From Burkholderiales bacterium (GTDB lineage Bacteria; Pseudomonadota; Gammaproteobacteria; Burkholderiales; Burkholderiaceae_C), in NCBI GenBank assembly GCA_016191525.1, contig JACPOK010000033.1, forward strand, positions 682,001-746,000: 64,000 bases of DNA, in the 5' to 3' direction. The notes below the pieces were generated by a model. That model was not told where the DNA came from. It ran no database searches and was given only the letters and a program-made list of their open reading frames with translations. This document shows positions 1 through 64,000 of the stretch, piece by piece (position 1 is the first letter of the stretch; the number at the start of each line of letters is the position of its first letter). The position numbers and the translations under genes were made by a program.

Positions 1-23
1 CCGACAGCGGACCCCGCTGTCGG
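1..23. terminator. Hairpin at window start, possible terminator of an unseen upstream gene
   Basis: Perfect 10-bp inverted repeat CCGACAGCGG / CCGCTGTCGG with a 3-base loop. No clear T-run follows on the plus strand, so the terminator call is tentative. The gene it would end lies outside the window. Confidence 0.4.
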
Positions 24-133
24 GCCTGTCTGACAAGTGCAGGAGGCTGTGGCTGACAAGCCCAAGCGCGGCCATTATGCGTAAATTGTGACTGGATTAT
101 GTAATATTTGAATTAAGAATCAGTTTGATATTC

Positions 134-163
134 TTGACTTGATATTAACGGCGCCCCTAGAAT
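134..163 (+). promoter_or_regulatory. Candidate sigma-70 promoter upstream of the lytic transglycosylase
   Basis: TTGACT at 134-139 and TAGAAT at 158-163 are separated by 18 bp, inside an AT-rich stretch (about 75-165) that stands out in this GC-rich window. It lies about 190 bp before the transglycosylase start. The first 354 bases hold no convincing gene: only the hairpin at 1-23, this AT-rich promoter region and a long untranslated leader. Confidence 0.4.
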
Positions 164-354
164 TCGCCCGTCCCCAGCAAAGACTAGGGACAACCCGAAC
201 CCGCTGCCGAACCCGGCTAAGTCAAGTGACTGTGAAAGGACCCCACGTGTCCTCCAGAATTTTGATGGCGTACCAATCCAAACGAGGAGCCTGAGTGGAG
301 TGATGCCGCAACCCGGTATCGCAAAGCCAGGCCCGCGCGTAGAAAGGAAGTGCT

Positions 355-1173
355 ATGACAGCGTTAGGAAGAACTGCCCAGGGCCTGCGAACTTTCGCGT
401 CCGACGTCGCCCAGGGCTTTTTCGAGATCACGCACAACAGCTTTGCCCTCGTTGGCCTGGCTGTGGTCTTTGCGGTGATCACCCTGACTGCCCGGCCTGA
501 CTTGCGTCAAGCCGGCGAATCGAAACTCATGACCTGGCTGCAAGCACGCCAGGCCGCCGCCCTGGGCATGGTGCCCGAGATGGATGCGATCGACCGCGCC
601 ACGGCCGCCAACCCCAAGGACCTGCCCAAGCAGCAGGCTGCGGTGGCCTATTGGCTGAGCAAGAAATACAAGGTGGCACCCGAGCCCCTGTCGGCGCTGG
701 TGGCAGAGGCCTATGAGATCGGTGCCAAGGCCAAGCTCGACCCCACGCTGATCCTGGCCATCATGGCGGTGGAGTCCGGCTTCAACCCGTTCGCCCAGAG
801 TCCCGTGGGCGCCCAGGGGCTGATGCAGGTCATGACCGGGGTGCACAGCGACAAGTACGACAACTTCGGCGGCAAGCTGGCCGCCTTCGACCCCGTCACC
901 AACCTGCGGGTGGGCGTGAAGGTGCTGCAGGAGTGCATCCAGCGCGCCGGCTCACTGCAGGCCGGCCTGAAGTTCTACGTGGGCGCCGGCAACATGGAAG
1001 ACGACGGCGGTTATGCCGGCAAGGTCATGGCCGAGCATGAGCGCCTGCGGCAGGTGGCCACGGGCCGTGCCGTACCGCTGGCTGCACCCGCCGTTCCCGC
1101 CATCCGCGCCGTCACCCCGGCGGAACCCGTCAAGCCGCCCGAGGACAAGGTCGCGGCCCTCTCGGTCTCCTGA
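355..1173 (+). CDS. Lytic transglycosylase, SLT domain, membrane-anchored
   Basis: A 272-residue protein predicted to cleave the glycan strands of peptidoglycan in the periplasm. A hydrophobic segment at about residues 30-47 should anchor it in the inner membrane. The SLT/lysozyme-like domain spans about 115-225. Glu140 in AVESGFNP is the expected catalytic acid, and the GAQGLMQVM signature follows at about 152-160. The C-terminal tail is rich in Ala and Pro. The ATG start has a strong ribosome site (AAGGAAG). It appears monocistronic, before the glyA leader. The family is clear; the specific transglycosylase class is not. Confidence 0.85.
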
Positions 1174-1202
1174 CTTTTGCGGGGTGCTCGGCTACACTAG
1201 CC

Positions 1203-1360
1203 CGGTACGCGACTGGCGATAGGCACAGCGCCCTCACCGGGCAGCCTGTGCTGACGTGGGCACTACGCAGGGGTTCCCCCTGTGAAACCACTGGGAAGCG
1301 TGCCGCCGGAGTACCGACGAAAGGTTGGGCCGGTGATCAGCCGTTCGCCTGGGCAGCCCT
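1203..1360 (+). ncRNA. ZTP/ZMP riboswitch (pfl motif) in the glyA leader
   Basis: The 227-base gap before glyA carries the hallmarks of the pfl/ZTP aptamer. There is a P1 helix CGGTAC (1203-1208) / GTACCG (1311-1316) and the conserved GACTGGCGAT (1211-1220). ACCACTGGGAAGCG follows (1287-1300), then the 3' subdomain CCGTTCGCCTGGGCA (1341-1355). The class senses the purine intermediates ZMP/ZTP, which accumulate when 10-formyl-tetrahydrofolate is short, and is known upstream of one-carbon genes including glyA. A downstream stem can hide the glyA ribosome site, so control is probably translational. Confidence 0.85.
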
Positions 1361-1396
1361 TGTTTCCATACAGGGACCACCGTCTGAAGGACTGCC
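1352..1396 (+). promoter_or_regulatory. RBS-sequestering stem of the glyA riboswitch
   Basis: GGCAGCCCTT (1352-1361) pairs with AAGGACTGCC (1387-1396) with one mismatch. The second arm contains most of the glyA Shine-Dalgarno GAAGGA (1386-1391). The first arm overlaps the 3' end of the aptamer, so ligand binding and RBS masking look mutually exclusive. This suggests ligand-on translation, by inference from base pairing only. Confidence 0.6.
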
Positions 1397-1400
1397 GTTC

Positions 1401-2645
1401 ATGTTTCATCGCAATACCCTTGTCGAACAAGCCGACCCCGAACTGTGGGCCGCCATCCAGGCCGAAAACAAGCGCCAGGAAGAGCACATCGAGCTGATCG
1501 CCAGCGAAAACTACGCTTCGCCGGCCGTCATGGCCGCCCAGGGCACCCAGCTCACCAACAAATACGCCGAGGGCTACCCCGGCAAGCGTTACTACGGCGG
1601 CTGCGAGTATGTCGACGTGGCCGAACAGCTGGCGCTGGACCGCGTCAAGCAATTGTTTGGCGCCCAGGCCGCCAACGTTCAGGCCCATTGCGGCGCCTCG
1701 GCCAATGAGGCCGTGTTCCTGGCCTTCCTCAAGCCCGGCGACACCATCATGGGCATGAGCCTGGCCGAGGGCGGCCACCTGACCCACGGCATGGCGCTGA
1801 ACATGAGCGGCAAGTGGTTCAACGTCGTCAGCTACGGCCTGGACGCCAATGAAGCCATCGACTACGACGCCATGGAGCGCAAGGCGCACGAGACCCGGCC
1901 CAAGCTGATCATCGCGGGCGCCTCGGCCTACTCGCTGCGTATCGACTTCGAACGCTTCGCCAGGGTGGCGAAGGACGTGGGCGCCATCTTCATGGTGGAC
2001 ATGGCCCACTACGCCGGCCTGATCGCGGCCGGCGCCTATCCCAACCCCGTGCCGCACGCCGACGTTGTAACCTCCACCACCCACAAGAGCCTGCGCGGCC
2101 CGCGCGGCGGCTTCATCCTGATGAAGGCCGAGCACGAGAAAGCCATCAACAGCGCCATCTTCCCCGGCCTGCAGGGCGGCCCGCTGATGCACGTGATCGC
2201 GGCCAAGGCGGTGGCCTTCAAGGAGGCGCTGCAGCCCGAGTTCAAGGCCTACCAGCAGCAGGTCGCGAAGAACGCCATCGTGGTCGCCGAAACGCTGGTG
2301 CAGCGCGGCTTGCGCATCGTCAGCGGCCGCACCGAAAGCCACGTGATGCTGGTGGACCTGCGCGCCAAGGGCATCACCGGCAAGGAAGCCGAGGCCGTGC
2401 TGGGCGACGCCCACATGACCATCAACAAGAACGCCATCCCCAACGACCCCGAGAAGCCCATGGTCACCAGCGGTGTGCGCATCGGCACCCCGGCCATGAC
2501 CACCCGCGGTTTCAGGGAAGAGGAAGCCCGCATCACGGCCAACCTGATCGCCGACGTGCTGGACAGCCCGCGCGATGCGGGCAACATCGCCGCCGTCCGC
2601 GAAAAGGTCAACGCCCTCACCCGCCGCTTCCCGGTCTACGGCTAG
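1401..2645 (+). CDS. glyA: Serine hydroxymethyltransferase
   Basis: Converts serine and tetrahydrofolate to glycine and 5,10-methylene-THF, using PLP in the cytoplasm. The 414-residue length is typical. The PLP lysine is K229 in [13 protein letters not shown]. The [10 protein letters not shown] segment (about 97-106) and the N-terminal [10 protein letters not shown] motif are also present. I chose the ATG at 1401 because it follows GAAGGA and gives the usual N-terminus; a longer reading from 1248 would translate the riboswitch. It is the first gene before nrdR and the pilus operon and is controlled by the ZTP riboswitch. Confidence 0.97.
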
Positions 2646-2655
2646 AAAATGTTGG

Positions 2656-2735
2656 CCCCCACGCTCTGCCCTGCGTGCCGTCGCTGCCCCCCGGGGGGGC
2701 GCTCGCTTGCTTGGGGCGGCCCGGCGCGGCGCTCG
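2656..2735. repeat. Comamonadaceae-type GC-rich palindromic repeat, family A, copy 1
   Basis: Starts near CCCCCACG, contains TGCCCCCCGGGGGGGC and ends with TTGGGGCGGCCCGGCG. The copy at 13737-13815 shares the same three blocks in the same order, and a related copy lies on the other strand at 35590-35672. It fills the gap between glyA and nrdR and ends a few bases before the nrdR start codon. Confidence 0.7.
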
Positions 2736-2737
2736 AT

Positions 2738-3187
2738 ATGAAGTGCCCCTTCTGCAGCAACGGGGACACCCAGGTGGTGGAGACCCGCGTGGCGGAAGAC
2801 GGGGACTTCATCCGCAGGCGGCGCCAGTGCGCCGCCTGCGAGAAGCGCTTCACCACCTACGAGCGGCCGGACGTCAACTTTCCCCGGGTGGTCAAGAAGG
2901 ACGGGCGGCGCATCGAATACGAGCGCGCCAAGCTGCTAGCCTCCATGAACCTGGCCCTGCGCAAGCGGCCCGTGAGTACTGAGCAAATAGACAGTGCCGT
3001 CGAACGCATTGAGGAAAAACTGCTCAATCTGGGCGTGCGCGAGATTCCTTCCACCCGCATCGGCGAGCTGGTGATGCGGGAGCTGAAAAAGCTGGACAAG
3101 GTGGCCTACGTCCGCTTCGCCAGCGTCTACCGCAGTTTCGAGGACATTGACGAGTTCCGGGCCCTGGTGGACGAAGTCAGACGCTAG
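2738..3187 (+). CDS. nrdR: Transcriptional repressor NrdR
   Basis: A 149-residue ATP/dATP-sensing repressor of ribonucleotide reductase genes. The N-terminal zinc ribbon uses C3, C6, C31 and C34 (CPFC and CAAC), followed by KRFTTYE. An ATP-cone domain occupies about residues 49-139. The ATG at 2738 gives the canonical MKCPFC N-terminus. No good Shine-Dalgarno is visible, because the family A repeat sits directly upstream. A glyA-nrdR order is common in Proteobacteria. Confidence 0.96.
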
Positions 3188-3255
3188 TCGCCCGAACCTG
3201 ACCGGTTGTCGGAAAGGCCCTGCGGCCCCCGGGGGCCGCCAGCCACAATGCGGCC

Positions 3256-3828
3256 ATGCGATATTCGGAAGGCTTCACGCTGGTCGAGCTGCTGGTCACG
3301 GTGGCGATCCTGGTCCTGCTGGTCAAGATGGCTGCGCCTTCGTTCGCCAACCTGGTCCAGTCCGCCAACGTATCCTCCAGTGTGAACACCTTTCTTGCGG
3401 ACCTGCGCTTTGCCCGCAGCGAGGCGGTCCGCCGGGGCAGCATGGTCGTGATGTGCCGCAGCAACTCCCCCGAAGCCGCGTCGCCCACCTGCGGAACAGG
3501 CTCAGGCCCTGGCGGAAATGGCTGGGTCAGCGGCTGGCTGGTGTTTGTCGACCGGGACAACAGCAATTCCTACAACAGCGGCGACCAGCTGCTGCGCGTC
3601 CAGGCGGCCATCTCCGGCATCGATTCCATGGTCGAAGGCGGCGCCAGTTCCTCCACAAAGTTTGAATTCACCCCGCTGGGCCGGCAGCGCAGCGTCGGGA
3701 ACGCAACCCAGTTGCAGTTCGGCAGCACCATTCCTTCTGAGCGGCAGCGCGTGGTCTGCATCAATCCCGCCGGGCGCGCGCGAATTGCCGGCAACGGCTT
3801 CGCCAGTTGTACGGGGAGTGACAGTTGA
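3256..3828 (+). CDS. Type IV minor pilin, FimT/FimU (GspH) family
   Basis: A 190-residue pseudopilin with a class III prepilin leader (MRYSEG, then FTLVELLVTVAI), so PilD should cleave after Gly6 and methylate Phe7. Glu at mature position 5 is present. The hydrophobic N-terminal helix is followed by a GspH/FimT-like domain. It is first of six pilus genes and corresponds by position to fimU/fimT. Minor pilins of this set prime pilus assembly and carry PilY1 to the tip. Its stop overlaps the next start. Confidence 0.88.
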   Translation: MRYSEGFTLVELLVTVAILVLLVKMAAPSFANLVQSANVSSSVNTFLADLRFARSEAVRRGSMVVMCRSNSPEAASPTCGTGSGPGGNGWVSGWLVFVDRDNSNSYNSGDQLLRVQAAISGIDSMVEGGASSSTKFEFTPLGRQRSVGNATQLQFGSTIPSERQRVVCINPAGRARIAGNGFASCTGSDS

Positions 3829-4376
3829 GAACGCCAAATCGCCGTCCTTTGCGCAGTGAAGTCTCGGGCGCCAGCTTGATCGAGGTTTTGATCGCCATAC
3901 TAATTCTGTCTTTTGGACTCTTGGCCATGGGCGGGATGATGGCGTATGGCATCCAGTTGCCCAAGCTGTCAGGCAACCGTGCGGTGGCCGCCAGCATTGC
4001 CAACGACCTGGTCGAGCGCATGCGCGCCAACATTCCCGCCTATACAAGCGGCTCCTACAACACGGCGCTGAACTACGACGAAAGCACCACCATCCCCAAC
4101 GCAACGACCGGTATCTGCAGCTACCCCAATTGCTCGAGCGGCCAGCTTGCGGTGATGGACCTCGCCATAACCAAGCGGCAACTGCGGCTGCAACTGCCGG
4201 CGGGCGGGTTCAGCGTGGAAAATGCCGCCAACGGTGAAGGCAGGGTCTACGTCCTCTGGCAGGAGCCGGGCAGCGCCGGAACGTTCGCCACTGGAGCCAG
4301 CGACATCTGCCCGTCCTCGGCGAGCAGCTTCACGAACCCCCAGCCACGCTGCGTCATGGTGCCGTTCAAACTATGA
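3825..4376 (+). CDS. pilV: Type IV pilus minor pilin PilV
   Basis: A 183-residue minor pilin. The leader ends at Gly and is followed by ASLIEVLIAILILSFG, with Glu at mature position 5, then the typical GLLAMGGM stretch of PilV. The start is TTG, overlapping the previous stop as TTGA, with GGGGAG about 7 bases upstream; no in-frame ATG precedes the prepilin leader. It is translationally coupled on both sides (ATGA with pilW). Confidence 0.88.
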   Translation: MRTPNRRPLRSEVSGASLIEVLIAILILSFGLLAMGGMMAYGIQLPKLSGNRAVAASIANDLVERMRANIPAYTSGSYNTALNYDESTTIPNATTGICSYPNCSSGQLAVMDLAITKRQLRLQLPAGGFSVENAANGEGRVYVLWQEPGSAGTFATGASDICPSSASSFTNPQPRCVMVPFKL

Positions 4377-5299
4377 AACCCACCTTGATTCGCGGGCAGG
4401 CAGGTGTGACGCTTATCGAGCTGATGATCTCGATGGTCATCGCATTGGTCATCATGGTTGCCGTTGCAGGGGCTTACGTGGGCGCGTCCACCGCGGGTAA
4501 AGCCTCGGAGGCGCAAGGCCGGATGAATGAAGATGCGCAGATGGCTCTCGGCATCCTGGCGCAGCAGTTGCGCATCGCGGGCACCAATCCGGCGCAACCC
4601 AACCGCGCGCCAACCTCGCTGCATAACCAGCTGGCACTAACTTCATACGGCATCAAGGCCTGCGATATCACATTCACCAACGTCAGTGCCACCGTGACGG
4701 CCGCTGCATTGACGTGCGCCCATACCGCGTCGAGCACCGGACCCGCATCAATTTCGATCGGCTATGAAGCCGATATCTACAACACAGTCCCCACTTCCGG
4801 TGGTATTCCCACCGATTGCATGGGGAGCGCTCTCGGCGCTACAACCGCTGTGGCGACCACCGATGCCGGGGCAACGGTCACGGCGACTTTCTACGAAGCT
4901 GAGAACCGTTTTTATATCGGCACCTCTACCGCAATCACCAGCCCAAGCCTCTACTGCAAAGGCAATGCCAGCAGTGCCCAGCCGCTCGTGGAAAACATTG
5001 AGGACCTTGAGTTCTCCTTCGGCACATCGACGCCTGTCAACACCACCACCGTTGCGGGGTATCAGGATGCTTACGACGTCGAGAACGAAGCCGCCACTCT
5101 GGGCGCCGCAACCAGCAAGGAGCGGTGGACTTCCTTCGTCAAGACCGTGCGCATCTGCGTGGTGGTGCGTAGCGCCGAGCCTGTATCCCCGGACACATCC
5201 TCCGGCCAGTACTACGACTGTGGCGGCGCCCTCATTACGCCCACCGATCTCCGGCTGCGCCGCGCCTACACCACAACCGTGGTTCTTAGAAACCAGTAG
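4373..5299 (+). CDS. pilW: Type IV pilus minor pilin PilW
   Basis: A 308-residue PilW family minor pilin. The prepilin leader (RGQAG) is followed by VTLIELMISMVIALVIMVAV, then a long Thr/Ser/Ala-rich globular domain. The start overlaps pilV as ATGA. It is probably a tip-complex component with PilV, PilX, FimU and PilY1. Confidence 0.9.
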   Translation: MKPTLIRGQAGVTLIELMISMVIALVIMVAVAGAYVGASTAGKASEAQGRMNEDAQMALGILAQQLRIAGTNPAQPNRAPTSLHNQLALTSYGIKACDITFTNVSATVTAAALTCAHTASSTGPASISIGYEADIYNTVPTSGGIPTDCMGSALGATTAVATTDAGATVTATFYEAENRFYIGTSTAITSPSLYCKGNASSAQPLVENIEDLEFSFGTSTPVNTTTVAGYQDAYDVENEAATLGAATSKERWTSFVKTVRICVVVRSAEPVSPDTSSGQYYDCGGALITPTDLRLRRAYTTTVVLRNQ

Positions 5300-5309
5300 G
5301 TATCCACCC

Positions 5310-5870
5310 ATGAAAACCATGAGACCTGCACAGAGCCCCCGGCCGGCCCGGCAACAAGGCGTCGTGCTGATCATCGCGTTGATCATGCTGGTGGTGATCT
5401 CCCTGCTGGCGACGATGAGCGTAAAGAACGCGGCATCCAGCGAAGGGGTGAACGGGAACATCCGGCTGAGCCAGCTGGCTAGCCAGTCGGCCGAGATCGC
5501 GCTTCGCTATTGCGAGGATGCGGTGATTCAAATGGTTAGCGGTACGGGCACTCTGGTCCTGCTGCCAACCATCCAGAACTATGCCGCGACGCCAAGCTGG
5601 AAACTCGGCACTACCAGCTGGGACGTCACCCCCACGGTTGCCTTTCCCCTCCCCATCGCCTCGGTCAACGCGTCCGCGGCTTCGGCAACCTATGCCCGTC
5701 CACCGGAATGCATGGTCGAGCGTCTTTCTCCCGCTGGCAGCGCCAAGTACTCGTCCAATTTCGTTGTCACCGCGCGGGGGTTTGGCCCGGAAGTTCCGGC
5801 TGCGACCAGCGCGCGCGCCCGGCCAAACGGCAGTGAAGTCTTCATGCAGTCGACGATCGAGTTGAACTGA
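5310..5870 (+). CDS. pilX: Type IV pilus assembly protein PilX
   Basis: A 186-residue PilX-type minor pilin. The N-terminus has RQQGVVLIIALIMLVVISLL, where the leader ends at Gly; PilX pilins have this VVLIIALI-type segment and lack the standard Glu5. A SQSAEIALRYCEDAV helix follows. I chose the ATG at 5310 because it places the prepilin peptide near the N-terminus. It begins 10 bp after pilW and ends just before pilY1. Confidence 0.88.
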   Translation: MKTMRPAQSPRPARQQGVVLIIALIMLVVISLLATMSVKNAASSEGVNGNIRLSQLASQSAEIALRYCEDAVIQMVSGTGTLVLLPTIQNYAATPSWKLGTTSWDVTPTVAFPLPIASVNASAASATYARPPECMVERLSPAGSAKYSSNFVVTARGFGPEVPAATSARARPNGSEVFMQSTIELN

Positions 5871-5885
5871 CAAATGAGAGGTTCT

Positions 5886-8800
5886 ATGAAAAACGCCCAT
5901 GGTAGTTTCAAGAGCACCGTCGCGGGGCTCCTGCTTGGCTCGGCCGCGCTTGCCGGTTTCGCACAACCCGCGCAGGTGCCGCTGCTCACGCGTTCGAGCA
6001 CGGTGGAACCCAACATCCTGCTGATGTTCGACGACTCGGGGTCGATGAATAACACCTATCTGTACCAGGAGAGCACGTCCAGCTTCTGGGGTACAAATGT
6101 CACCGTGGGCGGCAACGGCATCGACCCGCCGTCCAACCGCGAGACCTATGCAAAATGCTCCCCACAGGTCAACCGTCTGGCGTACGACCCAGCTGTGCTT
6201 TACAAGCCGCGCACCAATGCCGATGGCACCGTGCAGGCCAACGGCTCCACAAATAACGCAAGAACGAATGCGCCATGCGACGATGGCAGCAACAACCCTT
6301 ACGTCTACGCGTACAAGGGCGGAGGCCTCCGCTATGACCAAGTTGCCAGCTACGACCGCACCACGATCCAATCGGGCAATACCTACACCAAGTCGGCCGC
6401 ACGTACTGACTGCGCCGGAGCCAATTGCACCTATGGTGAGGAAATTCAGAACTACGCCAACTGGTTCAAGTACCATCGCACCCGGCTGGACATGGCCCGC
6501 ACCGCTGTCAGCCAGGCCTTCATCGACCTGCCGCCCACCTTCCGGCTCGGTTGGGGTGTCATCAACACGATGGAGAACGGGACCCTTGACTCCGGTGTGA
6601 CGCTGTACGATGCAACCACCCGCGGCCGGTTCTACACCTGGATCGAAGGGCTCACTGCACCGGGCAATACCCCTAATCGCAAGGCTCTGGACACCGCCGG
6701 CAAGTATTTCAGCCGCGACGACAGCGACGGCCCCTGGGGCACGACGCCACGCTACCAGTCCACGGGGTCGAGTAACGTCGCGTCACCTACCAGCAACGAG
6801 ACAAAAACCGCACACGCGGCCTGCCGGCGCTCCTATTCGATGCTGGTCACCGATGGCTACTACAACGACTCGTTCACCATCGCCAACGTAGACAATACGA
6901 CGGGCAGCACCATCACCAGCCCCCGTGGCGGCAGCTTCCAGTACTCACCCGGCTTTCCCTACAAGGACAGCTACAGCAATACCATGGCGGACATCGCCAT
7001 GAAGTACTGGGTCAACGACCTGCGCACAGATCTGGCCAACAATGTTGCGCCCGTGCCCGGGTTGGATCCAGCCTTTTGGCAACATATGAATTTCTATGCC
7101 ATCAGCCTGGGCCTGGAAGGAACCCTGCCCCAGACCCCTGCCAAGCTGGCGCAACTGACGTCCGGAGCGCAAGCCTGGCCGCAGCCCGGGCCAGACACGC
7201 TCGAAGCCATCGATGACATGTGGCACGCCACCATCAATGGCCGCGGCGACATGCTCAATGCAAAGGACGCGACCGAGCTGACCGGCTCGTTGCAGGCACT
7301 TGTCGGGCAAATCCTGAAGGCATCTGCTTCCCAGGCCGGCGTGGCGGTTTCCACGGTCAACCTTATCAGCGGCACCAGAAAGTTCGTGCCCGTGTACACA
7401 ACGGGGGACTGGACCGGCAACCTGATTGCGACCAACTTGGATCCAGATACCGGCAACGAGACTTCCACAGCTTGGCAGATCGAATCCAAGGCCTCCCTCA
7501 CTGGAGTAGAGAGCACCAACACTATCGGCGATTTCAGCAAGCGCAATATTCAGGTAGGCAACGCGGCGGTCAGCGGGTCAAGGGCCGTAAGCTTCACCTA
7601 TGCGGCCATGACCGGCGCCAGCCTGACCGGCAGCATGACGGGCGTGGTGAACGCGGCTCTGATCAATTACCTGCGCGGCGATCGCAGCGCGGAAGGCAGC
7701 CTGGGCATTTACCGTGGCCGCAACTTCCTGTTGGGCGACATCGTGAATTCGACGCCTGCCTTCGTAAAGCCCGCCATCGATTATGGGTATGCCAACCTGC
7801 CGGCAGGAGCAGCGGCCAGCGCCTACATCGCATACCTCACACAAAAATCAGCGCTCGCCGAAGGCGCCGTATTTGTGGGTGCCAATGACGGCATGTTGCA
7901 TGTTTTCGCCGAGAACGACGGGCGAGAAGTATTTGCCTATGTCCCGCGTGCGGTGCTGCCCACTCTGAATCAGCTGGCCGACAACGCCTATTCGCACCGC
8001 TACTACGTCGATGGCCCGATCACCCAGGGCGACTACTACGACGGTACCAACTGGAAAACCGCGGTGATCGCCACTACTGGCGCGGGATCCAAAGCGGTTT
8101 TCGCGATCGACGCGACCACACCAGTCAGCCTGAGCGCGACCAGCATCCTTTGGGAAATCAATGATGGCGTGACGAATTTCGATGAACTGGGCAACGTACT
8201 GGCGGAAGTCCGTATCGGGATCGTTCCCACTTCCGGCGGCGGCACGTGGGCAGCCATCTTCGGCAACGGCTATTACAGCAAGTCGGGCAAGGCGCAACTG
8301 TTCGTCGTGGATCTCAAAACCGGCGCTCTTATCCGCAAGATCGATACGCTCGCCGGCGGCAATAACGGCCTGGGGGGGGTGCGCCTGGTGCTGGACAGTA
8401 ACCAGCGGGTGCTTGGAGCTTACGGCGGCGACCTAAAGGGCAACATGTGGAAGTTCGATCTTAGCGACGCCAGCGCTTCGAACTGGAGTGTCGGCTTCAG
8501 CGGGGCGCCGCTTTTCCAGGCCAAGGATGGCGCCGGCACCATCCAGCCCTTCACGGCGGCACCTTTTGTCATTCCTCACCCCAACGGCGGCTACCTCGTT
8601 GCGGCGGGCACCGGCAAGTTTTTTGACCTGCCTGATATCACCACCACCGGGGTGCAAAGCGCCTACGGCCTGCGCGACACCATTACTTTCGGAGCCACGT
8701 CCACGCCAGCGGGGAGCACTGTCACCGGCACCTCGTCGCTGGTCCTGCAGACCGTATCCCAGGCCATTTCGATCTCCCGGATCATCACGGCGTTCGATGA

Positions 8801-9317
8801 CACAACCTCCACGCAGGTGGTGAACTACTACAAGGTGTCGTCCAACCCGATCGACTGGGCCACCAAGCGAGGCTGGTATTTCAACCTGCCCTTCGCCGGA
8901 CAGAGAACGGTCTACCCGGTGGATGCCTACTTTGGCCGTCTGGCGCGCGTCGACACCATCCTGCCGGGCGCAACTGGCACCGATCCGTGTGCGGCGGGCA
9001 CGCCCGGCGTCGGGTACAACTACATCATCGATGCGCTGAACGGAGGCTCGCCCCAAGTTCCGTTGCTCGATACCAATGGAGACGGCAATATCGACAGCAG
9101 CGACTATTCTGGCGCGAGCGGGTACAGCACCTCAGCGGACGGACGCGACATTGCGCTTATCAGACAATCAACCAGCACCGCGACCAAGAAGGACATCTTC
9201 ATTGTGGGATCCAGCGGCGACGCGATCAAGACCAGCATCGACCTGTGCAAGGCGGGTTTAATAACCTGCGGGTCAGGCATTACCAAGCGCTCGTGGCGGC
9301 AGCTGTTCCTGCGCTGA
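5886..9317 (+). CDS. pilY1: Type IV pilus tip adhesin / assembly protein PilY1
   Basis: A 1143-residue secreted protein. The signal peptide ends near AGFAQPA. A von Willebrand A-like N-terminal region holds the metal-site motif DDSGSM at about residues 44-49. A C-terminal beta-propeller carries the calcium loop DTNGDGNID at about 1062-1070, matching the DxNxDxxxD loop that controls retraction in Pseudomonas PilY1. R597-G598-D599 is an RGD triplet, of the kind reported to bind integrin in Pseudomonas PilY1. I chose the ATG at 5886, after GAGAGG; an ATG at 5874 is in frame but lacks a ribosome site. It promotes pilus extension and adhesion. Confidence 0.93.
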   Translation: MKNAHGSFKSTVAGLLLGSAALAGFAQPAQVPLLTRSSTVEPNILLMFDDSGSMNNTYLYQESTSSFWGTNVTVGGNGIDPPSNRETYAKCSPQVNRLAYDPAVLYKPRTNADGTVQANGSTNNARTNAPCDDGSNNPYVYAYKGGGLRYDQVASYDRTTIQSGNTYTKSAARTDCAGANCTYGEEIQNYANWFKYHRTRLDMARTAVSQAFIDLPPTFRLGWGVINTMENGTLDSGVTLYDATTRGRFYTWIEGLTAPGNTPNRKALDTAGKYFSRDDSDGPWGTTPRYQSTGSSNVASPTSNETKTAHAACRRSYSMLVTDGYYNDSFTIANVDNTTGSTITSPRGGSFQYSPGFPYKDSYSNTMADIAMKYWVNDLRTDLANNVAPVPGLDPAFWQHMNFYAISLGLEGTLPQTPAKLAQLTSGAQAWPQPGPDTLEAIDDMWHATINGRGDMLNAKDATELTGSLQALVGQILKASASQAGVAVSTVNLISGTRKFVPVYTTGDWTGNLIATNLDPDTGNETSTAWQIESKASLTGVESTNTIGDFSKRNIQVGNAAVSGSRAVSFTYAAMTGASLTGSMTGVVNAALINYLRGDRSAEGSLGIYRGRNFLLGDIVNSTPAFVKPAIDYGYANLPAGAAASAYIAYLTQKSALAEGAVFVGANDGMLHVFAENDGREVFAYVPRAVLPTLNQLADNAYSHRYYVDGPITQGDYYDGTNWKTAVIATTGAGSKAVFAIDATTPVSLSATSILWEINDGVTNFDELGNVLAEVRIGIVPTSGGGTWAAIFGNGYYSKSGKAQLFVVDLKTGALIRKIDTLAGGNNGLGGVRLVLDSNQRVLGAYGGDLKGNMWKFDLSDASASNWSVGFSGAPLFQAKDGAGTIQPFTAAPFVIPHPNGGYLVAAGTGKFFDLPDITTTGVQSAYGLRDTITFGATSTPAGSTVTGTSSLVLQTVSQAISISRIITAFDDTTSTQVVNYYKVSSNPIDWATKRGWYFNLPFAGQRTVYPVDAYFGRLARVDTILPGATGTDPCAAGTPGVGYNYIIDALNGGSPQVPLLDTNGDGNIDSSDYSGASGYSTSADGRDIALIRQSTSTATKKDIFIVGSSGDAIKTSIDLCKAGLITCGSGITKRSWRQLFLR

Positions 9318-9348
9318 ACATTGGTAAAGTGCCCCATCAGGAGAAAAC

Positions 9349-9855
9349 ATGAAATCGCCAAAAACGGACCGCGGGAACCCCGAGAGCGGCTTTACGCTGA
9401 TCGAGCTGATGATCGTGGTCGCGATCGTCGGCATCATCGCGGCCGTCGCACTCCCGTCATATACGTCTTATGTAGCTCGCGCCCGGCGCGCCGATGCCCG
9501 CGTCACGTTGCTGCAGGCGGCGCAGTTCATGCAGCGCTTTTATGCCGCGAATGACCGTTACGATATCGACCGGTCCAACAACACAGCCATCGCGCAGATG
9601 CCGACGGCCCTGAAGAACTCACCGGCGGACAGCACCGCGATGTACCAGCTGAATACGTCGATCACGACTGCCGGCAATTACACGGCAAGCCTGACCACCA
9701 CGGCGTACACGCTGACCATGGCCCCCATCAGCGGCGGCCGCATGGCCACCGATAGCTGCGGGTTCTATACGCTGACTTCCAGCGGCGTCAAAGGCAACCT
9801 GTCCATCGCGGGCACCGCCCTTGCCACCGCAGCGCGCGATACCTGCTGGAAGTGA
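9349..9855 (+). CDS. pilE: Type IV pilin PilE-like
   Basis: A 168-residue pilin. The leader ends ...NPESG, followed by [20 protein letters not shown], with Glu5 present. A helix ([23 protein letters not shown]) and a short beta domain follow, with two cysteines near the C-terminus (about 137 and 166) that could form the D-loop disulfide. The ribosome site CAGGAG is well placed. By position it is the PilE of the minor-pilin cluster, not necessarily the major pilin. Its stop overlaps the ribD start. Confidence 0.88.
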
Positions 9856-10955
9856 ACCCCGGTGACCCCGCGGCCCTCGCGGCGCTGCTGGCACTGCAGG
9901 CCACGGGCCTGAGCGAGCCGAACCCGCGAGTCGGCTGCGTCATTACCAGCGCCCAGGGCGCGATTCTTGGACAGGGCCATACCCAGCAAGCCGGCGGTGC
10001 GCACGCCGAAATCATGGCGCTGCGCGACGCGGCGGCCCGCGGCCATTCCGTTGCCGGCGCTACCGCCTGGGTCACGCTGGAGCCCTGCTCCCATCACGGC
10101 CGCACCGGACCCTGCTGCGATGCGCTGGCGGCCGCCGGGATTACCAGGGTCGTCGCCTCCCTGCCCGACCCCAACCCACTGGTCGCCGGCCAGGGTTTCG
10201 AGCGGCTGCGCGCCGCCGGCATCACCGTGGAAACCGGCCCCGGCGCCGCCGAATCGCGCGAACTGAACATCGGGTTTTTCAGCCGGATGGTTCGCAAGAC
10301 CCCGTGGGTGCGCATGAAGGTGGCTGCCTCGCTGGACGGCAAGACCGCGCTGGAAAACGGCGCCAGCCAGTGGATCACTTCCCCGGCGGCGCGGGCGGAC
10401 GGCCATGCCTGGCGCGCGCGCGCGGGCGCGGTGCTCACCGGCATCGGCACGGTGCTGGAAGACAACCCGCGCCTGGACGTGCGTTTGGTCGAAACACCCC
10501 GCCAGCCCCTGGCCGTGGTGGTGGACAGCCGGCTGGAAACGCCGCTGGACGCCAACCTGTTCATCGAGGGGCGGCCGCTCCTCATTTACTGCGCGGTGCA
10601 GGACACCGGCCGCCGGTCCGCGCTGCAGGCGCGCGGCGCCACGGTGATTCACATGCCGGGCTCGGGCGGCAAGGTGGACCTGGCCGCCATGCTGCGCGAC
10701 CTGGCCGCCCGCGAAATCAACGAATTGCACCTGGAAGCCGGCCACAAGCTCAACGGCTCGTTCATCCGCGAGGGGCTGGTTGACGAATTCCTGGTTTACC
10801 TGGCGCCCACCCTGCTCGGCCAGGGCCGCGACATGGCATCTTTTGGCCCCCTGACAGAGCTGGCGCAGGCTGTTTCCCTGCAGTTTGTTTCCACCGCCAT
10901 GGTGGGGCCCGACCTGCGGGTTGTCGCCCGCATTCCCGGCCGCGACGCCTTCTAG
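9852..10955 (+). CDS. ribD: Bifunctional riboflavin deaminase/reductase RibD
   Basis: Performs the second and third steps of riboflavin synthesis: pyrimidine deamination, then NADPH reduction of the ribose side chain. The 367-residue length is usual. The N-terminal deaminase zinc site is H51-A-E53, with C79 and C88 in [12 protein letters not shown]. The C-terminal reductase domain starts at about residue 150 ([16 protein letters not shown]). The start is GTG, overlapping the pilE stop (GTGA), an odd coupling of pilus and vitamin genes. No FMN riboswitch is visible upstream. Confidence 0.95.
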
Positions 10956-10979
10956 CGGTTTCCCTGCGAAAATGCGGGA

Positions 10980-11621
10980 ATGTTCACCGGAATCATTACC
11001 GGCGTGGGGCGCATCGCCGCCGTCCACGACCTGGGAAGCTCTTTACAGCACGGCAAGCGCCTGACCATCAGCACGCCCGCCGGCTACCTTGACGACGTGG
11101 GCCTGGGAGACAGCATCGCGCTCAATGGCGCCTGCATGACCGTCATCTCGTTCGACCCCGGCCGCTGCGAATTCGCCATCGACATTTCCGCCGAATCGCT
11201 CGACAAAACCGCCGGCCTGGCGGAGCCCGGCCCCATCAACCTGGAAAAAGCCCTGCGTGCACACGACCGGCTGGGCGGCCACATCGTGGCCGGCCACGTG
11301 GACGGCATCGGCACCGTGGCCCGCTTCGCGCAGGTGGGTGAAAGCTGGGAACTGCGCATCCTGGCGCCGCGCAGCCTGGGCAAATACCTGGCCTACAAGG
11401 GCTCCATCACCGTCAATGGCGTCAGCCTCACCGTCAACACCATCGCCGATTCGGCCGAAGGCACCGAGGTCAGCATCAACCTGATCCCGCACACAGTGGA
11501 AAACACCGCGCTGGGCAGCCTGGCCGCGGGCAGCCGCGTCAACCTGGAAATCGACCTGATCGCGCGGTATGTGGAGCGCATGCTCACGGCCGATCCACAA
11601 GTACAGAAAGCCCAAGCATGA
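10980..11621 (+). CDS. ribE: Riboflavin synthase, alpha chain
   Basis: Dismutates two 6,7-dimethyl-8-ribityllumazine molecules into riboflavin and the pyrimidine precursor. The 213 residues form two lumazine-binding repeats. The first starts with the invariant MFTGII, with NGACMTV at about 41-47. The second has NGVSLTVN near 147-154. It lies between ribD (24-bp gap) and ribBA (ATGA overlap). Confidence 0.96.
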
Positions 11622-12739
11622 ATTCAGTGGCCATCTCGCCGGTGCAGGACATCGTGGCCGACATGAAGGCCGGCCACATCGTCATCCTGGTGGACGAGGA
11701 AGACCGCGAGAACGAGGGAGACCTGGTGCTGGCGGCCGACCACGTGAGCGCCGACGCGATCAACTTCATGGCCCGCTTCGGCCGCGGGCTGATCTGCCTC
11801 ACGCTGACCCGCGAGCGCTGCGAACGCCTGCGCCTTCCGCCCATGGTGGCGCGCAACGGCACCAAGATGGGTACCGCTTTCACGGTGTCGATCGAGGCCG
11901 CGACAGGAGTCACCACCGGCATTTCGGCCGCCGACCGTGCGCGCACCGTGCAGGCCGCGGTGGCCGCCAGCGCCAGCGCCGAAGACCTGGTGCAGCCCGG
12001 GCACATCTTCCCCCTGCAGGCGGTGGACGGCGGCGTGCTGATGCGCGCGGGCCATACCGAGGCGGGGTGCGACCTTGCCGCCATGGCGGGCTGCACGCCC
12101 GCCGCCGTGATCTGCGAGATCATGAAGGACGACGGCACCATGGCGCGCCTGCCCGACCTGCAGCTGTTCGCGGCGGAGCATGGGCTGAAGATCGGCACCA
12201 TCGCCGACCTGATCGAATACCGCAGCCGCAACGAGTCGCTGGTGGAAAAGCTCGGCGTGCGCCAGCTCTCCACCGCCTTCGGCGAGTTCACCGCCCACGC
12301 CTTCCGCGACAAGCCCAGCCAGGGCATCCACCTGGCGCTGGTCAAGGGGCAGTGGGACACCGGCGAGACCGTTCCCGTGCGCGTGCATGAACCGCTCTCG
12401 GTGCTGGACGCGCTGGAAGTCAACCGCCATATGCACTCCTGGGGCCTGGACGCGAGCCTCAGGCACATCGCGGCCACCGGCAAGGGCGTGGCCGTGCTGC
12501 TCAACTGCGGCGAAAGCGGCGGGCAGCTCCTGGCGCAGTTCGAGGGCACGGCCAAGGCCTCGCAGGCGCCGGAGCGCGGCCGCATGGACCTGCGCACCTA
12601 TGGCGTGGGCGCGCAGATCCTGCGCGAATGCGGCGTGCACCGCATGAACCTGATGGGAAACCCGCGCCGCATGCCCAGCATGGCCGGCTACGGGCTCGAA
12701 ATCGCGGGGCACATCGTGCCCGACACCAAAAAAGAATAG
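11618..12739 (+). CDS. ribBA: 3,4-dihydroxy-2-butanone-4-phosphate synthase fused to a degenerate GTP cyclohydrolase II domain
   Basis: A 373-residue two-domain protein. The N-terminal RibB domain (about 1-205) has the acidic motif [11 protein letters not shown] at about 24-34, GRGLICL, and HIFPLQA / RAGHTEA. It makes the four-carbon unit of riboflavin. The C-terminal domain aligns in layout with GTP cyclohydrolase II but lacks the zinc-binding cysteine cluster. Where the normal enzyme has GSLRCDCG, this reads [11 protein letters not shown]. It therefore resembles the RibBX form known in Proteobacteria and is probably only a RibB in activity, so a separate ribA is expected elsewhere. Confidence 0.93.
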
Positions 12740-12748
12740 GGAACACAC

Positions 12749-13213
12749 ATGTTTGGCGCAGAAAAAGGCAGGGCTGAAAAGCAGGGAGGCAAGGGGCTGG
12801 TCATCGGCATCGTGCAGGCCCGCTTCAACCAGAGCATCACCGATTCGCTGGCCCGCGCCTGCAAGGCCGAACTGCTGGCGCTGGGTGTGGAGGAAAAGGA
12901 CATCGAGCACGTGCTGGTGCCCGGTGCGCTGGAGATCCCCGTCGCCCTGCAGGCCCTGGCCGAGAAAAACGCCTGCGATGCGCTGATCGCCCTGGGCTGC
13001 GTGATCCGCGGCGAAACCTACCATTTCGAGCTGGTGGCCAACGAGTCGGCCGCCGGCGTCAACCGTATTTCGCTGGACTACCAGCTGCCTATCGCCAACG
13101 TGATCCTCACCACCGAAAACCTGGAGCAGGCCATCGCCCGCCAGACCGACAAGGGCGTGGATGCGGCCCGCGTCGTCGTCGAGATGGCCAACCTGCTGGA
13201 CGACCTTTCATGA
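12749..13213 (+). CDS. ribH: 6,7-dimethyl-8-ribityllumazine synthase
   Basis: Condenses the RibD/phosphatase product with dihydroxybutanone phosphate to give lumazine, the RibE substrate. The 154-residue length is typical. It contains RFNQSIT, the phosphate-binding VPGALEIP (about 52-59), [10 protein letters not shown], and the catalytic His in YHFELV (about 90). It ends with an ATGA overlap into nusB. Confidence 0.96.
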
Positions 13214-13737
13214 CAGAACAAGAAAACCCGGCCGCGGCCAAACCTGCCCGCAAGGGCCTCACATCCACGGGCGCGCGCAAGGCGTCCGCCAAGTCGGCCC
13301 GCAGCCGCGCGCGGGAGTTCGCGCTCCAGGCGCTGTACCAGCACCTGGTGGGCCGCAACGAAGCCACGTCCATCGACGCGTTCACGCGCGACCTGGCGGG
13401 CTTCCACAAGGCCGATTCGGCGCACTACGACGCCCTGCTGCACGGCTGCATCAAGGAAGCGGCGGAACTGGACGGGCTGATCCGCCCGCTGCTGGACCGC
13501 AAGATGGAGGAGATCTCCCCCATCGAGCATGGCGTGATGTGGATAGGCGCCTACGAATTCCAGCACTGCGCCGACGTGCCCTGGCGCGTGGTGCTCAATG
13601 AATGCATCGAGCTGGCCAAGGAGTTCGGCGGCACCGACGGCCACAAGTACGTCAACGCGGTGCTCAATGGCCTGGCCCCCCAATTGCGCGGCGCCGAGGT
13701 CGAAGCCGACAAGGCCACCGGCAAAGCACGGCCATGA
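13210..13737 (+). CDS. nusB: Transcription antitermination factor NusB
   Basis: A 175-residue RNA-binding protein that works with NusE/S10 in rRNA antitermination. A basic, disordered N-terminus (about 1-35) precedes the helical NusB core: [41 protein letters not shown] and [26 protein letters not shown]. The ribH-nusB order is the classical one. It is coupled to ribH by a 4-bp overlap. Confidence 0.96.
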
Positions 13738-13815
13738 CCCCCACGTTTGCGGCTACGCCGCTGCACTGCCCCCCGAGGGGGCCCAAGCCGCCTTGGGGCG
13801 GCCCGGCGGTGGCTT
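13737..13815. repeat. GC-rich palindromic repeat, family A, copy 2
   Basis: Contains CCCCCACG, then TGCCCCCCGAGGGGGC, then CTTGGGGCGGCCCGGCG, matching the blocks of copy 1 at 2656-2735. It fills the whole nusB-aminotransferase gap and ends at the aminotransferase start codon, so that gene has no ordinary ribosome site. Confidence 0.7.
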
Positions 13816-13816
13816 G

Positions 13817-15001
13817 ATGAGGATTTCCAGCCGTGCCCAGCGCATCGAGCCGTTCTATGTGATGGAAGTGGCAAAAGCCGCCTCGCAGATGGCGCGCGAC
13901 TTCGCGCACACCGACAGGCCGATGGTTTTCCTGAACATCGGCGAGCCGGACTTCACCGCGCCGCCGCTGGTGCAGGAAGCCGCGGCCAGGGCGATCCGCG
14001 ACGGCGTGACGCAGTACACCCAGGCCACGGGCCTGGACAGCCTGCGCGAGCGCATCAGCGGCTGGTACGCGCAGCGCTTCGGCGTACAGGTGCCGGCGCG
14101 CCGCATCATCGTCACGGCGGGCGCTTCGGCCGCGCTGCAGCTGGCCTGCCTGGCGCTGATCGAATCGGGCGACGAGATCCTGATGCCCGACCCCAGCTAT
14201 CCCTGCAACCGGCATTTCGTCAGCGCCGCGGAAGGCCAGGCCGTGCTGGTGCCCACCATCGCGGCCGAGCGCTACCAGCTGAGCGCCGCCAAGGTGGAAG
14301 AAGCCTGGGGCAGCAAGACGCGCGGTGTGCTGCTGGCATCGCCGTCGAACCCCACCGGCACCTCCATCCACCCGGATGAACTGCGGCGCATCCACGGTTT
14401 TGTCAGCGGCAAGGGCGGCATCACCCTGCTCGATGAGATCTACCTGGGCCTGAGCTACGAAGACACCTTCGGCCACACGGGCCTGGGCATCGACGACAAC
14501 GTCATCAGCATCAACAGCTTCTCCAAGTACTTCAACATGACCGGCTGGCGGCTGGGCTGGATGGTGGTGCCCGAGGCCCTGGTGCCGGTGGTGGAGCGGC
14601 TCGCGCAAAACCTGTTCATCTGCCCCAGCGCCGTTGCACAGCACGCCGCCATCGCCTGCTTCGAGGCCGAAAGCATCGCTGAATACGAACGCCGCCGCGC
14701 CGAATTCAAGGCCCGGCGCGACTGGTTCATACCGCAGCTCAACGCCATGGGGCTGAACGTGCCGGTGATGCCCGACGGCGCGTTCTACGCCTGGGCCGAC
14801 TGCTCGCAGGCCTGCGCGAAGCTAGGCATCGCCAGCAGCTGGGAGTTTGCCTTCGAGGTGATGCAGAGCGCCCATGTGGCCGTGACGCCCGGACGCGACT
14901 TCGGCACCGTGGAATCCGCGAACTTCATCCGCTTTTCCACCGCCAACTCCATGGCACAGCTACAGGAATCGGCAGCGCGGCTTGCTGCCATGCTGCGTTG
15001 A
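13817..15001 (+). CDS. PLP-dependent aminotransferase, class I/II
   Basis: A 394-residue fold-type I aminotransferase of the aspartate/alanine group. The N-terminus has FLNIGEPDFTAPP. GASAALQLACLALI forms the cofactor cup, SPSNPTGT is the conserved Asn-Pro loop, LLDEIYLGLSY carries the cofactor Asp and Tyr, and SFSKYFNMTGWRLGW holds the Schiff-base lysine (about 236). The substrate cannot be told from sequence. I chose the ATG at 13817; a longer frame would translate the repeat. It overlaps the ybgC remnant by 4 bp. In related genomes this spot is usually ybgC-tol, so the pairing may come from a deletion. Confidence 0.88.
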   Translation: MRISSRAQRIEPFYVMEVAKAASQMARDFAHTDRPMVFLNIGEPDFTAPPLVQEAAARAIRDGVTQYTQATGLDSLRERISGWYAQRFGVQVPARRIIVTAGASAALQLACLALIESGDEILMPDPSYPCNRHFVSAAEGQAVLVPTIAAERYQLSAAKVEEAWGSKTRGVLLASPSNPTGTSIHPDELRRIHGFVSGKGGITLLDEIYLGLSYEDTFGHTGLGIDDNVISINSFSKYFNMTGWRLGWMVVPEALVPVVERLAQNLFICPSAVAQHAAIACFEAESIAEYERRRAEFKARRDWFIPQLNAMGLNVPVMPDGAFYAWADCSQACAKLGIASSWEFAFEVMQSAHVAVTPGRDFGTVESANFIRFSTANSMAQLQESAARLAAMLR

Positions 15002-15225
15002 AAAACGGTTGCGCGATAGCACCGCGGCTGGACGATGAACTTCTGGTTACCGCGCGGCTCGAAGAAGCAGGCCGGGCATCTCTGATAATCGCGCAGCAGG
15101 CCAGGTTTCCCGGCGAGGGCGGCGCGGTGCTTGCGCAAGGGAAGATCCGCATCGGCTGGGTCGACGCGGACAGCCTGCGTCCTGCGAGAATCCCGAACAT
15201 CATCCTGGAAGCGCTCAAAACATGA
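14998..15225 (+). pseudogene. ybgC: Truncated YbgC-type acyl-CoA thioesterase remnant
   Basis: An open frame of 75 codons from a TTG overlapping the aminotransferase stop to an ATGA overlap with tolQ. Its sequence (APRLDDELLVTARL, GRASLIIAQQA, VLAQGKIRIGWVDADSLRPARIP) matches the C-terminal half of YbgC, the hot-dog thioesterase normally encoded directly before tolQ. The N-terminal half, including the TDxxGVVYH-type catalytic segment, is missing. It is probably not a working thioesterase. It may persist because it couples translation into tolQ. Calling it a short functional protein remains possible. Confidence 0.7.
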
Positions 15226-15938
15226 ACCAAGACCTGTCGATCCTTCAACTGGTGCTCAACGCCAGCTGGGTGGTGCAACTCGTCATGCTGCTGCTGGTGG
15301 TGGTCTCCATCACCAGCTGGGCGGCGATCTTCCGCAAGCTGTTCGCGCTGCGGCGCGTCAAATCGCTCAATGACGACTTCGAGCGCGAGTTCTGGTCCGG
15401 CACCAGCCTGAACGACCTGTTCGCCGCCGCCGCTCAGAACGCGAAGCTGTCCGGCCCGATGGAGCGCATCTTCGCCAGCGGCATGCGCGAATACCAGAAG
15501 CTGCGCGAGCGGCGCATCACCGATGCCGCCACCCTGCTCGACGGCGCGCGGCGCGCCATGCGGGCCAGCTACCAGCGCGAGGTGGACGCGGTGGAAACCA
15601 ATCTCTCGTTCCTGGCCTCCGTGGGTTCCGTCTCGCCGTACGTTGGCCTGTTCGGCACGGTATGGGGCATCATGCACGCCTTCACCGGCCTGGCGGCACT
15701 GCAGACGGTGACGCTGGCCACGGTGGCGCCCGGAATCGCCGAGGCGCTGGTGGCCACGGCCATCGGGCTGTTCGCCGCCATTCCGGCCGTGGTGGCCTAC
15801 AACCGCTTCGCCCGCGACATCGACCGTGTCGCCATCAAGCTGGAGACCTTCATCGAGGAGTTCTCCAACATTTTGCAGCGCAACCTGGGCGGTGCATCCC
15901 TGGCGCCACAGGGCGGCGCGTCGCCTTCAGGACACTAG
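15222..15938 (+). CDS. tolQ: Tol-Pal system protein TolQ
   Basis: A 238-residue inner-membrane protein of the TolQRA motor, which uses proton flow to keep the outer membrane attached during division. Three membrane segments are expected: about residues 17-37, then 130-155 and 165-190 in the conserved VGLFGTVWGIMHAFTGL and VAPGIAEALVATAIGLFAAIPAVVAYN blocks. The start overlaps the ybgC remnant (ATGA). tolR and tolA follow. Confidence 0.95.
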   Translation: MNQDLSILQLVLNASWVVQLVMLLLVVVSITSWAAIFRKLFALRRVKSLNDDFEREFWSGTSLNDLFAAAAQNAKLSGPMERIFASGMREYQKLRERRITDAATLLDGARRAMRASYQREVDAVETNLSFLASVGSVSPYVGLFGTVWGIMHAFTGLAALQTVTLATVAPGIAEALVATAIGLFAAIPAVVAYNRFARDIDRVAIKLETFIEEFSNILQRNLGGASLAPQGGASPSGH

Positions 15939-15940
15939 CC

Positions 15941-16366
<426 letters not shown>

Positions 16367-16374
16367 GAAGATCG

Positions 16375-17226
16375 ATGCCCGTCGCAGCCGATCGCCTGGA
16401 GTTCGCGCCGCCAGCGCCGCCCGGGCTGCTGCGCGCCATGGTGCTGGCCATCATCGCCCACCTGCTGCTGATGCTGGCGCTGACCTGGGGCGTTGCCTGG
16501 AAGCGCGAAGCCGAGAACGTCACGGCCGAAGCCGAGCTGTGGTCCAGCGTGCCGCAGCAGGCCGCGCCCAAGCTCGTCGAGGCACCGCCACCGAAGCCGG
16601 AACCGGAACCGCCCAAGCCGGTGGTCAAGGTCACGCCGCCCAAGCCCGAACCGGCGCCCCTGCCACGCCAGGCGGACATCGCGCTGGAGCAGGAAAAGAA
16701 AAAGCAGGCCGAGTTGAAGGCCAAGCAGCTGGCCCTGGAAAAGCACAAGCTTGAGGAACAGAAGAAGCTGGAGCTGGCGAAGAAGAAGGCCGCCGAGGAC
16801 AAGCAGAAGCAGGAACTCGCCGCCAGATCGAAGCAGCAGGATGATGCGAAGCGGCTGGATGCGCAGCGCCAGGAAAACCTCAAGCGCATGCAGGGGCTGG
16901 CGGGCGCCAGCGGTGCGCCCACCTCCACCGGCGCCGCGCAGCGCTCATCGGGCCCTTCCGAAAGTTACGCCGGCCGCATTCGCGCGCGCGTCAAGCCCAA
17001 CATCGTTTTCACCGAAGATATCGCGGGCAATCCCATGGCCGACATCGAAGTGCGCACCTCGCCCGACGGCACCATCGTCGGCCAGCGCGTCCTCAAGTCC
17101 AGCGGCGTGCGCGCCTGGGACGACGCGGTGCTCAAGGCCATTATCAAGACCGAGGTGCTGCCACGCGACGTGGATGGCCGGGTGCACTCGCCGCTGATCA
17201 TCAGCTTCCGCCCCAAGGACCTGTGA
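16375..17226 (+). CDS. tolA: Cell envelope protein TolA (TonB-type C-terminus)
   Basis: A 283-residue energy transducer. The membrane anchor is at about 19-40. A Pro/Lys-rich stretch follows (about 65-105), then a long charged coiled coil of Glu/Lys/Gln (about 108-175). The C-terminal TonB/TolA-like domain (about 200-283) contains YAGRIRARVKPNIVF and PDGTIVGQRVLKSSG. It reaches across the periplasm to Pal and TolB. tolB and pal do not follow here, which is unusual. Confidence 0.92.
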   Translation: MPVAADRLEFAPPAPPGLLRAMVLAIIAHLLLMLALTWGVAWKREAENVTAEAELWSSVPQQAAPKLVEAPPPKPEPEPPKPVVKVTPPKPEPAPLPRQADIALEQEKKKQAELKAKQLALEKHKLEEQKKLELAKKKAAEDKQKQELAARSKQQDDAKRLDAQRQENLKRMQGLAGASGAPTSTGAAQRSSGPSESYAGRIRARVKPNIVFTEDIAGNPMADIEVRTSPDGTIVGQRVLKSSGVRAWDDAVLKAIIKTEVLPRDVDGRVHSPLIISFRPKDL

Positions 17227-17300
17227 CGCTATATTTTTTATAGCGCCTTATGCATATCCCGCGCGCTCTGCAGCCGCTTTCACCTCTCAAACTACAAGAG
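17226..17300. repeat. Interspersed short repeat, family B, copy 1
   Basis: An AT-rich hairpin (GCTATATTTTTTATAGC) followed by GCCTTATGCATATCCCGCGCGCTCTGCAGCCGCTTTCACCTCTCAAA (written in two parts: GCCTTATGCATATCCC and GCTCTGCAGCCGCTTT are the diagnostic blocks). Related copies are at 28325-28390, 51045-51110 and, less complete, 63536-63580. It sits just past the tolA stop, where the hairpin plus T-run could terminate transcription. Confidence 0.6.
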
Positions 17301-17310
17301 AAAGAAATCC

Positions 17311-17748
17311 ATGCCCAACATCGCCAGCATCCTGAAGGAAGAGATCGCCCGCGTGGCGCGCAAGGAAACCCGCGGGGAGACGCAGAGCCTGAAGAAGGCC
17401 TCGGCCCAGTACCGCGGCGACATCGCCTTGCTCAAGCGGCGCATCCAGGCGCTGGAGCAGCAGGTCAAGCGCCTGGGCAAGGCGGGCAACCGCGCGCCCG
17501 CGCAAGCCGCTGCTGAAGAAGGCGGCACCGCGCTGCGCTTCAGCGCCAAGGGCCTGGCCGCACAGCGCCGCAGGCTGGGCCTGTCGGCCGCCGCCGTGGC
17601 CACGCTGCTGGGTGTTTCGGGCCAGTCGGTCTACAAGTGGGAAGACGGCAAGACCCGACCGCGCGCCAGCCAGATCGCGGCCATTGCCACGCTGCGCAAG
17701 ATGAGCAAGAAGCAGGCGGCCGCGCGGCTGGAAGAGCTGGGCGGCTAA
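17311..17748 (+). CDS. Helix-turn-helix (XRE-type) protein with N-terminal basic coiled coil
   Basis: A 145-residue protein. The N-terminal half (about 1-65) is a charged helical region (ILKEEIARVARKE, ALLKRRIQALEQQVKRLGK). The C-terminal half is a Cro/C1-type HTH: LAAQRRRLGLSAAAVATLLGVSGQSVYKWEDGKTRP at about 87-122. Such proteins occur widely in Betaproteobacteria without a known target. It follows the family B repeat, and RBS AAGAGAAAG precedes the ATG. Its target genes are unknown. Confidence 0.75.
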   Translation: MPNIASILKEEIARVARKETRGETQSLKKASAQYRGDIALLKRRIQALEQQVKRLGKAGNRAPAQAAAEEGGTALRFSAKGLAAQRRRLGLSAAAVATLLGVSGQSVYKWEDGKTRPRASQIAAIATLRKMSKKQAAARLEELGG

Positions 17749-17752
17749 GCGC

Positions 17753-18796
17753 TCAGCGCGCCGATTCGGCGAGTTGCTTGCGGCGGTATTCGCCCTGCCG
17801 CTCGAACATCCAGCCCGGGTACTCGGGCGGCAGCGCGCTGGCCTTGCCGATCTGCTCCAATTCGGCGGCGCTCAGCACCACCTTGGTCGCGCCGATGTTG
17901 TCGGCCAGCTGGTCGGGCCGCTTGGCGCCCACGATCACGCTGGTCACCTGCGGCTGGTGCAGCAGCCAGGCCAGCGCGACCTGCGCCACTGACACGCCGT
18001 GCGTCTGCGCGATCGGGCGCATCACGTCGATGCAGTCGAATGCGCGGTCCTTGTTCACAGGCGGAAAGTCAAATTCAATTCGGCGGCTGCCGGCCTCGGC
18101 CTGCTGGTCACGGCTGTACTTGCCGCTCAGCAGCCCACCCGCCAGCGGGCTCCATACCATCAGGCCCACGCCTTCGCTCTTGAGCATGGGAATGAGCTCG
18201 CGCTCCAGGTCGCGGCCGGCCACCGTGTAGTAGGCCTGCAGCGACTCAAAGCGCGCCAGCCCCAGCCGCTCGGCGATGCCCAGCGCCTTGGCGATCTGCC
18301 ACGCCGCCCAGTTGGAGACGCCCACATAGCGCACGTGGCCGTGCCGCACAAGCTGGTCCAGCGCCCGCACCGTTTCCTCCACTGGCGTGGCCGGGTCGAA
18401 GCCATGGATCTGGTACAGGTCGATGTGTTCCAGCTGCAGCCGCTTCAGGCTGGCCTTGATGCCGTCCATGATGTGGCCGCGCGTGTTGCCGCGGGCATTG
18501 GCACCCTGCCCCGTCTCGCCGAACACCTTGGTCGCCACCACCACGTTCTCGCGCGGCACCTTCAGGTTTTTCAGCGCCTGGCCGGTGATCTGCTCGGACA
18601 CGCCGCCCGCGTAGATGTCAGCCGTGTCGATGAAGTTGATGCCCGCGTCCAGCGCCTGGCCGACCAGCTGTTCGGCATCGGCCTGTTGCAGCGTGCCGAT
18701 CTTGCCCCACATGCCGCCGCTGCCCCCGAAGGTCATGGTGCCCAGGCAAAGTTCGGAAACGAAAAGGCCGGTACGGCCGAGGGGATGGTGGCGCAT
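17753..18796 (-). CDS. Aldo/keto reductase
   Basis: A 347-residue NADPH-dependent oxidoreductase with a TIM barrel. The catalytic tetrad is visible: Asp and Tyr in FIDTADIYAGG (about 50-60), Lys in VVATKVFGE (about 83-91), and His in LYQIHGFDP (about 126-134). The C-terminal VIVGAKRPDQL is the cofactor-binding region. The sequence resembles the YajO/YghZ-like potassium-channel-beta/AKR group. The substrate is not predictable. It converges on the XRE gene with 4 bp between stops. Confidence 0.9.
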   Translation of the reverse strand: MRHHPLGRTGLFVSELCLGTMTFGGSGGMWGKIGTLQQADAEQLVGQALDAGINFIDTADIYAGGVSEQITGQALKNLKVPRENVVVATKVFGETGQGANARGNTRGHIMDGIKASLKRLQLEHIDLYQIHGFDPATPVEETVRALDQLVRHGHVRYVGVSNWAAWQIAKALGIAERLGLARFESLQAYYTVAGRDLERELIPMLKSEGVGLMVWSPLAGGLLSGKYSRDQQAEAGSRRIEFDFPPVNKDRAFDCIDVMRPIAQTHGVSVAQVALAWLLHQPQVTSVIVGAKRPDQLADNIGATKVVLSAAELEQIGKASALPPEYPGWMFERQGEYRRKQLAESAR

Positions 18797-18852
18797 GCGG
18801 GGCTCCTGCAGCAAAGGCGGCCAGCATACGCGAGCCGCGCAATTCCTGCAGG

Positions 18853-19983
18853 CTAGCCGGCCGCCGCTCTGGGCACCGCGTCGTGAACCATGCCCGCGCG
18901 CACCGCCACCATGGCGCCGGCCACGATGCCCGCAACGGTAAGGACAGCGCCGGCCGACAGCATGGCCAGGCCGGTGAGGCCCTGCCCGATGGTGCAGCCC
19001 AGCGCGGTGACGCCGCCGAAGCCCATCAGCACGCCGCCCGCGAGGTGCTTGAGCAGCGAGCCGCCGCCGGCGAACGACTGCAGCCTGAATTCGCCGCGCG
19101 CCTTCGCGGCGGCAAAGCTGCCCAGCAGCGCACCGACCGCCGCCGTGATGCCGAAGGTGGCGGTGGTGTTCTTGTCGGTCCATAGCGTGAGCAGGTCCAG
19201 CGCATTGGCCATCGGTGCCACGAACGAAAGGCCCTCGGGCCGGCGCGACTGGGTGCCCAGCCAGGCCGGCTCCAGCGTGTCGGGGTGCTCCGCCAGGAAG
19301 CCGAAGTGGCCGGTCAGCAGCCAGGCGGCCGGCGGCAGCAGGCCGATCACCACGCCGCCTATCCAGTGGCGCTTTTCCATGGCGGCGCGATGGCGCCACA
19401 GCAGCGCAAGGGCTGCCGCCACCAGCACGGCCACCAGTATCCAGCGCAGCGCAGCCGCAGGCACCGGCACGGCTTTCGCCAGCACCGAGCCCAGATCCTG
19501 CGGGCCTGCCAGTGTGGCGGCCCACACGTCGAGGCCTTCGGCGCGCAGCGGCGCGAACAGGCCGCGCAGCGTCATCAGCGCGGCAATGGCCGTGACGATC
19601 AGCACCACCAGCGACTTCAGGTCGCCGGTGCCGGTCTTGACCAGGCTGCGCTGCGGGCAGCCGCCGGACAGCACCATGCCGTAGCCGAACACCAGCCCGC
19701 CCGCGAGGCACGACAGCCACGGCAGCCGGCTGTTCCAGGCCAGCGAACGGGTGGCGTCGAACAGCTGCAGGCTGACCAGCGCCTGCGTGCCGATGGCCGC
19801 GACCGCCACTGCCAGCAGCCAGGTCAGCATGCGTGCGCGGCCGCGGAAGATCATCCAGTCGGCGATGGCGCCGCGCACGCAGAAATGCGACCACTGGCCG
19901 ACGGCCCCGAAGACGAGGCCGATCAGCAAGCCGCCCCACAGGACGAACTGCACAAGGGCTTGCGGAGAGGAAGGAGGATTCAT
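18853..19983 (-). CDS. YeeE/YedE family sulfur-compound transporter (SoxT-like)
   Basis: A 376-residue multi-spanning membrane protein. The three cysteines characteristic of thiosulfate-conducting YeeE proteins are in the expected contexts: SHFCVRGAIADW (about 30-40), SGGCPQRSLVK, and ALGCTIGQGLTG near the C-terminus. It diverges from the sox locus across a 111-bp gap, which supports a SoxT-type role in thiosulfate or sulfur uptake. I chose the ATG at 19983, which gives MNPPSSP and the first membrane segment directly after. Confidence 0.87.
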   Translation of the reverse strand: MNPPSSPQALVQFVLWGGLLIGLVFGAVGQWSHFCVRGAIADWMIFRGRARMLTWLLAVAVAAIGTQALVSLQLFDATRSLAWNSRLPWLSCLAGGLVFGYGMVLSGGCPQRSLVKTGTGDLKSLVVLIVTAIAALMTLRGLFAPLRAEGLDVWAATLAGPQDLGSVLAKAVPVPAAALRWILVAVLVAAALALLWRHRAAMEKRHWIGGVVIGLLPPAAWLLTGHFGFLAEHPDTLEPAWLGTQSRRPEGLSFVAPMANALDLLTLWTDKNTTATFGITAAVGALLGSFAAAKARGEFRLQSFAGGGSLLKHLAGGVLMGFGGVTALGCTIGQGLTGLAMLSAGAVLTVAGIVAGAMVAVRAGMVHDAVPRAAAG

Positions 19984-20094
19984 GGCAGCGCAACCGTGGA
20001 CGGAGCCCGTATTGTGCCTTGCCAAAATATCAGTTGGTGGTAATCTACCGATAGAGCCGGGCCGCGCTGCGCCCGCGCGACAAGGAGAATTTCG

Positions 20095-20520
20095 ATGAAG
20101 CTGTTTACCCGTTGGGGTGCCGCGTTTGCCCTGCTGCTTTGCCTCGGCGCGGCGCAGGCGCAGGACAAGGTGGTCTACCACATCGACAACGCCGAAGCCC
20201 AGGCCACCAAGGGCCTGCGCAACATCCGCAACCACCTGGACGTGGCACCCGACACGAAGATCGTGGTGGTCACCCACGCCGAAGGCATCGACTTCCTGAT
20301 GGAGGGCGCCAAGGACAAGAAGAACCCCAACATCGAATACGCCTCCCTGGTCAGCGCCCTGAAGGCGCGCGGCGTTCGCTTCGAGGTGTGCGAGATCACC
20401 CTGCGCAACCGCGACATCAAGAAGGACCAGTTCATCCTGGACGCCGAGTTCGTTCCCTCCGGCGTGGTGCGCATCGGCCAGTTGCAGGCGCGCGAGAAGT
20501 TCGCCTACATCAAGCCCTGA
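20095..20520 (+). CDS. Periplasmic DsrE-family protein
   Basis: A 141-residue protein with a cleavable signal peptide (to about AQAQD, residue 23) followed by a DsrE/DsrF-like domain (KVVYHIDNAEAQATKGLRNIRNHL; IVVVTHAEGIDFLMEG; ALKARGVRFEVCEITL). DsrE proteins carry sulfur on cysteines. One cysteine (about 110, in FEVCEIT) is present, at the usual position. RBS AAGGAG precedes. It heads the sox locus, so a role in handling sulfane sulfur is likely. Confidence 0.82.
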   Translation: MKLFTRWGAAFALLLCLGAAQAQDKVVYHIDNAEAQATKGLRNIRNHLDVAPDTKIVVVTHAEGIDFLMEGAKDKKNPNIEYASLVSALKARGVRFEVCEITLRNRDIKKDQFILDAEFVPSGVVRIGQLQAREKFAYIKP

Positions 20521-20533
20521 ACAGGGCCGCACC

Positions 20534-20878
20534 ATGGCAAGAACCGCCCTGGCCAGGCAGCCCCCGGCAGCAGCCACCGAATCCGACGAGGTGTTCGAGA
20601 TGGCGGCCGAGGTGTTCCGCGTGATGTCGGCGCCGATGCGGCTGAAGATCATCAGCAGCCTGTGCAACGGCGAGAAAAACGTGAGCCAGCTGCTGGAGGA
20701 AATCGACACCACCCAGCCCAACATGTCGCAGCACCTGAACACGCTGTACACCTCGGGCGTGCTGGGCAAGCGGCGCGACGGCGTGCAGATCTACTACCGC
20801 ATCGTCAACGACCGCGTGGTCACCCTGTGCCGCGCCATCTGCACGCAGATCGCCATCGAAGCCGACCTGCAGGCCTGA
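20534..20878 (+). CDS. soxR: ArsR-family regulator, SoxR-like
   Basis: A 114-residue winged-helix repressor: FRVMSAPMRLKIISSLCNGEKNVSQLLEEI, TQPNMSQHLNTLYTSGVL and RRDGVQIYYRIV. Two cysteines, one in SLCNGE (about 44) and one in VTLCRAICTQ (about 98, with 102 nearby), fit the thiol-persulfide switch of SoxR/SqrR/BigR proteins that release sox promoters when sulfane sulfur is present. Note that this SoxR is unrelated to the MerR-type redox SoxR. Its position inside the sox locus supports the call. Confidence 0.85.
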   Translation: MARTALARQPPAAATESDEVFEMAAEVFRVMSAPMRLKIISSLCNGEKNVSQLLEEIDTTQPNMSQHLNTLYTSGVLGKRRDGVQIYYRIVNDRVVTLCRAICTQIAIEADLQA

Positions 20879-20882
20879 CGCC

Positions 20883-21809
20883 ATGAAGTGGGCCGCGCTG
20901 GTTTGTGGCCTGTTGTGGCCGGCCTTGTCCCACGCGCAAGGCGCCCCCACCGTCAAGGCGCAGCAGGTCTCTCCTTCCGCCTGGTTCGCGCAGGGCGAAG
21001 CGGCGCTGGGCAGCAGCGCCAACCGCAATTTCATCTCCAACGCCGGCTTCGTCGTCACGCCCGACGGCGTGGTGGTGATCGACGCGCTGGGCGCGCCCGC
21101 CCTGGCGCGCGAGCTGATCGCCGAGATCACGAAGCGCACCGGCAAGAAGGTGACGCACGTCATCCTCACGCACTACCACGCCGACCACATCTACGGCCTG
21201 CAGGAATTCAAGCGCGAGGGCGCCGTCGTCATCGCGCATCGCGCCGCGCTGGAATACCTGAATTCGCAGACGGCGCAGTCCCGGCTGGAGCAGTCTCGCG
21301 TGGACCTGGCGCCGTGGGTCGACGCGCAGACCCGGCTGGTGCCCGCCGACCAGTGGCTGGACGGCCCGCGCGAGCTGGTGCTGGGCGGCGTGCGGCTGCA
21401 GATCATCCCGGTGGGACCGGCCCACACGCCGGAAGACCTGGCGGTGTTTTTGCCCGCCGAGAAAGTGCTGTTCGCCGGCGACCTGGTGTTCCGCGGCCGC
21501 GTGCCCTTTGTCGGCCAGGCCAACAGCGCGCAATGGATCAAGTCGCTCAATACGGCGCTGGCGCTGGAGCCGCAGGTGATCGTGCCCGGCCACGGCCCGG
21601 TATCCACCCAGGCCCGGCAGGACATGGAGCTCACCCGCGACTACCTCGCGCACCTGCGCGCGACCATGGGCCGGGCCGCGCGCGAGATGGAGCCTTTCGA
21701 GGAAGCGTATGCAAAAGCAGACTGGTCGCGCTTCGAGCACCTGCCGCTGTTTCGCGCGGCCAACCGCATGAATGCGTACAACACCTACCTTTTGATGGAG
21801 CACGAGTAG
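20883..21809 (+). CDS. MBL-fold metallohydrolase (SoxH-like)
   Basis: A 308-residue secreted metallo-beta-lactamase-fold protein. A signal peptide ends near SHAQGAP (about 20). The metal ligands are THYHADHIYG (HxHxDH, about 99-106), His in GPAHTPEDL, Asp in FAGDLVF and His in VPGHGPV. Similar proteins (SoxH or quinoprotein-relay hydrolases) sit with sox genes, but their substrate is unsettled. It begins 4 bp after the soxR-like gene. Confidence 0.82.
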   Translation: MKWAALVCGLLWPALSHAQGAPTVKAQQVSPSAWFAQGEAALGSSANRNFISNAGFVVTPDGVVVIDALGAPALARELIAEITKRTGKKVTHVILTHYHADHIYGLQEFKREGAVVIAHRAALEYLNSQTAQSRLEQSRVDLAPWVDAQTRLVPADQWLDGPRELVLGGVRLQIIPVGPAHTPEDLAVFLPAEKVLFAGDLVFRGRVPFVGQANSAQWIKSLNTALALEPQVIVPGHGPVSTQARQDMELTRDYLAHLRATMGRAAREMEPFEEAYAKADWSRFEHLPLFRAANRMNAYNTYLLMEHE

Positions 21810-21893
21810 AAACCCCTTGTGCAAACCGGGCGCACTGCATTACATTCGTACCAGCTTATATTAACGATAGCGAATCCCGTGGAGACAAGGCCC
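21810..21893 (+). promoter_or_regulatory. Candidate sox promoter/operator region before soxC
   Basis: An AT-rich island in a GC-rich locus (TTACATTCG...TTATATTAACGATAGCGAAT, about 21841-21875) with a short inverted repeat ATTCG / CGAAT 22 bp apart. A related AT-rich stretch (GCATATTTATTAGCATCGG) precedes soxY at about 24249-24268. Both are plausible sites for the ArsR-type SoxR; no experimentally known site was matched. Confidence 0.35.
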
Positions 21894-23222
21894 GTGTCAT
21901 TCGACGCAACGCGGCTGGGCCGGCTGGCCCGGGCGCCCGAGAATTTCATCGACACCCGCGCGCTGGCGCAAGCCCCCGGTGGGCGGCGCGGCTTCATCCG
22001 CGGCGCCTTCGCCGCCGCGCTGGTGGCCACCGGCGCACGCGCGATGGCCGCCGACGGCGACCCCAACATCCTGCAGTTGCCTGAACACAGCACGGGCCTG
22101 GGCAACCCCGTGGCGCAGGAAGGCTATGGCAAGCCTTCGAAGTACGAGGCCAACGTGCAGCGCCGGCAAAGCCCGGGGCTGACGCAGACCAAGCAGGCCT
22201 CGGTGTCGTTCGCTCCGCTGCAATCGATGTTCGGCATCGTCACGCCGAGCGGCCTGCATTTCGAGCGGCACCACCAGGGCTGGTGGGACATCGATCCTTC
22301 AAAGCACCGGCTGATGCTCAACGGCCTGGTCCGCAGACCCATGGTCTTCACCATGGACGAGCTGATGCGCCTGCCCGCCGTCTCGCGCTTCCATTTCATC
22401 GAGTGCGGCGCCAACACCGGCATGGAATGGGGCAACGTGGCCGTGCCCACCTGCCAGTACACGCACGGCATGCTGTCGTGCAGCGAGTTCACCGGCGTGC
22501 CGCTGATCACGCTGTTGGAGATGGCCGGCGCCGACCTGAAGGCCGGCAAGTTCGTGCTGGCCGAGGGTGCCGACGGCTCGTCGATGACGCGCACCATCCC
22601 CATGAGCCTGATCCTATCCGGTGAAGTGCTGGTGGCCTACGGGCAGAACGGCGAGATGCTGCGGCCCGAAAACGGCTATCCGCTGCGGCTGGTGGTGCCC
22701 GGCATCCAGGGCGTGAGCTGGATCAAGTACCTGCGCCGCATCGAGCTGGGCGACAAGCCCTACGGCACCAAGGACGAAGTGCTGCACTATGTCGACCTGA
22801 TGCCCGACGGCACGCACCGCCAGTACAGCGGCATTCAGGAATGCAAGAGCGTGGTGACAACGCCCTCTGGCGGCCAGACGCTGCTGGACAAGGGCTTCTA
22901 CAGCATCACCGGGCTGGCCTGGTCGGGCCGGGGCAAGGTGAAACGCGTGGACGTGTCCGTGGATGGCGGGCGCAACTGGCGCACGGCCCGGCTGGAGTCT
23001 CCGGTGCTGGGCAAATGCCTCACGCGCTTCAGCATGGACTGGGTGTGGAACGGCCAGCCCACCGTCATCCAGAGCCGCGCCATCGACGACACGGGCTACG
23101 TGCAGCCCACCAGGGCGCAGCTGCGCGAGGTGCGCGGCACGCGCTCGATCTATCACAACAACGCCATCCAGTCGTGGCTGGTAGAGCCCGGCGGCGAGGT
23201 GAAGAATGTCCAGCTCACGTAA
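21894..23222 (+). CDS. soxC: Sulfane dehydrogenase molybdenum subunit SoxC
   Basis: A 442-residue molybdopterin subunit that, with SoxD, oxidises the sulfane sulfur bound to SoxY. A Tat signal (GGRRGFIRGAFAAAL, about 29-43) exports the folded protein. The pterin-binding region contains FIECGANTGMEWG, with Cys as the molybdenum ligand, followed by a C-terminal dimerisation domain. The GTG at 21894 is chosen because GGAGACAAGG precedes it; GTG at 21879 is an in-frame alternative. It overlaps soxD by 17 bp. Confidence 0.92.
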   Translation: MSFDATRLGRLARAPENFIDTRALAQAPGGRRGFIRGAFAAALVATGARAMAADGDPNILQLPEHSTGLGNPVAQEGYGKPSKYEANVQRRQSPGLTQTKQASVSFAPLQSMFGIVTPSGLHFERHHQGWWDIDPSKHRLMLNGLVRRPMVFTMDELMRLPAVSRFHFIECGANTGMEWGNVAVPTCQYTHGMLSCSEFTGVPLITLLEMAGADLKAGKFVLAEGADGSSMTRTIPMSLILSGEVLVAYGQNGEMLRPENGYPLRLVVPGIQGVSWIKYLRRIELGDKPYGTKDEVLHYVDLMPDGTHRQYSGIQECKSVVTTPSGGQTLLDKGFYSITGLAWSGRGKVKRVDVSVDGGRNWRTARLESPVLGKCLTRFSMDWVWNGQPTVIQSRAIDDTGYVQPTRAQLREVRGTRSIYHNNAIQSWLVEPGGEVKNVQLT

Positions 23223-24243
23223 GGCCGGTCAAGCCGCCGCGCTTTTGGCTCTCGTGTGGGCGCTGGGGGCGCAGGCCCAGCCCACTGGAGGCAAATACAC
23301 CGGCATAGGCCGCACCGCCACGCCCGCCGAAGTGGCTGCCTGGGACATCGACGTGCGGCCCGACTTCAAGGGCCTGCCCGCCGGCTCCGGCTCGGTGGCC
23401 GCCGGCCAGCAGGTGTGGGAAGGCAAGTGCGCCGGCTGCCACGGCGTGTTCGGTGAATCGAACGAGGTGTTCAACCCCATCGTAGGCGGCACCACCGCCG
23501 AGGACGTGGTCAAAGGCCGGGTCGGCAGCCTGGTGCGCAACGACTACCCGGGCCGCACCACGCTGATGAAGCTCTCCAGCGTCGCGAGCCTGTGGGACTA
23601 CGTGCGCCGCGCCATGCCCTGGAACACCCCCAAGTCGCTTTCAGTGGACGAGGTGTATGCCGTCACCGCCTACATGCTCAACCTGGGTGGTGTGCTGCCC
23701 GACGACTTCACCCTGTCCGGCAAGAGCATGGCCCAGGCGCAACAGCGCCTGCCCAACCGCAACGGCATGACGACGCAGCACGCGCTGTGGCCCGGCAAGG
23801 AATTTGGCGGCACCGCCAGGCCCGACGTGGCTGCCCTGCCCTGCATGAGCAATTGCGTGGCGCCTGCCGCGCGGCAATCGACCATCCCCGCATTTGCGCG
23901 GAACTCCCACGGCAACCTGGCCGAACAGAACCGGCTGGTGGGCCCGCAGCGCGGCGTGGAAACAGCGCAGGTGGCGCAGGCCGCCGCGCCTGCGAGCGAG
24001 TCCGTGCAGCCGCTGCTGCAGAAACACAGCTGCAGCGCCTGCCATGCGGCCGATGCCAAGCTGGTGGGCCCGAGCTGGGCCGATATAGGCAAAAAGCATC
24101 CGGGCCAGGCCGGCTACCTTGCTGCGAAAATCAGGTCCGGCGGCGTGGGAGCCTGGGGCGCCATCCCGATGCCGCCCCAATCCCTCAGCGAAGAAGAGGC
24201 GGCCCGCATTGCCACCTGGCTCGCGCAGGGAATGTCCCGATGA
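23206..24243 (+). CDS. soxD: Sulfane dehydrogenase cytochrome subunit SoxD
   Basis: A 345-residue diheme c-type cytochrome and electron acceptor of SoxC. A signal peptide ends near AQAQP (about 25). Heme 1 is C75-A-G-C78-H79. Heme 2 is CSACH at about residue 275, with MPP (ligand Met) towards the C-terminus. Presence of soxCD predicts complete thiosulfate oxidation to sulfate, without stored sulfur globules. Translationally coupled to soxC. Confidence 0.93.
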   Translation: MSSSRKAGQAAALLALVWALGAQAQPTGGKYTGIGRTATPAEVAAWDIDVRPDFKGLPAGSGSVAAGQQVWEGKCAGCHGVFGESNEVFNPIVGGTTAEDVVKGRVGSLVRNDYPGRTTLMKLSSVASLWDYVRRAMPWNTPKSLSVDEVYAVTAYMLNLGGVLPDDFTLSGKSMAQAQQRLPNRNGMTTQHALWPGKEFGGTARPDVAALPCMSNCVAPAARQSTIPAFARNSHGNLAEQNRLVGPQRGVETAQVAQAAAPASESVQPLLQKHSCSACHAADAKLVGPSWADIGKKHPGQAGYLAAKIRSGGVGAWGAIPMPPQSLSEEEAARIATWLAQGMSR

Positions 24244-24292
24244 GGACAATACGCATATTTATTAGCATCGGCTTAACAAGGAGAGCACCCTC

Positions 24293-24748
24293 ATGAACAA
24301 CCGTCGCGAGACACTCAGGCACAGCCTGGCCGTGGCCGGCCTGCTGGCGTCCACCGGCCTCTTCAGCACGCCGGCGCGCGCGTGGACCAAGGCTGCCTTC
24401 GATGCCAAGAACGTGGCCGAGGCCGTCAAGGCCTTCGGCGGCGGCGCGCCCACCGAGAGCAAGGACGTCAGCCTCACCGGCCCCGACATCGCCGAGAACG
24501 GCGCCGTGGTGCCGCTGGTGATCGGCACCACCCTGCCCGGCGTGAAGCACATGCTGCTGCTGGTCGAAAAGAACCCGGCGGCCCTGGTCGCCAAGTTCGA
24601 CGTGACCGACGCGGTGGAGGCCAGCTACTCCACCCGCGCCAAGATGGGCCAGTCCTCGGACGTGTATGCGGTGGCCATCACGAACGACGGCAAGGCCTTC
24701 TTCGCGAAGAAAGAGGTCAAAGTCACCCTCGGCGGCTGCGGCGGCTAA
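24293..24748 (+). CDS. soxY: Thiosulfate-oxidation carrier SoxY
   Basis: A 151-residue carrier protein. A Tat signal (NNRRETLRHSLAVAGLL) exports it with SoxZ. The C-terminal GGCGG (147-151) carries the cysteine that covalently holds the sulfur intermediates. The core is a GlnK/Ig-like domain. RBS AAGGAGAG precedes. An AT-rich gap of 49 bp before it may hold a second promoter. Confidence 0.96.
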   Translation: MNNRRETLRHSLAVAGLLASTGLFSTPARAWTKAAFDAKNVAEAVKAFGGGAPTESKDVSLTGPDIAENGAVVPLVIGTTLPGVKHMLLLVEKNPAALVAKFDVTDAVEASYSTRAKMGQSSDVYAVAITNDGKAFFAKKEVKVTLGGCGG

Positions 24749-24774
24749 TCTCAAAAAATCAAAGGAGAACCAGC

Positions 24775-25086
24775 ATGGCAGACCCGATGCGAATTCGAGC
24801 CCAGGCCGCCGGCGGCAACGCCGTGGTGCGCGTGCTCATGAGCCACGAAATGGAAACCGGCCAGCGCAAGGACGCGGCCGGCAAGACGATTCCCGCCTGG
24901 CACATCACCGATGTGACGGCCGCCCTCAACGGCAAGCAGGTGCTGGCCGCCGAATGGGGCCCGGCCGTGGCCAAGAACCCGTTCCTGCAATTCACCGTGA
25001 AGGGCGCCAAGGCCGGCGACAAGATCACCGTGGTCTGGAAGGACAACCGCGGCGACACCCGTACCGACGAGGCGGTGGTCTCGTGA
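24775..25086 (+). CDS. soxZ: Thiosulfate-oxidation complex protein SoxZ
   Basis: A 103-residue partner of SoxY. The Ig-like beta fold contains IRAQAAGGNAVVRVLMSHEMETG and NPFLQFTVKGAKAGDKITVVW. It lacks its own signal peptide, so it should cross the membrane bound to SoxY through Tat. RBS AAAGGAG precedes. Its stop overlaps the soxA start by 1 bp. Confidence 0.96.
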   Translation: MADPMRIRAQAAGGNAVVRVLMSHEMETGQRKDAAGKTIPAWHITDVTAALNGKQVLAAEWGPAVAKNPFLQFTVKGAKAGDKITVVWKDNRGDTRTDEAVVS

Positions 25087-25895
25087 TGGCGGGCCGGCGC
25101 GCGGCGGCGGTGGCGGCCGCGGCGGCGGGCCTCGTGCTGGCCGGCGGCGCCTTCGCGCAGAAGACTTCCGTGCAGGCGATCGAGGAGTACCGCGCCATGC
25201 TGGCCGACGGCAACCCGGCCGACCTGTTCGAAGCCAAGGGCGAGGCGCTGTGGACGCAAAAGCGCGGCCCCAAAAACGCCAACCTGGAACGCTGTGACCT
25301 GGGCAAGGGCCCGGGCGTGGTCAAGGGCACGTTCGTCGAACTGCCCCGATACTTCGCCGACACGCAGAAGGTGCAGGACCTGGAGTCGCGCCTGGTCACC
25401 TGCATGGAAACACTGCAGGGCTTCAACGGCGCCGACATCGCCAAAACGCCTTTCGGCACCGGCGAGCAGAACAACGTGACGGCGCTGGCCACATGGGTCG
25501 CCGCCGAATCGCGCGGCATGAAGTTCAACCTGCCGCAGTCACACGCGCAGGAAAAAACGGCCTACGAAGTGGGCAAGAAGCTGTTCTTCATGCGCGGCGG
25601 CAGCCACGACTTCGCCTGCGCCTCGTGCCATGGCGAGGACGGCAAGCGCATCCGCCTGCAGGACCTGCCCAACCTCACGAAGAACCCCGGCGCCGGCAGC
25701 GGCTTTGGCGCCTGGCCGGCCTACCGCGTCTCCAACGGCCAGATGTGGAGCATGCAGCTGCGCCTGAACGACTGCTACCGCCAGCAGCGCTTCCCCTACC
25801 CCGGCTTCGGCAGCGACGCCACCATTGCCCTGGGGGTGTACCTCGGGGTCAACGGCAAGGGCGGCGCCACCACCGCGCCGTCGATCAAACGCTGA
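25086..25895 (+). CDS. soxA: L-cysteine S-thiosulfotransferase subunit SoxA
   Basis: A 269-residue c-type cytochrome that with SoxX attaches thiosulfate to SoxY. A signal peptide ends near residue 24 (GGAFAQK). It has one heme motif, C178-A-S-C181-H182, and the active cysteine C230 in LNDCYRQQRFP, which becomes the heme-ligating persulfide. C70 and C106 mark the place of a lost N-terminal heme and probably form a disulfide. So this is the single-heme type of SoxA. Confidence 0.94.
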   Translation: MAGRRAAAVAAAAAGLVLAGGAFAQKTSVQAIEEYRAMLADGNPADLFEAKGEALWTQKRGPKNANLERCDLGKGPGVVKGTFVELPRYFADTQKVQDLESRLVTCMETLQGFNGADIAKTPFGTGEQNNVTALATWVAAESRGMKFNLPQSHAQEKTAYEVGKKLFFMRGGSHDFACASCHGEDGKRIRLQDLPNLTKNPGAGSGFGAWPAYRVSNGQMWSMQLRLNDCYRQQRFPYPGFGSDATIALGVYLGVNGKGGATTAPSIKR

Positions 25896-25906
25896 CAGGA
25901 ACGCGC

Positions 25907-26557
25907 ATGCACATCTACACAAAAATCGCCGCTTCCTGCGCCGTCATCGCCGCCGCCATCGCCGGCTGCGCCACCGGCCCCAACCCGCAGGACGTGGATC
26001 GCATCACCGCCGAGGTCATCAAGAGCTCGTTCCGCGATGAAGGCCCGGTCAAGATCGACAGGCTGGTGCAGGACGATTCCAACCGCGAATGCAGCCAGGC
26101 CGAAGCCAGTGGCACGCCCATCGCGCCCGCGCGCGCGAAGCAGATCGAGGAAGCCAACCTCAAGCTCGTGAAGTGGCCCTCCGACGGCAAGTTCCTGGGT
26201 GACTGGAAGGAAGGCGAGAAGATCGCGCAGAGCGGCCGCGGCCTCACGTGGACCGACGACCCCAAGGCGGCCAACGGCGGCAACTGCTACAACTGCCACC
26301 AGATCGCCAGGGAAGAAATCTCCTTCGGCACCATCGGGCCCAGCCTGTACAACTACGGCAAGCTGCGCGGCGTGACCGACCCCAACAGCGCCGCGGCCAA
26401 ACCCATCGTGGAATACACCTGGGGCAAGATCTGGAACGCCAAGGCGTACAACGCCTGCTCCAACATGCCGCGCGTGGGCCACAACATCCTGGACGAGGCG
26501 CAGGTGCGCCACGTCACGGCGCTGCTGCTGGACCCGCAGTCCCCCGTCAACAAGTAA
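25907..26557 (+). CDS. soxX: L-cysteine S-thiosulfotransferase subunit SoxX, predicted lipoprotein
   Basis: A 216-residue monoheme cytochrome c partner of SoxA. The heme site is C127-Y-N-C130-H131, with a ligand Met in CSNMPRVGHN. The N-terminus ends in a lipobox I18-A-G-C21, so it may be lipid-anchored rather than soluble. The insert between the signal and the heme domain is longer than in minimal SoxX proteins. Starts 11 bp after soxA. Confidence 0.92.
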   Translation: MHIYTKIAASCAVIAAAIAGCATGPNPQDVDRITAEVIKSSFRDEGPVKIDRLVQDDSNRECSQAEASGTPIAPARAKQIEEANLKLVKWPSDGKFLGDWKEGEKIAQSGRGLTWTDDPKAANGGNCYNCHQIAREEISFGTIGPSLYNYGKLRGVTDPNSAAAKPIVEYTWGKIWNAKAYNACSNMPRVGHNILDEAQVRHVTALLLDPQSPVNK

Positions 26558-26564
26558 GCGCCGC

Positions 26565-28301
26565 ATGTCGTTGAACAAGCGGGAGCTGCTGCAGGCGCTG
26601 GGGGCCGCGGCGGTGGCGGGCATGGGCCTGGGCCGCTGGGCCCACGCCGATGCGGCCGCCGCCGATGACGCGCTGTATGACGTGCCGCGCTTCGGCAATG
26701 TGTCGCTGCTGCACATGACCGACTGCCATGCGCAATTGCGGCCCAGCCATTTCCGCGAACCCAGCGTCAACCTGGGCGTGGGCGCCATGAACGGGCGGCT
26801 GCCGCACCTGGTGGGCGACGAGCTGCTCAAGGCCACCGGCATCCCGCCGGGCAGCGCCGCGGCGCACGCCCTCACCTGCCTTGATTTCGACCAGGCGGCG
26901 CGCCGCTACGGCAAGCTGGGCGGCTTCGCGCACCTGGCCACGCTGGTCAAGCGCATGAAGGCCAGCCGGCCCGGCGCCCTGCTGCTGGACGGCGGCGACA
27001 CCTGGCAGGGCTCGGCCACCGCGCTGTGGACACAGGGCCAGGACATGGTCGATGCGGCCAAGCTGCTGGGCGTGGACATCATGACCGGCCACTGGGAATT
27101 CACACTGGGCATGGACCGCGTGAAGCAGGTCATCGCCAATGACTTCAAGGGAAAGATCGATTTCATCGCGCAGAACGTGCGCACCGTGGACTTCGACGAC
27201 CCGGTGTTCCCGCCCTATGTGCTGCGCGAGATCAACGGCGTTTCCGTCGCCATTATCGGCCAGGCTTTTCCCTACACGCCCATCGCCAACCCGCGCTACT
27301 TCGTGGCCGACTGGAGCTTCGGCATCCAGGAGCCGAACATGCAGAAGACGGTGGACGAGGTGCGTGCCAAGGGCGCGAAGCTCGTCGTGCTGCTCAGCCA
27401 CAACGGCATGGACGTGGACCTGAAGATGGCCGGCCGCGTGCGCGGCATCGACGCCATCCTGGGCGGCCACACGCACGACGGCATGCCGGTGGCCAGCGTG
27501 GTGGCCAACGCCGGCGGCAAGACCATCGTCACCAACGCCGGCTCCAACGGCAAGTTCCTGGGCGTGATCGATTTCGACATGAAGGAGGGCAAGCTGGCCG
27601 ACTACCGCTACCGCCTGCTGCCCATCTTCTCCAATGTGCTGGCGGCCGACGCGCAGATGGATGCGCTGATCACCCGGGTGCGCGCACCATACGAAGCAAG
27701 GCTCGGCGAGACGCTGGCCGTGACCGAAGGCACGCTGTACCGGCGCGGCAATTTCAACGGCAGCGGCGACCAACTGCTGCTGGACGCACTGATGGACGTG
27801 CAGGGCGCCGAGATCGGCTTTTCGCCCGGCTTCCGCTGGGGCACCTCGCTGCTGGCGGGCCAGCCCATCACGCGCGAATGGCTGATGGACATGACGGCCA
27901 CCACCTATTCGTACGCCACGCTCACCGAGATGACGGGCGAGACCCTCAAGACCATTCTTGAAGACGTGTGCGACAACCTGTTCAATCCCGACCCCTACTA
28001 CCAGCAGGGCGGCGACATGGTGCGCGTGGGCGGCCTGCAGTACGCCTGCAACCCGCTGGCGGCCGTGGGCCAGCGCATCCAGGACATGCGGCTCAACGGC
28101 AAGCCCATCGACGCGGCGCGCAAGTACAAGGTGGCCGGCTGGGCGCCGGTGGCCGAAGAGGCGCGCAACGCCGGCGGCAAGCCGGTGTGGGAGCTGGTGG
28201 AGCAATGGCTGAAAGCGCGCGGCGGCAAAGTCGCGGCGCGCCAGCCCAATGCGCCCAGGCTGCTGGGTGCGTTGCCCAACGCGGGGTATGCGCCGGGCTG
28301 A
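26565..28301 (+). CDS. soxB: Thiosulfohydrolase SoxB
   Basis: A 578-residue dimanganese enzyme that hydrolyses the terminal sulfone of SoxY-bound thiosulfonate to sulfate. The N-terminal signal is Tat-like, but with Lys-Arg (NKRELLQALGAAA). Metal-ligand segments are D53-C-H55 (HMTDCHAQLRPSH), LLLDGGDTWQGS, and LSHNGMDVDLKMA with GGHTHDGMPV. A 5'-nucleotidase-type C-terminal domain follows. It is last in the sox operon and ends at a family B repeat. Confidence 0.95.
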   Translation: MSLNKRELLQALGAAAVAGMGLGRWAHADAAAADDALYDVPRFGNVSLLHMTDCHAQLRPSHFREPSVNLGVGAMNGRLPHLVGDELLKATGIPPGSAAAHALTCLDFDQAARRYGKLGGFAHLATLVKRMKASRPGALLLDGGDTWQGSATALWTQGQDMVDAAKLLGVDIMTGHWEFTLGMDRVKQVIANDFKGKIDFIAQNVRTVDFDDPVFPPYVLREINGVSVAIIGQAFPYTPIANPRYFVADWSFGIQEPNMQKTVDEVRAKGAKLVVLLSHNGMDVDLKMAGRVRGIDAILGGHTHDGMPVASVVANAGGKTIVTNAGSNGKFLGVIDFDMKEGKLADYRYRLLPIFSNVLAADAQMDALITRVRAPYEARLGETLAVTEGTLYRRGNFNGSGDQLLLDALMDVQGAEIGFSPGFRWGTSLLAGQPITREWLMDMTATTYSYATLTEMTGETLKTILEDVCDNLFNPDPYYQQGGDMVRVGGLQYACNPLAAVGQRIQDMRLNGKPIDAARKYKVAGWAPVAEEARNAGGKPVWELVEQWLKARGGKVAARQPNAPRLLGALPNAGYAPG

Positions 28302-28324
28302 CCCGCACAGGGCGAAAGTCCCGT

Positions 28325-28390
28325 TGCTCTGTTTTTGATAGCTGCCTACGCACAGCTGGTGCGCTTCGCAGGCATTTTTACCTCTGAAGT
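28325..28390. repeat. Interspersed short repeat, family B, copy 2
   Basis: Core blocks GATAGCTGCCTACGCACAGC and GGTGCGCTTCGCAGGCATTT are nearly the same as those of the copy at 51045-51110. It lies between the convergent soxB and amidohydrolase genes, and its last bases supply the amidohydrolase stop codon and the final codons (KLQR). Confidence 0.7.
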
Positions 28391-29790
28391 TTGGCCACCG
28401 CCGCCCGTGCATCGCGGCCCAGCTGTTGCAGGTCAAGGCCTTTGATGGCGCCCTCGCGCACCACTTCGTGCCCGCCCACCAGCAAGGCCCTGAGGTGCGC
28501 GGCGCCGCCGCTCGCCACGGGGCCGATGGCGGGATCATGGAGGCCGAAGTAACGCGGGTCGCGGTCCACTGCGTAGATGGCGAGGTCGGCGGCTTGTCCC
28601 GGAGCGATGGTGCCGACGGCAGACAGGCCCAGCACTTTCGCGCCGCCGGCCGTGCCCCAGCGCACCACGTCTTCCACCGTGGCTGCGGCGGCTGCCTCGT
28701 TCTCGCCCTTGCCTCCCCGGTGCAGTGCCACGGCTGCTTCACCGGCGCGTGCGCGCTGCATCAGCCAGGCGGAATGCACTTCCGAAATCATGTCCGCTGC
28801 CTCGTTGGAGGCGGCGCCATCGACACCGATCGACACGGTGGCGCCCGCGTCTTCCAGTGCGCGCACCGGCGCGATGCCGCTGCCCAGGCGGCCGTTGCTT
28901 TGCGGGCAGTGGGCGATGCCGGTATGGGTGCTGCCCAGCAACTCGATCTCGTCGGCGTCGAGCTTGACCAGGTGCGCGAACCACACGTCCTCGCCCAGCC
29001 AGTCGATGCTCTGCGCGAAGTGGATGGGCTTGATGCCGTGTTGCGCATGCACGGTGTCGTGGTAGTGCACGGTCTCCGACAGGTGCGAGTGCAGCCGCAG
29101 GCCAAGCTTGCGCGCGACGGCGGCGCATTCGCGCAGTTCCTGCGGGCGCATCGAATGGGGCGGCGTGGTCGGCGCCACCACCACGCGGCGCATGCCGTCG
29201 GCTGTGCTGTCGTGAAAGCGCGCGGCCAACCGCTCGATGTCGGCCAGGTAGCCGTCCAGCGTTTCGGGCCGCAGCGCGGGCGGCAGGTCGTCGGCCTGGA
29301 TGCGCGAGAGCGTGCCGCCGCCGCGGCACAGCACGAAGCGCAGGCCCAGGGCTGACGCTTCCTCGAACAGGATGGCCGAGCTGTCGTAGGGCATGCCGGG
29401 CCAGTAGTGATAGTTGTGGTCGGCCACCGTGCCGCAACCCGACAGCGCCAGCTCCACCAGGCCGATGCGCGCGGCCAGGCGGAACATGCCTTCGTCCATG
29501 CCGGGCCGCAGGCGGAACGGCGTCGCCGACAGCCAGGGCGTGAGCGTGGCGTTCACCCCCTGCGGATCGCCCTTGAGCAGCGATTGGAACAAATGGTGGT
29601 GCGTGTTGACCCAGGCCGGGTAGACCACGCAACCGCCGGCATCGATCTGCTCCTCGCCGGGTTCCGGCGTGAGCGAACCGATGGACGCGATCCTTCCGCC
29701 TTCGATCCGGATGTCCGGCCCCTTGTGGCGCGCCTCGTTGCCAGCCATGCCCGTGAGGATGGCCGTGGTGTTGCGTATCAACAGGCTCAT
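28378..29790 (-). CDS. Amidohydrolase of the 8-oxoguanine deaminase / hydroxyatrazine hydrolase (ATZ/TRZ) type
   Basis: A 470-residue metal-dependent deaminase. Ligands and signature segments are NTHHHLFQSLLKGDP (about 64-78), HLSET around the middle, the later His in IAHCPQSNGRL, and Asp in SIGVDGAASNEAAD. The wording of these motifs is closest to 8-oxoguanine deaminases and triazine hydrolases, so the substrate is probably an aminated N-heterocycle. It is last in the leftward catabolic island and overlaps the upstream Rieske gene by 4 bp (ATGA). Confidence 0.85.
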   Translation of the reverse strand: MSLLIRNTTAILTGMAGNEARHKGPDIRIEGGRIASIGSLTPEPGEEQIDAGGCVVYPAWVNTHHHLFQSLLKGDPQGVNATLTPWLSATPFRLRPGMDEGMFRLAARIGLVELALSGCGTVADHNYHYWPGMPYDSSAILFEEASALGLRFVLCRGGGTLSRIQADDLPPALRPETLDGYLADIERLAARFHDSTADGMRRVVVAPTTPPHSMRPQELRECAAVARKLGLRLHSHLSETVHYHDTVHAQHGIKPIHFAQSIDWLGEDVWFAHLVKLDADEIELLGSTHTGIAHCPQSNGRLGSGIAPVRALEDAGATVSIGVDGAASNEAADMISEVHSAWLMQRARAGEAAVALHRGGKGENEAAAAATVEDVVRWGTAGGAKVLGLSAVGTIAPGQAADLAIYAVDRDPRYFGLHDPAIGPVASGGAAHLRALLVGGHEVVREGAIKGLDLQQLGRDARAAVAKLQR

Positions 29791-30845
29791 GCCATTGCTT
29801 TCACGGCAGGCGGATTGCTGACATTCCCGCGATGGATCTCTTCTTCCCCATGCGCGCGCAGCAGGTCGAGCAACTGCTTGCGGATCACCAGGCCCGGCTT
29901 GTCGGACGGCATGTGGAATTCCACGCGGCGCGTGGTGTCCACGCACGCATCTGCGTCCGTCGCCTCCAGGATGTCGCGGTCCTCGGCCGTGATGGCCGCG
30001 TCCCAGTCGATGAGGGTCTGGGTGCTGCAGGCTTCCTCACTATCGTTGCGGTAGAGCCACTGCACCAGCATCATGCGTTCGTCGTCGATCGGCGTGGCGC
30101 AGTTGTAGATGATGTGGTGCACGCCGCTGGCGGGGTAGGTGCAGCCGAAGCGGCGCGAGAACGGCAGGTAGTAGCGGTTGATGAGGTGCCGCTCGGTAAT
30201 CGGCTCGGTGGTGCCCGTCACCGTGTGGCCGGCCTCGATGTTGCGGATGGGAACGCGCGTCTCGGCCTCGAAGCCGTAGTCGGTCTCGCGGAACTCGTAG
30301 GGCGCCGGCTTGGGGTTCTCCAGGATGCCGAAGTTGGCCTTGTGCACGAAGGAGAAGTGCGAGTTGTCGAACGAGTTTTCCATCATGCGCAAGGGGCTGG
30401 TCTTCCACTCCTCGTAGAACTGGAAGATGCGCCGGTAGCCGGGCGCGCCGTCCTCGGGGAAGTGCGGGATGGGCTTGAGCGGCTCGTCCAGCGCGACCCA
30501 GACATAGCCGTATTTCTCCTGCGCGCGGAAGGCGGGCACCTTGGCGCCGGCGGGAATCTGCAGGTCAGGCGCCTGCGGGATGTGCACGCAGGTGCCGGTG
30601 CAGTCGTAGGTCCAGCCGTGGTAGCCGCAGGTTATGTTGCCCTCCGCGCCGACCGTGCCCTTCGAGAGTTTGGCCGTGCGATGGCAGCAGCGGTCGCGCA
30701 ACGCGGCCGGCGTGCCGTCGGCCTGTTTCCACAGCACGAGGTCCTCGCCCATCAGCGTGAACGGCTTGGGGCCGTCATGGAGGTGCGACATGGGCATGAG
30801 CGCATACCAGAAGCGGCGCAGCACCGCCTGTCTAGTGGTCAGCAT
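29787..30845 (-). CDS. Rieske [2Fe-2S] non-heme iron oxygenase (copy 2)
   Basis: A 352-residue oxygenase. The Rieske centre is C53-x-H55 with C73-x2-H76 in CGYHGW. The mononuclear iron site is in ENSFDNSHFSFVH. Length and architecture match N- and O-demethylases (NdmA/B, VanA) better than ring dioxygenases. It is clearly paralogous to the neighbour at 30832-31887 (same RRFWYA.MPM N-terminus and DRCCHRTAKLSKGTV). Genes overlap on both sides. No reductase or ferredoxin is encoded nearby. Confidence 0.88.
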   Translation of the reverse strand: MLTTRQAVLRRFWYALMPMSHLHDGPKPFTLMGEDLVLWKQADGTPAALRDRCCHRTAKLSKGTVGAEGNITCGYHGWTYDCTGTCVHIPQAPDLQIPAGAKVPAFRAQEKYGYVWVALDEPLKPIPHFPEDGAPGYRRIFQFYEEWKTSPLRMMENSFDNSHFSFVHKANFGILENPKPAPYEFRETDYGFEAETRVPIRNIEAGHTVTGTTEPITERHLINRYYLPFSRRFGCTYPASGVHHIIYNCATPIDDERMMLVQWLYRNDSEEACSTQTLIDWDAAITAEDRDILEATDADACVDTTRRVEFHMPSDKPGLVIRKQLLDLLRAHGEEEIHRGNVSNPPAVKAMA

Positions 30846-31887
30846 GTTCGGCCTCCGTCACCGGGTGAATGCGGGTCCAGCCATGGGCTTCCTGCTCGCC
30901 ATGCTCCTTGAGCAGCGCGAGCAGGCGCTTGCGCATCAGCATGCCAGGCCGGTCGCTGGCCATGCTCTGCTCGTCGCGGCGCGACACGTCCACCGGCGCG
31001 TCGGCGTCCACCGATTCGAGGATGACCTTGTCTTCCAGCACGACCTTGGTGTCCCAGTCGTTGAGCAGTTGCGCAGGGCAATCCTCTTCGGTGTCGTTGC
31101 GGTACAGCCACTGGATCAGCTGCACGCGATGGTCGTCGATGGGTGTGGCGCAGGTGAAGATGGTGTGCTTGATGCCGCTGGGATAGATCAGGCCCAGCTT
31201 GCGCAGGAACGGCAGGTGCCACTGGTTGGAAAACTGCCGCTTGGTGGTCGGCTCGGTGGTGCCGGTGATGCGGTGCGACTGCGGCGGGTTGTTGATGGCA
31301 ATCACCATTCTTGCCTCGAAGCCGTAGTCGGTCTCGTCCAGCGCGAAGTGTTCCGGCTTGGGCTGGCCGCCCTGGCCGAAAGTGCCGGCATGGACGAAGG
31401 CGAAATGCGCCGAGTCGAACGAGTTTTCCATCAGCCGCAGCGCGCCGGTGTTCCAGCTCTCGTCGAACTGGTGGATGCGGCGGTAGCCCAGGGCCTCTTC
31501 TTCCGTGTCCAGCAAGGGCATCAAGGGGTCATCCAGTGCCACCCAGGCGTAGCCGAACTTTTCCTGGCAGTGGAAGGCGGGCACCTTCGCACCGGCCGGG
31601 ATCTGCAGGTCCGGCGCCTGCGGAATCCTCACGCAGGCGCCGCTGCAGTCGTAGGTCCAGCCGTGGTAGCCGCAGACGATGTTGTCGCCCTCTACGGTGC
31701 CCTTGGAGAGTTTCGCGGTGCGATGGCAGCAGCGGTCGCGCAGCGCGGCGGGCGTGCCGTCGGCCTTCTTCCACAGCACGATGTTTTCGCCCAGCAGGGT
31801 GAAGGGCTGCGGGCCAGCGTCGAGCCTGGCCATCGGCATCACGGCGTACCAGAAACGCCGCAGCACGGGTTGTTGTGTGACGAGCAT
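30832..31887 (-). CDS. Rieske [2Fe-2S] non-heme iron oxygenase (copy 1)
   Basis: A 351-residue paralogue of the following gene. Rieske ligands are C53, H55, C72 and H75. The catalytic iron motif is ENSFDSAHFAFVH. Divergence is greatest in the C-terminal catalytic domain, as expected if the two act on different positions or successive intermediates, like NdmA and NdmB in methylxanthine N-demethylation. It lies 13 bp downstream of a solute-binding protein gene. The substrate is unknown. Confidence 0.88.
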   Translation of the reverse strand: MLVTQQPVLRRFWYAVMPMARLDAGPQPFTLLGENIVLWKKADGTPAALRDRCCHRTAKLSKGTVEGDNIVCGYHGWTYDCSGACVRIPQAPDLQIPAGAKVPAFHCQEKFGYAWVALDDPLMPLLDTEEEALGYRRIHQFDESWNTGALRLMENSFDSAHFAFVHAGTFGQGGQPKPEHFALDETDYGFEARMVIAINNPPQSHRITGTTEPTTKRQFSNQWHLPFLRKLGLIYPSGIKHTIFTCATPIDDHRVQLIQWLYRNDTEEDCPAQLLNDWDTKVVLEDKVILESVDADAPVDVSRRDEQSMASDRPGMLMRKRLLALLKEHGEQEAHGWTRIHPVTEAEHADH

Positions 31888-31900
31888 GTCAAACCCCCGC

Positions 31901-32866
31901 TTATTTCTTCAGGTCTTTGAGGAACTGCAGGGTGTAGGCCTGCTGCCAGTTGGGGTTGGGCTTGAGTTGCCCGCTGGTGACCATCAGGTCATAGGTCTGC
32001 TTCCAGCGCGCATCGGTCATCACGCCGGCACCGGCCTTGGCCGCATCGCCGCCGTCCATGAACTTCATCTCCTTCATGGTCTTGACGGAGTAGGCGATGA
32101 GGTCGTCCTCCATCTTCGGGTTCTCCTGCTTGATCAGGGCATTGCCTGCGGCCGGATTGGCCAGGTAGCTCTTCCAGCCTTCCAGCGTGGCCTTGACGAA
32201 GCGCTGCACCACGTCGGGCTTGTCTTTGATCATCTGGCGCGTGGTGACGATGGTGTTGCCATACGGCGGGTAGCCTTCATCGGCGAACAGGAAGAACTTG
32301 ACCTTCTGGCCGGCCTTCTCCGCGATGAAGGGCTCGGAGCCGGGGTAGCCCTGCTGCGCCATGTTCTTGTCAGCGAAGAAGGGCTGCATGCTGAAGGTGT
32401 AGGGGCGGGTCTGCTCGTCCTTCAGGCCGTGCTTGATCTTCAGCCACGGCCACCAGCTGGTGCGCCCGCTCGTGGCCATCAGGATGGTCTTGCCCTTGAG
32501 GTCGGCCAGGCCCTTGACTTCGGGGTGCGTCACCATGCCCTGCGGCTCCATCTGGAACACCGCCGCCACCGTGGTCAGCGGCACGCCGTTCTCGATGGCC
32601 GACAGGGTCTGGAAATCCTTGCCCATGATGAAGTCGGCCTGGCCGGCGGCGATGATCTGGATCGCGTTGACCTGCGGCCCGCCCATCTTGATGGTGACGT
32701 CCAGCCCGTACTTCTTGTAGATGCCGGTGGCAACGGCCTGGTAGTAGCCGCCGTGTTCGGCCTGGGCGTACCAGGACGTGAGGAAGGTGACCTTGTCCTG
32801 CGCGTGGGCAGTCAGGGCCGTGAAGGCGGCAGTTGCGAAAGCAATGGATGCGAGCGCGCGTTTCAT
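31901..32866 (-). CDS. ABC transporter substrate-binding protein, NMT1/THI5-like (copy 1)
   Basis: A 321-residue periplasmic binding protein. A signal peptide ends at TAHAQ (about 22). The N-terminal WYAQAEHGGYYQAVATG and YGLDVTIKMGGPQVN are typical of the NMT1/THI5 group, which binds pyrimidine-like and other heterocyclic or organic ligands. It is very similar to the protein at 36486-37469, but that one sits with the ABC genes. GGAG precedes the ATG. It probably gives the importer a second specificity. Confidence 0.87.
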   Translation of the reverse strand: MKRALASIAFATAAFTALTAHAQDKVTFLTSWYAQAEHGGYYQAVATGIYKKYGLDVTIKMGGPQVNAIQIIAAGQADFIMGKDFQTLSAIENGVPLTTVAAVFQMEPQGMVTHPEVKGLADLKGKTILMATSGRTSWWPWLKIKHGLKDEQTRPYTFSMQPFFADKNMAQQGYPGSEPFIAEKAGQKVKFFLFADEGYPPYGNTIVTTRQMIKDKPDVVQRFVKATLEGWKSYLANPAAGNALIKQENPKMEDDLIAYSVKTMKEMKFMDGGDAAKAGAGVMTDARWKQTYDLMVTSGQLKPNPNWQQAYTLQFLKDLKK

Positions 32867-32911
32867 GCGGATTCTCCGGTGATGTGTGTGAAACAACCAG
32901 AGCAATGACCC

Positions 32912-32929
32912 GTGGCGTTGAGCCGCCAC
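32912..32929. repeat. Intercistronic hairpin
   Basis: Inverted repeat GTGGCG / CGCCAC with a 6-base loop, in the 99-bp gap between the RidA gene and the first binding-protein gene. No T-run follows, so it is more likely an RNA-processing or stabilising stem than a terminator. A binding-protein gene needing high expression lies directly downstream on the minus strand. Confidence 0.35.
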
Positions 32930-32965
32930 TGCCTGCTTCTACTCTGCGAAAAACGGATGCAAGTC

Positions 32966-33430
32966 TCATGCCTTGCGGGGCACGAACAGGGTCGCCTCCA
33001 CTTCGATGAGCGCGCCGTCGCCGGGCATGAAGCGCGAGACTTCCACCACCGTGCTGGCCGGTGGCTCCCCGGGGTAAAACAGGCCGCGCACGCGGTTGTA
33101 AAACGGGTAGTGGCGCAGGTCGCGGAAGTACTGCACCAGCTTGATGGCGTCCTTCATGTCGCCGCCGTGCTCTTTGGCGATCTGGCGGATGCGGTCCAGC
33201 ACGAACCAGCTCTGCACCACGGCAGGCGCTTCGTAGATGTCCACCGTCATCTGGCCGGTGACGTAGCCCAGGCTTTGCAGGGCCTCCACCGCTTCAGCGG
33301 GCAGCTCGTCGTAGCTTTGCAGAACAGCCTTGCGCGCCGGGTCCACTGCCACCACGCCGCTGACGAACACGAAGTCGCCCGCCCGCCTTGCTGAAGCGTA
33401 GTTCGCCATCGGCTTCCCCGCCGCGGTCAT
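32966..33430 (-). CDS. RidA/YjgF family protein
   Basis: A 154-residue member of the RidA family, whose members deaminate reactive enamine/imine intermediates or act as catabolic hydrolases (for example RutC in uracil breakdown). FVSGVVAVDP, SLGYVTGQMTVDIYEA and a C-terminal VEVSRFMPGDGALIEVEATL are visible. The canonical Arg of true RidA (in CARSAVEV-type motifs) is replaced (STVVEVSRF), so it is a pathway-specific variant. Coupled to the FAD oxidase by an ATGA overlap. Confidence 0.82.
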   Translation of the reverse strand: MTAAGKPMANYASARRAGDFVFVSGVVAVDPARKAVLQSYDELPAEAVEALQSLGYVTGQMTVDIYEAPAVVQSWFVLDRIRQIAKEHGGDMKDAIKLVQYFRDLRHYPFYNRVRGLFYPGEPPASTVVEVSRFMPGDGALIEVEATLFVPRKA

Positions 33431-34791
33431 TTCGGAATCCCCTGCGCCCAGGCCCGCACCTTGCCGGGGTTGAGCAGGTTGTGCGGATCGAAGCGGCGCT
33501 TGGTGTCGATGACGGCCGGCGCCAGGTCGCCGTTGGCACGGCCGTCTTCCACGATGAAGACGTGCGGGTCGTTGATGCGCACGCCGTTGTCGCGGTGGAT
33601 CTTCATGATTTCCTGCAGCCGCTCTTCGGTGGTGAACCTCACCAGCTGCAGCGCGGTGCAGGTCATGAGGCCGTCCATGTTGCGGATGAATTCGCAGTGC
33701 ATCAGCGCCTCGCCGCCCAGCAGCTTTTCCATGCGGCGAACCTGCTCCAGGTGCTGGCCGGGGATGAAGGCGCTCTGCAGGTAGGTGATGCTCTTGTCCA
33801 CCCGCATTGCATGCAGCGTGGTGTGGTTCCAGGTGTATTCGAGCAGCGTGCGGTTGCCGGCCGCCACTTCGGCCGCGCCCTTGCGGTAGGTGACGGTGCC
33901 GCGGAACTGCGCCACCAGTTCCAGGTACGCCGGTTCGCTCTGTTCGGCCACGAGCACGATGCAGGCATGGCAGCCGGCAGGCAGGTAGTCGGCCAGCTGC
34001 TTGATGTAGTCCGGCACCGGCGCAGCCATGAAGGCCAGCTCCTTCTTGACGATGCCGGGTGCGCGCGAGAGCGCGTCGGCAAAATCCAGCGCATCGTCGA
34101 ACGTGGCGAAGGTGACGATGGCCTCAAGCCAGTCGTGCACCGGCGCCATTGCCAGCTCGATCTCAAGCACCAGTCCGTTGGTGCCCCAGACATGGTGCAT
34201 GGCCAGCGCCTCGGGGCCGCGCAGCTCGATGACCTGCGGGTTCTCCTCGATGGTCATGGCCTTGAGGCCCAGCACGTTGCCGCGCGAACCGAGCGGCCCG
34301 TAGTTGATCGAGCCGATGCCGCCGAACCCACCGCCATACAGGCCGCCCAGGGTGGCGCTGCGGTAGGTCGAGGGCATGCAGCGCAGCTCCAGCCCCTGGT
34401 CGCGCGTGGCCTTCTCCAGGTCCCACAGGCGGATGCCGGCCTGCGCGCGGGCGGCGCCGTTTCGCGCCCACAGGAAGGCGTTGTAGCCGCTCATGTCCAG
34501 CAGCACACCGCCCTGCACCGGCACGCACTGCCCGTAGTTGCCGGTGCCGCTGCCGCGTACCGTGATGGGAATGCGCAGGCGCGCGCACAGGCCGACCAGC
34601 GCGTGTATCTCATCCTCGTTGCGCGGGCGCACCGCGGCTGCGGCGGATTTGCCTTCCAGCTGGCGCTTGAGCACCGGGCTGTACCAGTTGAAATCCTGCG
34701 ACAGGCGCGCGATGCGGCCTTCGTCGGTGACCCAGTCCAGGCCGGGCAGCTCGGCGTGCAATTGTTCTATGGGGTGCACAGGTGCGTTCAC
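33427..34791 (-). CDS. FAD-binding oxidase (PCMH/VAO fold, GlcD-like)
   Basis: A 454-residue flavoprotein oxidoreductase. The PCMH-type FAD-binding domain occupies about 1-220 (VRPRNEDEIHALVGL, VRGSGTGNYGQ, GIRLWDLEKATRDQGLELRCMPST, LGGLYGGGFGGIG). The C-terminal cap/substrate domain follows. Such enzymes oxidise alcohols, 2-hydroxy acids or amines. A pathway role after the hydrolases is plausible, but the substrate is unknown. Confidence 0.82.
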   Translation of the reverse strand: MNAPVHPIEQLHAELPGLDWVTDEGRIARLSQDFNWYSPVLKRQLEGKSAAAAVRPRNEDEIHALVGLCARLRIPITVRGSGTGNYGQCVPVQGGVLLDMSGYNAFLWARNGAARAQAGIRLWDLEKATRDQGLELRCMPSTYRSATLGGLYGGGFGGIGSINYGPLGSRGNVLGLKAMTIEENPQVIELRGPEALAMHHVWGTNGLVLEIELAMAPVHDWLEAIVTFATFDDALDFADALSRAPGIVKKELAFMAAPVPDYIKQLADYLPAGCHACIVLVAEQSEPAYLELVAQFRGTVTYRKGAAEVAAGNRTLLEYTWNHTTLHAMRVDKSITYLQSAFIPGQHLEQVRRMEKLLGGEALMHCEFIRNMDGLMTCTALQLVRFTTEERLQEIMKIHRDNGVRINDPHVFIVEDGRANGDLAPAVIDTKRRFDPHNLLNPGKVRAWAQGIPK

Positions 34792-34807
34792 TTCGTTGCC
34801 TCTTTGT

Positions 34808-35674
34808 TCAATCGCGCGAGAGTTCGCTGGCGTGCCAGGAGCCCAGCGCCAGCTTGGTCAGCCAGGCCATCAGCGCGAACAGGCCCACGCCCGCTAGCGA
34901 GATCAGCAACAGCGCGGCAAACATGCGGGGGATGTTCAGCTGGTAGCCGGCCATCAGGATCTGGTAGGCCAGGCCCGTGGCCGCGCCGCCGGTGCCGGCC
35001 ACGAATTCCGCCACCACCGCGCCGATCAGCGCCAGGCCGCTGGAGATGCGCAGGCCGCCGAAGAAGTAAGGCAGCGCGCTGGGGATGCGCAGGCGCATCA
35101 GCGTCTGCGCACGGCTGGCGCGGTTCATCGCGAAATAGCTTTGCAGGTCGGGGTCGATGCTGCGCAGGCCCAGCGTGGTGTTGGAGATGATGGGAAACAG
35201 GGCCACCAGCGAGGCGCATGCCACCAGCGACGCCGTGGGGTTCTTCACCCAGATGATGATCAGCGGCGCCACGGCCACGATGGGCGTCACCTGCAGCAGC
35301 ACGGCGTAGGGGAACAACGCGGTCTCGATCTTGCGGCTCTGCACGAACAGGAAGGAAATCAGCACGCCCACGACGGTGGCCACGGCGAATGACAGCAGCG
35401 TGATCTTCAGCGTCACCAGCAGCGAGCCGCCCAGGGACTCCCAGTCGGTGGCCAGCGTCTGGAACATGAGTAGCGGCGAAGGCACCAGGTACGGCGGCAG
35501 CTTGAAGCCGGTCACGAGTGCCTGCCAGGCCGTCAACAGCACGATGGCGACGACGCTGGGGTAGAGCACTTTCTGCACTCTTTCCGAGGGCTGCCGCGGA
35601 ACCGGCTTTGCCGGGCCGCTGGCAGCGCCCCCTTGAGGGGGAGGCGGCTGCAAGCCGCTTCGGGGGGGAGTCAT
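34808..35674 (-). CDS. ABC transporter permease, NMT1/THI5-type importer (SsuC/TauC-like)
   Basis: A 288-residue inner-membrane permease with about six helices and the inner-membrane signature around MNRASRAQTLMRLRIPSALPYFFGGLRISSGLALIGAVVAEFV. The first 30 or so residues (TPPRSGLQPPPPQGG...) are encoded by a family A repeat, so the true start may lie further in (near the first helix). It overlaps the ATPase gene by 4 bp. Confidence 0.87.
   Translation of the reverse strand: MTPPRSGLQPPPPQGGAASGPAKPVPRQPSERVQKVLYPSVVAIVLLTAWQALVTGFKLPPYLVPSPLLMFQTLATDWESLGGSLLVTLKITLLSFAVATVVGVLISFLFVQSRKIETALFPYAVLLQVTPIVAVAPLIIIWVKNPTASLVACASLVALFPIISNTTLGLRSIDPDLQSYFAMNRASRAQTLMRLRIPSALPYFFGGLRISSGLALIGAVVAEFVAGTGGAATGLAYQILMAGYQLNIPRMFAALLLISLAGVGLFALMAWLTKLALGSWHASELSRD
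35590..35672. repeat. GC-rich palindromic repeat, family A, inverted copy 3, inside a coding region
   Basis: GCGCCCCCTTGAGGGGGAGG, followed by GGCTGCAAGCCGCTTCGGGGGGGAG, runs on the opposite strand to copies 1 and 2. It is translated as the Pro/Gly-rich N-terminus of the ABC permease and abuts its presumed start codon. Confidence 0.55.
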
Positions 35675-36486
35675 ATTTTTTCCTCGTCGGTGTCGGCGCT
35701 GGCCCGCAGCAGGCTGTCCTGCAGGCGTTTGGCGTACTCGGCAAAGCGCGGCGTGACCATGAAGTCGGGCGTGCGCGGGTAGGGCTCGTCGATCAGCACT
35801 TCCTCGACGATGCGGCCGGGCCGCGCCGCCATCATCACCACGCGGTTCGACAGAAACACCGCTTCGTGGATGGAGTGGGTGACGAAGATGACGGTGAGCT
35901 TCTTCTCGCGCCACAGCGCCAGCAGGTCGGCGTCGAGCTTGTGGCGCGTGATCTCGTCCAGCGCGCCGAAGGGCTCGTCCATCAACAGCAGGTTGGGCTG
36001 CACCACAAGGCTGCGCGCGATCGACACACGCATCTGCATGCCGCCCGACAACGCGCGCGGCAGCGAGCCGGCGAACTTCGTCAGGCCCACCAGTGCGAGG
36101 GCCTCCGCAACGCGGGCGTCGGCCTCGGCGCGCGGCAGGCCCGCCAGGTCCAGCGGCAGCCGCACGTTGGCCGCCACGCTGGCCCAGGGCATGAGCGTGG
36201 GCGCCTGGAACACGAAGGCCAGCTTGCGCTGTGTTTCATCCAGCTGTGCCACGGGCTTGCGCCACAGCAAGAGGCGCCCGTCGGTCGGCTCCAGCAGGCC
36301 GGCCACCATCTTGAGCAGCGTGCTCTTGCCGCAACCCGACGGGCCCAGCAGGGTGACGAACTCCCCTTCCCTCACCGTAAGTTCCACCGGCTGCAGCGCG
36401 ACCGTCCCGTTGGGATAGGTCTTGTGCGCCGACAGCACTTCGACGGCGGGAACCGCCGCACCCAGTGCGGCAGGCGCCTCACGCAT
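35671..36486 (-). CDS. ABC transporter ATP-binding protein
   Basis: A 271-residue ATPase. Walker A is GPSGCGKST (about 48-56), the Q-loop FVFQAPTLMPW, the signature LSGGMQMRVSIARSL, Walker B LLLMDEPFGALDE and the switch His in VTHSIHEAVFLSNR. It belongs to the nitrate/sulfonate/taurine (SsuB/TauB) family and powers import through the adjacent permease and the two binding proteins. 1-bp overlap with the upstream binding-protein gene. Confidence 0.93.
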   Translation of the reverse strand: MREAPAALGAAVPAVEVLSAHKTYPNGTVALQPVELTVREGEFVTLLGPSGCGKSTLLKMVAGLLEPTDGRLLLWRKPVAQLDETQRKLAFVFQAPTLMPWASVAANVRLPLDLAGLPRAEADARVAEALALVGLTKFAGSLPRALSGGMQMRVSIARSLVVQPNLLLMDEPFGALDEITRHKLDADLLALWREKKLTVIFVTHSIHEAVFLSNRVVMMAARPGRIVEEVLIDEPYPRTPDFMVTPRFAEYAKRLQDSLLRASADTDEEKI

Positions 36487-37469
36487 CACGGCATCACCTT
36501 CAGGTCCTTGATGAACTGCAGGTCGTAGGCCTGGGTCGGGCCGACCTTGCCGGCATCGACCAGCTTGTTGTCCACCAGGAAAGCGTGGTTCTTGCGCACG
36601 CGGTCGATGTCGATGCTGCCGATGCCGCTCTTGCCCGCGCCGCCGCCGGTGATGATGCCCATCTCCTTGAGCTTGGCCACGCTGTAGGCCAGCTGCTCGT
36701 CGGTCATGTTGGGGTTGTCCTTCTTGATCAGGGCATTGGCCGGCGCCGGGTCGGCCAGGTAGCTTTTCCAGCCTTCCATGGTTCCCTTGACGAATGCGGC
36801 CATGGCCTGCGGTCTGTCCTTGACGGTCTGCTCCATGCAGGAAATGGTGGTGGAGTACGAGGGCCAGCCGGCATCGGCGAACAGGAAGGTGTTCGCCTTG
36901 ACGCCGGCCTTCTGCACGGCGAAGGGCTCGCTGGTCAGGTAGCCCTGCTGCACGGTGTTCTTGTCGGCGACGAAGGGCTGGATATTGAAGGTGTAGGGCT
37001 TGGTCTGCTCGTCGGCGAAGCCGTATTTGCTCTTGAGCCACAGCCAATAGCCCTGGCGGGCGGACGAGGCGATCAGGATGGTCTTGCCCTTCATGTCCTC
37101 GAACTTCTTCACGTCCTCGTGGGCGATCAGCACCTGCGGGTCTTTCTGGAAGCTGGCGGCCAGCGTGACGATGGGCAGGCCATTGCTGCGCGCCACCATG
37201 ATCTGCAGGTCGCTCGAGCCCATGACGCAGTCGGTCTGCCCCGCGCCCAGCATCTGCATGATGTTGACCTGCGGGCCGCCCATCTTGATGGTCACGTCCA
37301 GGCCGTACTTCTTGTAGATGCCGGTGGCCACGGCCTGGTAGAAGCCGCCGTGCTCGGCCTGCGCATACCAGTTGGTCATGTAGGTGACCTTTTCCTGCGC
37401 CTGGGCGGCAGTGGCAAATGCCAGGGCGAGTGAGGCGGCCAGCAGGGTGCGTGCGATGGAAGCTTTCAT
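36486..37469 (-). CDS. ABC transporter substrate-binding protein, NMT1/THI5-like (copy 2)
   Basis: A 327-residue periplasmic protein. A signal peptide ends at TAAQAQ (about 25). It shares WYAQAEHGGFYQAVATG and YKKYGLDVTIKMGGPQVN with copy 1 at 31901-32866 but differs in the ligand-facing part (for example SSARQGYWLWLKS versus TSGRTSWWPWLKI). It is coupled to the ATPase gene, so it is the resident binding protein of the importer. Confidence 0.88.
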   Translation of the reverse strand: MKASIARTLLAASLALAFATAAQAQEKVTYMTNWYAQAEHGGFYQAVATGIYKKYGLDVTIKMGGPQVNIMQMLGAGQTDCVMGSSDLQIMVARSNGLPIVTLAASFQKDPQVLIAHEDVKKFEDMKGKTILIASSARQGYWLWLKSKYGFADEQTKPYTFNIQPFVADKNTVQQGYLTSEPFAVQKAGVKANTFLFADAGWPSYSTTISCMEQTVKDRPQAMAAFVKGTMEGWKSYLADPAPANALIKKDNPNMTDEQLAYSVAKLKEMGIITGGGAGKSGIGSIDIDRVRKNHAFLVDNKLVDAGKVGPTQAYDLQFIKDLKVMP

Positions 37470-37530
37470 GGATGACCTCTCGTGACGTGGGTTGAAAGAA
37501 GGTTGCGATGCAAGGAGTGCGCCCGTGGGG

Positions 37531-38385
37531 TCACAGGCTTTGCTGGATGTGGCCGGTCTGGTGGCCGTAGCCCCAGGATTCGACGTCGCGCACCACCCAT
37601 TGCATGTGGAACAGGTCGGTAATCGCCGTGACCCAGCTGCTCGACAGCGTGTCCAGGATGTCCAGGCCCTGTTCACGCGTGGCCTGCAGGGGGTCGCCGA
37701 TCACGCCGCTGGGACCGAAGTCGCGCGAAGTCCAGGCGCAGGCCGGGCGGCCGTCACCCGACAGGATCTTCGAAGGAAACGGCGGCGGGAAGTTGGCCAC
37801 GGCACGCTCCATGTGCACCGTGTCCGGCGCCAGCGCCATCATCAGCGCTGTCTCCGAGTGGCCGGCGTGCATGGCCAGGCGGCGCTCTTCGTCCGAGATG
37901 TACTTGCCCGAGGAATTGGGCAGGCGCGACACGTGGTAGGGCACGATGACGAAGTCGCCATGGCGCAGGCGCAGCTCGCGCGCCGCCATTTCCAGCACCT
38001 GCGGCTGGCCGCCGTGGCCGTTGGCCAGCAGCAGCTTGCGGAAGCCCGCGCGGTAGACCGATTCGCCCAACTCGGTGATGGTGGCCAGCAGCGTGGTGCC
38101 GGTCAGCGTCATGGTGCCGGGAAAATGCAGGTGCTCGTCGGACTTGCCGTAGGTGATGGGTGCCATGCCGAAAGCGCGCACGTCGGCCGGCAGTTTTTCC
38201 AGCGCCTTGCCCAGCACGCCCGAGGAGATGACGCTGTCAACGGAGCACGGCAGGTGCGGGCCGTGTTGCTCGATCGCACCGACGGGCAGCACGATGACGG
38301 TGTTCTCGCGGTCCGGCAGGGCCGCGACTTCGGTCCAGGAGAGATAGGGCAGGAAGCGGTGCGGTGGGATGTAGCCGTGAATCAT
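37531..38385 (-). CDS. Creatininase-family amidohydrolase
   Basis: A 284-residue metal hydrolase. The metal site has Glu and His in LPVGAIEQHGPHLP (about 33-46), His in ANGHGGQPQVLEMA, and HAGHSETALMMAL. The family opens cyclic amides (creatinine) and other amide bonds. In this island it is the best candidate for ring opening of a hydantoin- or lactam-like intermediate. Start codon chosen as MIHGYIPP; 4-bp overlap with the upstream amidohydrolase. Confidence 0.87.
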   Translation of the reverse strand: MIHGYIPPHRFLPYLSWTEVAALPDRENTVIVLPVGAIEQHGPHLPCSVDSVISSGVLGKALEKLPADVRAFGMAPITYGKSDEHLHFPGTMTLTGTTLLATITELGESVYRAGFRKLLLANGHGGQPQVLEMAARELRLRHGDFVIVPYHVSRLPNSSGKYISDEERRLAMHAGHSETALMMALAPDTVHMERAVANFPPPFPSKILSGDGRPACAWTSRDFGPSGVIGDPLQATREQGLDILDTLSSSWVTAITDLFHMQWVVRDVESWGYGHQTGHIQQSL

Positions 38386-39641
38386 GGGAGCGGCCTTTCG
38401 TTGGAAGGAGTGAGGGCGACGCCGCCGCGCAGGACGGTGCGTTGGGCCGAGCGCGAGGGCCAGCCCCAGGCGTCGGTGGAGGTGAAGACAACGAGGTCGG
38501 CTGCGGCACCGACAAGACTCGGTGCGGCCAGCGGCGTGCGGCCCAGCCAGTCGCCGCGGCACAGGCTTTCGGACCAGGTGTCGAACGGCGCATCGAGTTG
38601 CGCGGCCAGCACGCCGGCCGCCAGTGCTTCGACCGGGTCGTAGCTGCCGACGCGGCAGAACGGGTCCTGCACGTTGTCGCTGGCAATCAGCACCGGGATG
38701 CCGCGTTCGCGCGCTTCCTTGAGCAAGGTCAGGCCGCGAATGCGCGGCGTACGGCCGGTGACGGCGTCCTGCAGCAAGAGGTTGGTGATCGGCAGCGAGA
38801 CCAGCGTGATGGGCAGTTTTGCTACCGCATCCAGTGTGGCCAGGGCCTGGGCTTCGGGCTGCACCGCGAGCGAGCAGGTGTGGCCGCAGACCACGCGGCC
38901 GGCAAAGCCGGTGTCACGCAGGATGCGCGCGGTCTCCACCAGGCCCTGGGCCTGCGGGTTGAGTTCTTCGTCCACATGCAGGTCGACGTCGAGCCCTGCT
39001 TCGCCCGCGGCGATGAAGACATGGCGCAGGGCCTGCGCGGCCCAGTTCACGGAGTGGACGAAGGCACCCAGGCGCGCGTGCGCTCCGGCAGCCTTGACCT
39101 GCGCCGCGAACTTGTGCGCTTGCGCCAGTTCCTGGAACAGGGTGAGCTTGACCAGGCTGACCTGCTCCAGCGCGATGCGGCCTTTCCATTCTTCGGCCAG
39201 CGCGGCCATCACGTCCCACGCCACGGGCACGTGGCCGGTTTCCCACCAGTCCACATGGGTGCGTACCTGTACGCAACCGGCCTCGTAGGCCCAGGCGAGC
39301 GCACGGCCGGCGCGCTCGTGCACATCCTGCGGCGTCCAGCCCATGCGGTCCGTCATCATGGCGTCGATCGCGCCCAGCAGGCCGGGCCGCACGCGGCCCG
39401 TGCGCGGCAGCGTGAAGGTCTTGTCCAGGTGGGTGTGGGCATCGACCAGGCCGGGCAGCACCGGCGCGCCGTTCACGTTCCATGCGCCTTCGGCGGCGGC
39501 ACCGGATACCGGCATCACCGATTCGACCCTGCCACCTGCCAGCTTCAGGTCAGCCAGCACGGGCTGCCCTGCGCTGGACGGCCAGGCGTCGCCGAGCAGC
39601 CACTTGGGCAGCCGCGCGTTGGTGATGCGTTCCACCGTCAT
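38382..39641 (-). CDS. Amidohydrolase, cytosine deaminase (CodA)/AtzC-like
   Basis: A 419-residue TIM-barrel hydrolase. The metal motif VDAHTHLDKTF (about 66-76), VRTHVDW, DLHVDEELNPQAQGL, VVCGHTCSL and ASDNVQDPFCRVGSYDPVEAL mirror the order in cytosine deaminase. This supports removal of an exocyclic amine from a pyrimidine- or triazine-type ring. GAGG precedes the ATG. It overlaps both neighbours by 4 bp. Confidence 0.85.
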   Translation of the reverse strand: MTVERITNARLPKWLLGDAWPSSAGQPVLADLKLAGGRVESVMPVSGAAAEGAWNVNGAPVLPGLVDAHTHLDKTFTLPRTGRVRPGLLGAIDAMMTDRMGWTPQDVHERAGRALAWAYEAGCVQVRTHVDWWETGHVPVAWDVMAALAEEWKGRIALEQVSLVKLTLFQELAQAHKFAAQVKAAGAHARLGAFVHSVNWAAQALRHVFIAAGEAGLDVDLHVDEELNPQAQGLVETARILRDTGFAGRVVCGHTCSLAVQPEAQALATLDAVAKLPITLVSLPITNLLLQDAVTGRTPRIRGLTLLKEARERGIPVLIASDNVQDPFCRVGSYDPVEALAAGVLAAQLDAPFDTWSESLCRGDWLGRTPLAAPSLVGAAADLVVFTSTDAWGWPSRSAQRTVLRGGVALTPSNERPLP

Positions 39642-40225
39642 GCAAACCTCGCCATCGCTTCCCCGACGCGGCGCTTGAAGGCCGCCAGGCGCGGCTCGGT
39701 CGCCACGTTCATGTGGTAGTACGCATGGAAGTCCACGCGGGCCGTGTCGCCCGTGAGGCGCTTCATGTAGCGCGTGATGATCTTGCGCGGCGGGTCGCCC
39801 ATGTACCAGGCCACCCAGCGCGGCCGGCCGTAGGTGACCACGGCAGAGATGCGCTTGATGTGCGTCAGCATGGGCTTCACGTTGGCCGGGTCGCTGATGT
39901 CGAAGGCCACGCCCGGCATGAAGAGCCGGTCGAAGTAGCCCTTGAGCATGGCCGGCAAACCAAAGCACCATGTCGGAAAGCAGAAGACGATGGCCTCGGC
40001 CTTGCGCAACCGCTCTATGTAGTCAGCCAGGGCGACCTGGTTGGACGGCACGTCGTGGTAGCCCAGGCGCTCTTCACGCGAGAGCACCGGGTTGAAGCCC
40101 TCGGCGTAGAGGTCGCAGTCGTCCACCGTGTGGCCGGCGGTCTTGAGGTTGGCCACCACCTCGGCGTGCAGCGCCGCGGCGAAACTGGTTTCGACGGGAT
40201 GGCAGTAGACGACCAGGACATGCAT
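39638..40225 (-). CDS. Flavodoxin-fold NAD(P)H oxidoreductase
   Basis: A 195-residue NAD(P)H dehydrogenase (quinone)/KefF-type protein. LVVYCHPVETSFAAAL (about 4-19) binds FMN phosphate. AEAIVFCFPTWCFGLPAMLKGYFDRLFMPGVAF is the diagnostic second block. It could supply reducing power in the pathway, although it is not a standard Rieske reductase. It is the first gene after the sigma-54 promoter and operator. The ATG at 40225 gives a canonical N-terminus; a TTG at 40333 would lie inside the operator and is rejected. Confidence 0.83.
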   Translation of the reverse strand: MHVLVVYCHPVETSFAAALHAEVVANLKTAGHTVDDCDLYAEGFNPVLSREERLGYHDVPSNQVALADYIERLRKAEAIVFCFPTWCFGLPAMLKGYFDRLFMPGVAFDISDPANVKPMLTHIKRISAVVTYGRPRWVAWYMGDPPRKIITRYMKRLTGDTARVDFHAYYHMNVATEPRLAAFKRRVGEAMARFA

Positions 40226-40321
40226 GGCAGCTACCGGCTGGCACGCACCGTGACCGTGAACAGCGCACCTGAAATGTGCGCGGAACGGCTGGCGGAGGCG
40301 GTTTTGTGGGCCTTGGTGTTC

Positions 40322-40358
40322 AATTCTGACCAATCAATTTGACTGATTGGTCAGAATT
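40322..40358. promoter_or_regulatory. Perfect 15-bp inverted repeat, predicted TetR-family operator
   Basis: Arms AATTCTGACCAATCA (40322-40336) and TGATTGGTCAGAATT (40344-40358) are exact reverse complements around a 7-bp spacer. The inner TGACCA...TGGTCA resembles the half-sites of RutR operators. It lies between the TetR gene and the catabolic genes, covering about -10 to +27 of the sigma-54 promoter at 40359-40374. Binding there should block transcription initiation. Confidence 0.8.
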
Positions 40359-40374
40359 AGCAAACAGCGTGCCA
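40359..40374 (-). promoter_or_regulatory. Sigma-54 (-24/-12) promoter of the catabolic island
   Basis: On the minus strand the sequence is TGGCACGCTGTTTGCT, a full match to the TGGCACGNNNNTTGCW consensus, with GG and GC 10 bases apart. It starts 28 bp after the TetR stop codon. The predicted start of transcription is near 40348, inside the inverted repeat. Sigma-54 promoters need an enhancer-binding activator such as NtrC; I could not locate a convincing activator site upstream. Confidence 0.75.
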
Positions 40375-40401
40375 GAGCCCCGCCCGGCCAGGGCTATTTA
40401 T

Positions 40402-41028
40402 TCAAGGGGTTTTAATACCGCAGCCGCGCAGCAGCAGCGTGGTCAGCTGCTTGACCAGCGCCTCGCGGTCAGGTTGCCAGCCTTCAACACCGGGCTTGAT
40501 CAGGTGGCGCACCTGCACCGCTGAATCGGCATAGAACTGCGTCATCGACCAGATGCTCATCAGCAGCACGTGCGGGTCCACCGGCTTCATCAGGCCGCGG
40601 GCGATCCAGCCGTTGATGATGTTGACCTTTTCCTGCGTGCGCATGCGCGAATCGGGCCAGAACTTTTCCAGGTTGCGCCCGCCGTCCAGCACTTCGCGGG
40701 TGAAGATGCGCGAAACCTCGGGCTTGTCGAACGCCTGGTCGATCTTGAAGCGGATGTAGTCGCCCAGCACCTTGCCCGGGTCGGTGGAGCCGGCGTCGAA
40801 CATGCCGCGCCAGTCGGACATCACGGACATCAGCAGCTCTTCGTAGAGCTCTTCCTTGCCCTTGATGTAGTAGTGCAGCTGCGGCTTGGTGAGGCCCGCG
40901 CGCGCCGCAATCGCCTGCGTGGACGTGCCCTTCAGGCCGTTCTCGCTGAACTCGGCTATCGCCGCCTCGCGGATCGCGGCGAGGATGCGTTCGCGGTTTT
41001 CGCGGGGCTTGCGGGTGGGAGTGTTCAA
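40402..41028 (-). CDS. TetR-family transcriptional regulator, RutR-like
   Basis: A 208-residue repressor. The HTH is at about 15-60 (RERILAAIREAAIAEFSENG; TSTQAIAARAGLTKPQLHYYIKGKEELYEELL). The C-terminal ligand domain resembles the RutR/YcdC group, which senses uracil and thymine. It probably binds the inverted repeat 44 bp past its own stop. The start is uncertain: TTG at 41028 gives a normal TetR N-terminus and leaves 63 bp to the divergent gene. ATGs at 41073 and 41079 are in frame but leave almost no promoter space. Confidence 0.85.
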   Translation of the reverse strand: MNTPTRKPRENRERILAAIREAAIAEFSENGLKGTSTQAIAARAGLTKPQLHYYIKGKEELYEELLMSVMSDWRGMFDAGSTDPGKVLGDYIRFKIDQAFDKPEVSRIFTREVLDGGRNLEKFWPDSRMRTQEKVNIINGWIARGLMKPVDPHVLLMSIWSMTQFYADSAVQVRHLIKPGVEGWQPDREALVKQLTTLLLRGCGIKTP

Positions 41029-41091
41029 GGCGGGGGAATCGTAGCAGAGGCGGGCCGTGACAAGCGCGGCCATTGGCATTCCAATACAGGC

Positions 41092-41748
41092 ATGAATGCG
41101 AATACAGCCACCGCCCCCGACTACCTCAACCCCGCCCTGCCCGCGGGCCTGGCCACCGTGCGCATCCTGGTGGTGGAAGCCACGCCGCAATCGCTACAGG
41201 GCTACGGGGTACTTGTGGACGACCCCAAAGCCCAGCGCGTGGAGATCGTGCGCTGGCCGGCGCAGGGCTGGCGGCCAGTGGATGCCGACAGCGGCGACGA
41301 AGGCGGCACCACCCGGGGAAAGTTCATCTCCGAATGGGAAGGCGACGTCCTCTACGGAAAGAACGACGCGGTGGGCGGCCACTACATCATCGGCTACGGC
41401 ACGCTGCCCGAGGTGGCCGACACCACCCATCGCCGCGACCCGGAACGCCTGCTGCTGTGGCATTGCAACTACCACCCGGATGGCGGCCAGTTGTTCTTTC
41501 CGCTGGAGCCCGGGCCGTTCCTGGTGCCGCTGGCGCTGCCCGGCGACGACGTGAAGCCGCAGGACTTTGTCTGTTTCCGCTTCAGCGGCGGCCAGGGCCT
41601 GTACATCCACCCCAACGTCTGGCACGAGGGCGTCTTCGCACTGAAGGGACGCCGCAGCTTCTACGACGAACAGGGTGCGGTGCACGCGCGCGTGTCGGTC
41701 AACTTCGCGGCGGAGTTCGGCTGCCTGCTGGAGATGCCGCTGCGCTAG
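41092..41748 (+). CDS. Ureidoglycolate lyase-like protein (AllA family)
   Basis: A 218-residue cupin-fold protein resembling ureidoglycolate lyase, which releases glyoxylate and urea at the end of purine/allantoin breakdown. Visible family features are GQGLYIHPNVWHEGVFAL and the C-terminal VHARVSVNFAAEFGCLLEMPL. It is longer than E. coli AllA (160 residues), with an N-terminal extension. It is transcribed away from the TetR gene, so both may share control. It suggests the island funnels into ureide metabolism. Confidence 0.72.
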   Translation: MNANTATAPDYLNPALPAGLATVRILVVEATPQSLQGYGVLVDDPKAQRVEIVRWPAQGWRPVDADSGDEGGTTRGKFISEWEGDVLYGKNDAVGGHYIIGYGTLPEVADTTHRRDPERLLLWHCNYHPDGGQLFFPLEPGPFLVPLALPGDDVKPQDFVCFRFSGGQGLYIHPNVWHEGVFALKGRRSFYDEQGAVHARVSVNFAAEFGCLLEMPLR

Positions 41749-41761
41749 GCCGCTGCGCGCC

Positions 41762-42022
41762 TCAGCGAAGCTCGCCGAAGTTGGTGTGGCCGGTGCGCAC
41801 CGCGCTGTGCGCGTCCAGCGCTTCCACGGCGATGTCAAACAGCTTGCGCGCGGCCTCGCGCTTGAGTTCGGCCTCGATGATCAGCTGGCGCGGCGGCTCG
41901 CCGCGCATGCGGGCGCACATGCTCATCGCCTCGCCCAGGCGTTGCTCCAGCGCGGCCAGTTCGGCTTGCGCGGCCTGCCAGGCAGCCAGTTTTTCGGCAA
42001 CAAGTTCGTTGGTGGATTTCAT
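41762..42022 (-). CDS. Hypothetical protein, small and helical
   Basis: An 86-residue protein, almost all alpha-helical, with a likely coiled coil (LVAEKLAAWQAAQAELAALEQRLGEAM). I do not recognise a function. It ends 13 bp from the AllA-like stop (convergent) and has its own ATG. Codon use is like that of its neighbours, so it is probably real. Confidence 0.65.
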   Translation of the reverse strand: MKSTNELVAEKLAAWQAAQAELAALEQRLGEAMSMCARMRGEPPRQLIIEAELKREAARKLFDIAVEALDAHSAVRTGHTNFGELR

Positions 42023-42069
42023 GGTGCGGGCGCCTCCTGCCAGGCCCAGCCTCCATTATCCGCCCGCGC

Positions 42070-42993
42070 TCAGCGGCCCCAGCGCAGCACCAGGGCATCG
42101 AGCCGTCGCGCGGTCTCGATCAGCAGCGCGCGGCTGTCGGGATGAATCTCCGGGAACGGGTGGCGCGGTGCCTCGCAGGCGATCACGCCGCCCTCCTTCA
42201 TCAGCGACTTGGCCGCCATCGGGCCGCACTGACGGTTTTCGATGTTGATCAGCGGCAGCCAGCGTTCGTAGGCCGCTATGGCCTCATCGCGCCGGCCCGC
42301 CCGGTACGCTTCAAGAATCGGCTTGATGCCGTCGGGAAAGCCGCCGCCCGTCATCGCGCCGGTGGCGCCGGCGTCCAGGTCGGGCAGCAGGGTGATGGCC
42401 TCTTCGCCGTCCCACGGCCCTTCAATGGCGTCGCCGCCCAGGCGGATCAGCTCGCGCAGCTTGGCCGCGGCACCCGCGGTTTCGATCTTGAAGTACGCGA
42501 CGTGCTCGATCTCTTTGGCCATGCGCGCCAGGAAGGCCGCGGACAGCGGCGTGCCGGCTGCCGGCGCGTCCTGGATCATGATGGGAATGTCCACCGCGTC
42601 CGACAGGCGCGCATAGAACTCCTGGATCTTCGGCTCGCCCACGCGGAAGGTGGCGCCGTGATACGGCGGCATCACCATCAGCATGGCGGCGCCCATGTCC
42701 TGCGCGCGGCGGCTGCGCGCGGCGCACACCCGGGTGCTGAAGTGCGTGGTGGTCACGATCACGGGCACGCGGCCGGCCACGTGCTCCAGGATGGCCCGGG
42801 TCAGCACTTCGCGCTCGTCGTCGGCCAGCAGGAACTGCTCGGAGAAATTGGCCAGGATGCACAGGCCGTCGGAGCCGGCCTTGATCATGAAATCGACGCA
42901 GCGCTTCTGGCTGGCCAGGTCCAGCTCGCCGGCTTCGGTGAAGGTGGTGGGGACGACGGGGAACAGGCCCCGGTAGCGTGCTGGCGTGCTCAT
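42070..42993 (-). CDS. Dihydrodipicolinate synthase (DapA)-family lyase
   Basis: A 307-residue class I (Schiff-base) lyase. The lysine is in YFKIETAG (about residue 168). The aldolase-core [10 protein letters not shown] and [15 protein letters not shown] are visible. The usual YNxP segment reads IQDAPAAGT, so the Tyr typical of DapA and NanA is missing, suggesting a sugar-acid dehydratase/aldolase or another variant. By neighbours it should act on a 2-keto-3-deoxy acid. Overlaps the next gene by ATGA. Confidence 0.83.
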
Positions 42994-44162
42994 TCGATGA
43001 TGTTGAAGTCGTTGAGGAACTCTGTTTTCAGTGTAAGGCCCAGGCCGGGCTTGTTGTCGTCCAGCTGCAGGAAGCCGTCCTGCGCCACCGGCTCGCCGTC
43101 GAAGATGTAATAGAACAGCTCGTTGCCCACTTCCACGTCGAACATGGGGAAGTATTCGCTCATGGGCGAGGCCAGCGTGCTCATCGTCAGGTGGTAGTTG
43201 TGCATCTGGCCGGCGTGCGGCACCACGGGCACGCTGTACGCCTCGCACAGCGCATTGATCTTGTGCGCCATGGTGATGCCGCCCACGCGGTTGGTGTCGT
43301 ACTGCACCACGCTCACGGCCTTGCGGTCCAGCAGCTGCTTGAAGCCCAGCAGCGAGTACTCGTGCTCGCCGCCCGAGATCGGGATGCTGGTCATGGCGTT
43401 CAGTTCGGCATAGCCGTCGATGTCGTCGGCAATCACCGGCTCTTCCAGCCAGCGCGGCTGGAACTTTTCGAGCTTGGGCAGCATGCGCTTGGCGTATTCC
43501 AGCGTCCAGCCCATGTAGCACTCCAGCATCAGGTCGTTGTCGTAGCCGATCACCTCGCGGATGGCTTCCACGGCCTTGAGGTTCTCCGCCACGCCTTTGG
43601 TGCCGTGCGCGGGCCCGTAGCCAAAGCGCGACTTGAACATGGTGAAGCCCTGCTTCATGTACTTCTCGGCCTCGGCCTGCATTTCCTTGATGTCGGTGCG
43701 GTACAGCTTGCTGTAGTAGCAGGGGATCTTTTCCTTGGTGCGGCCGCCCAGCAGCTTGAACACCGGCTTGCCCGTGCTCTTGCCCAGGATGTCCCAGATG
43801 GCGATGTCCACGGCCGAAATCGCCGCCATGGCAATGCCCTTGCGGCCCCAGGCGTGGGTGCCGCGGTACATGCGCTGCGACAGGTACTCGTAGTCCCAGG
43901 GGTCCTGGCCCAGCAGCATGGGCGTGAGGTATTCGTCGATGATGGCCTTGGCGATCTTGGGCGCCAGCGCCACGTTGCCCAGGCCCACGATGCCGTCGTC
44001 GGTTTCAATCTCCACCACCGTCCAGGAGTGGAAGCGGAAGCTGCTCATGGTCTCCTTGCTGGTGGGCAGCAGGTCCATGGCGTTGGAGCAGAAATTGCCT
44101 TGCGGCGGAACGGTCTTGCCCTTCCACTCGAAAACACGGGCGCGTACGGATTTGATCTTCAT
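42990..44162 (-). CDS. Mandelate racemase/muconate-lactonizing family dehydratase, L-rhamnonate dehydratase-like
   Basis: A 390-residue enolase-superfamily enzyme. Metal ligands follow the usual D-E-E order ([28 protein letters not shown]). The base region [16 protein letters not shown] resembles rhamnonate dehydratase (RhmD). It should dehydrate a sugar acid to a 2-keto-3-deoxy acid for the DapA-family neighbour. Coupled on both sides by ATGA overlaps. Confidence 0.85.
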
Positions 44163-45187
44163 TGGGTGGAGTTCCTGGTTTGGGCGGCGCCCATGCGGGC
44201 GGCGATGCGAAAGGCGTTGTAGGTGGCGTTGACGTCGGCGACGCCCTTGCCGGCGATGTCGTACGCCGTGCCGTGGGCCGGCGTGGTGATGGGCACGGGC
44301 AGGCCGCCCTGCACCGTGACGCCCTTGGAAAAGCCCATCAGCTTGATGGCGATCTGGCCCTGATCGTGGTACATGGTGACGATGGCCTGGTACTCACCGT
44401 CGCGGGCTTTCAGGAAGATGGTGTCCGCCGGGAAGGGGCCGCCCACAGGGAAGCCTTCGGCCGCCAGCTCACGCGCGGCGGGTTCAATGATGTCGATTTC
44501 CTCGCGGCCGCAGGTGCCGCCGTCACCGCCGTGCGGGTTGAAGGCGGCCAGCGCCACCTTGGGCTGCGCCACGCCCGCGGCCTGCAGCGAGCGGTAGATC
44601 AGCCGCGTGGCGTCCTTGATGCGGTCCTTGCTGAGGAAACCGGCCGCGTCTTTCAGCGGAATGTGCGAGGACACGCGCGCGGTCCACAGCTCGCCCAGCG
44701 TGTTGAACTCGCAGAAGTAGCCGGTGACTCCAAGATATTCGGCGAAGTGATGCAACTCGTCCTCATGGCGCAGGCCGCCTTGCTTCATGGCGAACTTGTT
44801 CAGCGGCGCGAAGCAGATGGCATCGACTTCGCCGCGCTGGGTCGCGTCCATGCAGGCGTTGAGCACGCGCAGCACCGAGGCGCCGCCGGCTGCCTGCGCC
44901 ACGCTGCGCTGCACGCCGCCCTGGGCCACGGTGTCCATCGCCAGCCAGGCCGGCGTGGCCGCACCGGCGCGCCCACGCACCTGCGCAAAGCCCTGCACCG
45001 CCGCGGTGGGCACCGCCACGCCCGCCAGCCGCTGGCCCTCTTCCCACAACCAGGGGTCGCCCACCAGCACGATGTTGGCGTGGCTGGCGGCATCGGTCTG
45101 CCCCAGCAGCCGCGCGATCAGCTCGGCGCCGATGCCGGCGGGGTCGCCCAGCGTCAGGGATACAACGGGGAGTTGAGCAGTCGTCAC
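44159..45187 (-). CDS. PdxA-family dehydrogenase (PdxA2-like)
   Basis: A 342-residue NAD-dependent, metal-binding dehydrogenase of the 4-hydroxythreonine-4-phosphate dehydrogenase family. [29 protein letters not shown] and [13 protein letters not shown] contain the metal and phosphate-site residues. In a catabolic cluster this usually means PdxA2, acting on four-carbon acid phosphates. No DUF1537 kinase is present to make such a phosphate, so the substrate is open. TphB-like diol dehydrogenases are an alternative. Confidence 0.85.
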
Positions 45188-45195
45188 GGCGCGCC

Positions 45196-46164
45196 TCAGT
45201 CGATCTTGATGTTCTTCTTGCGGATCAGCTCGCCGAAGCGCTGGAATTCCGCGTTATGGAAGGCCAGGAACTGCGCCTGCGTCATCGGCGTGATCTCGGC
45301 GCCGATGCCGTCGAGCCGGGTCTTCGTTTCGGGCATGGCCAGCACCTTGTTGACTTCGTCGTGCACCCGCTGCTGGATTTCCTTCGGCGTGCCGGCGGGC
45401 ATGTAGATGCCGTACCAGGCGCTCATCTCCACCCCCTTGACGCCGGCCTCGGCCAGCGTGGGCACGTTGGGCAACTGCGGGTTGCGCTTGGGGCTGGCCA
45501 CGGCCAGCGCCTTCATCTTGCCGCCCTTGATGTGGCCGATGACCGAAGGCAGCGTGTCAAAGCTCATCTGCACCTGGCCGCCTATCAGGTCCACCAGCGC
45601 CGGGCCGCTGCCGCGGTAGGGGATGTGCGTGATGAACACGCCGGTGGCGTCCTTGAACAATTCGGCGGCGATGTGCTGCGTGCTGCCGGCGCCGCTGGTG
45701 GCGTAGTTCAGCTGGCCGGGTTTGGCCTTGGCCAGCTTGACCAGCGACGCCACTGAATCCACCTGCAGGCCGTTGGTAACCACCAGCACGTTGGGCACCG
45801 AGCCGACGAAGGCCACCGGCACCAGATCCTTGTTGCTGTCGTAGCCCAGCTTGATCAGGTGCGGCGCGATCGCGTGGGCGGTGGAAACGCCCATCAGCAG
45901 CGTATGGCCGTCGGTGGCCTTGGCCGTGACGTCGGCGGCCAGCGTATTGGAAACGCCGGGCCGGTTCTCCACCACCACCGGCTGGCCCAGGATGGGCCCC
46001 AGCCGGTCGGCCACGGCGCGGGCCATGGCGTCAGTGCCGCCGCCTGGGGCGGAGCCCACCATGATGCGCACGGCCTTGCCGGGCCAGGCGGGGGTTTGCG
46101 AATGCGCGGGGGCGCCGGCCAGCGCCATCAGCGCGGCGCAGGCCATTGCAAGACGTCTGTTCAT
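45196..46164 (-). CDS. Tripartite tricarboxylate transporter (Bug/TctC) substrate-binding protein
   Basis: A 322-residue periplasmic protein. A signal peptide ends at APAHSQ (about 23). Bug-family landmarks are WPGKAVRIMVGSAPGGGTDAMAR, GQPVVVENRPG, DGHTLLMG, THIPYRGSGPALVDLIGGQVQ and KALAVASPKR. It binds a carboxylated ligand. No TctA/TctB membrane genes are adjacent, so it must use a shared channel. GGAG precedes the ATG. It heads the leftward operon. Confidence 0.93.
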   Translation of the reverse strand: MNRRLAMACAALMALAGAPAHSQTPAWPGKAVRIMVGSAPGGGTDAMARAVADRLGPILGQPVVVENRPGVSNTLAADVTAKATDGHTLLMGVSTAHAIAPHLIKLGYDSNKDLVPVAFVGSVPNVLVVTNGLQVDSVASLVKLAKAKPGQLNYATSGAGSTQHIAAELFKDATGVFITHIPYRGSGPALVDLIGGQVQMSFDTLPSVIGHIKGGKMKALAVASPKRNPQLPNVPTLAEAGVKGVEMSAWYGIYMPAGTPKEIQQRVHDEVNKVLAMPETKTRLDGIGAEITPMTQAQFLAFHNAEFQRFGELIRKKNIKID

Positions 46165-46277
46165 CTGTTTGTCTCCGAACTGCTTTTGGGGATAGGACTC
46201 TGCCGCGATGGTAGGGGGCCAATTGATTCCCGTAAACTGAAAAGGCTTGATGAATACATAACCTGAGGTAATCAATC

Positions 46278-47210
46278 ATGGGATCAATCGACAGGCAGGA
46301 TTCCACTCCGCAGCTGCTCAACCGCGTGCGCATGCGCCAGGTGGCGCTGATCCTCGCGGTGGCGGAGCACCGCACGCTGCGCGCGGCCGCCGGGCAATTG
46401 GGGTTGACGCAGCCGGCCGCCACCAAGATGCTGCACGAGCTGGAAGACGCACTGCGCCAGCCGCTGTTCGACCGGGTGGGCCGCGGGCTGCAGCTCAACC
46501 CGGCGGGCGAACGCGTCACCAGCTATTTCCGCAGCATCCGCGGCAGCATGGAAGCACTGAACCGCGACCTGGGCGAGCTGAAACTTGGCGGCGCGGGCAA
46601 GTTCTCGGTGGGCAGCATCATGGCCGCTTCGCCCGGGCGTCTCACGCAGGCGCTGCTGGGCCTGAAGGCGCAGTTCCCCATGCTGGCGATCGAGATCGCG
46701 GTGGACACCAGCGACCGCCTGCTGGCGCAGCTGCGCGACGGTGTGCTGGAAATGATGGTCGGCCGCATGGCGGGCGAGCCGGGCGTGGCCTGTACCTTCA
46801 CGCCGATCGCCGACGAAGGGCTGGCCGTGGTGGCCGCCAACAACCACCCGCTGGCGCACAAGCGGCGCGTGCCGTTCGAGGCCTTGCTGGACTACCCGTG
46901 GATCCTGCAGCCGCAGGGCAGCCCGATGCGCGAAGTGATCGAGCGTGAATTCCGCGCGCACAGCGCGCCCATGCCCCGGGGACTGATAGAAACCGGCTCC
47001 ATCCTCACCTCGATTAACCTGGTGCGCGATTCGCAAATGGTCGCCGTGATCCCGCAGGCCGTGGCGCGGCGTGACGCCAAACACGGCGTGCTGCGCATCC
47101 TGCCCTACAAGTTCAGCCATACGCTGGAAGCCTATGGCAGCCTGGTGCCCAGCGATCGCCCGCTAAGCGCGCCCGCCGCCCGGTTCCTGCGGCTGCTGCA
47201 TGCGGCCTGA
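46278..47210 (+). CDS. LysR-family transcriptional regulator
   Basis: A 310-residue regulator. The HTH is RQVALILAVAEHRTLRAAAGQLGLTQPAATKMLHELEDAL at about 15-55, followed by the effector domain. It diverges from the Bug-PdxA2-rhamnonate dehydratase-lyase operon across 113 bp, so it probably controls that operon. ATTGATT (46222-46228) and AATCAAT (46270-46276) in the gap are inverted and could be LysR contact sites. Its 3' end overlaps the histidine kinase gene by 48 bp (convergent). Confidence 0.9.
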   Translation: MGSIDRQDSTPQLLNRVRMRQVALILAVAEHRTLRAAAGQLGLTQPAATKMLHELEDALRQPLFDRVGRGLQLNPAGERVTSYFRSIRGSMEALNRDLGELKLGGAGKFSVGSIMAASPGRLTQALLGLKAQFPMLAIEIAVDTSDRLLAQLRDGVLEMMVGRMAGEPGVACTFTPIADEGLAVVAANNHPLAHKRRVPFEALLDYPWILQPQGSPMREVIEREFRAHSAPMPRGLIETGSILTSINLVRDSQMVAVIPQAVARRDAKHGVLRILPYKFSHTLEAYGSLVPSDRPLSAPAARFLRLLHAA

Positions 47211-48503
47211 CGCCTGCACGGCCACCCGCAGCCGCGCCTCCAGCCCGCCGCCCTGCCGGTTCACCAGCGCCAGCGTGCCGCCTGCCGCCGCCGCCAGTTG
47301 CTGCGCGATCGCCAGGCCCAAACCCGAACCGCCGGTCTCGCGGCTGCGCGAATTCTCCAGCCGCACAAAGGGCTTGAGCACGCTCTCCAGCTCGGCTTCG
47401 GGAATGCCCGGGCCGCGGTCGCGCACGGCAATGACGACCGCATCGTTTTCACGTTCCACCACCACCTGCGCTTCTCCGCCGAACTTCACGGCGTTGTCCA
47501 CCAGGTTGCCGACGATGCGGCCCAGCGCCAGCGGCCGTGTCGTCAACGTGATGTCGCCTTCCATCTCCAGCGTGACCTTCTGGCCCGCATCCACGCAGTC
47601 GCACACCAGCGTGTCCAGCAGCGAGCGCAGGTCCACCCGCACCGGTTCTTCATTGGCGCTGTGCGCGCTGCGCGCGTAGGCAATGCCTTCCTTCACCAGC
47701 TCCTGCATCGCGTCCAGGTCGTGTTGCAGCTTGTCGCGCAGCGCCGTGTCGTCCAGCAGCTCGGCGCGCAGGCGCATGCGGGTGATGGGCGTCTGCAGGT
47801 CGTGCGACACGGCCGCCAGGATTTGCATGCGCTCGGCCAGGTAGGTGCCGATGCGCTGCTGGATGGCGTTGAAGGCTCTCGCGGCTTTCGCTACTTCGCG
47901 CGGGCCCTCCTCGCTGAGCGGCTGCGCCGGTGCGCCAGGGCCCAGCGCATCGGCGGCGTCGGCCAGCTGCTGCAGCGGCCGCGTGGCCAGCCGCACCGCC
48001 CACCAGGTCAGCGCCAGCAACAGCAGCAACTGCATCGCCAGCACCGCCACCACCCAGGGCGAGACTTCCATGCGCGGCGGCTCCAGGTCCACGGTGAGCG
48101 GTGTTCCGTCCGCCAGCCGCAGCTGCAGCCGCAGGCGGCTGGCGTCGTTGCCCGCCGCGCCGACCACAGCGCTGTAGCGCGGGCCGAGCGCACCGTTCAC
48201 CGCTACCGTGACCTGCCGGGCCAGCCGCGTGTCACTGGGCTCCACAGGCTCCGGCCCGCCGAGGCGGTAGCTGTAGTTGCGGCGCTCCAGCCGCGGCAGC
48301 CAGCCGGCGCGCTCGGCCGGCGGCACGCGCTCCAGGATCGCCACGGCGCTGGAAATATCCTGCGCCAGGTAGGCGCCCATCATCTGGCGCGCCGCCATGC
48401 CGCGCTCCATGAACACCAGCCAGAACGAAAGCGCGTGCGCGGCCACCAGCCCCGCCAGGAAGATCAGCAGCAGCCGGCCGAACAGCGTGTCCGGCCACCT
48501 CAT
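47163..48503 (-). CDS. Sensor histidine kinase, EnvZ type
   Basis: A 446-residue kinase. Two membrane helices (about 9-32 and 163-185) flank a periplasmic sensor domain of about 130 residues. A HAMP domain follows, then the H-box AAVSHDLQTPITRMRLRAELL (phosphorylated His at about 248) and N, G1 and G2 boxes (NLVDNAVKFGG, DRGPGIPEAE, GSGLGLAIAQQL). It forms an operon with the response regulator (4-bp overlap). The signal is unknown. Confidence 0.92.
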   Translation of the reverse strand: MRWPDTLFGRLLLIFLAGLVAAHALSFWLVFMERGMAARQMMGAYLAQDISSAVAILERVPPAERAGWLPRLERRNYSYRLGGPEPVEPSDTRLARQVTVAVNGALGPRYSAVVGAAGNDASRLRLQLRLADGTPLTVDLEPPRMEVSPWVVAVLAMQLLLLLALTWWAVRLATRPLQQLADAADALGPGAPAQPLSEEGPREVAKAARAFNAIQQRIGTYLAERMQILAAVSHDLQTPITRMRLRAELLDDTALRDKLQHDLDAMQELVKEGIAYARSAHSANEEPVRVDLRSLLDTLVCDCVDAGQKVTLEMEGDITLTTRPLALGRIVGNLVDNAVKFGGEAQVVVERENDAVVIAVRDRGPGIPEAELESVLKPFVRLENSRSRETGGSGLGLAIAQQLAAAAGGTLALVNRQGGGLEARLRVAVQASGRMQQPQEPGGGRA

Positions 48504-49228
48504 GGCGCGGCCCGCACGGCTTGCGAAAACACATAGCCCTCGTTGCGCACCGTCTTGATGTAGCGCGGCTCGCGCGCGTCCTCGGCCAGGCGCTGGCGCA
48601 GCCGGCTCACCAGCAAGTCGATGGAGCGGTCGAAGATGTCGGCCTCGCGGCCCTGCGTCAGGTTGAGCAGCTGTTCGCGCGTGAGGATGCGCTGCGGGTG
48701 GTCCAGGAACACGCGCAGCAGCCGGTACTCGGCGCCGCTCAGGGCCACCTGCGTGCCCGACGCGTCGTTCAGGTGGCGGCCCGTGGTGTCCAGCTGCCAG
48801 TCGCCGAAGGCCAGCATGCGGGCGGGCTCGCGCACCTGCATGTTGGGCGGCAGCATGCGCGCGCGCCGCAGCACGGCGCGGATGCGCGCCAGCAGTTCGC
48901 GCGGCGCGAACGGCTTGGCCAGGTAATCGTCGGCGCCCATCTCCAGCCCCAGGATGCGGTCGGCCTCGTCGCCGCGGGCGGTGAGCATCACCACCGGCAC
49001 CGGCCGCGCGCTGGCGCGCAGCTCGCGGCACAGGGCCAGGCCGTCGGTGCCGGGCAGCATCAGGTCCAGCACGACCAGGTCGACGGGGTGGCTTTCAAGG
49101 TGGGCGCGCATCTGGCGGCCGTCGGCCACCGCGCTGGCCTGCAGCCCCTGCTTGCACAGGTACTGCACCAGCAGTTCGCGGATTTCAGCGTCGTCGTCGA
49201 CGACAAGGATGCGGTCGGCCTCTTCCAT
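48500..49228 (-). CDS. Response regulator, OmpR family
   Basis: A 242-residue regulator. The receiver domain has DDD near the N-terminus and the phosphorylated Asp in LVVLDLMLPGTDG (about 55), then Thr in LTARG and Lys in AKPFAPREL. A winged-helix DNA-binding domain follows (LSGAEYRLLRVFLDHP; DRSIDLLVSRLRQRL; KTVRNEGYVF). I chose the ATG at 49228; a GTG at 49264 is in frame. It likely controls the divergent DUF2147 operon. Confidence 0.92.
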   Translation of the reverse strand: MEEADRILVVDDDAEIRELLVQYLCKQGLQASAVADGRQMRAHLESHPVDLVVLDLMLPGTDGLALCRELRASARPVPVVMLTARGDEADRILGLEMGADDYLAKPFAPRELLARIRAVLRRARMLPPNMQVREPARMLAFGDWQLDTTGRHLNDASGTQVALSGAEYRLLRVFLDHPQRILTREQLLNLTQGREADIFDRSIDLLVSRLRQRLAEDAREPRYIKTVRNEGYVFSQAVRAAP

Positions 49229-49269
49229 GCTGCTTTGTATCCGGCCCGGGTGTGTGCGCTGCACGGGGT

Positions 49270-49289
49270 TTGTATTTCATTGTATCTAC
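49270..49289. promoter_or_regulatory. Tandem TTGTAT repeats, candidate response-regulator site
   Basis: TTGTATTTCA and TTGTATCTAC form a direct repeat with a 10-bp period, the layout typical of OmpR-family sites. A third TTGTAT is at 49235-49240. They lie in the 166-bp gap between the response regulator and the DUF2147 gene, so they may serve both. Confidence 0.45.
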
Positions 49290-49394
49290 GCCCCCCGCGT
49301 ACATGCTGGCTTGCAAAAAGGCGCGCGCACGACACAGCGGGGATACAGCGCGTTGCTGCAATGCGGGCTCCTCAACACGAATGGAGTGCCCCGC

Positions 49395-49817
49395 ATGAAA
49401 ACCCTTCACCTCCTGGCCGCCGGCGCCATCGCGCTGGCCACCCTGCCCGCGCGGGCACAGACGGCGCCCTCGCCGCAAGGCACCTGGCTGACCGAGAGCG
49501 GCAACCTGGAAGTCAGCGTGGCGCCCTGCGGCGCGGCGCTGTGCGGCACCGTCACCCGGGTGCTGGCCAACCGCTCCATGAGCGCGCCCGGCACCGAGCT
49601 GGCGGCCGACGTGAAGCCGGCGCTGGGCATGACCATCCTCACAGGCTTCGAGCCCTCCGGCGAAGGCGAATGGAAGGGCCAGGTCTACAACCGCGAGAAC
49701 GGCAAGACCTACAGCGCGCTCATGAGCCTGCCCGCCGAGGGCCAGATGGCGATTCGCGGTTACGTGGGCCTGCCCCTGTTCGGCCAGACCCAGGTCTGGC
49801 GCCGGGTGCAGAAATGA
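49395..49817 (+). CDS. DUF2147 domain-containing secreted protein
   Basis: A 140-residue protein. A signal peptide ends at ARAQT (about 22). The DUF2147 beta domain includes GTWLTESGNLEVSVAPCGAALCGTV, WKGQVYNRENGKTYSA and QTQVWRRV. Two cysteines (about 45 and 50) could form a disulfide, which fits the downstream redox genes. Function unknown. ATGA overlap with the CcdA-like gene. Confidence 0.85.
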   Translation: MKTLHLLAAGAIALATLPARAQTAPSPQGTWLTESGNLEVSVAPCGAALCGTVTRVLANRSMSAPGTELAADVKPALGMTILTGFEPSGEGEWKGQVYNRENGKTYSALMSLPAEGQMAIRGYVGLPLFGQTQVWRRVQK

Positions 49818-50497
49818 TCAACCCGCTCTTCGCCGTGCTGGCCGGCGTGCTGACGGTGGCCGCGCCCTGCGTGCTGCCCATGCTGCCCGTGGTGCTGGGC
49901 GCCTCGGTCGGCCAGCACGACCGCAGCCGCCCCATCTTCATCGCGCTGGGCTTTGCCTTCGCGTTCTGCGCGGTGGCCATCCTGTTCAGCACCTTCTCGC
50001 ACGTGCTGGGCCTTTCGCAGGACGCGCTGCGCGATTTCGCCGCGGTGATGCTGCTGCTGTTCGGCGTGCTGATGATCTGGCGCACCCCGTTCGACTGGCT
50101 GGCCGTGCGCATGAACGGCGTACTGAACCGGGTGAACGCGGTGGGCGACCGGGCCGGCGGCGGCAAGCTGGGCGGCCTGGTGCTGGGCATGACGCTGGGC
50201 GCGCTGTGGACGCCATGCGCGGGGCCGGTGCTCGGCTCCATCCTCACGCTGGTGGCCACCACGCCCGACATCGCCCAGGCCGGCTTCCTGCTGGCCTGCT
50301 ATTCGCTGGGCGCGGCGCTGCCGATGATGGCCATTGCCTACGGCGGCCAGATGGTCACGCTGAAAGTGCGCCAGCTTGCCGGCCGCATGCACCGCGTGCA
50401 GCAGGTGTTCGGCGTGGTGGTGATGCTCACCGCCGCCGCCATGTTCTTCAACTACGACACGGCGGCCACGCTGTGGCTTTCTGGAGCTTTCGCATGA
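49814..50497 (+). CDS. CcdA/DsbD-type membrane thiol-redox protein
   Basis: A 227-residue inner-membrane protein with about six helices. Cysteines in TVAAPCVLPMLPVV (about residue 19) and LWTPCAGPVLGS (about 135) are the pair that shuttles electrons across the membrane. Without the alpha and gamma domains of DsbD it resembles CcdA. It should reduce the thioredoxin-like protein encoded next (overlap of 4 bp). Confidence 0.88.
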   Translation: MINPLFAVLAGVLTVAAPCVLPMLPVVLGASVGQHDRSRPIFIALGFAFAFCAVAILFSTFSHVLGLSQDALRDFAAVMLLLFGVLMIWRTPFDWLAVRMNGVLNRVNAVGDRAGGGKLGGLVLGMTLGALWTPCAGPVLGSILTLVATTPDIAQAGFLLACYSLGAALPMMAIAYGGQMVTLKVRQLAGRMHRVQQVFGVVVMLTAAAMFFNYDTAATLWLSGAFA

Positions 50498-51045
50498 ACC
50501 CCATCCTTTCCCATCCCGGCCGCCGCGCCTTTCTCGCCTCAGGCCTGGCGCTTGCCGCCGGCGGCGCGTTTGCTGCGGCGCCATCGCCCCTGTACGACTA
50601 CGGCGCCGCGCCCGAACTCACCGGCCTGGACGCCTGGTTCAACTCGCAGCCGCTGACCCTGGCCGGCCTGCGCGGCAAGGTGGTGCTGGTGGATTTCTGG
50701 ACTTACTCGTGCATCAACTGCCTGCGCACCCTGCCCCACGTCAACCGCTGGGCCGGGACCTACAGGGACAAGGGCCTGGTGGTGATCGGCGTGCACACGC
50801 CTGAATTCCCCTTTGAGCGATCGGCCGGCAACCTGCAGGCCGCGATAAAGCGCTTCGGCGTGAAGCACCCCGTGGCCCAGGACAACCGCTACGCCACCTG
50901 GAAGGCCTTCGGCAACCAGTACTGGCCGGCAGCCTATCTGCTGGATGCGCGCGGCCACCTTCGCTACCGGCATTTTGGCGAGGGGGAGTACGACCGCACG
51001 GAAGCCGCCATCCAGGCGTTGCTGGGCGAGGCCAAGGCCGGATGA
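50494..51045 (+). CDS. Secreted thioredoxin-like protein (DipZ-type)
   Basis: A 183-residue periplasmic redoxin. The N-terminal GRRAFLASGLALAAGGAFA is a Tat-like signal. The active site is WTYSCINCLRTLPHVN (CxxC at about 71-74), the form seen in DipZ C-terminal domains. PAAYLLDARG supplies the cis-proline region. Electrons should come from the CcdA-like protein, and the DUF2147 protein is a possible client. Confidence 0.88.
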   Translation: MNPILSHPGRRAFLASGLALAAGGAFAAAPSPLYDYGAAPELTGLDAWFNSQPLTLAGLRGKVVLVDFWTYSCINCLRTLPHVNRWAGTYRDKGLVVIGVHTPEFPFERSAGNLQAAIKRFGVKHPVAQDNRYATWKAFGNQYWPAAYLLDARGHLRYRHFGEGEYDRTEAAIQALLGEAKAG

Positions 51046-51110
51046 GCTATCAATTCGATAGCCGCCCACGCACAGCTGGCGCGCCTCGCAGGCCTTTTCT
51101 CCTCTGAAAA
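51045..51110. repeat. Interspersed short repeat, family B, copy 3
   Basis: GCTATCAATTCGATAGC hairpin, then GCCCACGCACAGCTGGCGCG, CTCGCAGGCCTTTTC and CTCTGAAA. It matches copy 2 (28325-28390) over almost its full length. It directly follows the thioredoxin-like stop codon and may terminate that operon. Confidence 0.7.
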
Positions 51111-51187
51111 TACCCCCCGGGGGCTCTGGAAACCAGCCCCCGTGATAAGCTGGCCCCCCTCTTTTTGCCTCCCAGAGCGAGAACGCC

Positions 51188-52354
51188 ATGCCCGGACTTT
51201 TGCCCCACGTCGACCCCCAAGGCCTGCTTGAATTTTCGGTGGTCTACACCGATCGCGCGCTGAACCACATGTCCAAAAGTTTTCAGGGCGTGATGACCGA
51301 CATCTCCAGCATCCTGAAGGAGGTGTACGGCGCGCGCTCCGCCGTGCTGGTGCCCGGCAGCGGCACCTTCGGCATGGAATCGGTGGCGCGCCAGTTCGCC
51401 ACGGGCAAGGACGTGCTGGTCATCCGCAACGGCTGGTTCAGCTACCGCTGGACCCAGATTTTCGAGATGGGCGGCATCCCCGCTTCCTCCACCGTGCTGA
51501 AGGCGCGCAAGACCGAGGCCGGCGCCAAGGCCTCGTGGATTCCCGCCCCCGTCGCTGAAGTGCAGGCCGCCATCCGCGACAAGAAGCCCGCCGTGGTGTT
51601 CGCGCCCCACGTGGAAACCGCCGCCGGCATGATCCTGCCCGACGATTACCTCAAGGCCGTGTCGGATGCCGTGCATGAAGTGGGCGGCCTGTTCGTGCTG
51701 GACTGCATCGCTTCCGGCGCCATGTGGGTCGACATGAAGGCCACCGGCGTGGACGTGCTGATCTCCGCGCCGCAAAAAGGCTGGAGCAGCTCGCCGTGCT
51801 GCGCCATGGTGATGCTGAGCGAGCGCGCCCGCGCCGCCATCGACGCCACCACCAGCACCAGCTTCGCCATGGACCTGAAGAAGTGGCTGCAGATCATGGA
51901 AACGTATGAAGGCGGCGGCCACGCCTACCACGCCACCATGCCCACGGACGCGCTGACGCGCCTGCGCGAAGTGATGGTGGAGACGCGCAGCTACGGCTTC
52001 GCCAAGGTGCGCGCCGAGCAGGAAGAACTGGGCCGCAAGGTGCGCGCGCTGTTCGAGAGCCGCGGCCTCGCCAGCGTCGCGGCCGAAGGTTTCAAGGCGC
52101 CCGGCGTGGTGGTGAGCTACACCGACGACGCCGAGATCCAGTCCAGCCGCAAGTTCCTGGCCGAAGGCCTGCAGACCGCCGCCGGCGTGCCACTGCAGTG
52201 CGACGAAGGCGCCGACTTCAAGACCTTCCGCGTCGGCCTGTTCGGGCTGGAAAAGTGGCACCACGTGGACCGCACGGTGCAGCAGCTGGCCACGGCGCTG
52301 GACCACATCGGCATCGCCGCTCCGGTGGCCAAGCCGGTTCCGCAGCCCGCCTGA
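51188..52354 (+). CDS. Class V aminotransferase, alanine-glyoxylate aminotransferase-like
   Basis: A 388-residue PLP enzyme. VLVPGSGTFGMESVAR contributes the cofactor phosphate site. The cofactor Asp is in FVLDCIASGAMWVDM (about 180) and the Schiff-base Lys in SAPQKGWSSSPCCAMV (about 197). C-terminal part has VVVSYTDD. The family includes alanine-, serine- and phosphonate-type aminotransferases, so the substrate is not fixed. RBS CAGAGCGAGA is weak. A terminator follows. Confidence 0.87.
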   Translation: MPGLLPHVDPQGLLEFSVVYTDRALNHMSKSFQGVMTDISSILKEVYGARSAVLVPGSGTFGMESVARQFATGKDVLVIRNGWFSYRWTQIFEMGGIPASSTVLKARKTEAGAKASWIPAPVAEVQAAIRDKKPAVVFAPHVETAAGMILPDDYLKAVSDAVHEVGGLFVLDCIASGAMWVDMKATGVDVLISAPQKGWSSSPCCAMVMLSERARAAIDATTSTSFAMDLKKWLQIMETYEGGGHAYHATMPTDALTRLREVMVETRSYGFAKVRAEQEELGRKVRALFESRGLASVAAEGFKAPGVVVSYTDDAEIQSSRKFLAEGLQTAAGVPLQCDEGADFKTFRVGLFGLEKWHHVDRTVQQLATALDHIGIAAPVAKPVPQPA

Positions 52355-52364
52355 GCCGGGCCGT

Positions 52365-52388
52365 CGGCAGGCGCCTGCGCGCCTGCCG
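52365..52388 (+). terminator. Intrinsic terminator after the class V aminotransferase
   Basis: Perfect 10-bp inverted repeat CGGCAGGCGC / GCGCCTGCCG with a 4-base loop, followed by ATTTCTGTT. It starts 11 bp after the stop codon. Confidence 0.65.
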
Positions 52389-52419
52389 ATTTCTGTTGAC
52401 GCGGCGGCTTTCCGATATT

Positions 52420-52435
52420 AAAGTGATATCACTTT
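52420..52435. promoter_or_regulatory. Perfect 16-bp palindrome in the SPFH operon promoter
   Basis: AAAGTGATATCACTTT is an exact palindrome 14 bp before the SPFH start codon. A TTGACG (about 52396-52401) upstream could be a -35 box with TAAAGT as the -10, so the palindrome would overlap the promoter. The operon encodes a ribbon-helix-helix protein, the natural candidate to bind it. Confidence 0.7.
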
Positions 52436-52449
52436 TACCGGAGGCTTCC

Positions 52450-53346
52450 ATGTCCAACCCCACACTTTCCCCGCCGCGGGCCGTTCGCAGGGAGCTCGCC
52501 TACCGCTCTATGAGCGGCTACGCGATGGCGGTGATCGCCGTGCTGCTGATCGGCCTGGGCGCATTGCTCCTGCAGCAAAAAATGGCGCCCTGGCCCGGGG
52601 GCGTGGCGGTGGTGCTGGCGGGCATGGCGATGCTGCCCGGCCTGTACATGCTGCAGCCCAACGAGGCCGCCATCTTCACGCTGTTCGGCCAGTACCAGGG
52701 CACTGACCGCTCCGAGGGCCTGCGCTGGACCAACCCGCTGCAAAGCGGCCAGAAAATCTCGCTGCGCGCGCGCAACCTGAATACGCTGCCGCTGAAGGTG
52801 AACGACAAGCGCGGCAACCCGGTGGAGATCGGCGCGGCCGTGGTCTGGCGCGTGCACGACACCGCGCAGGCCGTGTTCGAGATCGACGACTACACCCGCT
52901 TCGTCACCATCCAGGCCGAGGCGGCCATCCGCCACCTGGCCACGCTGTACGCCTACGACAGCGGCGAAGACCTGGAAGGCGACGAGACCACCCTGCGCGC
53001 GGGGCTGGACGTGGTGGCCAATGCGCTCAAGGCCGAACTGAACCAGCGCTTCGCCAGCGCGGGCGTGGAGGTGCTGGACGCCAAGCTCACGCACCTGGCC
53101 TATGCGCCCGAAATCGCCCAGGTGATGCTGCGCCGCCAGCAGGCGGTGGCCATCGTCAGCGCGCGCCACCAGATCGTGGCCGGCGCGGTGGGCATGGTGG
53201 AAGCCGCGCTGCGCGGCCTGTCCGAGCGCAACCTGGTGACGCTGGACGACGAGCGCAAGGCCGCCATGGTGTCCAACCTGCTGGTGGTGCTGTGCTCCGA
53301 CAAGGATGCGCAGCCCGTCATCAACACCGGCACGCTCTACACATAA
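52450..53346 (+). CDS. SPFH (stomatin/prohibitin-like) domain protein
   Basis: A 298-residue membrane-scaffold protein. Two hydrophobic segments (about 26-42 and 47-66) form an N-terminal anchor. The SPFH domain follows: LQPNEAAIFTLFGQYQGTDR, GLRWTNPL, LNTLPLKVNDKRGNPVEIGAAVVWRV and FASAGVEVLDAKLTHLAYAPEIAQVML. RBS GGAGG is clear. Such proteins organise membrane microdomains. It is first of a three-gene operon with a small DNA-binding protein and an MFS transporter. Confidence 0.88.
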   Translation: MSNPTLSPPRAVRRELAYRSMSGYAMAVIAVLLIGLGALLLQQKMAPWPGGVAVVLAGMAMLPGLYMLQPNEAAIFTLFGQYQGTDRSEGLRWTNPLQSGQKISLRARNLNTLPLKVNDKRGNPVEIGAAVVWRVHDTAQAVFEIDDYTRFVTIQAEAAIRHLATLYAYDSGEDLEGDETTLRAGLDVVANALKAELNQRFASAGVEVLDAKLTHLAYAPEIAQVMLRRQQAVAIVSARHQIVAGAVGMVEAALRGLSERNLVTLDDERKAAMVSNLLVVLCSDKDAQPVINTGTLYT

Positions 53347-53367
53347 CAGGCGGCGCGGCAGCACCTG

Positions 53368-53568
53368 ATGGCAAGCCCCGGCAAGAAGGCCTTTCCGCTT
53401 CGCATCGACCCGGCCCTGTGGGCCGAGATCGAGCGGCTGGCCGCGCAGGAACTGCGCAGCGCCAACGCGCAGGTGGAATTCATGCTGCGCGAAGGCCTGG
53501 CCAAGCGGGGCCGGCTGCCGCCGGCGGATGCGGGCACGCAAGGCACGGCCAGGAAAACCGGCAGATGA
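53368..53568 (+). CDS. Ribbon-helix-helix (Arc-like) small DNA-binding protein
   Basis: A 66-residue protein. KAFPLRIDPALWAEIERLAAQELRSANAQVEFMLREGL is the Arc/MetJ-type beta strand plus two helices (about 7-45), followed by a short polar tail. It starts 21 bp after the SPFH gene and overlaps the MFS start by 4 bp. The palindrome at 52420-52435 is its likely operator. This SPFH-RHH pairing recurs in many bacteria, but its role is not settled. Confidence 0.8.
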   Translation: MASPGKKAFPLRIDPALWAEIERLAAQELRSANAQVEFMLREGLAKRGRLPPADAGTQGTARKTGR

Positions 53569-54752
53569 GAAGCAGTGGCTTCACCGCCTTCCTTTCATCC
53601 CTGTTCCTGTCACGGCTGGCGGACCAGGTTCTCCTGTTCCTGGTGCCGCTGGTGGTTTACCAGGCGACGCAGAGCGTGGCCGGGTCGGGCCTGGCGTTTT
53701 TTGCGGAATCGCTGCCCCGCTATCTGTCTTTTCCGGTTTGCGGCGCGCTGTGCGACCGGGCTTCGCCGCTGCGGCTGCTGCGGACCAGCCAGATGCTGCG
53801 CGCCGCCGCATGCGCGGCGGGCGTGCTCGCCGGGTGGCTGTACGGCGGCGTGGGCTGGCTGATCGCGCTGTCGGCCATCTGCGGTGTGCTGACCACGCAG
53901 GGCGCCATGGCGCGCGAGGTCATTCTTCCCCATGTTTCACCCGCCCGGGCATTCCACAAAGTGCTGGCTTATTCGCAAACGGCCGACCAGTTGGGGGCGG
54001 TGCTCGGCCCGCTGCTGGCCGCCTTGCTGCTGACCTGGATGAGATGGGAGTGGGTGGGGGCCGCGGCCGCGCTGATCTTCTTGCTGGCCGATGCCGCCAC
54101 CGCGCTGTGGTCGCGCACCAGCCATGTGGAACTTCCCGCGCCCGAGGACCGCGGCGGCTCCTGGTTCGCGCCCATACGCACGGCGCTGGGCCATGTCTGG
54201 CACGTACCGGGCCTGCGCAAGCTGGTGGTCCTTGCCGCCGGCGTGAATTTGGTGGTGGGAGTGACGCTGGCTTCTTCGGCCGCGCTGGTGACAGGCCTGC
54301 ACGCGCGCAGCGCCCAGGAATACGCCGCGCTGCAGGCGGCGGGCGCGGTGGCGACCATGCTGGTGCTGCTAACCATCGCCCGCACCGCGATCCCGCTGCG
54401 GGCGATGGCCGTGATTTCGTTCGTGCTCATCTTCGTGGGTGGCGTGGCGACCGCCCTGGGCGGGCATTACGGCCTGTACGCAGCGGGATTCCTGCTGGTG
54501 ATCGGATTCGACAAGATGTTCAACATCTTCATGCGCACCAGCCGCCAGAAGATCATTCCCGTCCGCGACTACGGCAAGACCACCGGCGTGCTGGCCATGC
54601 TGAACAACCTGACGCAGCCGCTGGCCGGCCTGCTGGTCGGCATTTTCGCGGGCAATTCGCAGACCGCGCGGGTCATCCTGGCGCTTTCACTGGGCATGGC
54701 GGCGCTGGGCTTGGTGGCCGCTTTCATGGATCGCGACGCCCCGGCAGCCTAG
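53565..54752 (+). CDS. Major facilitator superfamily transporter
   Basis: A 395-residue membrane protein with about 11-12 helices. The N-terminal LADQVLLFLVPLVVYQ and PRYLSFPVCGALCDRASPLRLL loops resemble the enterobactin exporter EntS / MFS_3 group. The substrate is unknown. It is last in the SPFH-RHH operon; the ATG at 53565 overlaps the RHH stop. No strong terminator is visible after it. Confidence 0.85.
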   Translation: MRSSGFTAFLSSLFLSRLADQVLLFLVPLVVYQATQSVAGSGLAFFAESLPRYLSFPVCGALCDRASPLRLLRTSQMLRAAACAAGVLAGWLYGGVGWLIALSAICGVLTTQGAMAREVILPHVSPARAFHKVLAYSQTADQLGAVLGPLLAALLLTWMRWEWVGAAAALIFLLADAATALWSRTSHVELPAPEDRGGSWFAPIRTALGHVWHVPGLRKLVVLAAGVNLVVGVTLASSAALVTGLHARSAQEYAALQAAGAVATMLVLLTIARTAIPLRAMAVISFVLIFVGGVATALGGHYGLYAAGFLLVIGFDKMFNIFMRTSRQKIIPVRDYGKTTGVLAMLNNLTQPLAGLLVGIFAGNSQTARVILALSLGMAALGLVAAFMDRDAPAA

Positions 54753-54843
54753 GGGTATTGCCGGCTGCCACCCGAACGCGTCAACTGCGCCAGCCATTGC
54801 CCCGTTATTGAAGGGCCAGGCACATCGTGCCAGGAGACGGAAC

Positions 54844-55050
54844 ATGGCCACTTCGCAAGCTACCCAGTACGAACTGTGCTTTCGCTCGCTGTTCAACAGC
54901 GGCCGCGGCTTCGCGTTCCCCTGTGATTGCCAGGGCCATGTGGACCTGGACGGGCTCTCGGAGCGGGCCCGCAACAATTACCTGTTTGCCCGTGCCCTGG
55001 TTGGGCGCGAACTCGCTGCACCCGAAGTGCAGCTGGGTGGGGGCCGCTAA
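54844..55050 (+). CDS. Conserved small betaproteobacterial protein of unknown function
   Basis: A 68-residue protein starting MATSQATQYELCFRSLFNSG, with FPCDCQGHVDLDGLSERARNN in the middle. The LCFRSLF / GRGFAFPCDxxGxVDLDxLSxRARNNY pattern recurs in Burkholderiales genomes as a small conserved protein. I know no function. The ATG at 54844 has AGGAGA upstream; an ATG at 54808 is in frame. Convergent with the LysR gene, 14 bp away. Confidence 0.75.
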   Translation: MATSQATQYELCFRSLFNSGRGFAFPCDCQGHVDLDGLSERARNNYLFARALVGRELAAPEVQLGGGR

Positions 55051-55064
55051 ACCCGCCTGCGGAT

Positions 55065-56039
55065 TCAACCGCGCCGCACCTTTGCGCCCCTTTTCCGGCT
55101 GGCCTCGATCAGCAGCCGGGCGAACGCATCGGCGGCGGGCGACAGCGTGCGGCCGGCGCGCTGGATGAGGCCGATGGTGCGGGTGACCGGCGGCTCCAGC
55201 GGTATGCCCACTACCGCCGCAGGCCGGCGCGGCACCGTAAGCTGCGGCACGATGGCCACGCCCAGGCCCGCCTCCACCAGGCCGATCAGGGTGGAGACGT
55301 GCCGCACCTCGCACACCGGCCGCGGCAGGGCCGGCAGCTCGGCCAGGGCGTGGTCGATGAAAACGCGGTTGCGGCTGGCCTGCGACACGCGCACCTGGTC
55401 CCAGGCCGCCAGCTCGTCCCAGCGCACCGAACGTCGCGTGCCCAGCGCATGGTCCGCGCGGCACGCCAGCACGTACGCATCCTTCATCAGCGGCGTGAAA
55501 TCAACGTCGCTCTCCTGCATGCCGATGTAGTTGATGCCGAAGTCGGCCTCGCCATGCTTGACCGAGGCGAATACGCCGTCGGCGCCGTCCTCGATGATGC
55601 GCACCAGCACCTTGGGGTGCCGCTCACGGTAGGTGTCGATCACGGCCGGCAGGAAGTGGTGAACCGCCGAGAAAACGCAGCCGATGGTGACGTCGCCGGT
55701 TTCCAGCTGGGCCGCGTCGCGCAGACCCATCACCGAGCGGTCCAGGTCTTCCACGACCGGGGTGATCTCGCGCAGGAAGCGGCTGCCCAGCAGCGTGAGC
55801 TCCATGCTGCGCGTGGTGCGGTCAAACAGGCGCGCGCCCAGCCGCGCTTCCAGGTTGGAGATGCGGCGCGAAAACGCCGGCAGCGAAAGGTGCAGCGCCT
55901 TGGCCGCGGCCGCGAAGCTGCGCAGCTCGGCGGCGGTGATGAAGGCGCGAAGGTCACCCAGCCCGGGCGTGCCCGCGGGTGTGGCCGGTCGCGCGGCGGT
56001 GGGGACAACGGTTGAGTCCGGTGCGGTCTTGGGTTGCAT
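55065..56039 (-). CDS. LysR-family transcriptional regulator
   Basis: A 324-residue regulator. After a Pro/Ala-rich N-terminal extension of about 30 residues, the HTH is LRAFITAAELRSFAAAAKALHLSLPAFSRRISNLEARLGARLFDR. The effector domain follows (GDVTIGCVFSAVHHFLPAV). It diverges from the organic-acid cluster across 82 bp and probably controls it. The ATG at 56039 is preferred; a TTG at 56048 is in frame. Confidence 0.9.
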   Translation of the reverse strand: MQPKTAPDSTVVPTAARPATPAGTPGLGDLRAFITAAELRSFAAAAKALHLSLPAFSRRISNLEARLGARLFDRTTRSMELTLLGSRFLREITPVVEDLDRSVMGLRDAAQLETGDVTIGCVFSAVHHFLPAVIDTYRERHPKVLVRIIEDGADGVFASVKHGEADFGINYIGMQESDVDFTPLMKDAYVLACRADHALGTRRSVRWDELAAWDQVRVSQASRNRVFIDHALAELPALPRPVCEVRHVSTLIGLVEAGLGVAIVPQLTVPRRPAAVVGIPLEPPVTRTIGLIQRAGRTLSPAADAFARLLIEASRKRGAKVRRG

Positions 56040-56121
56040 CAAACGCAATAAACACTAGGAAACTTGCACTTTACAGCCCTTTGGGCCGTGGCCACCATAG
56101 CGCCCACTACAAGGAGACAAG

Positions 56122-57090
56122 ATGAAACGCCGTCAATTGCTGCAGGCGGGCTGCGCTGCCGCCGTGCTGCCCGGCCTGGCCATCGCCCAAGCCTGGCCCT
56201 CCAAACCCATCCGCTACATCGTGCCGGTCGCCGCCGGCGGCGGCAACGACATGATCGCGCGCGTGGTCACCGAACGCTGGGGCGCCGCCCTGGGCCAGAC
56301 CTTCGTCGTGGACAACCAGAGCGGCGGCGGCGGCGTGGTCGCCAGCCAGATCACGGCGCGCGCGGCGCCGGACGGCTACACGCTGATGCAGGGCTACGTG
56401 GCCACGCACGGAACCACGCCGGCCACGCGAAAAATCAACTACGACCCGATCAGGCAATTCACGCCCATCGGCATGATCGGCGCCACGCCCAACGTGCTGG
56501 CCATCAACGCCAACGTGCCCGCGAAAACGGTGAAGGAATTCATCGACTACGTGAAGGCCCATCCCGGCAAGGTGAGCTACGGCTCGGCCGGCCAGGGCTC
56601 GCTGACGCACCTGACCATGGAGCTGTTCAAGCAGGGGACCGGCCTGTTCATGCTGCACATCCCCTACCGCGGCATCGCCCCGGCCATCAACGACGTGCTG
56701 GGCGGCCAGACGCAGGCCATGTTCCCCGGCCTGGCCGCCGCCCTGCCCCACCTGCGGTCCGGGCGCATGCGCGCGCTGGCCGTCACCGGCAAGGCGCGCA
56801 GCCCGCAGCTGAAGGACGTGCCCACGATGGAGGAGATCGGCTTCAAGGGCTTTGACGCCATGCAGTGGTATGGCTCGGTGGGCCCGGCCGGCATTCCGGC
56901 CGACGTGGTGAAGCGGCTGAACGAGACCCAGGTGGCGGTGCTGAAGGCGCCCGACCTGCGCGAGAAGCTGGCGGGCGAAGCCGTCGAACCGTGGCCGATG
57001 ACGCCCGAGCAGTTCGGCGACTACATCAAGGCCGACATTGCACGCTGGACCGCGCTGGCCAAGGCCCGCAACATCCAGCTCGAAGAATAA
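56122..57090 (+). CDS. Bug/TctC-type substrate-binding protein (copy A of the CoA cluster)
   Basis: A 322-residue periplasmic protein. The N-terminus (KRRQLLQAGCAAAVLPGLAIAQ) looks like a Tat-type or lipid-modifiable signal (AGCAA). Bug landmarks are WPSKPIRYIVPVAAGGGNDMIAR, DNQSGGGG, HIPYRGIAPAINDVLGGQTQ and LAVTGKARS. RBS AAGGAGA. First gene of the cluster. No TctAB genes adjacent. Confidence 0.92.
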   Translation: MKRRQLLQAGCAAAVLPGLAIAQAWPSKPIRYIVPVAAGGGNDMIARVVTERWGAALGQTFVVDNQSGGGGVVASQITARAAPDGYTLMQGYVATHGTTPATRKINYDPIRQFTPIGMIGATPNVLAINANVPAKTVKEFIDYVKAHPGKVSYGSAGQGSLTHLTMELFKQGTGLFMLHIPYRGIAPAINDVLGGQTQAMFPGLAAALPHLRSGRMRALAVTGKARSPQLKDVPTMEEIGFKGFDAMQWYGSVGPAGIPADVVKRLNETQVAVLKAPDLREKLAGEAVEPWPMTPEQFGDYIKADIARWTALAKARNIQLEE

Positions 57091-57099
57091 GGAAACCCA

Positions 57100-58470
57100 G
57101 TGGCCCAGAACACCCACGTCGCGGCGGATACGAACGCGCCGCCCGTCACCTCCATCCTGGCGCGCTTTGTCTCGGGCCATGCGTCCCGCGGCTGGACCGA
57201 CGCGGTGGAGCATGAGGCCCACCGCACCTTCTACAACTGGCTGGGCTGCGCCATCGGCGCGGCGCGGCACGAGGCGGCCGACGCCGCGCTGGCCGCCGTG
57301 GCGATGCTGCAGCCCGCGCCGCAGGCCACGGTGCTGGGCCGCGCCGAGCGCATCGACATGGCCAGCGCCGCGCTGGTCAACGGCATCACCTCGCACACCT
57401 TCGACTTCGACGACACCCACCTGAAGACCATCATCCATCCGGCGGGGCCGGTGGCCTCGGCCGTGCTGGCGCTGGCCGAGCAGCTGGGCTCGCCGGGCCG
57501 CGCCGTGATCGACGCGCTGGTGCTGGGCATCGACGTGTCCTGCCGCATCGGCAATGCCATGTACCCGGACCACTACGACCGCGGCTGGCACATCACCGGC
57601 TCCACCGGCATGCTGGGCGCGGCCGCCGGTTGCGCGCGGCTGCTCGGCCTGAGCGAGCAGCAGACCGCCATGGCGCTGGGCATTGCCGCGTCGCAGCCGG
57701 TGGGCTTTCGTGAGCAGTTCGGCACGATGACCAAACCGTTCCACCCGGGCGGCGCGGCGCGTGCGGGGCTCACCTCCGCGCTGCTGGCGAAGCACGGGTT
57801 CACCGCCAGCCCGCGCGCGCTGGAAGCGCCGCGCGGCTTCGTGCAGGTGGCTTCCGACAAGCGCGACTGGAACGAAGTGACGGGCGAGCTGGGCGAGCGC
57901 TTCGAGATTTCCTTCAACACCTACAAGCCGTTTGCCTGCGGCATCGTCATCCACCCCAGCATCGACGCCTGCGCGCAGCTGCGTGCGCAAGGCGTCAAGC
58001 CGGAGCAGGTGAAGGCGATCGAGTTGCGCGTGCATTCGCTGGTGCTGGAACTGACCGGCAAGAAGGAGCCGCGCGACGGCCTGCAGGGCAAGTTCAGCGT
58101 GTACCACGGCTGCGCCGTCGGGCTGATGTATGGCCACGCCGGCGAAGAAGAGTTTTCCGACGCGGTGGTGAACGACCCGCAGGTCGTGGCCCTGCGCAAC
58201 AAGGTGAACGCCATCGTCGACGATTCGATCGATGAAGCCGCGGTGGATGCCACGGCCGTGCTCACCGACGGGCGCATGGTGCACGTGCGCGTGGACCACG
58301 CCATCGGCTCGCTGGAGCGGCCGCTCTCCGACGCGCAGCTGGAAGCCAAGTTCAACGCGCTGGTGGTCTCCCAGCTGGGCGAGGCGAAGGCGCGCGCCAT
58401 CACCGCGGCCTGCTGGCGCCTGGCCGCGCTGGCGGATGTGCGCGAACTTACGGCCCTGTGCCGGCCCTGA
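57100..58470 (+). CDS. MmgE/PrpD family protein
   Basis: A 456-residue protein of the 2-methylcitrate dehydratase / cis-aconitate decarboxylase family. The signature NGITSHTFDFDDTHLKTIIHPAG (about 90-112) carries the active-site Asp/His cluster, followed by HITGSTGMLGAAAGCARLLGL and MTKPFHPGGAARAGL. It should dehydrate or decarboxylate a hydroxy di- or tricarboxylate. GTG start with GGAAACC upstream. Starts 9 bp after the Bug gene. Confidence 0.9.
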   Translation: MAQNTHVAADTNAPPVTSILARFVSGHASRGWTDAVEHEAHRTFYNWLGCAIGAARHEAADAALAAVAMLQPAPQATVLGRAERIDMASAALVNGITSHTFDFDDTHLKTIIHPAGPVASAVLALAEQLGSPGRAVIDALVLGIDVSCRIGNAMYPDHYDRGWHITGSTGMLGAAAGCARLLGLSEQQTAMALGIAASQPVGFREQFGTMTKPFHPGGAARAGLTSALLAKHGFTASPRALEAPRGFVQVASDKRDWNEVTGELGERFEISFNTYKPFACGIVIHPSIDACAQLRAQGVKPEQVKAIELRVHSLVLELTGKKEPRDGLQGKFSVYHGCAVGLMYGHAGEEEFSDAVVNDPQVVALRNKVNAIVDDSIDEAAVDATAVLTDGRMVHVRVDHAIGSLERPLSDAQLEAKFNALVVSQLGEAKARAITAACWRLAALADVRELTALCRP

Positions 58471-58486
58471 CCCGCCAAGGATTTTC

Positions 58487-59677
58487 ATGCCCCACATGCC
58501 CGCCTCCGCCGCGCTGCAGCGCTTTCGCGTCATCGACCTGACCCAGGTGCGCGCCGGCCCCACGGCCTGCCGCCAGCTGGCGGACTGGGGCGCCGACGTC
58601 ATCCAGGTGCAGATGCCCGAGCACATGCGCGGCGACGACACGTTGGGCGGGCAGGACGGCTCCGACTACCAGTACACCCACCGCAACAAGCGCTCCATCA
58701 CGCTGAACCTGAAGGAAGCCGAGGGCATCGCCACGCTCAAGCGCCTGATCGGCGGTGCCGACGTGGTGGTGGAGAACTTCCGGCCCGACGTGAAGTTTCG
58801 CCTGGGCATCGATTACGAAACCCTGGCCGTGGACAACCCGCGGCTGGTGTACGCCAGCATCTCCGGCTTCGGCCAGACCGGCCCCCTGGCCACCCGGCCC
58901 GGCTTCGACCAGATCGCCCAGGGCATGGGCGGGCTGATGTCGGTCACCGGCACGCCCGGCGAAGCACCCATGCGGGTGGGCATCCCGATCGCCGACCTGT
59001 GCGCCGGCATCTTCGCGGCGCAAGGCATCCTGGTGGCGTTGCTGGAGCGCGAGGCCTCCGGCAAGGGCCAGTGGCTGCACACCTCGCTGCTGGAAGCCAT
59101 GGTCTACATGATGGACTTCCAGACCTCGCGCTACCTGATCGACGGCGAGGTGGCCACGCAGGCGGGCAACTTCCACCCGACCAGCATTCCCACCGGCGTC
59201 TACAAAGCGCGCGACGGCTACCTGAACATCGCGGTGTTCGGCTCCAAGATCTGGGAGCGCTTCTGCAACATCCTGGGCGCGCCCGAATGGATCGCGGACC
59301 CGCGCTACATCGACAAGGCCGGCCGCTCGGTCAACCGCGAAGCGCTCAACGCCGAGATCAACAAGCGCCTGGCCGCGCAGGACCGCGGCCACTGGATAGC
59401 GCAGTTCAATGAAGGCGGCGTCGCCTGTGGCCTCATCAGCGACATGCGCGAGGTGCTGTCCGAGCCGCAGATCGAACACCTGGGCATGGTGAAGGATGTC
59501 GTCTCCAGCCGGCTCGGCCCGCAGCGGCTGGTCGGCCAGCCCATGCAGCTGCAGCGCACCCCCAGCACCATTACGCGCGCCGCCCCGCGCCGCGGCGAGC
59601 ACACCGAGGAAGTGCTGCTCGAACTGGGCGTGGGCCAGGATGACCTTGCACGCATGAAAGCCACCGGAGTGTATTGA
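58487..59677 (+). CDS. CaiB/BaiF family III CoA transferase
   Basis: A 396-residue enzyme that moves CoA between acids. The catalytic Asp is in GIPIADLCAGIFAAQ (about 168). Other landmarks are VIDLTQVRAGPTACRQLADWGADVI, NKRSITLNLK, VVVENFRPDV and ASISGFGQTGPLATRPGFDQIAQ. It presumably activates the product of the MmgE/PrpD enzyme. Overlaps the crotonase start by 1 bp. Confidence 0.93.
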   Translation: MPHMPASAALQRFRVIDLTQVRAGPTACRQLADWGADVIQVQMPEHMRGDDTLGGQDGSDYQYTHRNKRSITLNLKEAEGIATLKRLIGGADVVVENFRPDVKFRLGIDYETLAVDNPRLVYASISGFGQTGPLATRPGFDQIAQGMGGLMSVTGTPGEAPMRVGIPIADLCAGIFAAQGILVALLEREASGKGQWLHTSLLEAMVYMMDFQTSRYLIDGEVATQAGNFHPTSIPTGVYKARDGYLNIAVFGSKIWERFCNILGAPEWIADPRYIDKAGRSVNREALNAEINKRLAAQDRGHWIAQFNEGGVACGLISDMREVLSEPQIEHLGMVKDVVSSRLGPQRLVGQPMQLQRTPSTITRAAPRRGEHTEEVLLELGVGQDDLARMKATGVY

Positions 59678-60486
59678 TGACGAACACCACCTACACATCA
59701 AATACCGAGCGGGTCCAGGCCTGGCTTGACGGCAGCACCCTGCACATCCGCTTCAACAACCCCGCGAAGCACAACGCGCTGTCGGTGGACATGTGGGAAG
59801 CCGTGCCGCCGTTGCTGGCCATCGCCCGCGACGACGACCGGGTTCGGCTGGTGGTGTTTTCCGGCGCGGGCGGGAAATCATTCGTCTCCGGCGCGGACAT
59901 CTCGCAGTTCGAGGACATGCGGGCCGCGCGCGAGGCCGTGGCCCACTACGAGGCCATGGCCGAGGCCACGCTGACGGGCATCCACGACTTTGCCAAGCCC
60001 ACGCTGGCCTGCATCCAGGGGTATTGCATAGGCGGCGGTGTGAACGTGGCGATTGCCTGCGACATCCGCATCGCCTCCACCGATTCCGTATTCGCGATTC
60101 CCGCGGCGCGCCTGGGCCTAGGCTACCGCTATTCGGCGATGAAGAACCTGGTGGATCTGGTCGGCCCGGGCGCCGCCAAGGACCTATTCTTCACCGCCCG
60201 CCGCATCGACGCCGTGGAAGCCAAGGCCATGGGCCTGGTGACTCGGGTGTGCGCGCCGGACATGCTGGATGCGCTGCTGGGCGAATACGCGGCCGCCCTG
60301 GCTGAGAACGCGCCGCTCACCGTGATGGCGGGCAAGGCCATCACACGGGAAATCCTCAAGCCCTCGACCGAGCTGGACATGGCGCTGTGCACGTCCCTCA
60401 TCCGCGGCTGCTTCGAGAGCGCCGATTACACCGAAGGCCGCACGGCCTTCATGCAGAAACGCAAGCCGGTCTTCACCGGCCGCTAG
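59677..60486 (+). CDS. Enoyl-CoA hydratase/isomerase (crotonase) family protein
   Basis: A 269-residue crotonase. The oxyanion-hole segments are FSGAGGKSFVSGADISQF (about 62-79) and IQGYCIGGGVNVAIACDIRIAS (about 113-134). At the position of the first catalytic Glu of hydratase there is no clear Glu (GGGVNVAIA), while the second region reads PAARLGLGY. So it may be a hydratase variant, isomerase or hydrolase. ATG at 59677 chosen over TTG at 59674. Confidence 0.87.
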   Translation: MTNTTYTSNTERVQAWLDGSTLHIRFNNPAKHNALSVDMWEAVPPLLAIARDDDRVRLVVFSGAGGKSFVSGADISQFEDMRAAREAVAHYEAMAEATLTGIHDFAKPTLACIQGYCIGGGVNVAIACDIRIASTDSVFAIPAARLGLGYRYSAMKNLVDLVGPGAAKDLFFTARRIDAVEAKAMGLVTRVCAPDMLDALLGEYAAALAENAPLTVMAGKAITREILKPSTELDMALCTSLIRGCFESADYTEGRTAFMQKRKPVFTGR

Positions 60487-60497
60487 AAAGGCAAAGC

Positions 60498-61484
60498 ATG
60501 CAATCCTGGTGGATGCAGATGACCGACACGCACAGCGTGCTCGAAATGCGCGACGCGCCGGTGCCCCAGTCGGGCAAGGGCCAGCTGCTGGTGCGCATGC
60601 GCGCGGCGGCGCTGAACCGCGGCGAGTTCGTGCTGGGCCACGGCCTGCACGGCAAGCCCGGCAGCTGGAAGGCCATCGGCGGTGAGGGCGCGGGCGAGGT
60701 TGCCGCCGTCGGCGAAGGCGTCACGGGCTTCAAGGCCGGCGACCGCGTCATGGGCCGCTGCGCGGGTGCCTTCTCTGAATACGCGCTGATGGAGCAGGCC
60801 GAGGCCATGGCCGCGCCGCTGTCGTTGTCGTGGGAAGAGGCGGCCAGCATCCCCCTCACCTTCCTGGTCGCGTTCGACATGCTGGTGCTGCAAGGCCGCA
60901 TCCAGGCCGGCGAATGGCTGCTTATCAACGGCGTGTCGTCGGGTGTGGGCGTGGCTTCATTGCAGCTGGGCAAGGTGCTGGGCGCCAACGTCATCGGCAC
61001 TTCCGGCTCGGCGCAAAAGCTGGAGATGCTGAAACCGCTGGGGCTGGACCTGGGGCTCTGCACGCGCGCGCCGGACTTCGCGCCGGCCGTGATGCAGGCC
61101 ACGGGCCAGCATGGCGCCGACCTGGTCATCAACACCGTGGGCGGCACCGTCTTCGCCGAAGACGTGCGCGCGATGGCGTTCGAAGGCCGGCTGGCCACCG
61201 TGGGCTATGTCGATGGCGTGCTGCATGCCGACATCGACCTGGAGGCCCTGCATGCGAAGCGGTTCACGCTGTTCGGCGTGTCCAACAAGCTGCGCAGCAA
61301 GGAACAGAAAGCAGCGGCGGTGCCGCGCTTCGTGGCGGAAGTGCTGCCGCATTTCGCCGCGGGACGCATCCGGCCGCAGCTCGACCAAGTGGTGGGCTTC
61401 GCGCAGCTGGGCGAGGCCAAGGCCCGCATGGAAGCCGGCGGCCACGTTGGAAAGATCGTCCTTCAAATGGGAGAGAAGTCATGA
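60498..61484 (+). CDS. MDR-family zinc-independent NADPH:quinone-type oxidoreductase
   Basis: A 328-residue medium-chain dehydrogenase/reductase. AALNRGEFVLGHGLHG, GGEGAGEVAAVGEGVTGFKAGDRV and the cofactor loop GVSSGVGVASLQLGKVLGANVIGT (about 146-170) are visible. Catalytic-zinc cysteines are lacking, as in the quinone oxidoreductase/enoyl reductase branch. It may reduce an enoyl-CoA or quinone in the pathway. RBS AAAGG. ATGA overlap with the next Bug gene. Confidence 0.87.
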   Translation: MQSWWMQMTDTHSVLEMRDAPVPQSGKGQLLVRMRAAALNRGEFVLGHGLHGKPGSWKAIGGEGAGEVAAVGEGVTGFKAGDRVMGRCAGAFSEYALMEQAEAMAAPLSLSWEEAASIPLTFLVAFDMLVLQGRIQAGEWLLINGVSSGVGVASLQLGKVLGANVIGTSGSAQKLEMLKPLGLDLGLCTRAPDFAPAVMQATGQHGADLVINTVGGTVFAEDVRAMAFEGRLATVGYVDGVLHADIDLEALHAKRFTLFGVSNKLRSKEQKAAAVPRFVAEVLPHFAAGRIRPQLDQVVGFAQLGEAKARMEAGGHVGKIVLQMGEKS

Positions 61485-62455
61485 GAACGCCACACCTGCT
61501 GCTGGCACTGGCCCTGGCCGCCCTCGGCGGCCACGCCGGCGCGCAGCCCGCGCCCTACCCCAGCAAGCCGATCCGGCTGGTGGTGGGTTTCGCGCCGGCC
61601 GGCGCGGCCGACTCGGTCGCCCGCGCCATGAGCGACGCCTTCGGCAAGGCGCTGGGGCAGACCGTGCTCGTGGACAACAAGCCGGGCAACGGCTCCAGCA
61701 TCGCCGCCGACATCGTGGCCAAGGCGCCGCCCGACGGCTACACGCTGCTGATCGCCAGCCCCAGCAGCATTTCGGTCAACCCGGCGCTGAACCCGGCGCT
61801 GCCCTACAAGCCGGCGGACCTGTTGCCGATCACGAAGATGACCACTTCGCCGCTGGTGCTGGCCGTGAACACTGCCAGCGGCATCCGCTCGGTCGCCGAC
61901 CTGGTGGCGGCCGCGAAGAAAGACCCGGACAAGCTCAACTACTCCACTTCGGGCAACGGGTCGGCACCGCACCTGGGCGCAGCCCTTTTCACCCAGCTGA
62001 CGGGCGCGCAGATGACGCACGTGCCTTACCGCGGCGGCGCGCTGGCCATCCAGTCGGTGATGGCGGGCGACACGCAGGTGACGTTCGGCACCTCGCCTTC
62101 CGTGCTGCCGCAGGCCGTGCCCGGGGGCAAGCTGCTGGCCATCGCCGTCAGCACGCGTGAGCGCTCGGCGCTGGTGCCCGGCCTGCCCGGCATGAGGGAA
62201 GCCGGCCTGCCCGAATACAACCTGGAGTTCTGGTACGGCATGTTCGTGCCGGCCGGCACACCGCCCGCCATCGCGCGGAAAATATACGACGCCACGGTGA
62301 GCGCCATGCAGCAGCCTTCCGTCAAAGCGGCACTGGCGCGCGAGGGCACCGAGGTCTCGGTCTCCGGCTCGCCGGAACAGTTCAGCGCCTTCCTCATCGA
62401 GGACGGCAAATTCTGGGTCAACCTGGTCAAGACCGCCAAGGTCAAGGTCGAATGA
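61481..62455 (+). CDS. Bug/TctC-type substrate-binding protein (copy B of the CoA cluster)
   Basis: A 324-residue periplasmic protein. A signal peptide ends at GHAGAQ (about 22). Landmarks are YPSKPIRLVVGFAPAGAADSVAR, DNKPGNGSS, THVPYRGGALAIQSVMAGDTQ and LAIAVSTRERS. It is embedded within the operon rather than at its head, giving the cluster two candidate binding proteins. RBS GGGAGAGAAG. Confidence 0.92.
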   Translation: MRTPHLLLALALAALGGHAGAQPAPYPSKPIRLVVGFAPAGAADSVARAMSDAFGKALGQTVLVDNKPGNGSSIAADIVAKAPPDGYTLLIASPSSISVNPALNPALPYKPADLLPITKMTTSPLVLAVNTASGIRSVADLVAAAKKDPDKLNYSTSGNGSAPHLGAALFTQLTGAQMTHVPYRGGALAIQSVMAGDTQVTFGTSPSVLPQAVPGGKLLAIAVSTRERSALVPGLPGMREAGLPEYNLEFWYGMFVPAGTPPAIARKIYDATVSAMQQPSVKAALAREGTEVSVSGSPEQFSAFLIEDGKFWVNLVKTAKVKVE

Positions 62456-63522
62456 AAAATCTTCGCATCGGTATCCTGAACGGCGACGACATCGGCCACG
62501 AGATCGTTCCCGCTTCAGTGCAGATCAGCCGCGCCGCCGCCGAACTGCACGGCGTCGCCATCGACTGGCAGCCGCTGCCTATAGGCCGTACGGCACTGGA
62601 CACGCACGGCCACACCCTGCCACCGCAGACCCTGGAGACGCTCAAGACACTGGACGGCTGGATCCTCGGGCCCATCGGCCACCGCGCCTACCCCAAGGGG
62701 CCCAACGCCATCAACCCGCACCCCATCCTGCGCAAGCAGTTCAACCTGTTCGCCAATGTGCGGCCCACGCGCTCATACCCCGACATCGGCTGCCTGCACG
62801 ACGGCGTGGACCTGGTGATCGTGCGCGAGAACAACGAGGGCTTCCAGCCCGACCGCAACATGCTGCTGGGCAACGCGGAGTTCCGGCCCAACGACGAAGT
62901 GACCCTCTCGATGCGCGTGATCACCCGCACCGGCAGCAGCCGCGTGGCGCGCGCCGCCTTCGAGCTGGCGCGCCAGCGCCGCAAGCACCTGACCTATGTG
63001 CACAAGGACACGGTGTTCAAGCTGGGCTGCGGCATGTTCGTGGAAGAGTGCAAAAAGCTCGCCCCCGAATTCCCCGACGTGCTGGTCGACGACGTGATCG
63101 TGGACACCATGGCCATGCGCCTGGTGCGCGACCCGCAGACCTTCGACGTCATAGTCACCACCAACATGTTCGGCGACATCCTGTCCGACGAAGCGGCCGG
63201 CCTGGTCGGCGGCCTGGGCATGGCGCCAGGCCTGTGCATAGGCGACGGCAACGTGTGCATGGCGCAGGCCACGCACGGCTCCGCGCCCGACATCGCAGGC
63301 CGCGGCATCGCCAACCCCTACGCGATGATGGAATCCACGCGGATGATGTTCGAGTGGCTGGGCCACAGCCGCGCCAACCCCGGCGCCGTTCGCATGGCAG
63401 CCTCGATGTCGCGCGCGATCACCGAAGCACTGGGCGATTCGCAGGCCCGCACCGGCGACATCCGGGGCAAGGGCAACACCGCCTCCATGACCGATGCGGT
63501 GCTGCGCCGCATCCGGGCCTGA
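62452..63522 (+). CDS. Isocitrate/isopropylmalate dehydrogenase-family (beta-decarboxylating) dehydrogenase
   Basis: A 356-residue NAD(P)-dependent, metal-requiring dehydrogenase that oxidises and decarboxylates a 2-hydroxy acid such as an isopropylmalate, isocitrate, homoisocitrate or tartrate analogue. VRENNEGFQPDRN, the metal-binding TTNMFGDILSDEAAGLVGG and HGSAPDIAGRGIANP are present. In an organic-acid cluster with Bug proteins a tartrate- or hydroxytricarboxylate-type substrate is likely. Overlaps the Bug gene by 4 bp. Confidence 0.9.
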   Translation: MKNLRIGILNGDDIGHEIVPASVQISRAAAELHGVAIDWQPLPIGRTALDTHGHTLPPQTLETLKTLDGWILGPIGHRAYPKGPNAINPHPILRKQFNLFANVRPTRSYPDIGCLHDGVDLVIVRENNEGFQPDRNMLLGNAEFRPNDEVTLSMRVITRTGSSRVARAAFELARQRRKHLTYVHKDTVFKLGCGMFVEECKKLAPEFPDVLVDDVIVDTMAMRLVRDPQTFDVIVTTNMFGDILSDEAAGLVGGLGMAPGLCIGDGNVCMAQATHGSAPDIAGRGIANPYAMMESTRMMFEWLGHSRANPGAVRMAASMSRAITEALGDSQARTGDIRGKGNTASMTDAVLRRIRA

Positions 63523-63535
63523 CGCCGCACGTCAC

Positions 63536-63580
63536 CAAGCGCCTTATGCAGCATTCGCGCGGCCTGCAGGCCATTTTCGG
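63536..63580. repeat. Interspersed short repeat, family B, partial copy 4
   Basis: GCGCCTTATGCAGCATTCGCG followed by CGGCCTGCAGGCCATTTTC resembles the second half of copy 1 (GCGCCTTATGCATATCCCGC / CTGCAGCCGCTTTC), without the AT-rich hairpin. It lies just past the dehydrogenase stop. Confidence 0.4.
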
Positions 63581-63640
63581 CCCGCAAGCCGCATGAATAG
63601 CGCGCAGCCTGTTTGAGCACGTCCGCTGTTCTTCCCCCGC

Positions 63641-64000
63641 ATGGACAAAACATCGACCCCGCCCATGGTGCCGCTGCGCGCACTGCGGGCGGTTGCCTCG
63701 GTGGCGGCCACCGGAGGCGTGAGCGGCGCGGCGCGTGCGTTGCACCAGTCGCCGTCGTCCGTCACGCGCGCCGTGCAGCGGGCAGAGGCCATGCTCGGCA
63801 TCACGCTGTTCGAGCGGGGCGCGCTTGGAATGACGGCGACGCCCGCGTGCCAGATGCTCTCGATGCGTGTCGCCCGCGCACTGGACGAGTTGCAGGCGGC
63901 CGCCAGCGGCCTGTGCCTGCGTGGCGCGCCGGCATCCGCCGCAGCGCTTCCGCGGCTGGCCAGCGACACTTTGCTGCAAGCCATCGTGGCGCGGGCGAAC
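63641..64000 (+). CDS. LysR-family transcriptional regulator, 3' end cut by the window
   Basis: The frame from ATG 63641 stays open to the window end (120 codons). The N-terminus is a LysR-type HTH: LRALRAVASVAATGGVSGAARALHQSPSSVTRAVQRAEAMLGITLFERG, followed by TPACQMLSMRVARALDEL. The DNA-contact residues SSVTRAVQ look intact. It follows the organic-acid cluster on the same strand, so it may be a second regulator or the first gene of the next unit. Confidence 0.82.
   Translation, partial: MDKTSTPPMVPLRALRAVASVAATGGVSGAARALHQSPSSVTRAVQRAEAMLGITLFERGALGMTATPACQMLSMRVARALDELQAAASGLCLRGAPASAAALPRLASDTLLQAIVARAN

Follow-up and report, generated by a model that had tools for sequence, protein, structure and literature searches.

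Chemical studies traced the breakdown of pterin and folate rings by bacteria decades ago. In work on Alcaligenes in the 1960s, the route is said to run from isoxanthopterin through violapterin, tetraoxypteridine and xanthine-8-carboxylate to xanthine. The solved protein 2PAJ, which we take to be an isoxanthopterin deaminase, presumably comes from an environmental sequence without pathway context, and the work behind it is reportedly that of Hall and colleagues in 2010. Its pocket residues are assumed here to be Gln, Tyr and two Thr, and the role of the Thr residues is likewise assumed.

Several more recent descriptions touch on related genes. The PDB title of 6V42 describes a flavin oxygenase "involved in folate catabolism"; its organism, reaction and gene context were not found among the matches listed in a literature search. 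The pterin deaminase of Variovorax sp. F1 has 399 aa and an endoribonuclease gene downstream, and its substrates are folic and pteroic acid (PMC9513972). In the passages covered, that 2022 paper calls environmental folic acid degradation incompletely elucidated and leaves the fate of the deaminated products open.

Members of the xanthine (NMT1) riboswitch class recognise xanthine and urate but not methylated xanthines (Yu and Breaker 2020, PMC7373994). The genes downstream include NMT1-like proteins, dioxygenases and PRK12393 amidohydrolases, which the authors interpret as purine oxidation. In the passages covered they report that genes degrading oxidised purines were not seen and that the metabolic purpose was unclear to them, and isoxanthopterin is mentioned only as a purchased test compound. 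The failure to bind methylated xanthines has no bearing on methylated xanthines as substrates.

Here we describe a gene island in a window (the whole stretch of DNA analysed) of 64,000 nucleotides from a Burkholderiales bacterium. Judged from sequence relationships, it is probably an import and breakdown system for pterins (pteridines, folate-derived) that is built in two halves.

Gene content and organization

Twelve genes, all leftward, fill positions 28378 to 40225, and the gene calls bear out the twelve-gene block of the preliminary description. Its family assignments held at the superfamily level in profile searches. Core loci are the 24 loci that a search with the FAD protein recovered, so that this protein or a close relative is present in each by construction. 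The features are as follows.

40402..41079, minus strand, TetR regulator, RutR-like (RutR 117.4 bits, cut-off 368; 13 of 24 core loci)
39638..40225, minus strand, Flavodoxin_2-fold NAD(P)H oxidoreductase, flav (PF02525, 103.6 bits)
38382..39641, minus strand, CodA-like amidohydrolase, proposed pterin deaminase of the PRK07583 group (PRK07583 308.5 bits, cut-off 403)
37531..38385, minus strand, creatininase-family amidohydrolase, proposed ring-opening hydrolase (PF02633, 232.4 bits)
36486..37469, minus strand, solute-binding protein 2 (SBP2), NMT1-like by similarity to SBP1 (51-57% alignment with SBP1-type proteins of relatives)
35671..36486, minus strand, ABC ATPase, start at 36489 or 36486 (TIGR01184 and many ATPase families)
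34808..35674, minus strand, ABC permease (NF040733/TIGR01183)
33427..34791, minus strand, FAD_binding_4 flavin oxygenase (similar to 6V42 in sequence and fold)
32966..33430, minus strand, Rid-family protein (Ribonuc_L-PSP), proposed imine/enamine hydrolase (PF01042, 52.9 bits)
32895..32949, minus strand, xanthine (NMT1) riboswitch aptamer (RF03054, 49.4 bits)
31901..32866, minus strand, NMT1/THI5-type solute-binding protein 1 (SBP1; PF09084, 118.7 bits)
30832..31887, minus strand, Rieske oxygenase A (RieA), Rieske and VanA_C domains (PF00355, PF19112)
29787..30845, minus strand, Rieske oxygenase B (RieB), Rieske and VanA_C domains (PF00355, PF19112)
28378..29790, minus strand, PRK12393 amidohydrolase, proposed isoxanthopterin deaminase (727.9 bits, cut-off 543)

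Junction lengths were computed with the preferred start codons, the start of codA being taken from its translation. There are overlaps of 4 bp at flav/codA, codA/crea, ATPase/permease, FAD/Rid and RieB/deaminase, of 1-4 bp at SBP2/ATPase and of 14 bp at RieA/RieB. Gaps occur at crea/SBP2 (61 bp), permease/FAD (16 bp), Rid/SBP1 (99 bp) and SBP1/RieA (13 bp). The block consists of two halves under different control, because the 99-bp gap holds a minus-strand xanthine riboswitch. Half 1 comprises flav, the CodA-like and creatininase-like proteins, SBP2, the ATPase, the permease, the flavin oxygenase and Rid. Half 2 comprises the riboswitch, SBP1, RieA, RieB and the PRK12393 deaminase. The TetR protein is the probable regulator of the island. 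Solved relatives of SBP1 include a formylaminopyrimidine-binding protein and THI5, and SBP2 has no NCBIfam match.

The riboswitch and the genes behind it

The riboswitch, absent from the preliminary description, precedes the last four genes (SBP1, RieA, RieB and the deaminase). A covariance-model search scored it at 49.4 bits (gathering score 36) and covered model positions 1-56 of 56. Between the end of the aptamer and the SBP1 start codon lie 28 nt that include GGAG, a placement that leaves space for control of the ribosome site. Two competing folds of the region, compared for the polarity of the switch, have equal energy (-29.0 and -29.0). A search of the genome found no RF03054 copy other than 32895-32949, and four other loci (L026, L027, L028 and L030) carry the riboswitch at the same place. 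Caenimonas sedimenti (L030) is a culturable relative carrying the island. The riboswitch is predicted to name xanthine or urate as the sensed product.

The deaminase had been likened to 8-oxoguanine deaminase. Its place in the amidohydrolase superfamily stands; the specific identity was rejected, since the protein scores 388.9 against a PRK08203 (8-oxoguanine deaminase) cut-off of 532 and exceeds that of PRK12393. Its best solved relative is 2PAJ at 658 bits, followed by 7WW2 (261) and 3HPA (253). In the alignment with 2PAJ it keeps the Gln, Tyr and Thr-Thr positions, and the metal motifs are kept as well. The two Thr are present in 24 of 28 aligned sequences, the window protein among them. 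A true PRK08203 relative in L047 (686.7 bits, cut-off 532) has Cys-Ser there. We propose that the 28378-29790 protein is an isoxanthopterin deaminase.

RieA has as its best solved relative the methylxanthine demethylase NdmA (147.7 bits), and profile searches of the island found no NdmD-type reductase among its genes. Close relatives of RieB are located behind riboswitches in other genomes.

The first half of the island

The FAD protein matches 6V42 with an E-value of 1.4e-109 (370 bits over 442 residues), and its next solved relative reaches 51.5 bits. Foldseek also ranks 6V42 first, with a TM score of 0.90 and 42% identity.

The CodA-like protein falls below the cut-off of each cytosine deaminase profile (PRK07583 308.5 against 403, PRK07572 105 against 438, PRK09230 78 against 483). 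In fold it comes closest to cytosine deaminases (22-24% identity), and AtzC is a distant fold match. It is 37-40% identical to Variovorax proteins whose downstream gene is a Rid. The Rid of the island is 67-71% identical to the Rid encoded behind these Variovorax pterin-deaminase-like genes; its nearest solved relative is 3LYB. The Variovorax gene pair (L069, L070) matches the published pterin deaminase, as far as that description was covered, in genus, length and neighbour (PMC9513972). We infer that the pair is probably the published enzyme with its downstream "endoribonuclease". We regard the CodA-like protein as a putative pterin deaminase of the PRK07583 group. The creatininase-like protein reaches 93.7 against the creatininase TIGR04448 cut-off of 235.

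Conservation and linkage in other genomes

A search for the same gene set in other genomes, as the preliminary description had suggested, found the linked genes recurring across the 24 core loci. The counts are lower bounds, several loci ending at contig ends: the permease occurs in 24, the ATPase in 23, an NMT1 binding protein in 21, creatininase-like and Rid genes in 20 each, flavodoxin-like and CodA-like genes in 16 each, a Rieske oxygenase in 10 and the window-type deaminase in 6. Three Hydrogenophaga loci lack flav and have a DmmA-like reductase gene in its place. The genes flanking the island in the window (soxB, DHDPS-like, MR and pdxA) were found in none of the 24. The linkage of the island genes is beyond chance.

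The AllA-like gene at 41089-41748, offered earlier as a ureidoglycolate-lyase-like pathway member, is probably a bystander, because its Pfam match is partial and weak (38 bits) and none of the 24 core loci holds a relative at E <= 1e-5. It lies below every NCBIfam cut-off listed (best score 34 against 230). Its absence from the core loci ruled it out as a part of the pathway.

Across 399 genomes, with phylogeny not corrected, the deaminase occurs with the riboswitch in 10 genomes (0.77 expected) and with the flavin oxygenase in 5 (0.36 expected). Distant FAD homologues were inspected at 15 places: a creatininase-like gene adjoins in eight, Rid in seven and a PRK07583/PRK12393 deaminase in eight, so that 12 have at least one of these and three have none. 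Two such loci (L112 and L113) carry a Variovorax-type deaminase (54% and 70%). The FAD and PRK12393 genes are linked in lineages without the arrangement of the window (L099, L101, L102 and L104). L104, from another family of the class, has the ABC, creatininase-like, SBP, flav, PRK12393 and FAD genes together and is an independent assembly of an island-type gene set.

The class-wide PRK12393 search matched 300 of 369 genomes at E <= 0.001, a threshold that takes in a broad superfamily, and the two matches over the cut-off were used. Most of 20 PRK12393 stretches are without the rest of the island (FAD in four, Rieske in five), and a riboswitch scan of a set of 14 stretches found it in none. 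Half 1 occurs in many loci without the genes of half 2, and half 2 without half 1 also occurs. Half 1 adjoins the true 8-oxoguanine deaminase in L047 and CDA-type deaminases in 6 of the 24 core loci. Four loci have Hydantoinase_B close to half 1, and three have UreD.

Proposed pathway and alternative explanations

We infer the substrates, the order of steps and the ring chemistry as follows. Half 1 would take up a pterin, and the CodA-like protein would then remove its 2-amino group. The flavin oxygenase, supplied with electrons by the flavodoxin-fold reductase, may oxidise it and open the ring or side chain; Rid would clear an imine and the creatininase-like hydrolase would cut a cyclic amide. 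In half 2 the two NdmA-like Rieske oxygenases would hydroxylate ring carbons and the PRK12393 protein would deaminate isoxanthopterin to violapterin. The route may end at xanthine or urate, the putative ligand in vivo, which the riboswitch would sense as end product, turning half 2 down. Breakdown of xanthine or urate would be completed by XDH, HIU hydrolase and OHCU decarboxylase from genes outside the island; xdhB and the genes for HIU hydrolase and OHCU decarboxylase lie on another contig of the same genome (C37), and the latter two enzymes occur in 28 of 29 genomes tested, some of them incomplete. A reading of half 1 as urate degradation is unnecessary, because these finishing enzymes are encoded elsewhere in the genome.

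A tentative extension of this scheme is that oxidation and ring contraction turn pteridines into xanthine, and that the island encodes the orphan tetrahydroxypteridine cycloisomerase (EC 5.5.1.3). The Rieske pair would then perform two ring hydroxylations, and the creatininase-like protein the amide opening before contraction. A literature search on this cycloisomerase gave nothing useful among the matches listed. If the extension is true, the riboswitch would stand ahead of an isoxanthopterin deaminase because it senses the end product of pterin breakdown, and the 'xanthine riboswitch' regulon would be made up in part of pterin genes, not purine genes.

Catabolism of an N-heterocycle, as first proposed, is supported, and the set equals none of the Rut, purine and methylxanthine pathways, the RutR, RutC (46.3 against 169.1) and creatininase cut-offs all being missed. 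The pyrimidine, purine, triazine and hydantoin substrates named at the time are not the best fit; pteridines, which were absent from that list, are indicated by the nearest characterised relatives (2PAJ, 6V42 and the Variovorax pair). Degradation of a triazine, creatinine or uracil-type ring is highly improbable: the resemblances in its favour are those of superfamilies, the same three cut-offs are missed, and AtzC is distant.

The main rival is a modified purine. The Rieske oxygenases would hydroxylate or N-demethylate a guanine-type purine and the deaminase would remove its 2-amino group; the product would be xanthine or urate, the riboswitch a plain feedback switch, and half 1 would handle a related oxidised guanine. 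The reported ligand specificity of the riboswitch, the relationship of RieA to NdmA, and the 8-oxoguanine and CDA-type deaminases beside half 1 elsewhere all agree with such a route. We consider it unlikely, however, given that the deaminase misses the PRK08203 cut-off and has a pocket motif unlike that of the true PRK08203 relative, that the FAD protein groups with the folate-catabolism enzyme 6V42, and that pterin-deaminase-like genes recur next to FAD homologues. It is also doubtful that two separate pathways share one ABC transporter, half 2 deaminating a pterin or purine and half 1 attacking a pyrimidine, hydantoin or creatinine-like ring. The halves do occur without each other, SBP1 and SBP2 differ, and Hydantoinase_B and UreD genes lie near half 1 in some loci; yet FAD and PRK12393 genes co-occur above chance and are linked in the four lineages named above, and 6V42, the relative of the FAD protein, is named for folate catabolism.

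Few genes are available for bacterial pterin and folate ring breakdown, and the island, if read as a pterin system, offers a compact, testable set in which two deaminases and two Rieske oxygenases are joined by a flavin oxygenase, a creatininase-like/Rid pair and a transporter. The island also suggests a second purpose that the xanthine riboswitch may serve.

Comparison with known systems

The island has its aptamer class and downstream gene types in common with the xanthine (NMT1) riboswitch regulons, which were read as purine oxidation; half 1 is undescribed in the passages covered (PMC7373994). With Variovorax sp. F1 it shares a related CodA-like protein and a Rid, the probable orthologues of the published enzyme being L069 and L070. 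However, the CodA-like protein of the window is only 37-40% identical to these, and the oxygenase cluster is undescribed in the passages covered (PMC9513972). The methylxanthine N-demethylases NdmA and NdmB are the best solved relatives of RieA, at 147.7 bits only. The FAD protein belongs by sequence and fold to the same subfamily as 6V42/6V43. The deaminase of the window differs from 2PAJ in its setting, an operon that also encodes Rieske oxygenases and a binding protein and carries a riboswitch.

Gene block and riboswitch

The block consists of twelve leftward genes between 40225 and 28378 of the window, as the preliminary description had stated; seven of the eleven junctions overlap by 1-14 bp and the rest are gaps of 13, 16, 61 and 99 bp. 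A RutR-like TetR gene lies directly upstream. No tRNA genes were found in the window.

Features of the block, in order of transcription
First half (-): flavodoxin-fold reductase, CodA-like amidohydrolase, creatininase-family protein, binding protein SBP2, ABC ATPase, ABC permease, FAD protein, Rid protein
32895-32949 (-): xanthine (NMT1) riboswitch, inside the 99-bp gap
Second half, after the gap (-): NMT1 binding protein SBP1, two Rieske oxygenases (RieA nearest to NdmA), PRK12393 amidohydrolase (28378-29790)

The riboswitch was overlooked in the preliminary description. It is full-length, scores 49.4 bits (gathering score 36) and is the only match to its class in the genome at E <= 0.001. 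Relatives L026, L027, L028 and L030 carry it at the equivalent position, and in L045 and L047 it precedes Rieske and 2OG-oxygenase genes adjoining the same core genes. In excerpts of the report on this class (PMC7373994), it is a xanthine/urate OFF switch, genes downstream include NMT1-like genes, dioxygenases and PRK12393, isoxanthopterin was purchased for testing, and most analogues were rejected by the aptamer. Excerpts of a crystal-structure paper agree on the ligands (PMC8266621).

In the window (32866-32949) and in L026, L027 and L028, the SBP1 ribosome site CCGGAG can pair with CUCUGG on the 3' side of aptamer stem P1, and CUCUUGAA and UUCAAGGAG can pair in the same manner in L047. Simple competition would therefore predict an ON response to ligand, opposite to the published OFF, and folding energies gave no decision between the two.

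Elsewhere in the window, a ZMP/ZTP riboswitch (1199-1361, +; 41.1 bits against a cut-off of 39) precedes an ORF (1248-2645) resembling, by eye, glycine/serine hydroxymethyltransferase.

Proteins with probable relatives among pterin enzymes

The window deaminase exceeds the PRK12393 profile cut-off (727.9 against 543) and falls below that for 8-oxoguanine deaminase (388.9 against 532). Its best solved relative is 2PAJ (658 bits), followed by 7WW2 (261) and 3HPA (253). We take 2PAJ to be isoxanthopterin deaminase, and a library screen in its study reportedly showed activity on isoxanthopterin and pterin-6-carboxylate. Of 28 aligned sequences, 24 keep the two Thr of the pocket motif. L100, L103, L104 and L047 do not, L047 being a true PRK08203 member with Cys-Ser in place of the Thr pair; L092 and L095 retain the Thr pair and lack the Gln.

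The sole close solved relative of the FAD protein is 6V42 (370 bits; runner-up 51.5), entitled 'flavin oxygenase with cofactor bound involved in folate catabolism', and the structure predicted for the window protein (mean pLDDT 83) aligns with 6V42 at TM 0.90, with 42% identity. The CodA-like protein reached no cytosine deaminase profile cut-off; by fold, its model (pLDDT 87) comes closest to cytosine deaminases, which share 22-24% identity with it. Two Variovorax genomes (L069, L070) encode relatives that are 37-40% identical, each with a Rid gene directly behind that shares 67-71% identity with the window's. Excerpts of PMC9513972 give the published Variovorax pterin deaminase 399 residues, with conserved endoribonuclease genes downstream of its homologues. 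Given this length and this downstream gene, L069 and L070 probably encode that enzyme, to which the window protein would be related. Class II aldolase-like and hydroxypyruvate isomerase-like ORFs (by eye) precede both Variovorax pairs and perhaps serve a pterin side chain. Solved relatives of SBP1 include pyrimidine binders or members of thiamin pyrimidine synthesis.

Conservation of the island

With the FAD protein as query, 24 core loci were found in Burkholderiales-type genomes; since contig ends cut some of them, the counts are lower bounds. Permease (24/24), ATPase (23) and binding protein (21) genes are co-located there, with creatininase-like (20), Rid (20), flavodoxin-like (16), CodA-like (16), TetR (13), Rieske (10), PRK12393 (6), Hydantoinase_B (4) and UreD (3) genes; the riboswitch is present in 6. 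None of the 24 contains any of four flanking window genes. The AllA-like gene (41089-41748, +), which the preliminary description had included, matches only over its last third and has no relative in the core loci. DHDPS-like, enolase-superfamily sugar-acid dehydratase-like and PdxA-like genes (42070-45187, -), which are among the flanking genes absent from all 24, probably belong to sugar-acid catabolism. L034 (3448-19710) carries the first half in two tandem copies, each with TetR, CodA-like, creatininase-like, binding protein, ABC and FAD genes. In L038, L039 and L040, the first half is directly followed by UreD, with which a urease-type gene set begins; this suggests urea release.

Within 8 kb of 15 FAD places, on stretches shorter where contigs end, creatininase-like genes occur at 8, Rid at 7 and PRK07583- or PRK12393-type deaminases at 8, with at least one of the three at 12 and none at 3. 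L113 combines FAD, creatininase-like, Rid, ABC, SBP and flavodoxin-like genes with a Variovorax-type deaminase (70%). By these counts and this gene set, the flavin oxygenase recurs as a unit with creatininase-like protein and Rid, often joined by a relative of pterin deaminase. L107 (7937-10946) has a tandem pair of FAD oxygenase homologues behind Cu-oxidase_4 without the usual partners, and L108 a single homologue behind Cu-oxidase_4.

Around PRK12393 outside the window (20 stretches), a related binding protein occurs in 12, permease in 11, Rieske in 5, FAD in 4, flavodoxin-like in 4 and creatininase-like in 3. No riboswitch above cut-off was found in the 14 stretches scanned among L089-L104 (L095 and L100 left out). 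L104, which belongs to a different family within the class, has ABC, creatininase-like, SBP, flavodoxin-like, PRK12393, FAD and 2OG-oxygenase genes in a different order, and a cytosine-deaminase-type amidohydrolase (467.5 bits against a cut-off of 438).

Of the 399 genomes searched in the order, 17 have the riboswitch (13 above cut-off), 18 have PRK12393 above its cut-off and 8 have the FAD protein (E <= 1e-90); 7 of these 8 have the riboswitch or PRK12393. The hypergeometric p values in the table ignore kinship and are thus too small.

Co-occurrence in 399 genomes (observed against expected)
Riboswitch and PRK12393: 10 against 0.77, p 3e-11; 9 against 0.68 without the window genome
Riboswitch above cut-off and PRK12393: 7 against 0.59, p 1.6e-7
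FAD protein and PRK12393: 5 against 0.36, p 5e-6; 4 against 0.30 without the window genome
FAD protein and riboswitch: 4 against 0.34

Riboswitch above cut-off and PRK12393 share a locus in four genomes (G000, G119, G178, G255); in G058, G158 and G314 the two lie on separate contigs.

Proposed pathway and comparison with known systems

The general reading of the island is half right: N-heterocycle degradation is supported, and the substrates first proposed (modified pyrimidine, purine, triazine or hydantoin) fit less well than pterins, which, judging from the sequences, we consider the probable class. A single ABC importer served by two binding proteins would take up the substrate, two deaminases of different specificity would remove the 2-amino group, and two Rieske oxygenases would hydroxylate the ring, which the flavin oxygenase, Rid and creatininase-like hydrolase would oxidise and open. 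The end product would be xanthine or urate, detected by the riboswitch. Such a product would be usable, as contig C37 of the same genome encodes xdhB (1159 bits against a cut-off of 849.5), HIU hydrolase and OHCU decarboxylase. Guanine-type purines would also suit the first half, which adjoins an 8-oxoguanine deaminase in one core locus (L047) and CDA-type deaminases in six.

Isoxanthopterin is converted through violapterin and xanthine-8-carboxylate to xanthine by a route that includes enzyme EC 5.5.1.3. Within the open-licence literature searched, which leaves out most subscription journals, xanthine-8-carboxylate and tetrahydroxypteridine were named together in one metabolomics table only, and no paper joining the parts of the island was found. 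The individual parts are already known one by one.
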